Made by a program: the position numbers and the translations under genes
In this document: one piece after another, positions 1 to 64,000 of the stretch
How the letters are laid out: the number at the start of each line of letters is the position of its first letter
Numbering within the stretch: position 1 is the first letter of the stretch
Notes under the pieces: generated by a model
What the model saw: only the letters and a program-made list of their open reading frames with translations
Told to the model about the DNA's origin: nothing
Database searches by the model: none
Source of the DNA: Owenia fusiformis
Lineage: Eukaryota > Annelida > Polychaeta > Sabellida > Oweniidae
Reading direction: 5' to 3'
Length of the DNA stretch: 64,000 nucleotides
NCBI GenBank assembly: GCA_903813345.2
Contig: CAIIXF020000001.1
Location: 4,402,001 to 4,466,000 of the forward strand

Positions 1-1722
1 GTAGTGATTGAGCATGGGAACCGACGATGTAAAAAGGATGAGTCAGGATATATGAAAAATTGTTATCATAGAAAAACACCAACAGCAACATGTATGAAAT
101 ACAAAGTAGAAATAACTTAAAGACTCATGAAGAATTCAAAAGAAAATCATATTTTTGAAATACATTTTAGGTTTTTAAATTACAAATTTTTGAATTTCCT
201 GCCAGTTTAATTTGAAGGGGGAAAACAATATCAGAAATAAAAAGTTGCTTCACTTTTTAATTTTCCCATTGGGCAGTTTTATGGTTTATTTTTTGATTGA
301 TTCTGACTGTTCATCATTGTGAGATATCCTATCAGTTTCCTTCTTTGCATGGCAGAGATTGTCTGAGCATCAGAATGACTGTTTATCATCAGGGTCATGT
401 ATAGAGATTATAAAATTGAAACCATAAAGCTGTGCTCTGCATGAATTTGATGTATATAACTTCACCAACACAACTGAAGTGTCAAAACTGGATGCTCAGA
501 ACTTTGATGACTATAATCTCTTGATTACCAAGATAAACACCAATTCAGGAACCATGACATTAGGGAAGTTAGGATACACATTTATTTTAAAACTTGTATG
601 GGAAAATGTAGAATTGTGATATGGAAAATAATTGTAGTTAGGTCTCTGGAGAAGCGGATTGAGAGGGGTCTAAAGTTATCCTCAGGGGTCAAAATATTAC
701 ATGTTCACATCAGGCTCGTGAAAGTTAACCTCCCTAGTGACAATACTTATTTGTGGGGTTAACTATTTTTATCTCGATTCAATAATCACCAGGGTAAAGA
801 TTTACCACCTACATTTTTTAGGAATGGTTCTATGGGTTAGCTTCCCTCACACATAAACCAGGTTTATATATTTATAAGTAATAATCAAGGGAATAAAGAG
901 TCACTTGTACTTTTCAGGACTGGTTTCTTGGTTAAACATACAGTATCAATTTGGACTGCTCACCACTGCCTTTATCCTCTCTCACACACTACACAATGCA
1001 TGAACACAAAACATATTTTTTAATAATTGTACTTCACTGTTTTATTGCAAGTACTTGTATTTTTGTAATTTTCTCTGTAACAATAAGTCTGTACATTAAG
1101 TCCTAATATTGAGCCATGGACACGTGCCCCAGAAATTGGCCCGGAATCCCCAAATACAAAAGTCCCCATATGACAGTGCAAGTAAGAACTTTTCATCACA
1201 ATAAGTAAAATCGCATAAATTATTCAATTTCTATCATAATTTACACATGATACAACTAAAACTTAACCAGTCTTATGATGGTGCTAAATTGGAAACAATT
1301 TTAGCCAATAAACATTCTGACTAGCAATTGAACAGGCAGAGAAAATACTGTTTCCAATAGTATCATAAAGAAAAAATTGAGAATCTTAACTGATGAAAAA
1401 CATGAACTCTCCATGTGAGAAATATCACATGAAGAAAATTGGGCCTCTCGCAATAGCGGAATGCTTCAATAAGCTCTATGAGATGCCCAGCATAGAGCCA
1501 ACACACACACACTAAAACACAGAATCCAAAACAAACGAGAAAACAATGTCCTTGATATTTGTCCCACATGGATTAAATTCTGTGTTCCTTCTTTAAATAC
1601 AATATAGATCATGATTGTGAGCATTGAGATGATGCCATTCTGGCTTTGGATGATGATTATGAATAATGTCTGCTTGACGCCGTAAGATGATAATGTATTG
1701 ATGTTAGGTGGTTTTTGATAAT
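1..1722 (-). other. Calreticulin 3' UTR and downstream flank
   Basis: No coding exon is seen here. The stretch lies downstream of the calreticulin stop on the minus strand. A minus-strand AATAAA (plus-strand tttatt at 1041-1046) could serve as a polyadenylation signal and would give a 3' UTR of about 0.7 kb. The rest is AT-rich flank with only short chance reading frames. Confidence 0.4.
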
Positions 1723-4700
1723 CTATAATTCGTCGTGATCTATATCTCCTTCTTCTTCTGGTTCTTCATCTTCATCCTCATCAATCTCTCCCATATCATC
1801 CTCATCTCCCTCCTCAGCATCTTCACCTGCAATAATATCACATACATTATGCCATGCTGTTAATAAACACTTCAAGTAACATACATGACAAGTAAAATAA
1901 TACACCTTTAAAACACACTTGAAAGCAAAAGAAATTACAATGACTTGCAAAAAACCAAAGCCTGCAGATATCACTGCTCTCACAAACAAAAGCATCAACC
2001 AAATGAAATGATATGGAGATCAGCAGAAACAATACACACCATCAACGAGGTCTTCTTCTGCTCCATCATCCATCCATTCATAACCTGCATGATTTGCATC
2101 ATCTGAGGTGCCTTGTACACTAGCAGACTCAACACCATTCCCAGCTAAAGCAGGCAGAGCAACCAAACACAGCAAGACCATTTAAGAATCAACTCATATA
2201 AAGCACCAACTAATAGTAACTAACACCAAAATCCAATAAATAAATAATGAAAATACCTCAAAAAACCCAAACACCAAATGGGAAAACAAACAAATAACGA
2301 CTAATGAGACCGATTTTTTAAATTAGCCTAATACCAAAATCTACATTGAGATCCACCACCAGCAGATGTAATAAGATGAAAACCTCCAGTGAAGAACCAA
2401 TATATTCAAAATATGTACATGTAACATTTCTCAAACCACAAATAACACTGTTAATACACTTCAACTAATGCAACATATATCTACTGAGTGATCTACAATG
2501 CTTTTTCTCAATAGAGAGAAAGAACGTAATTTTACCCATTTTCAACAGAGTTGATTAATTTTAAGATTCTTGGAGTGACCACTTTTACCCTTGAAGAAAA
2601 TATGAACAAATTTGTTACATATTTATTGATTTCAAAACGTTACAATATTACTGAATATTGTGTTTGAATTATTTGCTTACCTTCTTCCTCTTTCCTCTTG
2701 GCCTCCTCCTCTTCTCTCTGTTTTCTTTCTTCTTCATCTTGTTTGTCTTTCATTTCTTTCTCTGCATCCTGTAACAGAAAAAAATATATGAGTAAACAGG
2801 ACAGGAGGTAAAGCCTTTTGATGATCTCATTTCAAGTCTGTACATGTATTCAAACAGTTTGAAGGCTTGTATGTTATTCTAGGAATCATATTTTATATCT
2901 GGTTCTCAACCTCAAGAGGATTACATGTAAAGCTCTCATTCACTTACTTTAGTTTTGCCCCAGGTTTCCTGTCCTTGTTCTTTTGCATAATCTTCATCAT
3001 CTGTGATAAGAATGTTGTCGAAGATAGTACCTGATTTTACCTAAAAGATAAAGAACAATGAACTTTAATACAAGTATAATTGTTTTACGTAAAACATACT
3101 ATCATGGATTTTTATTGTTTGAAACCAAAAGGGTCTTGAGTTCTAAACATCCTACATAATCCATTTATAAATTTCACAAGGCACATAATTAAGTTTTAGT
3201 AGAGAGAAGAAATGATTTATCTATAGAGCAGAACTCAACAACAATATCTAAGATTCCTACCTGCCATAAATCGAATCCAATAGCACCAAAGTCTTCATAA
3301 AGGTAAAGTTTATCATCAGCAACATAGTCTGGGTTATCGATCTCTGGGTGGATCCATTTGCCTTTGTATGCTGGGTTATCAATCTGCTTGGGTTTCCATT
3401 CTCCTTGGTATTCAGGGTTGTCAATCATTGGTGGTTCCCATTCACCATCCATATCATCATCCCAGTCATCAGGCTTCTTGGCATCTGGGTCAGCAATATG
3501 CTCTGGTTTATCCCAGTCTTCTGGTTTTGTGTCCTCTGGGTCATCAATGTTCTCTCTCTCATCCCAGTCTTCTGGTTTCTTGGCTTCAGGATCCTGGAAT
3601 TAGTCATGAAGTATATTAGATTCACTACAAGGTGTCTTTATACTCACTGAGACATGAGCTATGTTAGCATAGGTCAGAGTCAAATGTAAAAAAACATCTG
3701 TTTATGGGTTGAACTTGTATGACACAAGAATAAACATGTTTACTTTAGACTAGAAAAAATAAATGAGTTTACATATCTATTTAAGTTGAATTATTTAATT
3801 TTTTTGAAATGCACAGCAGAAAGGATCCCCATAATACAATTTTGCACAAATTTCTACCTTGATTTTCTTAGGTGCCAAAAAGTCCCAGTCTGCCTCCAAT
3901 TCTCCACTCTCAACCTTCTCATTGTCGATTTTCACCTCATATGTGTTGTCAGCGCGCAGAATGAGTGTATACAAGTGAGTGTAGACATCATCTTTGCATC
4001 TGATGTCTTTTTTGGTGAGAAGGTTCTTTCCCTTGTAGCTGAAGATCACGTGAACTTTCTTGGTTCCTGGTCCACAAATATCTGGGCCTGAAGATTAATA
4101 AATTGAAAATACACTATAAAGGTATTATACCATTAACTGAATAACTGTTCATATATGTAAGACTGTTTCTTGCTACTATGTTTTTTTCTCAGATCATCCA
4201 ATCAGTCATAGCAATCAGACTGGGGCGGTAAGTTGATCATCACAGAATTGATTTTCTTCGGTGCCAAAAAGTGCCAGTCTGCAAACATTCCATGGTTCGT
4301 TGTTGATATCGCAACAAGTAGAATCTTCACCATTCAGGTTTCTCAATGTTCAAACCCGAACGACCAAATAAGATAATTTGACTGGTTTAAAAGTTGACGT
4401 TAAAGGAGCAATGAAATACAATTTTCAATAGGATTGTAATAGACAGCAGTAATTATACATTAAATGTAAAATAACTTTTATTAGTGGTTTTAATTGATAC
4501 CTCATACTGTCAATAACAGAGCAATTTAAAGAGGTCATAATACCCCTGCTGTATCTATATGCATCACTAAAGACCCCCCCCCAATTATGAATGAATACTT
4601 ACCAAACATAATGTTGTATGGAGATTCACCATGCATTTCTTTAGGATTAAGATCACTTGAGAAGATTTTGGCGTATCCACCTCCACAGTCAATGTTCTGT

Positions 4701-6739
4701 TCATGTTTGACTGTGAATTGAATAACAAGGGTTTTGCCCTCATTGGAGAATTTATCAAATTTGGCTGAGAGTCCATAGAATTTGGCATCCTGACTGGTCT
4801 GGATACCTAAAACACAGAGAAAACATGTTGACTGCAGGATCAAAAAAATATCAAAGCATTGCAAGTCAGTCTTCTTCAACAACTTGTAGAACTAAAATGA
4901 AGTACTCTACCAGTTCAACATCATTTAGAAACCCTATTTCAGCATAGATGATTATTGATTATGCATTAGTAAACTCAAATCAACTTTGTACAGAGATGTT
5001 CAATGTAAAAATCTTTCAGTAAAACATTCTGCTATCATGGGCCAAGTCTTAATTGTTATACCTTTGTCTTTTTCTGCATCTCCGTAGAATTTGCCAGCAC
5101 TGAGAACAAACTTCCCAGCATCAGCTCCCTTGCTCTCAGAGGGGATCCATCTTGACTCAAAGCTGTCATCTGAAGCAAATAAAAAATGAAAATGTAACTA
5201 GTGTAAAAAACGTAGAAAAATAAGGCATTAACATGCAAAATGGAATCACCTGGCATTTGTTACAGACACCAAATACGGGTGGCCCGATACAAAACACCGA
5301 AAACTGTCATAAAAAAGTTGGGAGAACATAACAATATTTTTGGTGGTAACCTAATGTGGCTCGAATTGCCAATCTAATTGTGAGAATGTAATTTGTCTAT
5401 ATATAATTAAATAAATAGGGTTATTTCCTCCTGATGTTACATAATTAATGGGGGGTAAACTGTAATCACATGTTTGCTAATCAAAATCATTGTTGAATTT
5501 TTTTTATGTGCAATCAGTAATGGCTGTAGAACAGCATGATAAATCAGCAAATAGAATCAATATTAAATAAGTACCTTGTTAATGTACCAGTCTATGCTTA
5601 ATTCTAACTAATGCAACTTTGTCATAACATTACTGCACAATCATATAAACACTTTCCCAATTCAAATATTGATGTTTACATCAATATGTGCCACATTATA
5701 TTTCAGCTCCAGATAAAGATTAATATAAACCATAATTTCTTAAGTACATATGACAAATGAGGTAAGTAAATACAGGCCTTATATGTAAATATAATAAGGT
5801 GACTGTGTTATTGTGCATCAAGGTGGAATGATATGATTGGTCCACTTGGATCCAGTAGCCAATCAGGCTTCCCTACATGTTACACACAGTTTGAATTCTT
5901 GCCTTGAAACACATGGCTGATTCTCTCGTGTCTGATTGCAATTACTCTCAATTTCAATCTTGCTAATATAGACATAATTGTATTGAAGTAAAGTATATTT
6001 CAATTTAATTTATAGTAATAGACTATACGGTCCCAATCCCTGGTGTAAAAGGCCAAGCATACATTTTCATTCAAAGTCTTATTCGTCTTCGTAAACTTCC
6101 TAATTCAAGCTTGAACAATGAACGTGATAACAAATCGTTGGAAGGGCAACGGGAATGAACTTATATTATGTACCTAGGCCTACATTGAAGGACCCGAGTT
6201 TCAATAAGAAATGATCTTAGAGTCTGATTGATTTTCAAAGTTGCAATATGGTGAACTCGCTAGTTTTTCTTGTGAAATCGAGAATCTAAATAATATGGTT
6301 GAGCCTTCAAACATGTTATATTGCAGTGTACCATTTACCACTTGGGACTATGTAAAAAGGGGAGTGGCATCCAGCAGACACAATTAGACTATCGAATTTG
6401 TTTTGAGATGAGCCCTCCCTAACTAGATCTAAACGATAATAGATCTACCCAACATAAAGTCGATACACATACTCGTGACTTTTAAAATATCAAGGAAGAT
6501 GAAGACAATCATGTGTCTATGAATGCAATATTTTTCTGCAAACCGTGAATGAATGTAACCTAAAAGTTTTAGGCAAGTTCATCTCGATCAAATCAAAATT
6601 TTGTCAACATCAGAGGCCGGTTAATTTTAATACACAAAACACATGAAAACTACTTACCTTCGAATTTTTCTGAGAAGTATACAGTTGGGTCACATAGTGC
6701 TAGACCCAAAAGCGGCAGGAGAACTACCAAGAGCTTCAT
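1723..6739 (-). CDS. CALR: Calreticulin, ER lumenal Ca2+-binding lectin chaperone (9 coding exons)
   Basis: Calreticulin folds monoglucosylated glycoproteins in the ER lumen and stores Ca2+. Coding exons (minus strand, 5' to 3'): 6658-6739, 5062-5169, 4603-4806, 3858-4087, 3261-3593, 2948-3040, 2681-2768, 2040-2144, 1723-1826. All have GT/AG borders, and the frame closes at 448 aa. The first exon gives a signal peptide (MKLLVVLLPLLGLALC, cleavage before DPTVYF). The N-domain carries the signatures KHEQNIDCGGGY and MFGPDICGPG with the conserved cysteines. The P-domain (about residues 205-305) has three DP-x3-KP-x-DWD repeats followed by three GxW-x6-NPxY repeats, the usual 3+3. The C-domain is acidic and ends in HDEL, an ER-retrieval signal. 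The 105-nt exon 8 (35 codons) is phase-symmetric and not typical of the family; skipping it gives 413 aa, the normal size. Homology is very secure; whether exon 8 is constitutive is unknown. Confidence 0.96.
2040..2144 (-). other. CALR: Phase-symmetric 105-nt cassette exon in the calreticulin C-domain
   Basis: The exon is bounded by a pyrimidine-rich acceptor (ending ctttag on the minus strand) and a GTGTGT donor, and both borders are phase 1. The flanking exons 2681-2768 and 1723-1826 also join in frame without it. It encodes 35 residues including the segment HAGYEWMDDGAEEDL, which is less charged than the rest of the acidic tail. Alternative inclusion is inferred from frame logic only. Confidence 0.55.
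4245..4282 (-). repeat. Partial copy of the calreticulin exon 4 end inside intron 3
   Basis: The stretch matches the 3' end of exon 4 (3858-3894) with only a few differences, in the same orientation. It encodes the same DW-x-FLAPKKI motif as the real exon. It has no usable exon borders of its own, so it looks like a small tandem-duplication relic. Confidence 0.7.
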
Positions 6740-7495
6740 TTTGGAGAGAAACTGGAACTTGACTTCACCGTTTCAACTTCAACGTGTTAGTAAAGATGCT
6801 TGATGTACCACGTGACTAGGTCTTGCTGGATGGTTTTGATTGGTCCAGACCATTACCCAATCAGATTCGACCACATTTTGCTATGTCGGAATATACCGAA
6901 CAAGATCGTTAGACTACGATGAGACGTCGATAGTTTCCGTCACCAACGGATTCTTCCGAACAAAAGTGCATGACGGGAAGAAAACAACATGGCGGATGGC
7001 ACTCAAAACTTTATTTCAAATTTAGATTAGTATTTAGGATATTTCACACTATAGAGAACCATGGGAACAACATTTTTTGAAATCGGAGCTGCGAATATAC
7101 TTTATCCATCGCACAGTTGTAATGAAATATAAATCTATATTACCATAATAAAAATTTCAATCAAATTGGGCATTTTTCAAACTCACATCAGAAATGAAGA
7201 CAGTGAAGTGAAAGTGACCGACAGTTTCAATGACAATATTAGATCTACAGAATTGGACTATTCAACACTAAGCTTTAATTTTGGAATAATGAGACATGAT
7301 ACAGATATGACTGATCACCTAAAGAGACTTTCTCATATGTGTTTTCAGTTGAAGCTTTCATTGGAAAGTTAATTTTACGCCATCACAGTGTATAAGCTTA
7401 CTGCATCAAGTCTTTAGGGTGTCATTTATCCAATCCAGTAGTTCTTGTACACTGCAAGATTCTCACAGTTATCATTAAAGAAACAAACATACAAA
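6740..7495. promoter_or_regulatory. Divergent promoter between calreticulin and the C19orf44 homologue
   Basis: The two start codons lie 757 bp apart on opposite strands. Two ERSE-like elements are visible: CCAAT-N9-CCACA on plus at 6857-6875 and CCAAT-N9-CCAGC on minus at 6843-6825. The ER-stress element consensus is CCAAT-N9-CCACG, so these match the second half at 4/5 and 3/5. A CACGTG E-box lies near 6809-6814. An AACATGGCGGAT match to the YY1 initiator motif near 6985-6996 suggests the plus-strand TSS. No TATA box was noted. Family knowledge: calreticulin promoters are ATF6/NF-Y targets through ERSEs. Use of these sites here is inferred. Confidence 0.6.
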
Positions 7496-10400
7496 ATGTT
7501 TCGCAAGTCAGGAAGTGCATCATCTGTCAATTCGCTACTTTCAAGAGCAAATGCACAATTAAGAGGTCAAAAGGTAGCTGAAGGTAGACAAGAGGCTAAG
7601 GTTTCAGACGATGATGATGATTTGCAGGTAACATTTTTGCTCTTCCCACTGATTTCATTTTGTTCTGTTATCAGTACAGTACGAGACAGTGAAAATATAA
7701 GTCTATTAAACCATCTATCAGTCCATTTCACTGTTTAATTGCGTCAGTAAAACCTAAAAATTAAGAAATCAAAATATCATTATGCAATACTATATGGAAA
7801 AATATATTCCTATTGTACATGAATGACATTTGCATATCTTGGATTGCTTCTAGATTGGCTTATAAAGTGTGTGGCCTCTTATATTTGGATGCTTCTCTGC
7901 CATGTTATTTTCAATAAGATTAACATAGCTGGAATTCTTCAAATTACAAGAGGGCACAGGCTTATTGCACAAAAAAGTAAAAAATCTGAAATACACAAAT
8001 GCCATTCATGTACAATATGAATACACTTTTCCATATATTATTCCACAGTGGTCTCTCGATTTCTTATTTTTGGGGTTCTACTGACGCAATAAAACAGTGA
8101 AATGGACTTTATCAAAAATAAACAATATTACCCAAAGAAATACATTTATACTCTAGATACAAAATATTTGTATTTTTTGGATTATTTGTGGTTTAGCTAA
8201 CAAGATATGTGACCTCTCATATGTTGATGCTCCACTGACATTTTATGTATTCAAATATATTATCATCTCCCTTAATTACAAGAGGCCACAAGGTTATTGC
8301 ACATGAAACTTAGGCTGTAAGAATTAGATTCTTTGTTTTGCGTCCCCTTGCTTGCATGATTTTGAGTAAATCAGAAAAAACAAACACATCCAAATAGCAA
8401 CCACAAGGGTCTGAAAGTAACACCGCATTTTGTTCAATCAGAATCAGACGAAATGGCGGATAAATTGATGTGCGTCAAAATTGACAGTGTTATTGATTAC
8501 TTGGGCATACATTGTATATTTTCTTCTTTTTACCCTTGAATAATACCAATATTTAAATATATTGTATAAAATGTATAGATCTGTGTTTGTATCACTGCAA
8601 ATTGGTATGTCATCCCTTTTAATTCCTATAAAATGTATACATTTCTCAGCAAACAAGTTTGTGTTTTTTCTTGAGTTTGTGTTTGTTTTCCTTGTACCCT
8701 TGCATGATTTGGAATTTGCCAGGACGCAAAACAGAGAATCTAATTCTTATGGCCTTATCTGAAAATACGCTTTTTTAAAATCTCAATTATGAATATATTT
8801 TCCATATAATTTTGCACTGTTGTCATTCAGTTGTTTAATTTTTAGGTTTTATAGACTTAGATATTCATTGTCTTAGACTCTTATTAGAGAATTTTTTTAG
8901 AAATTGCCATACCTGCTCGTGTTATGCTCTGGTACAGAAAACTTTCTTAAAAATTAAGAAATACACACATATCTTCATGCTTTATTTTATACCTGAATTG
9001 ATCTGCAGGTTCAGCAGTTTTTCAAAAATGTGTCCAATTGATGATTTGCGATCACCAAATGGATTCTATCTTTTAGTGACGTCACAATTAGGTCACCCAG
9101 CTTTAGATGCTTGATTTTGAGAGATTATCTTCTATATTTCGTGCTTTATTGATTTATTTTTCACGAAAGCGTTCGACTTGACTAGATCAACATTCATTCT
9201 AAGCACATACCAAGTCTAAGGTCTTACTGACATGATTTAGATAGCAGTTAAGCGCCCCCCGATTTTGACAAAAACGGGGGGCGCTTAAAGGCATCGATGT
9301 TTAGTATGAATTTCACCCAAACTTCGCACATATATAGATATACTCATGATCTAGTCAAATTGGCATACCTGTTAAATATCTGACTCATGGTTTTCATATA
9401 AGAAACGACAATATTTTTAGCTCAAAACTGCCACGTGTCCGTCATTTCGTGATTCCATCATGTCTAATATCATTTCTATATGACGTCATACCAATAAGAC
9501 GAAATACGTGACAACAGTATCCATAAACAAAATTCCTGAATTCTGATCGCAAAAGGTCAATTAGATTTACCTTGAATGTCTCCAAGTGACTGGAGATAAC
9601 TCACATGTCATTATGTCAAAAATATTTGAAGAATTCAGATATAGGTCATCACAATAAGCACTGCTATCATTAATATGTCAATGTTCGATGCATTATGATT
9701 CAGAATTATTGCAATAAAATGAAAATATGATAGATTCGCTTGAATTAAATACAAAAATTACATCAGTCAGTTACATGGTCAGTTTGGCAATCTTGAGTAA
9801 GTTTGACGTCACAAACTTGGAAAAAGTCACATCGGTGTTTTGGTATGCTATGTTCTGTATGTAATATTTTGTGTAAAAATTAATCAATTGTCTTAAAATT
9901 TCCAGATAGTGTGTATTATATGCTTTAAAGTATGTGTGAAAAGTTTCATTAAGTTTACTTGCCATATACAAAAATTATTTGAGGTTTTCCTTAATAGGAA
10001 AAGACTTTTGATACAGAGGGTATGTAAATTACAAACCAAAATTGTTTTGAATGATAATATGCATGAATAAATTTATTTGCAAAAAATGATTTAAAAATCT
10101 TTGTTTAAAGCTTGAATCCTGATCATGTATGCATCCATATTTTTCAGGCTTATCTCACCTCTCTGACAAAGAAAACCAGTGGGGTTACCTCCAATTTTGA
10201 AGATTTGAGTGACATATCAATGAATGATGATGATGTCGTAGTTGAACCTAAGTCAAGAAGTAACACTTCATTTAGCAATAAGTTCATGAAGAAGAAACCA
10301 AACTCTACAGAGAATACTCCTGTAAAATTGAACAAATCCATCACTGATCCGGATCTTAAATCGAATAAACCACTTGTGAATAAATCTGGTAGTGTGTCAT

Positions 10401-13400
10401 CTGCTTTGAATAAAGTAGCATCATTCACCAGTAAATATGCAAAGCCCAAAAAACTAGTAAACCTTAGTGATAGTGACCTTGACATGGATATTAGTGTGGA
10501 TGAGGATATAATGAAAGAAGTTCAGAATGAAAAGAAATTTATAAACCGAAAATCGAAACCTCCTGCAAAGCCTACCCAATCATTAAAATCACAAGAATTT
10601 AGCAAGTCAGCGTCACTTCAAAATAAAACCCAGACAAATTCATTCTCAAAAGAAAACTCTGACACTGATGACAACCAAGTAAGGAACAAATTTTTAAAGA
10701 AGAAACCAGTATCTGAAAACACTTCTAAAGCACCAACTGCCAAATCCAATGGTGGTTTTCTTAAAGATATGATGGGTCGGCAATCAGTTGAAACACCTAT
10801 AATGAGTGATGATTCTGATGAGATTAACAATGTACAGTTTAACATAGGATCTAGCAGTGAGATTAGTGAGGTGGAAGAACGCAATAGATTCTTGAAGAAA
10901 CCACTGAAATCTGCTGGAAAACCCATAGCTACATCAACTCCATCTAAAGGTGAATGATTTAACCAAATAATTTGTTCATTCATTTATGATCATTTTACAT
11001 ACATAATACATAAGTACATTCATGTACATGATTAACTCGTATTGAATTTGATGTTATTTTAGAATTCAAGCTAACTATTTTATTTAAAGTACCTGCAGAT
11101 TTATTAATCATACCATAACATGAACTCACAGATTTTGAATTTTTGTCTGTGTTCCCAAGCTCACAAGTCACAATGAAGAAACATTGAAATCCTAGATTCA
11201 GAATGCTTAATCAACATTAGAATCTCACCCATGTCATTCGTACAAGTAATTAACATACTTTGAAATTGTATTTCAGGTAAATCAGGTGGCATCAAGTTAG
11301 GCAGTTCATTGAAGTACTCTACAGATGTTGTCTTAAATATAACTTATCGTATATAATCTTGTGTAATTTGATTTCAGGTAAATCAGGGGGCATCAAGTTA
11401 GGCAGTTCATTGAAGTACTCTACAGATGTTGTCTTAGACTCTGATGATGAAGACATGGCTGAATACATTGCAGGACTTAAGTCAAATACACCTTCCCCAG
11501 AACCAAGAAAAACATCACTTACGAAACCTAATGAAGCTCGGATAAAGGTATATTACTGGGCCTTTAAGAAAACCAATTTTGTACTGATAGAGTTACCCAG
11601 AATACATATAGATTTCAAATCAAAAAGCTCAGTGAAATCTGATTTTCACAGTCTAACATCAGCGAACTTCTATTAAGCCATCGTAATATGCATGTGGGTT
11701 TCTCCTGAGTAGGAGCGCCCTACCTCAAAAAAATGTTTTTAAGAATGCTTTTTTGCAATATTGTCTTCATTTACTCAACTACCCCATTGAGAATGAAAAA
11801 ATAAAGGCCAGTGGCCCTGTATAAGTCTATGGCCTTTGTTGAATAGATCACATGGACATAAAAAACATAGAATTTGATATTTGAATCAGCATATACTGAC
11901 AGTATGTTATATTTTTGAGAGAAATCAAGCATTATGAATTTATTTTGAATGCACGTCTAATGATGAATGTGCAATTATTTGTAGAAAGCTGAGAAGGTGA
12001 CTTTTAGAAGCAAAGATGATGTTAGGATACAATCTGCGCTACCTAGTGAAGAAAGCATCCCAGATAGTGTCTCTGATGATTTTGGTAAGTCAAGAGTAAG
12101 AAGCACATCTACAGTGTATTTATGAACCAGGGGGTCATTAACAGAAACTTCATAAATCAATTGTTATTACCATGGATATAATGACGTCACAGTTAGAGAA
12201 CATTTGACTTTACGAATTCTTAACTTTACAAAGTTTCTGTTAATGGCCCCCCAGAATAAATAACTAATTTTTCGTGTAAAATCCCGACTGGCTGGAAGTG
12301 AGGTGAGTGAAAGCATGGGCTTTCAAGAGAAAGCCCATGGTGAAAGGTAATTTTCAAAAATAATTCTCAGCTGGGTGTAGTGCCTGGTTGCTTCATCGCT
12401 AAGAGACTAATATTTTTTAAGGTAAGATAGAGTCAGACAGCGAGTACTTCATGTTTTCATTTTAAAACTTGATAGCATCTATCCAATAAACACATCTTAA
12501 AACATTTTCAGTTTTTAATTATATAATGATTTTTTAATGAGCAGTTATTGATTTAATTGTACATTGATAATTGTTCACCATGTTCTATTATTTCAATTTG
12601 TAATTACTGTATCGGAATCAGAGGTTGGGATGTGCATGTATTGGACAGTGTGTTGTAAAGATCACTATCTGATATACCACTGCATATTAATTGCATGATT
12701 GTACAATAATTCTCCTGAACCTACCTGTAGTGAAACACTAGCATGCAATATTAAATTCCTTTTCTATTGTTAACCAATGAAATACTGCCAGCCAGATTGT
12801 ATACACTTAGCATTTAATAAATGTTATTTTATTTTTCATTGTGTGCTTAGTTATAGCGGATACAACAGAAACTATTGACAGGTAAACTTATTGGCCATTA
12901 ATTGAACCTATAATCTTGGTAAACCTCATGCATGTGTATTCAAGAGCAACCTGAAGGTGGAGTGATTTGATTGGTCCACTTGGAACATCCTGAAATAAGA
13001 GACCAATCACAAAGCACCAGCAGCATTTGCCTGCTGTTTGAAATAAAATACATGTATAGCAATCTGGTCAAGTAACCTTAAATGTCAGTATAGAGAACAA
13101 TAATTAAATTGAAAAAGCATGAGTAAACATATTAGCGGAATCAATTGGTGAATGATCTTGCGTTTTCATACTAAAGTTTGTTTTTGAGTTTTTTCTTATA
13201 GTTTTATGTATTTAAAGATATTTAAGAGACAGGGCCCTTTTTCTAAAGCCCTTTTTAGAAAAATAATTGAGATTACACAGGATACCTGTTATTTCTGCTT
13301 TTTAACACAATTTTAATAGAAAATTCAAATTCCAAACTCCTTATCTCACCATAATTCACAAATGGAGAATGGGAATTGAGCAACCAAACTTGGCACAAAG

Positions 13401-16400
13401 TTAGATCCTAGGATAAGCTCTAATCTTAGGGCTTTGATTTTTTGTGATATCATATATTTGCCTAGCAACCACATAGCAACCACCAAAAATAACATATTTT
13501 ACAATATAAATCCATTTAATATATGCTAGGATGCTATAAGACCATTACAAAAAAAGTATTCTTATCCTAAAATACAACAATTTTAACATATTTACAGAAG
13601 TGACATGACCATGTTGCATAGCAACAACATGGCAACAGGTTACTGCCCATTTTGACATTTGCAGACCATATATTTATTATATGTTCACTGCTTTTGGATC
13701 TCTTCCACATTATTTCTTAACATATAGCAAATATATTGATGCAGTTATGTCTGACCATTTTCCCTAGCAATGGCTTGAAATAAAGATTAAATTTGCCCAG
13801 CAACGACCTAGCAACATCTTAAATTACCAATGTTTCTCATAAGAATTTCACTATATATCCACTATATGTACTTGAAGAAAATCAATATATATGTCTTTTG
13901 TAATTTATAAAGCTTTATAGTTGCTCACTTAAAATTCTTTAGTCTCTTGTGTAAAGCATGATGGGACATTTCTTGTCTTACATATATCAAATTGCAATTC
14001 ATGTTTCAGTTCTGAGATAAAGTTCTGAGAAATATTCATCACATTGATACTAGATACATTTTCAGCAATGATACCCCTAAGATAATACTTTATTTTGGTG
14101 AATTGCATCAATTTCCTTTGCAGGTGCATAGTTCGATGCAGTAGAATGCACCATGGCATTTGCAGTTCCCTTTGCAGTCACATTTGGTACATCCACATTT
14201 AATTATGACTTTACATGCTTTGGATGCTTGGGCAATATTGTCCAAGGGCACCCACAATCCTGATGGACTCCTCATACCCACAGGCTTGGTGAAGAAAGAA
14301 CTGGATCCACTATATACCACTGCCCCGATACATATGCTTCTTGTCAAAAGGGCACCTGTAAGATCATTACATAAGTTCCATTGTCACCTTGCTATGATGG
14401 TAAAATCCAGATGTGGTATCAGTTCCAGAAAGGGCGTGGAACATTGGCAGCGCACTTGATCTTTGTGGTCCTAGTGCTCAAGCAAATTCATAAATTGGAA
14501 TGTAGTGTTAGTTTTGCCTTTTGAAAATGCTACATAGATCTCAATCTGTAGATCAGAGGCACAGGCTATTAGGCTATCACAACATTACTGTCCTCCGATC
14601 TTATCATAAATGTCCTGTAACTTTTTCTGACACCATGAGACACATCCAAAAACATACATGTATGTGTATCTGCCTCTTCCTGGGAGCAGGGACTATTTTG
14701 GCATAATTAGCAGGATTACTGATGCACTCTCCTTCAATGGTTGAGACAAAGATTCTATCGTCTGCCATAATATGTCTTGTAACAGTTGCTAGTAGTGCAA
14801 AGAACTCTATCTTGTTGTCATTGTTTCTAAGAAATTCTATCCTAACACCAAACTACCAAGCAATTGGCAAGACTTTCTTGAAAGATACAGCTTTTTGCAC
14901 AATTCCTACATCCTTCAGCATCTCAAGTGGTAAAACTTGAAACTTTGAAATTAATGACTTGTATGTTTCAGCAAAGCCCAGATAGGATTTTAAGCTTTTA
15001 ACAAGTATTACCTTGACCTAATGATTTAATCAGTAAAATATGGTGTCTTGATTTAAAATCTATATATTAGTATTTTGAACATGCCCTGCTGGGATACATA
15101 AAACCCATATGCTGGGTTCAGTGGAATATTACTATCCAAATGTGGAAAATTAACAATGTCATGAGGCAGATACATATATGTTTTTACATGTGTCTCATGG
15201 TGTCGGAAAAGGTTGCAGGACATTTATGATAAGATCAGTGGACAGTAATGTTCTTGTGATAGCCTTAGCCTGTGCCTCTGAGTTACAGATTGAGGTCTAT
15301 GTAGCATTTCAAAATGCAAAACATATCGCTACATTCCAGTTCATGAGATTGCTAGAGCACTACGACCACAAAGATCATGTGGGCTGCCAATGTTCCAGAC
15401 CCATACTGGAACTAATACCACATCGGGACTTTACCATCAGAGCAAGGTGACAGTTTTCAAGCAATGGAACTTATGTAATGATCTAACAGGTGTCCTCTAG
15501 CAGATTGCCCATCAACCGTAACAACAGAAGTTATGGGCACAATTGAGAGGTTCATCATCCTGGTTTACCAGCCTACAAACAGTGAGACAAATCTCATGCA
15601 CAGGCACATCTTCACTCATGACAGATCGATCCCGATAGAGTACCTCCAAAATGCGATGCAGCACTCTATCAGGGTATGCGAGTAGCTCTCCAAGGACCAC
15701 ATGTATGGGGGTAATGGTATATAGTGGATCCAGTTCTTCCTTCACCAAACCTATGGGGATGGTTCAGGAGCACATCAGGATTGTGCGTACCCAGATGGAC
15801 AATACTGTCGCAAGCATCCGAGGCATGTAAAGTCATAATTAAATGTGGAACTGCAAATGCCATGGTGCATTCTACTGCACCGAAACTATGCAACTGCAAA
15901 GGAAATTGTAGGAATTAACCCAAATAAAGTATTATCTTAGGGGTATCAATGCTGAAAATGTAACAAGGATAAATACGATGAATATTTTGTGTTTACTTTA
16001 TCTCAGAACTGAAACATGAATTGCAGGACTCTTGCAATTTGATAAACATAAGACAGGAAATGTCCCATCATGCTTTACACAAGAGACTACAGATTTTTTT
16101 GAGTGTGCAGCAACAAAGCTTTATAAATTAAAAGACATATATATTAATTTTCTTCAAGCACATAACAGTGGATAAATAGTGAGATTTTTATGAGAAACAC
16201 TGCTATTTTAACCTGTTGCTAGGTCATTGCTAACCATTATTAACCATTATTTCAAGCCGTTGCTAGGAAGTTGCTAGGGAAAATAGTCAGGCATAACTGC
16301 ATCATTTATGCTTAAATACAATTTTTGTATGTTAAGAAATAATATGGAAGGGATCCAAAGGCATACAAGTGAGTATATAATAGGAATATGGTGTGCAAAT

Positions 16401-19400
16401 GTCAAAATGGGCATTGTCACCTGTTGCCATGTTGTTGCTATGCAACATGGTCATGTCACTTCTGTAAATATGTTAAAATTGTTGTATTTTAGGAAAGGAA
16501 GACTTTTTGTAATGGTTTTAGAGCATTCTAGCATATATTAAGTGGATTCATATTGTAAAATATGTTATTTTAGATGGTTGCTATGTGGTTGCTAGGCAAA
16601 TATATGATTTCACAAAAGATCAAACCCCTCAGATTAGAGCTTATCTTAGGGTCCAACTTTATGCCAAGTTTGGTTGCTCAACTTCCATTCTCCATTGGTG
16701 AATTATAGTGAGATAAGGAGTTTGAAATTTGAATTTTCTGTTAAGATTGTGTTAAAAAGCAGTAATAATGGGTATCCTCTGTATTCTCAATTATTTTTCT
16801 AAAAAGGGCTTTATAAAAAGGGCCCTGTCTCTAAAATGTCTTGAAATACATAGAACAATAAGAAAAAACTCCAAAACGAACTTTAGTATGAAAACGCAAG
16901 GTCCCTATGGGGGCCTTGCACCAATTGATTCCACTATATTAGATTCTTGCAATTAAAAAGAAGTTGCTTTTTTAGATACAGAAGCTTCACTGTAGTAGAT
17001 ATTTATAATTTCCTTTTTTGGGGAGGAGTATTGGGTCAAGAGGGTGCTTTCATATCTTCAGAAAATTTAAAGAGCTCTTTCAATGAGTTCATAAAAAGGT
17101 TTTCCATATTTTTTTTGGGGGGGGGGTTGGTTGCCAGAGGGGAAGGGAGGGATATAGGAGTGGTATAGGGTGTCCCCCTCTCCAGAAAATTTAACCATCT
17201 TAAGTTGCATTTTCAATTTCAAATTAACTCATTTTAGAATCCATCCATTGTTGTTCTACCCACAACACTGGTGATCCACTCGATTACGCTGGTTACCAAA
17301 ACGAACCGTTTTTCTCGTTTCCTTATTATCCCATCAAACGAAGTTCGGAGGGATATAGGGAACGCCTCCTTCCGTCCGTCCGTACGTCCGTCCGTACGTC
17401 CGTCCGTCCGTCCGGGCAATAACTCAAATACCGTTTGCCCAATTTTATTCATATTTTGTACACATATACCCTATGGGGGTAGAAGTTCTGCTCGAAAGCC
17501 GATTTTCAAAATGGCCACTCATTTAAAAATGGCGGCCATTTTTGTGCCGATTTTACAGTAATTTAGGTGCAATATGTAAAACTGTAATAGCAATATGTTT
17601 TAAATGTAAAAAAATTATATAGGACATTAATAAAGCTAGAAATGTAGATATTAAAGAAGCACATGGCAGCCATCTTGAAAAATGGCGGCCTTTACTCGTT
17701 ATTTCACGATTTTTGCTGTTACTCGAAAAGTAGTGGAGCGATTTTGTTCATATTTGGTATGTGAATACTATAGGCATGGCACACTGTCTAATGACACTTT
17801 TGGTAGAAGGTGGCCATTTTGAAAAATGGCTGACATTTTGAAAAATGGCCGCCATTTTAACTTATTTTACTAAAACTCGAAAAGTAGTGGAGCGATTTTG
17901 TTCATATTTGGTACGTAAATACGTATCAGCATGGCACACTGTCTAATGACACTTTTGGTAGAAGGCGGTCATTTTTCAAAATGGCCGCCATTTTAACGTG
18001 TTCATATTTGGTATGTGAATATTATAAGCATGGCACACTGTCTAATGACACTTTTGGTAGAAGGTGCCCGTTTTGAAAAATGTTCGATGGGATTCGCTAC
18101 GCTTTGGCGTTGCCGTTGTTCTGGTTTTACACGCTGTAGGCAGAATTCCCACGACATTTTTTAACACAAACGTGTATCAGTATCATATGTTTAAGAAATT
18201 GTACATATTTGGGAACAAATAGTTCAGAAGACAACGGAATTGTCGATTTACTTCCTCACTTAAGTTGCATAAACGGTTTCGGTTAATAGTGCAGATCTTA
18301 ACTGTTTTTCGAAAAACCGTTTATGTAACTTAAGTGAGGAAGTAAATCGACGATTCTGTTGTCTTCTGAGCTATTTTTTCGCAAACATGTACATTTTCTA
18401 AAACATATGATACTGATGAACGTTCTGAGAAAAAACGTCGTGGGGATTCTGCCTACAACGCGTGAAATAAGGAAAAAATAAAAATCGTGCCTTCGACGTT
18501 CCGACATTTTGTTACCAAAACAAACCGTTTTAGTAACCAGCGTAATCGAGTGGATCACTAGTGCACAAGTGTAAAATATTATAAAGTCAAGTATATTTAC
18601 TTGTACGCATGTAGTGACATCTATATTTATGCCATAAACTATTTTACTTGCTTTGTTATTTCACTAAGCATTTCATTGTTATTCAAACACTTAGATGTCA
18701 CTACCTAAATGGTGAACATACATGTACATATATACCATTTTTATGATATGAAGATAAATCTATACATGGATATTTAGACAACTACATGTCAACTGGTCCC
18801 TAATTTTAACCAATGAAATACTGCCAGCTAGATTGTATACACTTAGCATTTAATAAATGTTATTTTAAAAGTTTGACAGAAATTCTTATTCTTATGGATA
18901 CACACTTCCAAGAAGAAATTTCATTTGATCCACTCATTAGAGTTTTCCAAATAATTTCATGTGTTGCAGGTCCAGTTATGAACGTGATGGATTTAGACTC
19001 CCTAGAGGCTGCTAGTATTCCAGATACCCCTAGTCCAGTACCCACACCCAGTAAGAGATCACACGCACAGAAAAATAAACCAAGTCCAAAAATGATTCTT
19101 GAAAAAGATTCCACATTCAATAAGCACACAAAGGATAAAACGAAACACAAGAGTAATTTAAAAGATAATGATATAATTAAATCAAAAGATAAAGACAAAG
19201 CGAGAGACAAATCAAAAGAAGCAACGACTAGTCTGTTCTACAGTATGGGACTACAGAGTGTCGATGATTTACTGGGTAGTGTAGACTCTGAGAAACAGAT
19301 TCAGAGTGAAATGTCTGATATCCAAACAGTGCCAAGTGAAGTGCAATCTAGTTATAAATATGACAGTGATTTCGAGACTGATGCGCGAACAATGACACCA

Positions 19401-22400
19401 ATGTCCATCAGATCAGGTGCACGAACCCAGAGCAGGCTCTCTGAGATATACACTGAGGATTTTGAGTCTGAACCCAGCGGGTCAAAATCACCTGTTAGCT
19501 CTGTGAGTGACCGCACTATGACAGAAGTTGATGAGACAGTTAGCGTTACATCCAGTGTGACGTTGCCTGATACTGGCAGTCCTCGCCCTGGAACGAAGAT
19601 GTCTGAATACACAGATGAGTTTCACTCTGATATCAGTGAAAGTGTTGCGTCTAATTCTGATAAACATACCAGTTATTCTCAATCGAGTTATTCATCATCT
19701 TCGCTGTCAAAGAGTGAGAGGTTAGTTTTTATAGATATTTTTTGTATTTTATTGTTTATTATTAGTCTTGAAATACATTTTATTTCATATTTGTGAAACA
19801 TTGTATAAATGGAATTAATATGTAATATGTATGAGATTTATATATAAATGTAAATGTGGTCCTCATTTAATTTGATAAAATTCATCCAATGAACAAAAAA
19901 CGTTTCCTTTCAACCCTCTTTCAACTTGTGGAAAAGAAAAAATCACAAAGGGACATATTTGTATGTATGATTTATGTGGTAGCTGCTCAAGATCAGTGAT
20001 AGCCAGATAGGTTTATAGTGATAGGTTTTGACTAAATACTATAGGTTCAACATTTTGAGAAAATTGAAAGAAAACATTCTGTGTTAACAAAACCACTGTA
20101 TCTATAGCCAGAAAGTAATCATAGTGAAAGATATTACTGTCTAAAATCACTTACCATACCTCACATGGACCCCTTCTCATTAATTGTATTCATTGGTGCG
20201 CTATTATTCACCCTGTGTTTTGTTTTATTATCAAACATCAAGTAATTTGATTCTAATTTGCAAAAATCAGTTTTGGAAATGTTCATATTTTACAGAACTC
20301 CTCCAAAGAAAAGAAAAGATGAAAAGGAGACTTCTAAGAAGAAGAAAGCTGCTAAATCACGTACAGTTGAGGTACAAACAGGGGCAGATATTGCATTATC
20401 TTACCAATGGGATCCCACCCAGGGGCAGTCAGCGTACATGGGGGACAGATATGGTCTGCAGTATGTAGATCCCACCCCTATAGCCAGACAGGCTGTCAAT
20501 GCCGATGCATTAGAAGGTAGGTCATTTATATGTGACTGGGTGTATAAGGTCTGTGGTTGGCAAAAATGAAAACAACTAGAAGTATTTAAAATGTACAAAA
20601 CCATATTTTCATGAAATAAGTCTCTGTATTCCATACCTACTGAGGTTTTAGGTATAAAACAAGATATATAGTGTATCTAGGGGGTTGTCGCCAAGGCCCG
20701 GGTCTGGGATGGATTATACGCTGTATCCATCCAGGTCCCGCTCCTGAAAAGCGAACTCAGTTTATGTTTTACTCAATTTACAAAATAAAGATTATATTTC
20801 AAATATTATGCTGTAAATTTTAAATTTTAAATCAATTCATTGATCTGCCCCAGCAATAAACTTTATGCCAGTTAATTTGAAAAAAAAAAACCTTTTACTA
20901 TTGCTCTCGATTAAAAACAATTTTTCACCGTTTGTATGGGTTTTTCAAATATTTTGTTAAAATTTTGCAAAGTGCAACAAATTGCACTAAAACGCCATTT
21001 CTAGATGTGAACCAATCGAAATTGTGTATTCCGAGATCTTATTTTTAAATATGGTGATATCATGAAATTATGACCTGAACTGAACAGGCTTCAATTTTTC
21101 CTAAACAGTCATAATTTGCAATACTAGGGTATAACTACCTTAATTAGCCATCCCTTTTTTAGCAAACTGATTTTGGAAATTTCACTGCTCTGAAAATCCA
21201 AGAGTCATAGGAAAACTTGAATTCAGCAGACAACATCTGGAAAATATCGATCAAATCATATTTGTAAAAACCACGAAATTATCCATACAATGAGTTAGGG
21301 AGAGAGAAACAGATCAAATATATTGATTTTGTTTTAGAAAAATTATCATTGAGAAGGGTATTCCCCTTGGTTTCTGATTCTATCTCATCAAACTTGATGT
21401 TATTTATTTATATCGATTATCTATTGTAAGGTCTGAAGAGGTCATGTCCAGAAACTTCAAGTCATAAAATTTGCTATTGTTTCATTCTAGGTACGTGAAC
21501 TTCAAATATGAAGGTCACAATTTAAAAATGATAAGCCTATGTATGTAAGTGCTGTAGATTCAATTTTTTATCAAATGATTTGATTCAAGAATGTGGCCTT
21601 TTAATTGAAATTGATTACAGCTAACATGTTAACAAGACAATGCATGTACTCTGTACAATATGTTCTTTCACTCGAGTCTGAAATATAGACAATTTTTATT
21701 TATTTATTTTATTAAAATATCTAGAGTTTCGAAATTCACTGTAACTGACTGTCAAAAATTCTAGAGATGCTAATATTTTAAAAGCATACTTAAAGTTAAC
21801 CTTTTCAAGACAAGTGGTTTCACATCTTTACTCTCCGAGACATTAATGGATCAAGACATTAAGAAGTACATGCACAAGTGGAATCTGAACAACAGAGTAA
21901 CTTAAAGTGTAATACCATTTAGAATCAATATAAAATAATTGTGCCAATGATCAAGAAATTAATATCTATGAATATTTGTTTTTCAGAGCAGTGAAATTAA
22001 AAAAAAAAGTTACTAATTAAACACTTTTATGGTTAATAAAATTATAAGTAGAGGTTAGAGACACCTGGGAACAATTTTCTTTATTTTTAGGTGCTAAAAT
22101 TACTTGAATAATCTTAGTTATGAAATCACTACACGTTGTATGTCCTTTTCATTAGATATTGCATTTTGATATATATACCCTCTTTGGCTTTTTGAAAGAG
22201 ACCCTCTCAATATTTGGCATTTTAGCCATGGAGCCAATACACCAGATGCGAGTAGAAATAATCTTGATTTACTTCATTAAAAATTAAAAATTCTGTCAAA
22301 ATGGTGTCATATTTCGAATCTACATGTAAAATTACATCTAGAAATGTGGTTTTGAAAAGAGATTATCAACTTTGAAAATTTAATTTTCTATGAAAATGTG

Positions 22401-25400
22401 ACTTCTAGGTCGGGGAGATTCCCCGTTGACCCCATGTTGTAAAATCACAAAAAGTGAAATATCTTTCCTTGTGTTGGGCAGGTAATATTTTCTTTTAGTG
22501 GACATATTTTAATTTGTATAACTATCAGATACATATGGGTAATATGAAAAGTGGACCACTAAAACTGGTAATTATTCAAGTTTAAGGGAACTTTGTAATA
22601 CCCTGCCATGTTACTTCCCCCGAATCAGCCACCTGGTGGAGAAAGTGGTAACTACCCACTCGCATCTGAGTTATTTTGGAATGTAATGGCCATATTGAGG
22701 AAGTGATGAGCTTAATATCTTTCTTGCTAATTCTGTGGTATTGAATTTCTTAGTTTTTCTGACCTTTTCTTGAACTCTGTATTATTACTTGTTCTATTGA
22801 CTAGAATCCTAATGCCACGTTTTTTGTCATACATATTTTTCTTTTTTGGGACTTCAGTATCGATTTTATGATTAATGTACAACTAGGTCCAGTTTCGAAT
22901 GATGACATTATCAGTTAAGATAATTTATTGGGGTTTAGGTGTATATATTCTTTACATATTATACCTTGTACTCTCTTTAATTAGTTAAGGATCCCACCAA
23001 ATGAAGTTATAAGATGGATAAAGTGAAACTGTCCATCTGTCTGTCAGTCAGTTTTAGACGTAACCAAAAGCTTTAAGACTACTACCACATGAAATCTCCT
23101 GTTCAAGACCAAGAATTTAGCATGCTCATAATGCATTGTGTGTGTACCACACTATTATTGTTACCTTATATAGTTTTATATATATTTTTGTATGTTTAGT
23201 TTAGTTGGTGTTTTTTGTAGTTTACCATAGTTCTGACTAATGTAATCATGTTATGATACTATATGTTAGTAAAAGTTATAATAAGACCTCAATGCTAAAC
23301 AATTGTGAAAAAGTTTTGCCTGTGAAATATGAATGTACTTTTCCATTTGAACAAATAGCGTCTTCGAAAATATTTTTTGAACCCAAAGATGCACGGCCTT
23401 AGCCCCAGCATTCAGAAATCCCCAAGTGGGTGTACCTCGAGGGGTTCACTGTATATAAAACTCGACGGGGGTCCTAGGCTGAATCCTCAGATATCAATTT
23501 ATTCCCATACCAAAATGTCAAATTTGAATGTGTTCCCATACCAACCGATATAGTGCCCAAAAGCCATCCAAAATGCCCAAATATGAAACCAATGCCATAC
23601 CAAATGTCAAGATATAGGACCAATGCCATACCAATGCCATGACTGGTCCAAAGTAGAATATTTCCTGGGGGAAAAGCTATTTATTTAAACTGAAGAAGGT
23701 CCCAAGAAGAAGGCGATCTTTGAGGAAAACGAACCAAAACAACCTCATATTAGGATATGTGTAACTACTAGACTAATTCCATACCATAATTGTGAGATAA
23801 CATATTTTCCATGACCATTCTCATACCAGAAAGTTGAAAAATCTGACCATTTCCATCTCTCAAAAGTTTAATGAGGGGGCATTCTCATACCACATCCTAA
23901 AATTTGGGTCCATTGCCATACCAAATGTCCAAAAAGGTACCCCATGTGCGCCGAGGATCCCCGTCAAGGTTTATATACAGTGAACCCCCCGGGGGGTGTA
24001 CCAACTCAAAATATAGCCCTACGCCCATGGATAGTAGATCACAAAACAACTTTTTTTGTTGAGATATATCCAAATTGCCATTTCCAAGTTGATTTGAAAG
24101 TAAAGTTTTATTATACTTTGAAAATGCGCTTTATTGTTGGCATCCTATGTTTGGTGGCCTTGGGTAGTCGTCACATAAAGCTTGACATTAAAATTCTTTG
24201 AGAACTGCTGATCCCTTCAACTTGAAATTTTACAGATGCAAGAGCAGACTAGTGTGACGATCTGATTAGGTTTTGGGCATACTGTGTAAATTACATCGTG
24301 GTCATTTTGCTCTTCAAAGTGTAATATTTTATCGCTGTTTGTCTTGTTAGAAAATGAAATTATAACAAATAGTAAATCTAGATTATATCTGAGGATTTTT
24401 ATTCAATTAAAATATATAATAATGTAAATTACTATAATTTAATATAAATTAGTGTAATTTAATATAAATTAGTTAAGTTTAATATAAATTAGTAAATAAT
24501 TTATACAATTAGTATAATAGAAAAAAGTATAATCGTGAATAATATTATAATATTAATATCAACAATATTCATATAATACCTATAATGATGTACATTTATT
24601 AGTATATTCTAAACTATTTGATTATCAAATGAGCATTATAATACATTACATTGATAATTATAAAATGAATGAAATTTCATACAGCATATATTTCCAGTAT
24701 ATTTGTGTTAATAAATAATTAACTGTGTATATATATATGTATAAAACTCCATGTTTATTTTATACATCTGCATAGAATACAAATTATCTATTTATTTACA
24801 TTTCTATATATATGTTATATTAACATACAGAATTATCTAATAATTAAATTATAAGTGTTCATAAATAGTGTTCATTATAAGTGTTCATAAATAGTGTTCA
24901 TTATAAGTGTTCATAGTGTTATATTATATTGATACAGATAAAACAACTATAAGTGTTCATAAAAAACTGATATGTTACAAGCTGACAATCTATCATCAAA
25001 TACTAGATGATAGAAAGATCATATTTTAGATGAATACCATCTACTTAATATTCTATTGACGATACTGTCAATGTGTTTTAAATATAGACCTAAGTCTTAT
25101 TTGTTTCCCATCTCAGTAAACAAGATCTCATGGAAATAAGCAACTTTCTTTGTGTCTCTAAGGATGATATAATCGCGATTGCGTCGCTGAGCTATATCAA
25201 CAATATCTCTGTACTCGACTGACATCACATCTCTCGTCACGTGTCTGCCTAGGACAACTTCTTGGTGTCTCAGCTCTAAGTCGATGTTACACATCAGGCT
25301 GTATAATTTTTTCTCGATGGTCTCGACTTCCGTCTTGAACTCTCCATACTCCTTTGTGATTTCATCCAGGCGGACTTGTTCCATATGTACGGCCGCAAGT

Positions 25401-28400
25401 GAGAGGTTACGGTAGGCATCTACTAGAGATTCACTCACCTATAAGTGAAGAATTAAGTAACTGATTATTACATAATACATCAATATTATATATTACATAA
25501 TAATGATAGCCTCGGAAGCTATACTTTCAACATATAGATGATTACAATAGATAAAGCAAACACATTATCATAAAAACCCAAATTTGGTCAGTTACTGTAG
25601 TTAGTTTTAAGTCAAAAGTCCTTTTTTAGGAATTTTTTCAAGATGTAAAAGATACAATAGAAATACATATTATTGTATGGTTTTGGCCAATAAATGGTCG
25701 TAACTGAACTTTGGTTTAGCCATATAATATGATCAATAATATTTATGTGCATGTGGAACTTTTACTGAATCATTTGTCTCAGTTACTCTAGCTCACGTGA
25801 GAGCTAGCAATAGTTTCTGGTGATTTTTTATTTTATTTAATGCTTGTAGCCTGCAAAGTGAGCTCATGGTTTTCTGATATACTAAATGTAGTCTTAATAA
25901 AGGATGATTGGTTTTCTCCTGAATCAATTATTGCTGGAGGCTGTATCTAATTTAATTGTCAGAAAATGACATATAACAAGGATGTTTTACTTACCGGTTT
26001 TGAAGAATAGAATGCAATATTCTCGGCAGAAGTGATGACATTGGGCATTCCAGCAAGATTAAATCCTTCTAAATTTTCTGGGTAGGTGGGGTCCATGAAT
26101 CTCTTTGACACCTAGAATGATATAGATATTGTACTGTAAAATAAGTCATGCTGACTTAAGCATGGGCTTAAGCATAGTCTAGCTGCAAGCCATTGTGGCC
26201 CACCAATTAATTACACAATACCACCACTGGAGGGGGGGGAGTCTAGACTTGAAGCAAGACTAACTGAAAACTGATGGATGGAATGTTTTTATCCTATCCT
26301 ATTCCCCCCCCCCCCTTCTGATTCAAAAGTTAATCATGTGGTGTTTATATTTTATTATGCCATTTTTATTACAATTTATTTTATTGTTATTACAATTTAT
26401 TTCATTGTTTTTATCTCACTTAGAAATAAGGATTTTTGTTGAAATGTTCACTTTATTTACCTTGTTTTTTCATAATTTCTACTCTCAGACTTTTTAGGAA
26501 ATTGTTGCATTTATGTTTTCTTAACCTTGCCCTTTGATACTATAGCAGTACATGCCGAGTACATTTTGGCAAAGTGTTTGTTCAAGGGGATATTGACCTA
26601 GGTTCTAGCCTATAGCATTGAAATATTTCATATCACGTGACAAAACAAACTCCATATAAAGCTTTCAATGAAATTCTGAGAAATCCAAATATAAGCAGTT
26701 CTGAGAAATCTACTGTATCTGAATAAAAAATCGGTCAAATCATTATAAAATATTATTTTATGTCTCCCTTTGCTAAAATATACTTTTGCAATCTATTGTG
26801 CATTAAATTTTTAACAGTCGAGCTACTGATTTATTTAAAATTGAAAGAGAAATGAACACCAGGTATCTTTGTGAAGTAAAAGGCTCATGATCAAGCAACA
26901 TCCAGTTCTGAGAAATGAAACTTGAAATTGCATTATTGATGAATGACTAAGGGCTTCCACCAGTTTATTGTTAAACAAATCTGTCGATTTATGATGAATC
27001 AATGGAATTCTCTGGTTTTGGAAGCTGGTTAGTTGACTACCCCAATATCAAATTACTTTTTCAATTTTACGATTGTTTTTTTAGCAGTTTTGTAAGTTGA
27101 GATGATTTATGTTCTATTTTTGAACAATTTAGAATAGTTTATTTAAATCTGTAATTTATTTAAATCTTCGAGTATAAGGATAAAGGCATAATTATGAATA
27201 ATATCCATGAAATATTTCTCTTTGGAAAATTAATCTGATTTCACAATTATTTTTCCTCTGTTGTAACAAAGAAATACTTTTTCAGAATTTTTTTTGTTGC
27301 ATTTGGCTCCATTGAATTAAGAACATCAAAAAACAATATTGTACTTACATAAAGGGACATCATATGCTGGGTTGAATCCTTAACTCGAACCGATAGGTTG
27401 CCTAGAACCTTCATTGTTTCCGATATTGGCACGGGTGAAGGAGTTGGAACTCCATCCCATGGGTCTTCAGTCACTGCAGCTAGGCTATCTCCACATGGGT
27501 CTGCCCATGGCAATGGGGTCGTTGGATTTCCCATGACAGGACTGAATGTTAGCATCATCAGTAGCACTGATTCAAAGATACATCTAAGGTTGGCTGAAAA
27601 TGAATTTAATTAGATTGAATTCATTTCATAAAGTAGCAAATAGTGAATTCACAAATGAAACAAGTTCTCTTTCGGGAGATTATTGTATGATTTCAAGCTC
27701 ATGTCCTGAGGCATAGTAACTCATTCCTCATATAAAAAGTTTTTGCTAGAGTTAAAAAGTTAATTGCTAGAGTTAAAAAAAGTTAAAAATAAGAAATTAA
27801 TTTTTCAATATTTTTATAAGTCTTACCTTTGAGTTGCATATTTCAAGTCAAATTGTGAAGTTGTTATAATTCTCTGTAGATTTCCTTCTTGTTGAAGTGA
27901 ATTCAGTTGTTGTTGTTTAAGTCTCAAAATTGTGAATGAAAATTACAGAAACATACCTCATTTTATATCATACAGCTTACAGATTTCCTCAGGCTCATTT
28001 TCTGATGGTCATCTTTTTCCAGTTCTTGTTCACCCACACTAGTAACCAGGCACGGAAACTCCAGTTTCAGTTTGTAATGTGTATAGTAATATCACATAAG
28101 TATGTATCACTCAAGGGTTAAATGTCAAGTACTACTCATGTGCCAATCAATACATTAGAGTTCAAATCAATTGTATTAGCTTTTTTGATAACCTTGTCAA
28201 TTTAACTGTCAATTATTTAAAATTCCTCTTACATGTAGATCAAAGGTATAAATATGTTTCATTTCTGGGAATTGAGGGATGGATTAGTCGATATATACAT
28301 AGATACATATACTATACCAAAATTGAACAGGATTTTGATTTATTATAGAGGATTTTATTTATTTAAGGCACCTATATGGTCAAATGCTATATTTGGATTC

Positions 28401-31400
28401 TATATTATGTAGGTGTTATACTGAAACAGTCCACTTAAATTTACCTGCAATTAATAAAAGTCATAGTCACCTGAATATGGTATTGAAACTGAGAAATCAA
28501 TTAATTAATTATTATTATTATTTAATCTTTGTATTATGGCTCTCATATATGATTATTTCTTATAATATATGTGAAAAAATCGTTCTCGACACCCGTGTAT
28601 TAGAACTGCTTGGTTATCATTTTATGAACTACATGTAATATGTTTTTAATATGTATTTGTGAAGCAAATCTGTACTTAGAGCCTATGGGATCGACCAGGA
28701 TTCAGTCCATTGGTCCTTTTATATCTTCTTGTTAGATTATGTAAATTCATTTTTTTTGCAATTGATCTCAAAGGATGATTTGATTTTTTGAAAACTGATT
28801 CTGGAGTTAGATCAGTCCTGTAAAGAAAGGATGAACAGTTGCATGGAAAAAATCATACCTGAACTTTTGAGACCTTATATAAATGTAATTAGAAATGGTA
28901 AAAAGTGTTTAAAGCTGTGACTATTATCTACTCTGTCTTTGATTCCTTACTTTCTCAACTTTACTAAGTTAAATGTCTTGGCTGTATTGACTATGTGTGG
29001 TCCTTATGTCTTTTTTACAAGAAACATATAATTTGTAGGAGCCTTTTTAGAGTTCCTGATAATTCGCAAAACAAGTAAAAACAGGCAAAATTCCTTAAAA
29101 CAACAGGCAATTTCGATAATTGAAAAAATCACTTGTCTACATCTTCTGAGACCACTGCAGTTTGAGTATAGAATGTTGTTTTGGTTAATGTCTTGTTATG
29201 GAAGAAATTGCTATGGTTTCCAACTTTTTGTGGATGGTGTTTGACATTCGACAGTCATCATTCAGCATCTGGCATCAAATGGCAGGTATTTTGCGTGTTA
29301 ATGCCTTATTTTCCTAATGTTGCCATTTGTTCATTTTCCTTGTGATTGTACATACTAGAGTCCCCCTCCCTTGAATAAACATAGCATATAGTACCATAAT
29401 ATGATTAAGCATCTTCCATGTAAAATGTATTCTGATTCAGAGATTACATCTGGAATATCAAGGATATTTCATTTTTCCATTTTGATTCTGAATAATCGTT
29501 ATTTTGTTTACATGACAATAAAATAAATATATGATGTCCTCATTCACGAGGAAGCCCTTAAGGTAGATGACAATGAATGACCCCTCAATAAAAAGGGATG
29601 TACTATCAGCATGAATATATATATTTTTCTTGAATTTTAATCAGTAAAAAATCTTGAGTCTGTAAAAGGATGTAAAGTAAATATATATCTTCATTTACAA
29701 AGAATCTCTTTAGTAAATGACAATGAGTGACCCCTCAATAAAAAGGGATGTACTATCATAAATGTATCCACAATGTCACTTTTTACGAGTAGGATTTCTT
29801 TGAATTATAAGGGACGAGAACCTGATATTTCCTTGTCAAATCAAGTGATCTTATTATTATTTCAGTGTGTATGAAAATACTGCAATCATAATTCAGTCAT
29901 CATTCTGAATGATGACTATCTTAAGAAATAAGATATGATAGCAACACAAATTAAGTTTTAGTAAATATGATCTAAGGGACCTGTACTCTAAAATAGAATA
30001 TTTCATTGCTAAAACATCCTGTATGGAGTAATACTAACAGATTAGTTCTTTTTTGTCTAACCCCCCCCCCCTCCCCCCTAAAGGCAGTGTCTAATGCTAA
30101 TATCAACCCATTCCATGTGGGAACACCCCAAGTATCATATATGAATATGAGATATATTGGTATTTGGCATGGGTGACATATTAGTCACAGGTATGTCTCT
30201 TTAATGATCTGAAATTGAAAAATATATTTCTTTGAGTAATATGCACGTTGACACACTTTATGTAAGTTCATCACAAAACTAGAAGATGAAATATTCTAGA
30301 TTTGTCAGGATCTTGATTTGAAATTGAAAAAAAGATATTTCATTGAGTAATATGCTCATTGAGACACTTTATGTATATTTATTTATTAACTTAAGAAACA
30401 GCAGATAACAGAAGTAAAAAATTGTAGATTTATCAAGATATGAAATCTGAAACAGCATTGTCAAGATGTTAGGTAGACACAATTTGGGATTTTGGACACT
30501 ATCAATTAAATGAGTACATAATCCATATACTCATTCTTCCTTGTGAACAAGGAGTGCCCAAAGTTATCCATACCTTCAGGCTGCATCCACCTACACAAAA
30601 AGCACACTCAAAACACATTGTACAGATATTGGGAGAAACTTATATTTTATATGAATGAAAAAGAAAATGAAAATAAGCAATGAATCAATAATTTGAGATG
30701 AAGGAATCACAGAGACTGAATCAGGCTTTACAGTATATGCCAGCAGCTAGAACAAATATATATACAAGATAGTTTACATTGTAGATTCTTCAATTCCTTT
30801 GTTTTAAAAATTATTAATTGTTTTAATAAATCCATTAGGATTAGTACTTATGAGTGATAAGGCACATCTTTGTTAAAATAAAGGAAAAATTATGAAAATG
30901 AAATAAGTTATAGATTTCAATTTCCTTTATGATAAGGAAATATTAGTAAAGCTGAATTGAATTGAAAATTTGAAAATAATTGAAGTAAACAAAAAGGGGT
31001 TTAGTTGTTAAATGAATTCTAGGTGATAAAAATAACAAAATATTGCTTCTGGGACAAGATCAAACAACTAAATTACATATTCTTTATCCTACCTGTTTTG
31101 TATTTTAACAATCAACACAGGTATATTTCAGCAGATATCGGATAAATTCATAAAAATACTTTTTCGATTGCTAAAATTATCGATTATAAAACCGGAAGTG
31201 CGTTCTGTGACGTCCGCGTGTGGATATTTCAATTATTCAGATTTTGCTGTGGATTCGACTCAAAAATTCACTTTCTCATAATAAAGATGAGCTGAAAGTT
31301 GACTTGAACACCTTTCAATCCCCAGTGTAAATATCGCTTTTCAAGGTTCAATAGGCGACTTTGAATGGACTTTCATGCATAGTTTGAAAATAGAATCACC

Positions 31401-32973
31401 AGAGAAGGTTTTAAACCATGAAATCGACTCTAAAGCCTGAGAAAATGTTTTTTAACCATTTTGTCAGCTGTATGTTACAGTATGCCTTTAAATCCTTAAT
31501 TACAGTCTGTTTGCTCTCACAACTGACCCCTGATTACCATACCAATTTCTAAGATCGCCCTATTTTATATACCAGAGAAAGAAAATCCATAGAATTTTGA
31601 ACAATGTACTGTTTTTTAACCAACATTATATTCGAGGTAATGAACTGGTTATACATAGGTGAACTACCTTGCAAGCAAATAATTACATGAAAATTAATAT
31701 TTTCACCTGAAAGTTAGCAGGTGCTTATTGTCAATGCAAGGATTTCTTTCAAGCTTTGAATTTTAAAAGACATATTTTTTAAGTATTTTTGTGTTAATTA
31801 GAATTAAAATCACATATTCGGGTTAGACCTACACAGCATCTTTAATTTTGATAAAAAAAGCTTCGTAATTTAGGATTTTTGAGGTACAGTATATGTGTTA
31901 CTGTTAACCCTGCTGTAACAGGAACCATCGCCTTTTAAGTAAATATGTTGTCTTATATTTTTCAGCTATGACATCCTACAACCCGGCAATGTTAGCCTTG
32001 AATGAGATGATGAGAGAACAGTTAAGGTTGACTCAGCAATTTATGCAGTCACAAAAATATCTCCATCAATCATTGGCACCATCTATTGACCAGAGTGACT
32101 ACAAATACACCACACTAGAAGATACTAAACAGGTTTGGAAGATTTTTCTTTAGAAATTTATTTATGTCATGAATATAATCTTCCTACATGTATAAAGAAG
32201 AAAGCTCAACATTTGTTAACTTTTGTAATAAAAAAAACACAAAGGGTAACACTTGGAAAACAAATCGATTTAATCTATAGACACTTTGAAAATAAAGCTA
32301 ACGAGAAAATTCAGCACAAAACCCAAAATAAGTTATTTTTGTAAAGATTTAGTTTAAAGATGAATGATTCATAGGATATATCCATTTTTAAGATGAAAAA
32401 GTCAAAATTTCTTTAAGTAGTACACAATTGAAATAGTTTGATAAAAAGATATACATTGTAAGTATTATTGGTGAATTTTGCACTAAACTTGTATAAATGT
32501 ACCTCTTTTGAAGGTGCAAAAGTTCAAATTTCCCTCCATTTTCCATAATTTGGAAATCCGCAGTCAATAAATTTTTGATCGCTCATGACACCCCTGGAAG
32601 TGATTTATCTTTAAAATGTTAAATTTTACATGGGATGATTTTTAACATATATCATATGATATTCATCTTTGAACTTTGGTATTGTTTTTTGGCCCACCTT
32701 GTATGTTTATATATAAGGACATACCACTATTGCAAAGTCTAAATAGACGCCTCAACTTCAGAGAACCATCACTCTAATCAATGATCATTTCCACTGGCCT
32801 ATAAAGTGGAAATGGTTTATTGAAGGGCGCACATTAGGTTGATGAGCTTCCTCACGATGTAAATGTTGCATTGTGTTTTGTAGTATATACGACGTGAGAG
32901 GAAAAAGAGGAAGAAACTGACGTTTGAAGAGGCATTGAAGATGGTTCAACAGGAGATGGATGATAGATATTGA
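7496..32973 (+). CDS. C19orf44: C19orf44-like protein, DUF4614 C-terminus (8 coding exons, 810 aa)
   Basis: Exons: 7496-7627, 10148-10949, 11378-11547, 11985-12084, 18970-19720, 20296-20516, 31966-32132, 32884-32973. All splice borders are GT/AG and the phases close to 810 codons plus stop. Assignment rests on the C-terminus (residues about 652-810): YVDPTPIA, then ADALEA, LTQQF-x6-YLHQSL, YTTLEDTKQYIRR and LTFEEAL, which follow the human C19orf44/DUF4614 order. The N-terminal two thirds are disordered and Ser/Asp-rich. They carry four basic-hydrophobic short motifs of the NKFMKKK / NKFLKKK / NRFLKK type (about residues 88, 173, 224, 290) like the SRFLKKK seen in the human protein, plus YTEDFES and YTDEFHS motifs. 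The molecular role is not established. The 6.9 kb fourth and 11.4 kb sixth introns hold most of the repeats listed here, and the sixth hosts an antisense gene. Confidence 0.88.
7720..8105. mobile_element. MITE with about 125-bp terminal inverted repeats
   Basis: The left arm starts GTCCATTTCACTGTTT and the right arm is its inverted partner ending AGTGAAATGGAC. The arms pair over roughly 125 bp each, including the shared inner string GTACATGAATG. The interior (about 7835-7980) encodes nothing. It lies in intron 1 of the C19orf44 homologue. Superfamily not assigned; no clear target-site duplication was identified. Confidence 0.8.
7831..8305 (+). repeat. Diverged direct repeat, two copies of about 140 bp
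   Basis: The stretch 7831-7970 (inside the preceding MITE) and 8168-8305 share an ordered series of matches: TTGGATT, GTGGCCTCT versus GTGACCTCT, TTGGATGCTTC versus TTGATGCTCC, ATTACAAGAGG and TTATTGCAC. The second copy abuts the next MITE. Old tandem duplication is the simplest reading. Confidence 0.6.
8310..8757. mobile_element. MITE with GTTTTGCGTCC-type inverted repeats
   Basis: The left end reads TTAGGCTGTAAGAATTAG and the right end is the inverted TAAGGCCATAAGAATTAG. Pairing continues through TTCTYTGTTTTGCGTCC, CATGATTT and AAACAAACAC on both sides (about 75-80 bp per arm). The interior is non-coding. Non-autonomous DNA transposon, superfamily not assigned. Confidence 0.75.
9248..9288. 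repeat. Perfect GC-rich palindrome in AT-rich intron
   Basis: A 14-bp perfect stem (TTAAGCGCCCCCCG and its complement) extends inward by a TTTT/AAAA pairing past one mismatch, leaving a 3-nt loop. In such AT-rich surroundings this is a conspicuous cruciform or RNA hairpin. No terminator or RNA gene assignment is made. Confidence 0.8.
11271..11436 (+). repeat. Tandem duplication of the exon 3 acceptor and first 58 nt
   Basis: The 64-bp stretch at 11271-11334 (tttcag plus the start of exon 3) recurs almost identically at 11372-11435, where it opens the functional exon 3 of the C19orf44 homologue. The upstream copy has an intact acceptor but no donor follows. Reading through it in the correct phase meets a stop, so it is a decoy acceptor. 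Confidence 0.85.
13130..16940. mobile_element. Head-to-head inverted pair of a repeat carrying old transposon-like coding relics
   Basis: Left arm about 13130-14700 and right arm about 15130-16940 are mirror images. Shared strings include ATCAATTGGTG, AGACAGGGCCCTTTTT and CATGTTGCTATGC-type RFX-box-like motifs. The centre (about 14700-15130) is unpaired. Outward-facing broken coding relics lie next to the centre: one has a DSNVLVIALA stretch, another a Cys-rich tail (CNCKGNC, CKCHG). I have seen similar Cys-rich ends on unnamed invertebrate transposon-associated proteins but cannot name the family. The outer kilobase of each arm is non-coding. The reading frames are broken in several places; treated as a fossil. 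Confidence 0.7.
17266..18563. mobile_element. Fold-back (palindromic) DNA element interrupted by a Helitron
   Basis: Ends are CACTGGTGATCCACTCG and, inverted, CACTAGTGATCCACTCG, continuing into ATTACGCTGGTTAC. The candidate 5-bp target duplication CACAA lies at 17261-17265 and 18564-18568. Beyond the termini the two halves (17266-17328 plus 18125-18282, and 18310-18563) pair along nearly their whole length, so the element is a large hairpin. The left half is split by the Helitron at 17329-18124. No transposase is present. The superfamily is uncertain; 5-bp duplication and CAC ends are weakly reminiscent of Transib-type elements. Confidence 0.75.
17329..18124 (+). mobile_element. Non-autonomous Helitron (copy A), pearl-like
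   Basis: It starts TCCCATCAAACGAAG after an A and ends CTGG before a T, as Helitrons do. A hairpin ACGC-TTTG-GCGT (18099-18110) lies exactly 10 nt before the CTGG. A GTTCGATGGGA near the 3' end is the inverted partner of the 5' terminus, an asymmetric inverted repeat as in Helitron2/Helentron-type elements. It contains a (CCGT)n microsatellite and about three roughly 135-bp internal repeats rich in AAATGGCGGCCATTTT. No Rep/helicase coding is present. Confidence 0.8.
20703..20730. repeat. Short imperfect palindrome GGGATGGAT...ATCCATCC
   Basis: GGATGGAT is followed after about 10 nt by its complement ATCCATCC, inside a locally GC-rich patch (about 20680-20750) in the sixth C19orf44 intron. 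No function is assigned. The remaining 20517-22240 stretch of that intron shows no gene. Confidence 0.45.
22243..22668. mobile_element. MITE with CAGATGCGAGT termini (intact copy)
   Basis: Ends CAGATGCGAGTAG and inverted CAGATGCGAGTGG. The 426-bp interior has no coding capacity. A second copy in opposite orientation is split at 47664-47957 and 53137-53272. The two match over essentially their full lengths, which defines the family and lets the insertion at 47.9 kb be reconstructed. Confidence 0.8.
23422..24008. mobile_element. MITE with about 50-bp GC-rich inverted termini
   Basis: The left arm has GGGGTTCACTGTATATAAA followed by a GACGGGGGTCCT-type string. The right arm is the inverted GGGGTTCACTGTATATAAA with GACGGGGATCCT. 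The interior repeats a CCATACCAAATGTC-type unit several times. Non-coding. Target duplication not certain. Confidence 0.75.
24400..24960 (+). repeat. AT-rich short tandem repeats
   Basis: At about 24430-24495 an AATTTAATATAAATTAGT-type unit repeats four times. At about 24855-24915 a 31-nt unit containing ATAAGTGTTCATAAATAG repeats two to three times. This is low-complexity DNA directly downstream of the nested minus-strand gene, so it may lie in or after its 3' UTR. Confidence 0.7.
25097..27839 (-). CDS. Putative secreted four-helix cytokine-like protein (IL-6/LIF/CNTF class), 4 exons, 238 aa
   Basis: Exons (minus): 27827-27839, 27349-27593, 25995-26111, 25097-25438. All have GT/AG borders, with intron phases 1-0-0. 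Residues 1-26 (MQLKANLRCIFESVLL...) form a signal peptide. The mature part has a Pro-rich lead with C37, then predicted amphipathic helices at about 61-88 (A), 126-150 (B), 152-180 (C) and 198-235 (D). A long A-B loop contains DPTYP and GMPNV, and N-glycosylation sequons lie at N70 and N136. The second mature cysteine, C175, is in helix C, so a C37-C175 bond would mirror the lead-to-helix-C bond known in LIF. The intron falling in phase 0 right after HMMSLY matches where I recall the LIF gene splitting helix A from its loop; the tiny first exon is also LIF-like. If right, it would signal through a gp130-type receptor. Sequence identity is low, so the family call is inference. The gene lies antisense within a C19orf44 intron. 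The gene model itself is well supported. Confidence 0.75.
29170..29345 (+). repeat. Dispersed repeat, copy 1 (partner at about 44840-45000)
   Basis: Shares with the later copy the ordered strings ATTGCTATGGT, TTTTTGTGGA-x-GGTGTT, AAATGGCAGGT, TTTTGC and GTGAATGCCTT / GTTAATGCCTT. No ends or coding capacity are recognised. Confidence 0.55.
29572..29758 (+). repeat. Local direct duplication of about 45 bp
   Basis: ATGACAATGARTGACCCC followed by TCAATAAAAAGGGATGTAC occurs at about 29567-29612 and again at about 29714-29756. A second local duplication (TGAAATTGAAAAA through GACACACTTTATGTA-type text) occurs at about 30210-30265 and 30317-30375. Both lie in the large C19orf44 intron and are non-coding. 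Confidence 0.7.
31185..31220. promoter_or_regulatory. Candidate internal promoter: ETS and CRE sites
   Basis: ACCGGAAGTG at 31191-31200 is an ETS-family site and TGACGTC at 31208-31214 is a CRE core, in a small CpG-containing island within an otherwise AT-rich intron. It could drive an alternative 5' end for the C19orf44 terminal exons or, read on minus, a distal 5' exon for the cytokine-like gene 3.4 kb away. Direction is not resolved. Confidence 0.4.
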
Positions 32974-35731
32974 AAACTCTATTCACTAGTGCCATCTTTA
33001 TGAAAACATTAAATACAGATTTGTATTACTTGAAAATATGTCATTGGAACGTTGACTTTGCATTGATAAATGTATGACCAGCCAACCAGGAGTTCAATGA
33101 TGGTAGAGGTAATGAAGAATTTCAGTTTATCTTCATTATTTATATCATTAGATTCGGACTTCAATATATGGACACTAAAATCACTTTTTGGAGGTCAATT
33201 TTTTTCATGGAGAATGACAGGGTCAATGTATTGGTGATGGGAGGGGGGGGGGTTAAAGTCCATCATATTCTCTTATTGCATGTTGATTTCTAATAGGAAG
33301 GGACTTTTAATTTGATGAAATTGAAAAAAGTTCAATATCATATTGAAGGAGGGATGTTATATATTACATTTTGGACAGATATAAATATATTGGCCTATTC
33401 TTTTGAAAATGTTGGTCCTAGAATATTCTCTGAGTTCCAAAATGTTGCTCAACAACTGTGTCACACAACAAGATGAGCTGTCTTCTTGTAGCAGATTTTA
33501 TGTGATATTTGGTTTCCTCTATTAAGACCCTTTTTATATGATATTATTCATACCATGTGCAGTTAGGTCTTACTTTTTGAAATATGTAACTAGTATTTAT
33601 CTAACAACTTATTGGCAATATGAGTTCCTTGCTTTTATAATCAAGGCACCAATCTGCGTTAATTGTATTATAATCAGTGATGCAACCAAGACACTTGTGT
33701 TCCTGTAAATAGATAATTATTACAAAGGCACCTTGTATCTTCAGAATAGTGTCTTGGTTACAAAAGGGAGGAAATCAAACTGACAAAATATGTGTATGTA
33801 TTTTGTCATGACATGAACAGTAATTACACATTTTCCATCTGCTTTCATTTATGGATAAAATCACATAAGAAATGGGTTAAGATTGAGAAAATGAAATATC
33901 TGCCAAAATCTGCTTCTGGAAAGGCAAATAATCTTGTTACAAAGACATATAGTGTCTTGGCAACACATTGAGAGTTGGTGAATAGAGTGATTGACATTTA
34001 GCATGACTTTTAGTCCAGAAAGAAGAATACTCAACTAATTGAATTGAAAATTGCATCAATGTTTAAACCTGTCTTGTGTGTATATGCCAAGTATATTAGG
34101 GTATCGTCAATAAATTATAACAGGATAACGCATGCTGGCATGCTTTGAATTTAAGCTTGGTGTAAAATTTAGATGACCTTTTTGGTTATTAATGAATTTA
34201 GTTTCCTCATACTGATGATAAAAACAAAATTATCTGTCTTATTTATTGTTTATTATATTACTACATGTTTATGAGCTTCATATGGAATGTATGTAAAATA
34301 ATTGGTGCTATCAGATGTATTAAACTCTCTCAGGGAATAAAACATGAAAAAACATTTAAAAGAGATGATGGATTGTTTTGACATTTGTGTTGGCTGTTAG
34401 AAGTCCAATTTTCAATCCAATTTTCATTCCAATTGTTATATTCTGGAAGTGTGTAGGCATGATATTGTTTTATACAGGGTGTGATACTCATACTAGAAGC
34501 TTCTTTGAGGCATAGAGAGTCATAGCATTTTTACCTAAGGCTATGTAATAATAACACTCAATGACTATTGTGTGTTTACTAAGTTAAACTCTTGAATTAT
34601 TCCCCCTCGGCTTAATTCCACAATTCCATAGATCACTAATGTCACAATCGGAGCCAAGTTGATACCAAATGAGATAGAATTGTGGAAAAAACTAGAATTG
34701 ATGTTGATAAAGAGCATGAGGTTGAACCAGTAGCAGACTGCTGTATATACTACAACACCCAAGCAGACCATGCCACACAGCGAGGTTCATGGGAGGTACC
34801 AGCAGGATTAGAGACTGAAAAAATGAAGCTATTTCTGGTATTAGATAATTTTACATGCAAGTGACCATTGCATGTCAAAGGTGAGTGAACTTTGGACTGA
34901 CAGAATTCAGATCCTATGAATATTCTCTTAAATGTCAATTGGAAGTTTGGTGACAGACGGAAATTCAAATTAATTTGCATGAAAGGAAGATACAAACTGA
35001 AATATTGAGAGTTTGTATTGTGTAAGGGTTTGTACTGTTACCTAACAAAAACAAAGTTGTTCACTTATTTAATTTCCAGTTATTAGAAAGCAATAATTAA
35101 GTTATAATTGAAGGTTAAACTAACCTCAATATCCCTTTACTTTATTACAAAATTAAACATCTAATTAATTAATTGTTATATATTTCACTACTAGTATTTA
35201 ATGTTCATTGACTTTTATTACATTGCCTTGGGTACTATCAGTCTGTCAAACCAATCACTTCAATTTGTTAAACACAGTTGTATTTTAAGTTTACCTAAAA
35301 TTGATCTTACAAAATGCTCAAGATGTATATTAAGTATAAGTAATTTCACCTGTTTGATAATTGTATAAGAACTGTAGAGTTGGTGTCTTAAATGTAACAG
35401 CTTTAAGTTCCATATTGTGGATTACATGTTACCTTTGTATGAAATATGTATTGGAATCCCCCTTTGGCTAAACTTTGACCAACATGGCAATAGGGTCTTT
35501 TTGGGGCACATTGAGGGAGTCTTCTAGAATTTATACATGATGTGTCTATCAATGGCTCTTCTCAGTGGATTATCGCTGCATTTTTGGTAATTTTAACTTC
35601 AACTGATCATTGCAGTGTTCTAAAAGTTTCAACCAATGAACAATTTATTTCCACACAAAAATTGGTTGGTTTTGCTTTCAGACACAATTTCACAAGTTAA
35701 CAATAGAAGACCATATTGCATTGTTTTTCAG
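32974..35731 (+). other. C19orf44 3' UTR, then intergenic or intronic DNA
   Basis: No convincing coding exon. An AATAAA at 34336-34341 is a plausible polyadenylation signal for the C19orf44 homologue. Poly-G at about 33240 is simple sequence. At 35730-35731 an acceptor-like TTGTTTTTCAG precedes the open frame of the next gene, so at least one 5' exon of that gene probably lies in this stretch or upstream, but I could not identify it. Confidence 0.45.
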
Positions 35732-35784
35732 GCTGTTGCAGCTTCGCATTGCTCCACATAACGACATCCTGCCAAAAATACCCA

Positions 35785-38700
35785 ATGGGCCAAGCCAGGA
35801 GTCACATGACCAAAAACAATCGAGAGCATTTGAAAGCTAGACACAAGCGTTCAGTTGATAATTTACATACACAGCCAGTAACCACCAGTGTTGATTTTGG
35901 GTCACAGACTGATTTATATATTAATCCAGAGATCAGAGGGTCACCAAGGTCAGCTGATAGCACACCAGATATTGTTGGCCACACGAGTGCTACACAATTG
36001 AAACAACGATTGTTGAAAGAGATTTATAAAACACCATGGACGCTTGAGGGCAGACGTAAACTTCTGAAACATATCATAGCTGTCTATCATCCAGAGTGGC
36101 AGCTCAGACATAGTCGTTATCGTAAAACAAGAAAAATGACCAATAGACGTCTTCTTAAGTATGATACGTTCGATAAGTTGAGTCGCTCGCAGTCTTATGA
36201 ACATCTGTTTGATGAACAGTTGGAGAATTATGATAAAGACAATTACAGCTCTAATAATCTCTTCAGATCTAAATCAAGTGAGAATCTTCCCGAGGATGTT
36301 ATTATTGTGACTGAGAGACCACAACATTTAGTTGGTCCACCTAAGCCAAAGAGACTTGCACAGAAAGATAGACACTGGCTGGATTGCGTTGATGAATATT
36401 CAAAAACATATGGAGGTGCAAAAGTGAAGACTTCTCCATTGAACTCTTCTTCATCAAGCAAAGTAATAACCACTAGGCATATTACAAGTGATAATCCATC
36501 ACCTGGTAAAACATCTTTGAAACAAGGACTCATAAAGGTAACCCCTGTGAATAAATTACAACCAACTAGACCTTTAACAAAGCCCAACAAGACAGAGAAG
36601 GTTACATCATATTTGACACTTTCACCTCAACAGCCAAAGAGGTTAGCAGTAAACCCAGTGTTACCTGCTAGATCTGGTAAGAATCAGAGAATAACATCTA
36701 GAATATACACTTCAAATATGTCTACTAATCCAAACAGTGAACAAGTCCAGAATGATGACAGCTCTACTCCATATGCCACTATTGATCATAGCATGTTTAA
36801 GCAACAGGGCCAAGGGAGTTCTGTGCAGCATGTTGGGAACGATAATAATATTGACAATAAGGTTATTTATTCAACAGTGAACAAATCTGGTGAATTACGT
36901 GATAAAGTTGAAATTGAGGAAAAGACTGTCACTGAAGTTGCAGATCAGACTCTATTTGCGATGGACAAAAAAGCATTTGCACTAATGCAAGAAGCCCATG
37001 ATATAGCTGATGGAAAGAAGAAATTCTTTTTTGATCAAGTTGATAAAGTTGAAAATGGTTCGTCTACCCAAAATGAAATGGACATGGTGGTCACTGACAG
37101 TCAAGGTCACACAAAGAGACTCCGATATTCTGACAATAAAGCCCCAGCTGATAACAATGAATCTCATTCTAACTCTTATCATAGTGTCACAAAAGTCACT
37201 CAGAACCATGTTGATTTGGATGCAAAGAATGAAGTTGATCTGACCCCTCCTACACCCCCAAGTCCTGGCAGTGGAAAGATGTCCCCTAAGGTGAGCTTCT
37301 CTCCCAGTATTGAGATCATTCCTAGAATGGGGGAGGAAGAAGCATTTGCTAAGTCACTAGAACAACAGATTTCGCAGCAAAGAGGCAGCATAGAAGATCT
37401 TGCTACAGCAATGGATGACCAAGACATCACCATTGAGGAAGAAGAGGAGGTAACACAACATAAGGCTACTATTGAACAACCAGAGAGTGTCACCAACTGG
37501 TCTATTTATCCACATAATGGTTCAATCAGCACGCCAAGTGTCTCTCTGAAGTCATTTGGTTCTCAGGAATCACTGAATTCTACTAATGCTATTGATGGCT
37601 CAGACTCCATAAGAGATGACTCATCGTCTTCTCAGAAGTACAACTACATGGAAGTGAAAGGTTCAAGTAGCAATGTGAGGGAAGTTTCAAGATCACCAGA
37701 GCCCAAGTTACCCCCTTTGCCACGTGTAGAGGACTCAAAATCGCCAGAACCTGGGGTTTCTCCTCTGCCACAGTCACCTCATGTACATTCCCCACAACGA
37801 ATTGCTTCCCCATCTAGTGCACCTATCAGGTCATCACCACAGCATGTTGAACCCACTGGGCAATCCCTTACTGTACCACGACGTGATTTATCCCCAGTCA
37901 ACACATCCTGGGTTGAGCCTAGCCCCCACGTGTCAACCGGAGCGAGTACATTGACGGCAAGCACAGTGACGTACAACCAACATGACTCATGTAATGATAA
38001 CGTAAATGTACATATATCTCAGCTGTCACCATCAACCGCTAATCAGGCCCTCGAGGCAACATATTCTGAAGTAAAGCATGCAAAGAAAGTGCCTATCAAA
38101 GTTGAAGTGACTAAAAATAAATTCAATCGATCTACTATCAATGCAAGTGTATCTCCTTACAACTTGAACGATGTAGTTCAACCCAAATCAACATCAGTCA
38201 GCACTGTCCGACATGAACCTGTGTTTTCCAAACCTTATATTCAAAATAACAAAGTTGACGTTGAGATCAAACACGTTGGTTCCCCACAGAAAGTTAAAAC
38301 AGAAACAGTCAGCATGGCTGTTAGTGATGAACTTGAATTGAAGTTTAAAAAACGCAGAGGAGCTGATCGGGAGCATTTTAATAAACCAATAGAGACTGTT
38401 GAGATTTCCTCACCACCTGTTCAAAGTACAAGCACCTCGTCTTTAAGTTCGACAAGTGGAGCTCATGATAAAACATATGTCACCGAGACACTGAATAAAA
38501 CATATGTCGCTGAACCATGTGTTACGTATGAGTTTAGGCCGAGTGTACATACCCAGACGCACCACGACGATCAAGATATCAACGTTAACACGCAACATCA
38601 GCATATTAATAGTAGCAATACAGAAGAAAGAAACCTCCACAGGAGTGAAATACAGTTTCAACCAAATAAAGCGTCAATTGCCTCTCAGTCGAGAACAATA

Positions 38701-39930
38701 GAATCTATCAAGTCTCAAAAAGAACCATATAGACGTCCAGGAGAAGTGATAATTGAGACTCATTGTACGAGTGGTAACGTTAAAGCTGTCAATGAAAGCG
38801 GTGATAAACTAACGCGTATTAACCCAACATTTGCTGTTGGGGATGACGAGCCTTATGGTATTCATGTAACTGATGTTAAAACTGAACGCACCGTTAAAGA
38901 ACCCCGACCCCCAACTGATTCTCCTAAACTGGATCAACTGAAAGAACTTCACAAACAAATAACGCTTTTATCAGGCGGGGCAGCCCATGCGCAAGTATCA
39001 TCTCAAACTGACCCTTCTCACGAAGCTCGCATTGACATTCAGCCACGTCCACTTCTTGATGGACATCCACGCCAACATAACCCTCTCGTAGAACAGCTAG
39101 AAGAGATAATGGCCGAGATCGAGTTGAAAAGGAAACAACGTGAACTTACAGAGCAATCACGTAAAAGACCGGATATGGCCGAACGGTTCCACATTGAAAA
39201 TCAACTGAAGAAGGATTACGGTGGAACTGATAGTGAGCCAAAGAAATCACAAAAGTTGGTCGTGCTAAGATCATCAGAAGACTCGACGTCTGATTTAGTC
39301 CCTGCTCAGCCAGAGGGGGAAATTTCGCATGATTCGTTTGCTGAAGAAGAAACTAATGTCACATACCAATCGGTGACACAGCAAGATGTTGGGCAAAAAT
39401 CAGGAAAGACGAAGGATATGATGAAAGTCACAGAGGTGAAGGTTGAAAAGGTGTACAAGACTGTTGAAATTTTACCAACAGGGGAACAACTAGATGCCAT
39501 TGAAGGAAGAAAAAGTACAATTTCTCAAGAAATGTTAGAATACGTTAACCAGAAACAAGCAGAAGCTGCGGCCCAAAGGCGATCTCAAACATCATCATAC
39601 AGTGAATCGTCCGAGTTCAATAAATACAATGGTGCAGACGACACCACTAGAGGGCGAACTGACTCTAACCACAACCATCAAGAAATAGACGAGGACTTAC
39701 TGAGGGAAATATTACGACTTCACAAAGAAAAGTCATCTAGGTTCAAACCAAGAGAATACGATGAAGATGAGCAGTCTATTTACCTCAGCGACGAAGAGCC
39801 TGATGAAGTAGAAATTGAAGGAGTGATTTATAAACGCATGCACCCTGACTTGCGCATGTTGACGGCAGAGGAATTAGAGGCGTACGTCAGGCAATATATG
39901 TATGAACATACGAAAAGTACAAGTTTGTAG
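35785..39930 (+). CDS. Large, mostly disordered protein of unknown family (1381 aa as read)
   Basis: Not recognised. A single 4.1 kb exon, open from a likely acceptor at 35731 to the stop at 39930. The first internal ATG (35785) gives MGQARS, which fits the MG-x3-S N-myristoylation pattern, so it is taken as start; an upstream exon could extend it. In order: a basic segment (about residues 90-140, TPWTLEGRRKLLKHI and RKTRKMTNRRLLKY); long Ser/Thr/Pro-rich disorder; KVSF at 502-505, an RVxF-type PP1-docking motif; several P-P-L-P and SPEP clusters; a charged coiled-coil-like stretch at about 1099-1150 (LVEQLEEIMAEIELKRKQ); and an acidic C-terminal block ending in a compact conserved-looking stretch (GVIYKRMHPDLRML and EELEAYVRQY). 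The last residues, STSL, fit a class I PDZ ligand. These features suggest a membrane-tethered cortical scaffold, but only as inference. A polyadenylation signal lies at 40080-40085. Confidence 0.8.
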   Translation: MGQARSHMTKNNREHLKARHKRSVDNLHTQPVTTSVDFGSQTDLYINPEIRGSPRSADSTPDIVGHTSATQLKQRLLKEIYKTPWTLEGRRKLLKHIIAVYHPEWQLRHSRYRKTRKMTNRRLLKYDTFDKLSRSQSYEHLFDEQLENYDKDNYSSNNLFRSKSSENLPEDVIIVTERPQHLVGPPKPKRLAQKDRHWLDCVDEYSKTYGGAKVKTSPLNSSSSSKVITTRHITSDNPSPGKTSLKQGLIKVTPVNKLQPTRPLTKPNKTEKVTSYLTLSPQQPKRLAVNPVLPARSGKNQRITSRIYTSNMSTNPNSEQVQNDDSSTPYATIDHSMFKQQGQGSSVQHVGNDNNIDNKVIYSTVNKSGELRDKVEIEEKTVTEVADQTLFAMDKKAFALMQEAHDIADGKKKFFFDQVDKVENGSSTQNEMDMVVTDSQGHTKRLRYSDNKAPADNNESHSNSYHSVTKVTQNHVDLDAKNEVDLTPPTPPSPGSGKMSPKVSFSPSIEIIPRMGEEEAFAKSLEQQISQQRGSIEDLATAMDDQDITIEEEEEVTQHKATIEQPESVTNWSIYPHNGSISTPSVSLKSFGSQESLNSTNAIDGSDSIRDDSSSSQKYNYMEVKGSSSNVREVSRSPEPKLPPLPRVEDSKSPEPGVSPLPQSPHVHSPQRIASPSSAPIRSSPQHVEPTGQSLTVPRRDLSPVNTSWVEPSPHVSTGASTLTASTVTYNQHDSCNDNVNVHISQLSPSTANQALEATYSEVKHAKKVPIKVEVTKNKFNRSTINASVSPYNLNDVVQPKSTSVSTVRHEPVFSKPYIQNNKVDVEIKHVGSPQKVKTETVSMAVSDELELKFKKRRGADREHFNKPIETVEISSPPVQSTSTSSLSSTSGAHDKTYVTETLNKTYVAEPCVTYEFRPSVHTQTHHDDQDINVNTQHQHINSSNTEERNLHRSEIQFQPNKASIASQSRTIESIKSQKEPYRRPGEVIIETHCTSGNVKAVNESGDKLTRINPTFAVGDDEPYGIHVTDVKTERTVKEPRPPTDSPKLDQLKELHKQITLLSGGAAHAQVSSQTDPSHEARIDIQPRPLLDGHPRQHNPLVEQLEEIMAEIELKRKQRELTEQSRKRPDMAERFHIENQLKKDYGGTDSEPKKSQKLVVLRSSEDSTSDLVPAQPEGEISHDSFAEEETNVTYQSVTQQDVGQKSGKTKDMMKVTEVKVEKVYKTVEILPTGEQLDAIEGRKSTISQEMLEYVNQKQAEAAAQRRSQTSSYSESSEFNKYNGADDTTRGRTDSNHNHQEIDEDLLREILRLHKEKSSRFKPREYDEDEQSIYLSDEEPDEVEIEGVIYKRMHPDLRMLTAEELEAYVRQYMYEHTKSTSL

Positions 39931-42435
39931 AGATCTAGATGAACATCGGACCTTTTGATGAGTTGCAAAATCGTAGATGTATGTATCACGTACTGGCCAG
40001 GGAGTGTATAGCAATGATAACTTTTGTATATAATATAGTAATGGAAAGTAAAGACCTGCATACAATATTGAAACGAAACAATAAATGTAAATATACAGTA
40101 CATATTTTTAAGAAAAATATATAATGACAATAACATTGATAAGACAATGTGATTAAGCTTATAAAGGAACAACCAACACATGTTACTTTTTTCAATGACG
40201 TTTACTTCATTTTCATAATAAGCATCTCTACGATATTAAATTGTTAAATTGAAATCATCTGCTTTATTTTTAAGGGTCTCTTTTTACTATGCTAATTCTG
40301 TTCAGATATTGGTAAAGATGATTGCCAATTTTGTTGCAAATACAAGAAACTTATTCTACACTAAGTGTACTAAATGAATAGCATTAAAAATAAATTTGAT
40401 ATCTATTGGCAAAATGAATAAACGGGGATTTTGTTACGATATACTGCGCTTGTTGATTCCCAACAATTTATTTTTCAATGATTTTATACATTTAGTACAC
40501 TAATTGGAGGATAAAAAGAATATCCTATACTTTTTCGTGTAAATATCAAAATGACCTCGTAGATAAAGATGATATTCCTCAAAATCATAGGATATTTTAT
40601 AAATATTAAATTAAGATGGACGGCCTTTGGGACCGATCATATAAAAATATTACATGAAATATACGTACACGTATACATATACGTACATTATTCAAGTATA
40701 TCAAACTATCGGACTATCTGATCGCATTGTGTATAAATAATAGATGTAAATATGAAAAAAATATATTTTGGTGTCAGTTATAACGGTGTTTAGACGTTAT
40801 GTTCTTATTCTTGGCAATGGCCATGGGTATGTTTAAAGCCCAACAAGGAATGTGCTGTGTCAGACCCACCTGTCCCAATCGTAATAATAGAGAGGATAAG
40901 CTACACGTTTTAAGCCAAGGGAACTTGTGCGTGAAACTGTCCTCCTTTCATATGGGTTTTCCAGGGACCAAATTACAACTATTTTCCTCGTTCCTTTATG
41001 CCCAACGAGGCAAGTAAATACTTCAAAGGGGAGGGGCTATACCGAGATGACCATAATTCTACCCAAGTTCTTATAAACGTATAGCTTTACCTCCCTCAAA
41101 ACGGAGACATTGAGAAACACCAATGCCTATCACATCGGTGGATCTTCTGTCTTCTTGTGATTACGATCGCCAGATTAAAGGTTTTTATATCATTCCAGAT
41201 CATATCTTTCTGTTATTCAAATTCAGTTGATATGTTTCATATTATATGTTGGTACACTATGGTTATGATTATGCTGATTTTTCAGTTTCGAAATTCTTCA
41301 TGAAAATGAAAATTCACTTTTACGCTATTGATCTACATAAATATAAAAGAGTTAGTGTATAAGATGTATATTATTATGTCTTATACAATTCCCATTTGTG
41401 CTACACGAGCAAAGTTAAAAAATAGATTTTAAAATCATCATCATAGAGGGTGGGATAAAAACACTCATATTTTCATTGGCGATAACTAGTTGTCCCTCAA
41501 ATAACACAGGTGTAAAAGGGTAGGAGGTCCCATCAAATTATGGTCCTACTCTCCATTGATTTATATGGTGACCTAAATACAACTCTTTCCCTCATAATCT
41601 TATACACAATCAGGGCCAGTAAGGGCCGTTAAGAAAGGGGACCATAATCCCTGGGGGACCATCATTTCTTTCACACCGGATTGGCATATTATCTAATCTG
41701 TCATAGATTTTGAAATTATTTGCAGACAAAAATGGATCACAAGAGAATAAGACGAAGAACAAATAATCAAATAATTCGACATTATGAAAATGGTACTAGT
41801 TGAGCCATGAAAGCCCATGGAGCCATGAGCCTACAAATTATAAAGCTCTTCAGAACTCAGATTAGACTTTGGTAATCTTACTGACCAAAAACAAAACATC
41901 CGACTCGTTGATTTTTGACCCTAGGAATATGGCCTACCAGTTTTGTTTTTCTCGAATTTGCACTAGTCCATGGAATGTTCCTTTTTGGTTTCAACACACT
42001 CCGAAATGCTTCAATTCTAAAAGAGTTGAAACTTGAATATATTATAAATTGATTGCTGCACCTCTATTGCGGGATCCACAGCCTTACCCCCCTATCACAC
42101 GTTTTGACGATCACCCGAAAATTTTGAGCATGCTCTAAGTGCTGGAGGATCTACTCGTTCTAGTAGTTTCATGAAGTTTGTAAACAGATCCCAAATGGTT
42201 CTTAGTGGGTTCTTAGTACGTCAAATCCGTTCGTGCACAGTTTGAGCCCGTTTTCGAGAACGTAGTGAGAACTAGTTTGGTGTGATAGTAGGGTTATCAT
42301 CCATTGGAACTTTCAAGCCTTAAGCTTAAGATTGAAGGGCAAAATATTATTGAAATCCATGCAAAATGAAAATATTGACGTTTTGGAGCCACCCCCCCCC
42401 CCTCGGCGATGAATTTGGTGAAAAGCATGCAAAAT
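39931..42435 (+). other. 3' UTR and intergenic DNA
   Basis: AATAAA at 40080-40085 can end the preceding transcript. Beyond that only short chance frames occur, for example one of 72 codons at 40799 without splice or homology support. A GCGGGATCCACAGCCTTAC-type string near 42069 recurs in altered form near 43653, suggesting shared repeat DNA. No gene seen. Confidence 0.5.
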
Positions 42436-43687
42436 TGGCAAAGGATAGGTATCGATATGGTGAACTGAATTCAACAATGTATTTCTCTTTTTAAATCAAT
42501 TATTGAAAACATTCTGTAAAAAATACGGTCCTTTATGTAATGTTGACTGATTGGCAACAACTTAATGCAAAAATTATTTATCATCTTTTGTTTTTAATGC
42601 ATTTGTTTTTTGTTTCTTTCTACCAATTCTTGAGAATGAAATAAAATGTCTATCTGAACCTTGTTGGAACAAAATAGCATATGCAACACTTTCTAAGACC
42701 TCTCAATATTATAGGTTTACAAAATGAAAGGAGGGCGAGTTGTTTGTAGAATGAATCGGGGGATTTTTTTCATGAATTTTGCTTATGTTTTTCATCCCAA
42801 AAACATCAATACACTTTAAAACATTTTGTTTACTTTAAGATTACACCATGTAATCCAAAAATATATTTCTCGTTTTCAAAGATAATCCATGGATTAACAC
42901 CAAGATATTTTTATTTTTCAAACTTCAGAGGGCTGGGAATCATTGATGCTCAACGCTTTTGAATATGATAAATGCTGTTTTAAATAGGTTTTACGTATGC
43001 CAATAATTTCTCAAATTATGTAAGCTGAATGCATTCCATAATCCCTAGAATATTCTCTTGGAGGAATCCAATGGTAATCCAATGGTAGTTTCAAGCAGAT
43101 TTTTAGATGGCAGGTAAGTAAATTCTTTAGTACTCGCCTTATTGGGTTGAGTTAGTTTATATTCAAAAATTATATATGATTCTGGAAAGATGTCAGTGTG
43201 GATGCTATATAGATTGCACACGTATGGTAAGCTGTATAATCCTATATTATGTAATACAAGTACAGTTTTGGTTGACATGATTGTGACTGAGTGAGAGATT
43301 AAACTCTTTAAGGTAGTTCTGCATGTTGATAATTTTTACTAATTTTGGTGATGAATAAATTATCTGATAATTATAAATTGGGCAATATTTTTGACATTTT
43401 AAGTGGATATAAAGAATTATGGTAACATACACATGGACCATGCATACACATACAATTACAAATGTGAAAATATTGTCCCTTTCATTGATTATCGGTATTT
43501 ATAATCATGAAAATTATTAAAAAATATCGAGACATGTCTACCTTAAAATCAGATTGGCTTACAAGTACCCTAAGCTATTTTCACATTTTTATTGCAAGAA
43601 AATCTTTTTGCAAGGGTTACAAAGGTTGAAATTTTGTGGTGGCTCCATTGTGGGATCCACAGTCTTTACTATCCTTTTGGAATAGTT

Positions 43688-43777
43688 CTCAAAAACGTTA
43701 GGTAAAGAGGGACTCTGATAAATCAGAATGCTCTCAAAAACGTTAGGTAAAGAGGGACTCTGATAAATCAGAATGTG
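43688..43777 (+). repeat. Perfect 2 x 45-bp tandem duplication
   Basis: The unit beginning CTCAAAAACGTTAGGTAAAG and ending AAATCAGAATG is repeated back to back (offset 45 bp) without visible differences, suggesting a recent slip. Confidence 0.9.
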
Positions 43778-44165
43778 GTGGCTCTATTTGGCTGGAGTTT
43801 AATATTCAGACCTAGCTATAGGTATTATTACATTTATATGTACACTAGTATCTTGTTGACCTATATTCAGCACTGTATTGATGAATGGGCCACTTATTAG
43901 GGCCAATAATCAATCATAAAGTGTACAGGGGTAGAGATGCCAAACCAAGAAGTCTTTTTGTGTCTGTCAAAATCCATTTGCATCCTACACATCCCAACAT
44001 ATTATCCAAATATGTTATTAATTAATGAAACATAACAGTATAATCTTTGGATTTAGAAAGTTGTATGGGATTTCATTAGTATAAAAGTTGCTTTTGAAGC
44101 ATTTATCTATAGCCATTTTGTAGGAAAAACTGATAGAAAAAATGTATAATCTTTTAATTTGAAGT

Positions 44166-44266
44166 ATGACCTGAATCGATTGCAAACTTTATATTTGCAC
44201 ATCTGATGTGATATACCATTTGTGTCATACTGTGAAATTATTTAATTTGCAATCGATTCAGGTCAT
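44166..44266. repeat. Perfect 21-bp inverted repeat spanning 101 bp
   Basis: ATGACCTGAATCGATTGCAA (plus one more A) at 44166-44186 is perfectly inverted at 44246-44266, separated by 59 nt. It could be the ends of a 101-bp miniature element or a hairpin. No target duplication is obvious. Confidence 0.85.
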
Positions 44267-44839
44267 AGTGTATTTTAGGTATTTTTGTGAAAATCAATAG
44301 AAACCAATGGCCTATATTGGAATTGATGATATTCACATGTTAAGTCAATGGAGCCCATTCAATTGCAAGTCAATACACCCTTGCTGAACTAAATGACCTC
44401 AACCTCAGTCCATGTGGGTCCAAACGCTCAAATATTTTCCACAGTATTATGTGACATTGTATTCTTTATGTTACACCTCATCCTTGGCCCAAGAGTAATT
44501 CATTGCATTACATTATTATTATGATCTGCTATGAAAGCAGTGAAGGACCGATCTTGAAGGATGGTTACACCTAAAAATGATTCATTTTGTTCATGGGGAT
44601 ATCATAATGGAAAGTGCACTAGACCCTTATTGTAATTGTATGATATCGTATTTGTGATTTGAATATACACTATGATATTTGAGAAAAGGAATGTTTTGTT
44701 CTAGTTTCATTGCAATTTATAACCCTAATATCCTTCCCAGAATCCTTCCTTGTCTTCCAATTTTCTACTAACCTCAGAAGTTCCTACTTTTTTAAAAAAA
44801 TACAATTTTCCATGATCATTTATATGTCACCACCACAAG

Positions 44840-45000
44840 TGGTGACATATTGCTATGGTCTCAAACTTTTTTGTGGACGGTGTTCAGTGGTTGGTGTTTA
44901 TCATTTGGCAGTTGGTGTTTGGCAGTTGGTGTCTGTAACAAATGGCAGGTGTTGACATTTTGCATGTGAATGCCTTGTCTTATAATGTAGCCAACTGCAA
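44840..45000 (+). repeat. Dispersed repeat, copy 2 (partner at 29170-29345)
   Basis: Matches the earlier copy in order and orientation. In addition it contains a local triplication of a TTGGCAGTTGGTGT unit at about 44896-44935. Confidence 0.55.
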
Positions 45001-46872
45001 TGGATGTAAAACGGATATAGTTAACTAATACATTTCTTGGCATCAATTCAAATCATATGCTAATTTTAAATGAAAATGCTTTTTTTCATGTTTTACCACT
45101 CATAAATGCCATAATATCTCGATGTCACATTCAGGAAAATATGGCTATCAACAAGTTTTGAATTCTTACAATCCTGGAAGTTGTACATGTAAGCGTACAC
45201 ATCTGTCAGTTCAGTTTATGTGTAAAAGTTAATCCCATAAGCCTTAATACCTGATGCATGAAATATTATGAATGAGTTACATAATATGTACTCGTGCTAT
45301 TTAGGTAAATGTTGTGCTGTTTCACCAGATTTGACTGACATCTTTAAATAACAACAATTTGATTTGATGATCAGACAGCAACAAAACATATTAAGTGGTC
45401 AAGACAAAAGAATGTTATTATGATAGGCATTCTAGGGATTAAGGAATGCATTCAGCTTACATAATTTGAGAAATTATTGGCATACGTAAAACCTATTTAA
45501 AACTGCATTTATCGTATTCAAAAGCGTTGAGCATCATTGATTCCCAGCCCTCTGAAGATTGAAAAATAAAAATACCTGGGTGTTAATCCATGGATTATCT
45601 TTGAAAATGAGAAATATATTTTTGGATTACATGGTGTAATCTTAAAGTAAACAAAATGTTTTCAAATGTATTGATGTTTTTTGGATGAAAAACATAAGCG
45701 AAATTCATGAAAAAAATCCCCCGATTCATTCTACAAACAACTCGCCCTCCTTTTGGTTGATTTAACAAAAAGTATGCAAAAACTTAAACAAAAAGCCCCA
45801 AGATAAATAAAAATTAAGACAAACAAGATGCTTTTTTCAAATCAACAAAACTTTCCTTTGTACAATGACAATATTGAGAGACATGAACACGTTGTGTTTA
45901 TGTCGTTTTGTTCCAATGAGGTTCGGATAGATGTTTCATTTCATTCCGAACATATGATACCAAGAACGAAAGAAGTGTCTGATGTATTTTCTAAAACAAT
46001 ATAGAGAAAAGTATGCATATATAATTATAATGTTACCAATTACCATCCAAAAGATGACCAAAAATTGACGATGTGTAAGATTTTCAGAATGTTTTGATGA
46101 CTGGTTTAAGAGAAACGCGTGTTCAAAAAGTTCACCATATCGATACCACGCCTTTGCTAATTTGTAATGTAAAACATGTAATATTAATTTATGGAAACCT
46201 TAGACTAGCAAGGGGGGGGGGGGGCAAATTTTGAGTCAGAAAAAAATTGTGGGCCTTTAAAACCAAAATTGGGCCCAAACTTTGACAATTTAAGGCCCAC
46301 TTTTGGCCAATTTATGCCCAAAAAGACCAATTTTTGAGGCCCATGACCCACATGGATCCGCCAGTGCCTAGTGTCAGCGGAAATGGAACATCAAAAAACC
46401 AAAGCCTACATTCAGAAAGTCGAAATTACATAGTGCAAACAGAAATCAAAAATATATGTAAAATAAAACCTTTGATAGTAAAATCGTTCGATGACGTAAG
46501 CTTAATACAGGCTGTAGATCGTTAAACATGAACAAAATCTAGACGGTCACTGAAAAAAATCCGCCGATCTCACCAAAAGACGAGATGTGAAACGATCAGG
46601 TCAAAACAAATAATAGCTCCTTCCAAAATAAGAACTTTCATTCTAAATCGTGCACACGTCAACATTATGTTGGGACATTTAGGGTCAGTAAACCCTTGAT
46701 TGTATCCACGGGATGGGGAATAAACACATTTAGATTTGTATTCTTCGGGTAATAACACAGTCACTAAATATTGCGTTCATATTAATATATATTATAATTT
46801 AGTTAACTTCAATTTGCTTATAACTGTAATTTATTTGTAAAAATAAATGTATCAAGATAATATACGTCTGTG

Positions 46873-47521
46873 GAAGCCCAACTGTTCTGGGCTACCCAAG
46901 TGTTCTGACTCTTGCCCAACTGTTCTGACAACCCAAGTGTTCCGAAATCGCTTATTTTATCATATCTTATAATTCACAAGAGAGGGTTCAAAAAATAAAC
47001 TGCTGAAAAATGCCCAGGATGAAAAAAGAGAGTCCTAAAATGTTGGCTCCTTGAAAGTGTTGACCCAATTTTTAAAGATATGGACCCAATTTTTAAAATC
47101 GAGGCCCATTTTTTCTAAAGGCCCATTTTCCAAAATGATGAGGTATGTTCCTAAAATTGAGACCCAGCCTAATTATATTGATATATTCTGTCTAAATATT
47201 CTATTGCTCAAGAGTGTCCCATGGTGCAAAAGTCGAACAACCGAGTATTTTACATTCCCCTATGCCCGGGTACCCTGTTAGTTTATATGAATAAATGGAA
47301 AGCCCTTTGTGCTCGAGGCAGCCACATTATAAGTGGTTTCATTAGCATAATTTCAACAGTCATCTCTGTAGAAACCTAAAATTGATATTAGAAATTGAAA
47401 ATCACCATATCGAGTGCATTTGATAAAATAAGTAAACCCAAACTACTTGGTCCAAGTCAGAGTAGGGTCTACTTCGGCAAGAGTCGGAATACTTGGGTAG
47501 CCCAGAACACTTAGGTAGGCT
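46873..47521. mobile_element. MITE with about 45-bp inverted termini
   Basis: The left end has AAGCCCAACTGTTCTGGGCT then ACCCAAGTGTTCTGACTC. The right end is the inverted AAGCCTACCTAAGTGTTCTG then GGCTACCCAAGTATTCCGAC. About 650 bp, non-coding interior with CCCAATTTTTAAA-type repeats. Superfamily unknown. Confidence 0.8.
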
Positions 47522-49544
47522 TTAGGCTAATCTAACAAGTAATTATGTAAACTTTGTATTGGTGAATATACCATAACCTTGCCTATGGTAATGGTTTTTA
47601 TCGGAAATGTTACCAAAAAAACCCATAGAACTTCGAACATAGAATCATGGGCTTTCAATTACTCAGATGCGAATAGTTAGTTACCAATTTCGCCACCAGG
47701 TGGCTGATTCGGGGGAAATAACATGGCAGGGTATTGCAAAATTCCCTTAAACTTGAGTATACCGATCAGTTTTAGTGGTACACTTTTCACATTACCCCTT
47801 TGTATCTGATAGTTATACAAATTAAAAAATGTCCAGTAAAAGAAAATAGTATCTGCCCAACACAAGAAAAGATATTTCACTTTTTGTGATTTTACAACAT
47901 GGGCTCTATGGGGAATCTCCCCGACCTAAAAGTCACATTTTCAAAAATCAAAATTTTTGTCAACAACCACACTACTCCCCTACTGCCATCAGTGGTGGGC
48001 ATCCCTCAGGGGTCCGTGTTGTCTCCGCTTCTCTGTAATCTCTACACGGCAGACTCCATGGACAACATAGGGTCGGAGAAGGCTGGCTTTGCAGATGACA
48101 ACACAATATGGGCATGTGGAGCTGACTTGAAAGAGATAGAGAAACTCATCAACACGGACTTGAATCAATTAACCAACAAATGGTGCAAAAGATGGAACAT
48201 GGAGATCGCCCCTGAAAAAACCGAGGTAATGGTCTTCAGTCCACCTGGTATCACTAGCCCCGATATTAACATCTTTATCGACGGCCGGAAACTCCAGGTG
48301 GTGTCCCACAAGAAGATTCTTGGATGCACCATAGATAACGAACTTAAATTTAATCTACACATCGAAAATAAGAAAAAATCTGCATTCGGTGCTCTTGCGG
48401 GCATAAACAATTTCACTTCCAGCAAATCGGGCTGTAGCCAAGAGGTATTCACCATGCTGTACAAAGCGTTGGTGATACCGCACTTCGAAACCAGCATTAG
48501 TGCTCTGGCTGCAGTTACCGAGAAAGCTGTTTCTGCCTATGCACCAGTCCAGAGGGCAGCACTACTTAGAGCAACCGGATGCCTCAACTCAACTAGCACT
48601 GACTCATTAGAAGTACTGGCTGGTGTACTACCGCTTGATATTTTACTAAGAAGCAGGCAGGCTCAAGAGGGTGTGAGAATAGCTACCCACACTGAGTCAG
48701 ACCCCATTGCCAGGGAATTTTTGAGATGGGGTGGGTCATCTCAAACTGAGAAGACCCCCTCCTGCTTTAATATCATAACAGCCAGACTGAGACTTCATAG
48801 ATGCCCCACACAACCTAACAATTATATACAGCACTATTACCATCACCAGGATGTAGACATCTTCCAACCTACGAAGGCAACCATCCATGACGAAGATTTT
48901 GCCAACACAAAGTCCGCCCAAAGTGTTCGGATAAGCTCAGTGCTTAGTGCACAGCCGGACGGTAGGACTATAGTCTTCACAGACGGGTCAGCCTATGGGA
49001 ATCCTGGTCCTTCGGGAGCTGCTGCAGTGGTTTATGTGGGTGGACTTAAATCTACACCTATATGTCTTGAGCAACCAGTCTCCCTCATAGGTAACAACTA
49101 TTATGGGGAAGTGGTAGCAATAAAGATGGCGGTAGAATATCTGACAACCATAAAGACTAGCAGCAACATCCTGCTCTTGTCAGACTGCCAACCCGCTATA
49201 ACAGCATCTTTTATTACTACCAAGTGTAAAAGCATCACAGAGGACATTATTGACACAAGGAAAGCCTGCAAATTGCTATCTTTACAGAACAAAACCTTAG
49301 AAGTCTACTGGGTCCCAGGTCACCAAGGGACAGAAGGGAATGAAGTTGCGGATAAAACTGCCAAGAAAGCAGCATTGGCAGCCAAATCTCTCACTGACTG
49401 TAAAACATCTAAGTCTGTAGCTTATAATAATATCAAATGTAACGCTTTAGAGAAATGGCAAAATAGGTATAACAACTCCACCAAGGTGAACTTTGTTCAG
49501 GAATTAATTCCTAAGGTTAAATTGAAAAGTCCAATTGTAAAGAC

Positions 49545-51500
49545 AGGAACTAGGTATTATAGAAATAATTGCTTAGGTAAAGTGTTTAACACTATCCTTA
49601 ATAATAGAATTAAATCATTTCTACTCAAAAATAATATATCTAGTAAGTATCAAATTGGCTTCAAGGAAAAAGCGCGTACATCAGATCACATGTTTGTGTT
49701 TCGAACATTAATCGATAAACATTTATCAAACAACTCTAAAGAGCATCTCTATGCTTGTTTCATTGATTTTCAAAAAGCGTTTGACTCGATTTGGCACAGG
49801 GGACTAATATTCAAGCTTTTAAACTCAGGAATTCGTGGTAAAACATTAAAAATCATTGAAAACATGTATGATAATAATAAATTTTGCATCAAAAACAATG
49901 ACCTCGGGAAGAGAACTGTATTCAAAGTAGCAAATATTGGTGTAAAACAAGGTGATCCATTGTCCCCCTGTCTTTTCAATTTATTCCTAAATGACTTACC
50001 CGATACTATTGGCTATAAAAATGACTGTCCATCTATTGGAAAAGAAATTATTAACATGCTTATGTACGCTGATGATATTGTTTTATTCTCGACTTCTAAA
50101 CATGGATTACAAAGGTCTTTAGATTCCTTAAAAGAATATTGTGACAGGTGGAAACTTAATATCAACATAAATAAGACCAAGATAATTAAATTCCAAAAAA
50201 ACGGGCATCTCTGCACTGACTATTTCTCATACGGTAGACTCCAAGTTCAATGTGTACAAGAATACAAGTACCTTGGTGTGATATTTCGAGCATCAGGCAG
50301 CTTTATATCAGCTCAAACACACCTACATGAAAAAGCTAGTAAGGCAATTTTTAAACTTAAAAGATGCCTTCAACAGAGTGATATAAAACCACAGCTTGGG
50401 CTTAAACTGTTTGATCAAATGATAAAACCAATTTGTCTATATGGGGCTGAAATATGGGCCCCTTTCAGTCTTAACAAAGTATCCAGTTCAAACCTAGAAG
50501 AAGCATACTTAAACCAAAACAAATTCCCCTCAGAAAAATTAAACATATCCTTTTCCAAATTCCTACTTGGAGTTGGTAGAAAGGCCACTAATATGGCTGT
50601 TTATGGGGAACTTGGAAGATATCCACTATTTATAGGTATATTTGGCCAAATTCTCAACTTTTTACATCACATTAAAGATACAAAAAATGTTCTAATCAAG
50701 GCAGCTTTTGACTGCTCCAAAGAACTACAAGAAAACTCATGGGTTTCAAACGTAAACAAAATAATTTGCTCTATTAATGAAAATTGCTCTGAATCTGTGG
50801 ATTCTACAATTGATACCTTAAGATGTACATCATTACTTAAACTAAAATTTGACAGGTACTGGAAGAATAAATTAAACACTGACACTAGGAAAAATGATAA
50901 CGGCAATAAACTACGAACCTACAGAACCCTCAAGAAAGATTTTAAATATGAACATTATTTAAATATAATCGACAGACTTGATATGCGAAGAAACTTTACA
51001 CGTTTGAGAATAAGTGCTCACAACCTCCAAATTGAGCAAGGGAGATATACAAAACCAAAGAAAACCCCAATTGAAGAAAGACTGTGTGTCCATTGCAATA
51101 TTATTGATGATGAAGAACATTTTATGATGAAGTGTAAAAAATATCAAAATGAAAGATTATTACTTCAAACTGAATTATCTGATACGGCAAAAGCACAAAC
51201 AAGAATCAATTTATATACCTCTTAACTTGTATAAATCAAGATTGCATCAAGGTTGCAAAATATATAAGTGATGCCTTCCGAATTTTAGAAAGCAATACTT
51301 AATTTAGAAAGGCTAATTCCTGCTGCGCAAAAAAGCATTTTGTAGTAATACATATTTTACATTTTACAGTATTAAGCATATATTATATGTAGTATATAGT
51401 AGTCTAGTGTTAAATCATATATATTCTTTTTGTGTACTGCACTTTCTTGTACCTGACCCTCAGGGGTGTGAATGTACTCAATAAATATTCTATTCTATGT
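49545..51500 (+). mobile_element. LINE B: 5'-truncated non-LTR retrotransposon nested in LINE A
   Basis: It starts in the thumb-proximal fingers region of a second, unrelated RT (CLGKVFNTILNNRIKSFL), has FIDFQKAFDSIW (palm A), GVKQGDPLSP, MYADDIVLFS (palm C) and no RNase H. It ends with a C-x2-C-x7-H-x4-C knuckle (CVHCN...EHFMMKC) and a stop at 51223-51225. The 3' end is an ATAAATATTCTATTCTATG tail. No clear target duplication was found. Clade unassigned. It happens to be in frame with LINE A, so the open frame 47899-51225 (1108 codons) fuses both. Confidence 0.85.
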
Positions 51501-51580
51501 AACCAAATTATTTCTGCTGGGCACACCCGTTTACATGGCCATTACCATAGAATTAACCCCGATATTTTATCTCCCAACTG

Positions 51581-52368
51581 CAGGCCTGTCAACTGTCCCG
51601 CAATTTGCGTATTTGTCACGCATTTGCTGAAGAATTTGAAGTCACGCCAGTTTTTTTTGCGTGACAGAAAATGTCACGCAAAATACGCATTTTACCTGGT
51701 AATTGTCAAGCAAAAATATTTCTGTAGAAATTTTTTCGAAATATGTTTACGATACGGTAAAAATACGAACGCCGGAAAAAACCGAACGCAATTTGTTCGG
51801 ATTTGTCACGCGAATCCCGTATGTGTCACGCATGTTCATTGGAAATTTTTCGTACCTACCCCCCCCCCCCCCCCCCCCCCCCCCCCGTTGACGACAGCGC
51901 GAGTGTTGCGAGCGCGAAAAATTTGAGGTGTTCAAAGTTTGGCAAAGGTGCTCAAACTTTGGCCAAAGGTGTTTAAAAGTTGGCCAAAGGTGTTCAAAAT
52001 TTGGACAAAAGTGTTCAGATTTGGACTTAGGTGTCCAACATTTTGAAGTCACTCATATTAGGTGGTCCCAAGTTGACAGCCCTGCAACTGCAGGCCTGTC
52101 AACTGTCCCGCAATTTGCGTATTTGTCACGCATTTGCTGAAGAATTTGAAGTCACGCCAGTTTTTTTTGCGTGACAGAAAATGTCACGCAAACTACGCAT
52201 TTTACCTGGTAATTGTCAAGCAAAAATATTTCTGTAGAAATTTTTTCGAAATATGTTTACGATACGGTAAAAATACGAACGCCGGAAAAAAACCGAACGC
52301 AATTTGTTCGGATTTGTCACGCGAATCCCGTATGTGTCACGCATGTTCATTGGAAATTTTTCGTACCT

Positions 52369-52420
<52 letters not shown>

Positions 52421-52617
52421 TTGACGACATCGCGAGCGTAGCGAGCGCGAAAAATTTGAGGTGTTCAAAGTTTGGCAAAGGTGCACAAACTTTGGCCAAA
52501 GGTGTTTAAAAGTTGGCCAAAGGTGTTCAAAATTTGGACAAAAGTGTTCAGATTTGGACTTAGGTGTCCAACATTTTGAAGTCACTCATATTAGGTGGTC
52601 CCAAGTTGACAGCCCTG
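51581..52617. mobile_element. Two tandem copies of a TIR element sharing CAACTG target sites
   Basis: Copies 51581-52084 (504 bp) and 52091-52617 (527 bp) are nearly identical. Each starts CAGGCCTGTCAACT and ends AGTTGACAGCCCTG, a terminal inverted repeat. CAACTG stands before the first, between the two and after the second (51575-51580, 52085-52090, 52618-52623). Removing them with two CAACTG units restores LINE A's reading frame at SPNCDHC. Inside are a poly-C tract (about 27 nt in one, about 49 in the other) and five degenerate 20-bp TTGGCCAAAGGTGTTCAAA-type units. hAT-like by terminus, but hAT duplications are 8 bp. Confidence 0.88.
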
Positions 52618-53523
52618 CAACTGTGACCACTGTAACATACCAGAGACAGTTGAACATTACATCTTTGCTTGCTCTAAGTTCCAGGAAGAGAGGGAGATTC
52701 TATTGGCCAAAGTGCAACAGATACTACTAGGAGCTAAATACAATCCAGCTCTGGACCTACAAACAATCACAGGACTCAACACAAGCCTGGACCATAAGTT
52801 AAATAAAGAAATTATGAAATGCCTGCAGGCATTTATACAGAAATCCAAGAGATTTTAATAACTTATTTTTAACTCGAGTGAGATAGTGACTCTATTTAAC
52901 ATCTCATTTTAATGGAAAAACACTTGCATTTTAGACTACGTTAGATAACAAGTTTTAGCGCTCTCTCTCCCAACAGAAGTAAAATAAGCACAATTAAGTG
53001 AAAAGTACAAGTGATATTTTTAGTACATGAGTTTTAAAAACAGCAACAAGTGATCAAAGGCAGCATAATAATGCCAAAGTGATCCCGGAACACCTTATAA
53101 GGAACACTGAAAAGGACTAAGAAGAAGAAGAAGAAATTTTCAAAGTTGATAAACTCTTTTTAAAACCACATTTTTAGATGCAATTCCACATGCAGATTCC
53201 AAATATGACATCAGTTTGACTGAATGTTGAATTTTTAATGACGTAAATTAAGATTATTTCTACTCGCATCTGGGATATTAGATCAGAACATGCCTGCCCC
53301 GCAGATCCACCATTGTAATTTGCACAAGTTTTGGGACAACGTATCAGTAGTAAGTATCAGTCATGTGAAAAGTTGAAGTACAATAATTTGAACTTTGAAA
53401 CTTGAAAAATGAATATTCTGAAAGTGAAATGCTTGTAAACAATTAATATATGATTAACATATTCAATTATTGAGTGAAGATATTTCGTGACTTCAAACAC
53501 CGAATATTTAGTGACATGTATAT

Positions 53524-53562
53524 CGCCATCTTTATTTAACCGGAAGTGCAGAAAATTGAAAA
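53524..53562 (+). promoter_or_regulatory. Compact promoter: YY1 and ETS sites just before an ATG
   Basis: GCCATCTTT at about 53525-53533 fits YY1 and ACCGGAAGTG at 53539-53548 fits an ETS-family site, 15 bp before the ATG at 53563. This arrangement is common at TATA-less housekeeping promoters. Confidence 0.5.
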
Positions 53563-53605
53563 ATGGATCAACCGAGAGAAAAGGAGCAACTGTTAGCGTT
53601 AAAAG
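53563..53605 (+). CDS. Candidate first coding exon of an unrecognised gene
   Basis: The ATG opens MDQPREKEQLLALK, followed by a GTAATA donor after the 43rd nucleotide (phase 1). The promoter sites immediately upstream favour a real start. Candidate next exons in the right phase begin after the acceptors at about 53664-53666 (CGATATTTGCG) and 53775-53777 (ATGCCACCGAG; the latter stops quickly at TAA near 53815). The downstream structure could not be settled. I do not recognise the product. Confidence 0.4.
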
Positions 53606-54839
53606 GTAATATATTTACTTTATACTTCTGCAAATACAAAATAAGATATACAGTTTTCATTTCAGCGATATTTGCGTGTATCAACTTGACGGAAACACTA
53701 GCAATGACGTTGAAGAACTTGATCTATAATTTTTCATTTTTAAAATTTTTTCATTCGATTCAATTTACATTCACAGATGCCACCGAGATCGTATTTATAG
53801 TTGGCCAGTCTCAATAAATAAAGCTCAAGAATAGACATCGAATGGAAAAAATCACTGGAAAAAATGACAACCCTTCATAACCTCCCTCAAACTCATGGGG
53901 AGTAAGTCACCCCTCCCTCTTATATTCTGTCAACTATGTAATGACCAAAGTGAACACCATTGATCTCTATATTGGAAGCAAATGTGAATTGGGTTACTTG
54001 TCAGAACCCTCCATTTTTGGAACATTGAGTTTTTGCTGTTTTGCACTGATATTTCTTAGCCTAGATGACGGGAATACACAAATGGTTTAAAAAAAGTAAA
54101 CGTTTTACCTGAAATGTCAAAATACTGCTGAAATCTTTAGAAATGTGGTGATTTTGACTGTTCAATTTCACCTGTGGACATCTCGCAAATTCTCGTGTAA
54201 AATCTCCGGAATTCTGGGGAATCCCCGTTTCGGTGATGCAATCTGGGAGAATAATACAAGATGGCTTTTGCGGCAGATTTGCAAAATCCAGAGGTTGATC
54301 TATTTTCTCTTACCAAAAAGTTGCGCTTTGTCTGCTCTTAATCCAACATTTCAACGAGTTCTTACACCAAACATTCTGACATTATTTCAATTTTTTTCTA
54401 AACGACCATTTGTCACTTGAGGCAATCTGCGCGAGATTCCATTTTTTGGTTCGGTTTTTGGCGCATGCATATTAAATCCAGCAATTCAATTGGTCAAATA
54501 TCCCACTGTTTACATTAGAATATCAGATCTCTCCATTTTTGCAATCCGTGTGCGCATGCAGATTTCAGTAAAGTTTCTAAAAACCAATCACAAATTTGAT
54601 CAAAATTTGCATTTTTCACCCATATATCGAGTCAAATCAGGTATTTATGATACTTTTTAGTCTTCTAGATGTCTCAAGCACATATTCATGCGAAAATTTG
54701 TAAGATAGCATTCAATGTTGAAGCGAAATACTGGATTGAATATATACCGGAAATAATTTTCAATTTTTTTAGGTTTTTATTAACCTCACTTGATGCTTTT
54801 AATAAGAGAGATCAATAGATGGTGTTCACTGTGGTAATG

Positions 54840-55025
54840 ACCCAAGGGCGCCCCAGGGGAATGACTAACTAACGAGCATTATGTAACAAGCCGGATAAAG
54901 AAGTTGAAAGAAAGTGTGCTAAATTCAATGCCCAGTGTGGGAACCAAACCTAGGACCCTTGGATCCAAAGACTGATGCTCTACTTACTGAGCTATAAAGG
55001 CTAAGCCACTACAGCTGGGCGGTAG
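54840..55025 (-). mobile_element. tRNA-derived SINE-like element
   Basis: On the minus strand a TAGCTCAGTAAG A-box-like motif is followed about 35 nt later by GGTTTGGTTCCC, a B-box, with GAGCATCAGTCTTTGG in between, which resembles a tRNA anticodon arm. The acceptor stems do not pair, so this is a tRNA-derived pol III unit rather than a tRNA gene. The downstream body runs to about 54840. Confidence 0.6.
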
Positions 55026-55349
55026 TAGCAACTTCAGATCAAGGGTCGTTACAACTATATTAGTATTAGCCTATTTTGATATAGAGAAAAACTAAGTGAT
55101 ACCTCTCTTTTCTGCAACAGATCTCACAAATCCTGTTTAGCCTATTAGCCCTATTTCTTCATCTTTCTAATTGCAATTTGTTTGGCTCTTTTAACCTGGG
55201 TATGAACGCTAAATTTTAACTGTGGGGAATGTAATTTTTGTCTGCTAAATCGAGTACACCAAATATCCCACAAATCTCACTGTTTTTCTGATGTCACAAT
55301 TCCAAGAAATGGTCAAAACAATGGAAACATCTTCAGATTTGGTGTAGTA

Positions 55350-55994
55350 CAAGGGCCGATCAAAAAGTTTCTTACCGTTGGCTCTCAATTTTATAATAAG
55401 AGGAGTTGGAAGCTCAAACTTTAACATGAGACAGGATAGTTAGTTTGCTTGAAACTGTACGAGTTTCATATAAATTGGTTTATTGGTAGTGACACAAAAT
55501 CAATTCATATTTTCAATGACAAAGTTAGGTGGAGCAGCGTTATATATAAAATATCTGCTGAGTTGTGGTTCTGGAAATTTACCGACATTCTTTCAAACCT
55601 CTCATACGAAAGGTCTTAAACATGTGTTTTGGGATCGAGTGGATATAGGAAGTGCATTGCAACTGGGGTTGAATATTTTGAATGAGAATGAATATTAGCA
55701 GAAAAACTAATTAAACATGATTAAACTACAGTCTGTTGACAGATGACTCTACTTAGTGTTAGAAATTTCCAAAACTGCAGCTTAGCACAATTTTTTACAA
55801 AAAACCCTGCTCCACCTAATTCAATCATTAAAAATATGTATTGACTCTGTGTCACTACCAATGAACCAATTTAAATGAAACTCACACAGTCTCAAGCAAA
55901 CTTACTACCCTGTCTTATGTAAAAGTTTGAGCATCCAACTCCTCTTATTATAAAATCTAGAGCCAACGGTAAGAAACTTTTTGATCAGCCCTTG
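55350..55994. mobile_element. Mariner-type MITE with about 195-bp inverted repeats and TA target
   Basis: Ends CAAGGGCCGATCAAAAAGTT and inverted CAAGGGCTGATCAAAAAGTT, flanked by TA at 55348-55349 and 55995-55996. Such TCAAAAAGT ends and TA duplication are typical of the Tc1/mariner superfamily. The arms remain paired through GTGACAC and GGTGGAGCAG. No transposase is present. Confidence 0.85.
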
Positions 55995-57059
55995 TAATGG
56001 AGGATGGAATTACCTTATTTTTGACTTTTAAAAACATAAGAATGTTTGAATAACCTTTGTTTGTGCTTATGGAGATACAGAGTAACAAGATGCTTCGAAT
56101 AAGGTATGAATCGTCAGATACTTAAGTAATAGCTGAACAATCGTGAAATGAAAAATAGAAAAAGACCTTGATGTCTCATCCTGATGTATTATCATATAGG
56201 TACTGATACTACTACATATAATCGTGCTGGCATTTATGGATTCATTTAACCTTTTTATTTATAAGTTTCACAGGAAGTTATTTACACAGGTTCTATGTGG
56301 TTTCAGTTGCTTACGGTGAACGTTCCAGTTGATTTTTCGGACTACTTTGATCATGAAAAATAAGACTTTAGCCAGAGAATGATACTGTCACTTACCTTCC
56401 AGAAGTTTGTAAAACATTCAACCTAACAGCACATTAACATTGTTGCGTCAACCATTTAGCATAAGCACAATATCAAAGAGTTAAAAAATGAAATGTAAAA
56501 CATACTTACTTCTTCATAAATACCAGAAGTTTTGATATGCTTTGTTTTGAGCATGCATGTTGTACACGTTAGTCATTTTAAACTTTATTTTCATATGTAG
56601 ATGGCATTGCGATCTTTGGTTGTATTTTAGTCAAATCATACCAATCATTCAGGCATTTAGACACGAATTGTCTGTTTGAGTCTGAATTATGCACAGTGAA
56701 TTAAATATAGATCAAACTACCCTACCTCGATCGCGCATGCACGAATTTTTGGACTTTCAACCAGGTCACTTTTGAGTATATCGACTGCTTAGTCAAAAGG
56801 TAATATGTTTGGTGCTTGGAGTGAGTCAATATTGCTATTCGCTGAACTTCAGTGGTGCAATAGTGAAGTCCATGTTCCAAGTTATATGATAGTTGAAGAA
56901 AGAATGTAAATAATATCGTTTTAAATTTTAAAATATTTGATATGTCATAGACATGGATCACAGTTACAAACTATGTCCCATATCTCATGTACATTTACAT
57001 TGCAAACAGTGAAAATAATGCTAAAAAGGCCACCTGTTGATGCTTTGAGGTGTAATCAA

Positions 57060-57827
57060 TTGTTATTTAATCCAAATAAAGTAAGGCTTATGCCTTATGG
57101 GTGTAGGACCTCTGCTCTAGAAGGAATTTTCAATATGGCCACTGAATTCAAAATGGCCGCCATTTTTCGTAAAAAATGTAATCTTTAATAACTCAAATAC
57201 TATTTTGCGGATTTGGTTCAAATTTTATATGCTGATGCCTAGGGACAAAGGAGTTTCGCAAAAAAAGAGATTTTCAAGATGGCCACTTAATTTCAAAATG
57301 GCGGCCGTTTTTCGTAAAAATATGTAATCCTTGATAACTCAAATACCAGTGAACGGATTTAGTTCAAATTTTATATGATGATGCTTAGGGACACAGTAGC
57401 TATGTTCAACAAAACATTTTCAAGATGGCCACTTAATTTCAAAATGGCGGCCATTTTTCATAAAAATCGTAATCTTTGATAACTCAAATACCAGTGAACA
57501 GATTTGGTTGAAATTTTATATGCTTATGCCTAGGGACACAGTAGCTCTGTTCAAGAAATAATTTTTAAGATGGCAGCTGAATTTTAAGATGGCGGCCCAT
57601 ATTCGTAAAAAACGTAATCTTTGATAACTCATATACCAGTGAACGGATTTGGTTCAAATTTAAAATGATGATTCCTAGTTCACAATGGTATAAACTAACT
57701 TTGTGCCAAATTTCATGCTTCTATCACAAAGTGCACAAACATTTCAACATTTACACTAGCTATAATAAGCATAATATGTTTTGTTCGGTGGGATTTGCTA
57801 CTCCGTGGAGTTGCTGTTTTTCTAGTT
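57060..57827 (+). mobile_element. Non-autonomous Helitron (copy C), diverged and 5'-incomplete
   Basis: Related to copies A and B by internal AAATGGCGGCCATTTT-type repeats (four units of about 148 bp, each with TAACTCAAATAC). It ends in a hairpin ACTCC-GT-GGAGT (57802-57813), exactly 10 nt, then CTAG before a T. A subterminal GTTCGGTGGGA is kept. The left end is not recognised and is likely missing. Confidence 0.75.
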
Positions 57828-58285
57828 AAAATTGCCTGAACTACATGTGAAGAATCTTTCTATATAACCCCTTGAATGGTCTAATTCACTACCATCCTCA
57901 AAAACCGATCATTTAAAATGTTTTGTTCAAAATACTATCATGCCACGACTTGAGAGCATTTTGTTCTTCACGATTTGCTGTAGCGCTGATATGACGTCGT
58001 ATATCTCTATTATTGTAAAAAATCAATACCAGATCGATATAGTCTTATATGACGTGTTGAATGTCAGATGTTTTTGGATGGTATCTGCTCCAGTGTTTTG
58101 CATTTAATCATGAAACGCTCATCACAAGACACCTCGAAACAAACATTATCCTCTTTGTGACAAGAGGAAAAATGTTTGAATTTGAATTTGAATTTTTGAC
58201 CTACCAGGTGTTTGAAAATCAAGGACTGCGAGTCTTATACTGCACCATTTTTTTCAAACTTGTTCCATTCAAAGCAAAACAAAAT

Positions 58286-58432
58286 TGCCTTTCTGTTGGT
58301 ACATTGCTTTATTGTAAAGAGTCCCTCGTTTTAGCAGCGTTTGGTCCCCAGTTGTGATAAGCCCTTCTCACAGCTGGGGACCCAAATGCCGCTAATATTA
58401 GGGACTAATAATAATAAACCAACAGAAAGGCA
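58286..58432. repeat. 147-bp near-continuous palindrome
   Basis: GCCTTTCTGTTGGT at the left and its complement at the right close a long stem. The inner part includes GTTTGGTCCCCAGTTGTGA paired with TCACAGCTGGGGACCCAAAT, leaving only a short loop around 58360-58370. Either a miniature fold-back transposon or a hairpin-RNA source. Confidence 0.8.
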
Positions 58433-58581
58433 TGTATAGATGTCACTGGTGTATAAATAGAATAAGCAGCGTATGAAATAAAATGAAGGATCTAAAGCTA
58501 TGTCTTCATTTAGCAATAAGCTTCATTTGTATGTGTTGTAGAATTCACCAAAATTGACTCTTCTTTTACTCTTCATAATTA

Positions 58582-59778
58582 TCCCATCGAACGAAGTTCG
58601 GAGGGATATAGGGAACGCCTCCGTCCGTCCGTCCGTCCGTCCGTACGTCCGTACGTACGTACGTCCGTACGTCCGTCCGTCTGTCCGTCCGGGCAATAAC
58701 TCAAATACCGTTAGCCCGATTTTGTTCATATTTTGTACACATATACCCTATGGGGGTAGAAGTTCTGCTCGAAAGCCGATTTTCAAAATGGCCGCTCATT
58801 TCAAAATGGCGGCCATTTTAGTGCCGATTTTACAGTAATTTAGGTGTAATATGTAAAACTGTAATAGCAATATGTTTTAAATGTAAAAAAATTATAAAGG
58901 ACATTAATAATGCTACAAATGTAGATATTAAAGAAGCACATGGCAGCCATCTTGAAAAATGGCGGCCTTTACTCATCATTTTACGATTTTTGCTATAACT
59001 CAAAAAATAGTGGAGCGATTTTGTTCATATTTGGTATGTGAATACTATAAGCATTGCACACTGTCTAAAGACACTTTTGGTAGAAGGCGGCCGTTTTGAA
59101 AAAATTTTTGAAAAATGGCCACCATTTTAATGTATTTTACTATAACTCGAAAAAGTAGTGGAGCGATTTTGTTCATATTTGGTATGTGAATACTATAAGC
59201 ATGGCACACTGTCCTATGACACTTTTGGTAGAAGGCGGCCATTTTGAAAAATTTTTTGAAAAATGGCCGTCATTTTAATGAATTTTACTATAACTCGAAA
59301 AGTAGTGGAGTGATTTTGTTCATATTTAGTATGTGAATACTATAAGCATGGCACACTGTCTATTTCTAATGACATTTTTGGTAGACAGTGGCCATTTTGA
59401 AAAATGGCTGCCATTTTAACGTATTTTACTATAACTCGAAAAGTAGTGGAGCGATTTTGTTCATATTTGATATGTGAATACTTTAAGCATGGCACATTGT
59501 CTAATAAAACTTTGGGGAGTAGTCGGCCATTTTGAAAAATGGCCACCATTTTTATGTGTGTTATTTTACAAGTACGTGTGCGATTTTTCAAAAATTTTAG
59601 AGGTGGCTACTTAAAAGCACATTATTTCTTCTGATGACAACTTGGCTAGTGAGCAACCATTTTGAAAATGGTGGCCTTTCTGGTGTGTTGTTTTATGATA
59701 TTTGCTATTCGTTTGTAAAAATGCCAGCCATTTCTGTTCGATGGGATTCGCTACGCTTTGGCGTTGCCGTTGTTCTGG
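58582..59778 (+). mobile_element. Non-autonomous Helitron (copy B), full length
   Basis: It starts TCCCATCGAACGAAGTTCGG after A58581 and ends CTGG (59775-59778) before a T, with the hairpin ACGC-TTTG-GCGT (59753-59764) 10 nt before the end. Contains (CCGT)n at about 58618-58692 and four to five roughly 145-bp internal tandem repeats with AGTAGTGGAGCGATTTTGTT. It is 400 bp longer than copy A because of extra internal units. No coding. Confidence 0.85.
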
Positions 59779-60414
59779 TTATATTTTTATTTTGGAATCA
59801 ATGAACCTGGTGTGTTTTTCTATATTTATCAGGAAGTTTGTCTTTTTGTCTGTAAGGAAAATATACATTTGGCATGCATTCTTTGTAACAAGTCAAAGGG
59901 AAATGGTTATATGCATGGTTATCTGTGAATAGATATATAAAGATACAGTGAAAGAATACAATTTTAGTAGTTAGATCAACAAATTGTTTCTGAAAAGAAA
60001 ACTTGATACTGAAAAACTGAATTGAAAGTTGATATTCTAAAATCATTTTTTTCATTTAAAAATGAGCTAAAATGTGAAGGGATGTCATAGTTTTTTTATT
60101 TACACCACCACAATAATAACACTTATGTTCTTCAAAGAATTGTTCGAGATATACATTCTTTACCTATTTTACCTTTAGTGCATAATATAATATTGTAACT
60201 ACATTGTTTTCTTATTTTTAGAGAATATTTCATGATTGTCTATAGAAAAATGCAGAGACTATAGTATCTGAAATACCATGTTGATTATACACTTTCAGTA
60301 CATCTAAGTAGAATCATTTTATGTCATTACTCTAAATACAGCAATCAGCATTTCATTCAATTTTTTGTGAGAGCTGACATGCCATATTAAGCAAAGGAGA
60401 TTTACCATTTACAG

Positions 60415-60540
60415 GGCAACTGGAAATATTTTGAGATTGCGTGCCTGAGGAAGGAGGTGAATATATCTAATAGTGATATTCTAATCAATGAAACTGTTAA
60501 AAATAGTAATGCTGCAGAGGTTGATGAAGTAGACAGTTGA
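60415..60540 (+). CDS. Candidate terminal exon of an unrecognised gene
   Basis: An acceptor (TTTACCATTTACAG) is followed by 41 open codons beginning GNWKYFEIACLRKEV and ending EVDEVDS, then TGA. The composition looks protein-like, with an aromatic/charged start and acidic end. It may belong to the gene opening at 53563 or stand alone; no connecting exons were proven. Confidence 0.3.
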   Translation, partial: GNWKYFEIACLRKEVNISNSDILINETVKNSNAAEVDEVDS

Positions 60541-63380
60541 TGTGATAAGGGTGTTTGTATTGACCACCCAGTCTGCAAAACCATGATAGGCCAACATTAT
60601 GCCTAATATTGTGCCTGTATTGGTACGCATTGTTCTTTATGATAGGGATTATGCTTTTAATTAATCTTATCCAATATAATAGATGAAAAAACATGCAAGA
60701 ATCTTTTAAAAGATTGATCTGAAAATACCAAAAACTTTTATTTTGAATCCTCTATCATGTAGGAACATGATGCAATTTTTATATATTTTTTGATATACCA
60801 GGTAGTACCCCAAACAGGCCAAATGTGATCTTGCATCTATACAAATCCTCATTTCATATTGAAATGCTCTTCTTTTTGGGCCTTACGTGCTATTATTTCG
60901 GTATGAGATACCAGAGATAAGAAAAACAAATTTTTAAGAAAAGTGTAATTTATTTAATCATTGGTAACAATTTATGATGATACAACTGTAATAAGTTGCA
61001 AACATAATAGCTTAGATTTGAAGTTTACAACACCAAAATGATATAAAACAAAAAATGATGGAATAGCATAAGTGAAAATGTATATTATATAATATATGGA
61101 ATTCATTTGTGTGATATATATGTACAGTATATGCTAGAAAAATCCTACTCTACAATAACTTGAATTCACACACATCATGCCATATGAGTTTCCTAGTATT
61201 TCAATTTTTTCATCTAAATCTTTGATCATTTTACGATATGTAAAAGTTCATTAGAATTTTAACAAGCTGAATATACATGTATACAGGGTGTCAAAAAGCA
61301 TTTAACATTCAGTACTAGCTGTAGAGGGGAATGCTGTTGTTTTTTGACACCCTGTACATACAAGTATAATTAACCTCTTTACAGTATAAAGATCTCATTT
61401 ATGATGCCCCATCCCTTCTTCCTCTCTTCCCCTCCCTCTATTTCTCAATCACAGATGGTTTACGTAAGGACATTGACATAAAATAATATCGTTGATATTA
61501 CTTGATATTATGAGAGTGCTTTGAGATGTAGTACTTTCCTTAATTTCTCGTATCGGATATATTCATCTAGTGAGATGCAGTCACCATGGTAACCAGGGAT
61601 TTAGATTCACTCTTGATAGTATTGCGGGGTATTGAGGTATGAAAATCTGCTAGCGGCCTATTGTTCTAATACACACCTCTATACACACTTTATGCTAATG
61701 TAATAAACTTATTGGATCTGTAATGTGATCTGTGTCATTTCTGTTCTGTTCATTTTGCAGCTTTAGCAGAATCATGGACTTTCTCTTGAAATCCCATGGC
61801 AGAATATGCCAATTAGCTTGATGTAAATTTTGTCTTTGAATGAGATTTACATATCACACATGACAGGGCATTTGAATTCTAGTGGATTGAATCTTAGAAT
61901 TTATATGTGCTAAATTAGGTATCATAGATTTGCATCTAATGAAATTTCTGTTGTATTATATATTGTATCTCTAAATATACAATACATTTTTGGTTTTTGT
62001 AATTCACTTTGTATTGAAAGATGGTGATATGTTAGGTTCTCAAAGGTTAATAGACAAGTTTCAGCATCACGATAGTATAAGGGGTCTAACTTGAGTATGA
62101 CAAAATTAAAACATATAAACTGTTCCCTTACGCTCAAATCAAATTAATACGATTTTTTGAGTATGATAAATATAATCATTAGGAAATAGAAATGTCATCT
62201 GTGTAAGTAAAACTTATTTATAACATATGGTCTATTGGGAATCTGCTATCATTTGATAAACAATTTTCAAAACATTTTTACTATACCCAAAATATGGTAC
62301 AGTTGTTAGCTTGGCAAGTGACAGTGTCTCACATTTTTAACTTTGCATTTCCAGGGATGCTACTTGGTATAATATCAAGAACTGATTAGCTTTTGGACAC
62401 AAGACAGCATTAAATCAAGTTGGTGCAGCACCCACCTGAGATTTGAAAAACACTGGCTTGCACCCACCTTAAAATCCATTTGCACCCACTTGAAAATGAG
62501 AAAAATCATGAAAATTGGCATATTTTCACCAATTTTTGTCTGTATTTTGAAAATGAGAATTTTGCACCCAGTTGAGAAAAATTCCTGTGGAGAACACTGC
62601 AAAAGTAGTTTTGGCGAATGTCGATTTCAAGTACGTTATCACTCTGACTGAAATTTGAATAACGATTGTTTCTACTGGGATCTATTTAGATTATTTCTAA
62701 TATCAAGTAAATGGCTTTTTATCTTTAGGAAATGGAGATGATATACTAATTTCTGTTGAACTTCAACATATTGGTCCTATTGAGGCCCAATAGGGTTGTT
62801 ATCAAGTTTAAGGAGGCTCATTTATTTTCCTCTACTCAACTTGTCTTTAATAATTCACTTTGGAATTCCTTAAGGCCCCTACAGGTTTTAAATTTTCTAA
62901 AAACAGCCAATTAGGGATGCAAGATAAAAATGTCAAACTGCATTATTGTGTTGTTATTACTATAGAAACCATTCTCGTTTTATAGGCATAAACAAGTAAA
63001 TAAGTGTGAATGATGACTACAGACTCATTGATGCGTTCTACTCAAATTCAGTTACATGTATTTCCATCTCATTCAACTTCATATTTATATTTCATCTCAT
63101 TACATTGGGTGATATAAATGATTAAAAATGAAATGTTCATGATGTCACAGTTTATGTGACATCTTAAATAAGCTAGTTAATACTATCATCATATTAAAAA
63201 ATCTTAACTATATATTGAGCAAATCATAAGTTTAATAATAACTTACAGTTTCTTAGGCAATGGTTTGACGCTACAATTATATATTCAGAATAGGATGTCC
63301 ATGGTCTGTTCATTTAGATCTACATTTTTCAGCATAATGTAGAGGAAACAACATGGCAACTTGTCCTTTTTCACATTTGA
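60541..63380 (+). other. Repeat-poor AT-rich DNA without a recognised gene
   Basis: Apart from the small mariner-like element at 61284-61354 and four TGCACCCAC-type units between about 62425 and 62575, nothing structured is seen. Short frames have no splice or homology support. Confidence 0.5.
61284..61354. mobile_element. 71-bp mariner-like mini-MITE
   Basis: Ends CAGGGTGTCAAAAA and inverted CAGGGTGTCAAAAA are perfectly matched and flanked by TA at 61282-61283 and 61355-61356. The total length of 71 bp is close to two termini fused with a short spacer. Confidence 0.8.
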
Positions 63381-63842
63381 ACTGAGGTGTACAACAATTA
63401 TGGCACACCTTGTCACATTTAGACTGAGGTGTACAACAATTATGGCTCTCCTTGTCACACTTAGACTGAGGTGTACAACAATTATGGCACACCTTGTCAA
63501 ACTTGGACTGAGGTGTACAACAATTATGACACACCTTGTCACACTTGGACTGAGGTGTACAGCAATTATGACACACCTTGTCACACTTGGACTGAGGTGT
63601 ACAACAATTATGGCACACCTTGTCACACTTGGACTGAGGTATACAGTAATTATGGCACACCTTGCCATACTTGGACTGTGGTGTATAACAATTATGGCAC
63701 ACCTTGTCACACTTGTACTGAGGTGTACACTAATTGTGGCACACCTTGTCACACTTGGACTGTGGTGTACAACAATTTTGGCACTCCTTGTCACACTTGG
63801 ACTGAGGTGTACAACAATTTTGGCACACCTTGTCACAATTAC
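63380..63842. repeat. 42-bp minisatellite, about 11 units, with 14-residue coding periodicity
   Basis: A GAGGTGTACAACAATTATGG-led unit repeats every 42 bp with a few substitutions per copy. On the minus strand one frame reads a Cys-rich 14-mer, C-H-N-C-C-T-P-Q-S-K-C-D-K-V, over about eight units in a row before a stop in one unit. Two other frames, on both strands, are also long and open simply because the unit length is a multiple of three. Protein coding is therefore not demonstrated. Confidence 0.85.
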
Positions 63843-64000
63843 AAAATGTAAAAATTATTCAATAAATTAATAAAAAATGTATGCAAGAGTTATTTTTTCA
63901 AGCTGTTTTGGAGGATATTTAGAATGTTCATAGGCAAAAAGACTGATCTACCATATAGCCATATGGGACTGTATTGTAAAGTGTCCAATTTCGTAGTCAA

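Follow-up and report, generated by a model that had tools for sequence, protein, structure and literature searches.

Does the annelid Owenia fusiformis possess a ligand related to the IL-6/LIF/CNTF cytokines of vertebrates? The question is raised by a gene (gene A) on the minus strand of a 64,000-nucleotide stretch of its genome (the window; contig CAIIXF020000001.1, positions 4,402,001 to 4,466,000), in which the initial annotation saw a possible gp130 ligand. Gene A is a real, functional gene. It has a paralogue, gene B, which is the main new result of this work. Our best call is that A and B form a two-gene family, so far found only in Owenia, of secreted, probably helix-rich proteins. That these act as helical-cytokine-like ligands is a tentative reading, to which we assign a probability of roughly 0.4.

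The model of gene A extends from 27839 to 25097 and consists of four exons, with 717 nt encoding 238 aa and a stop (Table 1). All three introns are GT-AG, in phases 1, 0 and 0. In-frame codon scores are +0.181 bits/codon for exon 2 and +0.229 for exon 4, against a top score of 0.162 among 96 background segments that are stop-free and at least 38 codons long. A deposited 185-aa protein, P0001 ('unnamed protein product, partial [Owenia fusiformis]'), is identical to gene A over residues 17-201. This match spans both phase-0 junctions, so that two of the three junctions agree with P0001; exon 1 and residues 202-238 lie outside it. The clean four-exon model that had been proposed is upheld by the splice sites, the coding bias of exons 2 and 4 and this agreement.

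Table 1. Features of gene A and its host gene, in window coordinates.
Feature	Position	Strand	Remarks
Gene A, coding exon 1	27827..27839	-	13 nt; MQLK and first base of codon 5; ends in phase 1
Gene A, coding exon 2	27349..27593	-	245 nt; remainder of signal peptide (ending near 27529), then lead segment and putative helix A; phase-0 end after ...HMMSLY
Gene A, C38 codon (lead segment)	27495-27493	-	exon 2
Gene A, coding exon 3	25995..26111	-	117 nt; residues 87-125, putatively the A-B loop; phase-0 end
Gene A, coding exon 4	25097..25438	-	342 nt including the stop; helices B, C and D (all putative); sequon N136
Gene A, C175 codon	25291-25289	-	exon 4
Host gene (DUF4614/C19orf44-like), exon	20246..20516	+	stop-free frame, DUF4614 in its 3' part; PF15391 E 1e-10, profile 47-117; true 5' end of exon unmapped, donor seen at exon end 20516
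Host gene, intron around gene A	20517..31965	+	11.4 kb; profile resumes at 117 in next exon
Host gene, next DUF4614 exon	31966..32132	+	PF15391 E 7.4e-25, profile 117-174; 3' end approximate

Gene A had also been described as nested antisense in an intron, and this proved correct. The DUF4614 profile runs, on the opposite strand, from an exon ending at 20516 into one starting at 31966, on either side of gene A. Calreticulin adjoins C19orf44 in human as well, and the microsynteny gives no cytokine clue.

Gene B lies elsewhere in the genome, on a different large contig, and is 50% identical to gene A. Its exons measure 16, 242, 117 and 345 nt (13, 245, 117 and 342 nt in A), again with phases 1, 0 and 0; the 16-nt phase-1 exon is a possible match to exon 1 of A, the first exon of the deposited protein P0002 being different. 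P0002 corresponds to the spliced exons 2-4 of gene B through the C-terminus; like P0001 for gene A, it was deposited with neither name nor family. In exon 4 the paralogues share 72 of 113 residues, and pN, 0.32 overall, falls to 0.22 in exon 4, with pS saturated at 0.80. This substitution pattern indicates that the gene pair is under constraint. It is very improbable that gene A is an annotation artefact or a pseudogene. Such a reading could draw on the partial state of P0001 and on exons 3 and 1, whose codon scores (0.032, near zero, and -0.164 over four codons) give no coding signal of their own, but it is contradicted by a paralogue with the same phases, by the constraint and by deposited proteins that share its phase-0 junctions.

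How large is the family? One genome search returned 11 matches and another 7, and only two gene copies were found. Five of the 11 (E 0.395-8.88) are chance matches or repeats, one containing four stops and four being identically scored at different places; one of the 7 (E 7.02) is likewise chance or a repeat. Protein searches found no third relative, a weak absence because two of the three such searches missed gene B too, and they detected no relative outside Owenia, again a weak negative. No relative was present in the viral contigs searched. Pfam gave no family for gene A at E<=10, its sole match to P0002 (DUF999, E 0.35) was rejected, and neither protein has a significant family in Pfam or NCBIfam. 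Sequence matches in the PDB were at chance level (pilin 8c27, E 0.044; TCP-1 epsilon, 0.21-0.22; a TRAPP subunit, 1.3; a designed protein, 7.4), and no cytokine was among them.

The proteins themselves have several features in common. The N-terminus is hydrophobic and the mature chain starts at an equivalent PTTP in A and B, in agreement with the signal peptide claimed earlier (judged by eye in our case). There are only two mature cysteines, C38/C39 and C175/C175, both conserved between the paralogues; the initial annotation was right about their number and about C175, but its C37 is actually C38. The two sequons reported for gene A are present, at N70 and N136.

AlphaFold models of P0001 and P0002 are of very low confidence (pLDDT 50.1 and 36.8, pTM 0.26 and 0.28). 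The P0002 model, at that low confidence, has a helix and a long loop, then two helices joined by a short turn, and a final helix, with a C-D gap of 5 residues. The equally uncertain P0001 model, which lacks the C-terminus, shows helix A, a loop and then one long uninterrupted merged helix. In both, a loop of about 35-40 residues (roughly 87-127) that contains short helical stretches separates helix A from helix B. Four amphipathic helix-like blocks had been described in gene A; they are plausible, four main helices appearing in the low-confidence P0002 model. Foldseek gave no significant match with either model: one had matches only at E>=2.2 and the other had none. Those matches, two designed cytokine mimetics at ranks 3 and 9 among them, were set aside, the model behind them being of low confidence. 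Neither model gives the fold with confidence.

We propose that A and B encode a secreted, roughly 24-kDa helix-rich protein. Its signal peptide would be cleaved near residue 26 and C38 of the N-terminal lead may bond with C175 of the third helix, while helix A would lead through a loop of roughly 40 residues into a helical hairpin (B-C), followed by helix D at the C-terminus. The secreted protein could then serve as a helical-bundle ligand of a cell-surface receptor, a helical-cytokine-like signal. This reading is weakened by the very low confidence of the models, by structure searches that gave nothing significant and by sequence comparisons that linked neither protein to a cytokine. In addition, putative helix A, the would-be carrier of receptor contacts, is poorly conserved between the paralogues (6 of 27 residues).

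Are A and B more narrowly bona fide annelid class I helical cytokines, sharing ancestry with IL-6/LIF/CNTF, folding as an up-up-down-down bundle and acting on a Domeless/gp130-type receptor through JAK-STAT? We consider this unlikely, even though secretion, the order of helices and loop, the conserved cysteine pair and the intron phases all favour it. Like LIF, OSM, CNTF, CLCF1 and CT-1, the proteins combine a signal peptide (present in most neuropoietic gp130 ligands, CNTF lacking one) with three putative helices, A, B and C, of which A is followed by a long loop and B by a short turn. In LIF and OSM a disulphide joins the N-terminal lead to helix C, and the cysteine pair of both paralogues is placed for a similar, putative bond. 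Long-chain class I cytokine genes have a short phase-1 first coding exon and two phase-0 introns, one following helix A and one following the loop, and A and B share this pattern, phase 1 then phase 0, with the neuropoietic ligands. A and B have one intron more than LIF and, compared with IL-6, no intron before helix D. Features such as secretion, helicity, two suitably placed cysteines and the phases are not unique to this family. For example, phase-0 introns are not specific to long-chain class I cytokines, because teleost type I interferon genes carry four (PMC4929537).

The paralogues are unlike these five ligands in showing no significant sequence or profile similarity to them, no F-x-x-K and no visible long C-D loop. 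Profile comparison, from which kinship with LIF, CNTF and CLCF1 might have emerged, disappointed: HHalign against a CNTF/CLCF1/CT-1/LIF/OSM profile scored 14.7 (probability 0.3%), inside a shuffled null of 12.05 +- 2.25 in which at least 8 of 150 shuffles exceeded the real value. A pairwise likeness of gene A to LIF (LYY..PFPNNL/LYV..TYPENL; LVELYR/LVDAYR) is convincing to the eye but was rejected: among 40 tests it ranks first or nearly so, B does not share it, and it disappears once A and B are averaged. The average gives a Z of -1.46 for LIF and at best 1.25 among cytokines (CNTF), with a calmodulin decoy higher at 1.64. These misses are weak evidence, because known distant members fail pairwise too (LIF against IL6, Z -0.33). 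The LIF_OSM profile had no match across the genome, where its control was uninformative. F-x-x-K is the site III motif at the start of helix D in the LIF/CNTF subfamily; no F..K occurs among the 60 C-terminal residues of either paralogue. The exon 2 end HMMSLY, likened earlier to that of LIF, is present in gene A but becomes RLLSKF in B. From residue 126 to the end A and B have 113-114 residues free of proline, compared with a longest run of at most 73 in ten vertebrate cytokines (eight of the sequences provisional), so a long C-D crossover loop is not visible; the low-confidence modelled gap points the same way. The proposed gp130-ligand homology meets neither a strong profile match to another family nor a confident contrary fold, but it gains no positive evidence. 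Another possibility, somewhat doubtful though quite conceivable, is a lineage-specific helical protein that is secreted but does not signal: a carrier, an immune effector or part of the mucus or tube secreted by this worm, a tube-dweller. The apparent restriction to Owenia (a weak negative), the charged C-terminal region of A (hydropathy means down to about -0.6) and the single long helix of the low-confidence P0001 model would suit it, whereas only two copies were found, and structural polymers would less usually have a sequence that is free of repeats and conserves two cysteines.

The reading of A and B as helical-cytokine-like ligands has possible parallels in other invertebrates. If it is true, they would be invertebrate helical JAK-STAT ligands, as insect Unpaired (Upd) is. 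Oyster CgIFNLP, an interferon-like protein, is described as having low sequence identity and a helical-cytokine-like fold (PMC9756803); it would be a precedent for a lophotrochozoan helical cytokine, although of class II and not class I.

A 2026 survey traces JAK and STAT back to sponges and IL6R to molluscs, and reports IL6 from vertebrates only (PMC13203501), so that, on that account, invertebrate ligands outside insects are an open gap. The survey relied on BLAST and set a floor of 30% identity, so that fast-diverging ligands would be missed. If A and B are true class I cytokines, the gp130-type ligand side would predate the protostome-deuterostome split, contrary to what the survey reports. 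These two annelid paralogues, secreted, probably helical and each with two mature cysteines, provide a concrete, testable candidate for such a ligand; if they are not cytokines, they are still an unnamed secreted family.

Gene A, the minus-strand gene proposed in the initial annotation to encode an IL-6/LIF/CNTF-class cytokine, is real. On re-reading of the sequence, the clean four-exon model was upheld: exons of 13, 245, 117 and 342 nt on the minus strand (27839-25097), joined across GT-AG introns of phases 1, 0 and 0, encode 238 residues and a stop. Codon scores were based on the usage in other frames of the window, with 96 stop-free segments as background. In the read frame exons 2 and 4 score 0.181 and 0.229 bits per codon, against 0.162 for the best background segment, while exon 3 alone is nearly neutral (0.032) and exon 1 scores -0.164 over four codons. 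A protein search returned one match, the deposited P0001 ('unnamed protein product, partial', Owenia fusiformis). This is identical to residues 17-201 and spans both phase-0 junctions, not the first, and ends short of the C-terminal helix. The published Owenia gene set drew on RNA-seq, which is reported to support 31,678 of its 31,903 filtered transcripts (PMC9977687). An artefact might fit the scores of exons 1 and 3; set beside the constrained paralogue described below and the deposited proteins, it is highly improbable.

The gene had also been described as nested antisense in an intron, and this holds. Pfam DUF4614 positions 47-117 lie in a plus-strand exon that ends at 20516 and positions 117-174 in one that starts at 31966. 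Because the profile runs on gapless from one exon to the other, the 11.4 kb that separate them can be read as a single intron of a DUF4614 (C19orf44-like) gene, with gene A inside it. A calreticulin gene lies near this host gene in the window. In human, CALR3 adjoins C19orf44, and the proximity may thus be an old microsynteny.

Other features of the window
Feature	Position	Strand	Remarks
Calreticulin gene	1723-4891	minus	Pfam PF00262 in three frames, 3192-4891
Further calreticulin-gene frame	1723-2019	minus	Ends HDEL
Single open frame, 1407 aa	35707-39930	plus	No convincing Pfam match (PlyB_C E 0.0047, below cut-off)
Open frame, 1111 aa	47890-51225	plus	Reverse transcriptase and RNase H domains; apparently a retroelement
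Tandem array	57125-57678		Period about 145 bp
Tandem array	58976-59540		Period about 148 bp
Tandem array	63371-63837		Period about 42 bp

Among the best-scoring candidates in the 498-Mb genome, 11 match the gene A protein at E<=10. Three are its own exons, three are exons of a paralogue on another large contig (gene B, contig C5), and the other five were discarded as chance or repeats. The gene B protein likewise gave seven matches among the best candidates scored (three of its own exons, three of gene A and one by chance), hence two gene copies were found at this depth. Manual splicing of gene B gave four exons (16, 242, 117 and 345 nt) with the same phases (1, 0, 0) and a protein of 239 residues, 50% identical to that of gene A. 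Its deposited protein, P0002, equals our exon 2-4 protein exactly and has a different first exon that adds 42 residues, which makes exon 1 of gene B, and by analogy that of gene A, the least certain part. Owing to this other exon, the signal-like stretch becomes internal in P0002. Gene B could have alternative first exons, one for a secreted form and one for a form that is not; otherwise one of the two models is wrong. Synonymous differences between the genes are saturated at 0.80 and non-synonymous differences stand at 0.32. In exon 4 the latter fall to 0.22 (72 of 113 residues identical), and conservation is far lower in putative helix A (6 of 27). The two genes are an old duplicate pair, retained under constraint.

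Several features favour a cytokine; they are consistent with the IL-6-class family, without being specific to it. The gene A protein looks secreted, and in the second of two low-confidence models the elements follow the expected order: a helix, a long loop and another helix, then a tight turn and two more helices. It has only two mature cysteines, as first annotated; the second is indeed C175, and the first is C38 rather than C37. They lie in the N-terminal lead and the putative third helix, the places that a disulphide joins in LIF and OSM, and gene B keeps both. The count of two sequons also holds; they lie at N70 and N136, of which gene B shares only N136. Gene A shares with long-chain class I cytokine genes the phases 1-0-0, a first coding exon that is very short, and the placing of the (putative) helix A and of the loop on an exon each.

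AlphaFold on P0001 alone (mean pLDDT 50.1, pTM 0.26) gave, at low confidence, helix A, a loop and a single long helix at the expected B and C. For P0002, with P0001 and gene A exon 4 added (pLDDT 36.8, pTM 0.28), a likewise tentative model places two short helices in the loop after helix A, followed by helices B and C and a kinked helix D. Neither model is good enough to assign a topology. Foldseek returned zero matches for the first, and all those for the second had E-values of 2.2 or more. Between residue 126 and the C-terminus the proteins are free of proline for 113 (A) and 114 (B) residues, compared with at most 73 in ten vertebrate long-chain cytokines, and in the low-confidence second model only five residues separate C from D. 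As parallel C and D helices would need a long crossover, both features count against an up-up-down-down bundle, although residues of about 180-197 could form such a crossover.

Third relatives were not found with the gene A protein (205 candidates, E<=1), its residues 76-186 (17 candidates, E<=10) or a profile of the two sequences (2415 candidates, E<=10). The negative is weak, because both gene A queries also missed P0002, though it is in the database, is about 49% identical to A and has 13 five-residue words exactly in common with it. Other annelids may well have relatives that these searches overlooked. The matches listed from the open-licence literature included no description of an annelid IL-6-family ligand. 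A 2026 survey based on BLAST at identity >=30% places IL6 in vertebrates only and follows IL6R back to Mollusca; the JAK of O. fusiformis is described as having no FERM domain (PMC13203501). Unless this is an annotation gap, such a JAK, as described there, would weaken a JAK-linked reading.

Genes A and B thus form a family of two under constraint, and their proteins are secreted and probably helical. Another role for such proteins is a serious possibility, nearly as probable as that of a ligand. We put the probability of a ligand that is helical-cytokine-like, broadly understood, at roughly 0.4; a true relative of IL-6, LIF and CNTF accounts for half of that share and is unlikely overall.
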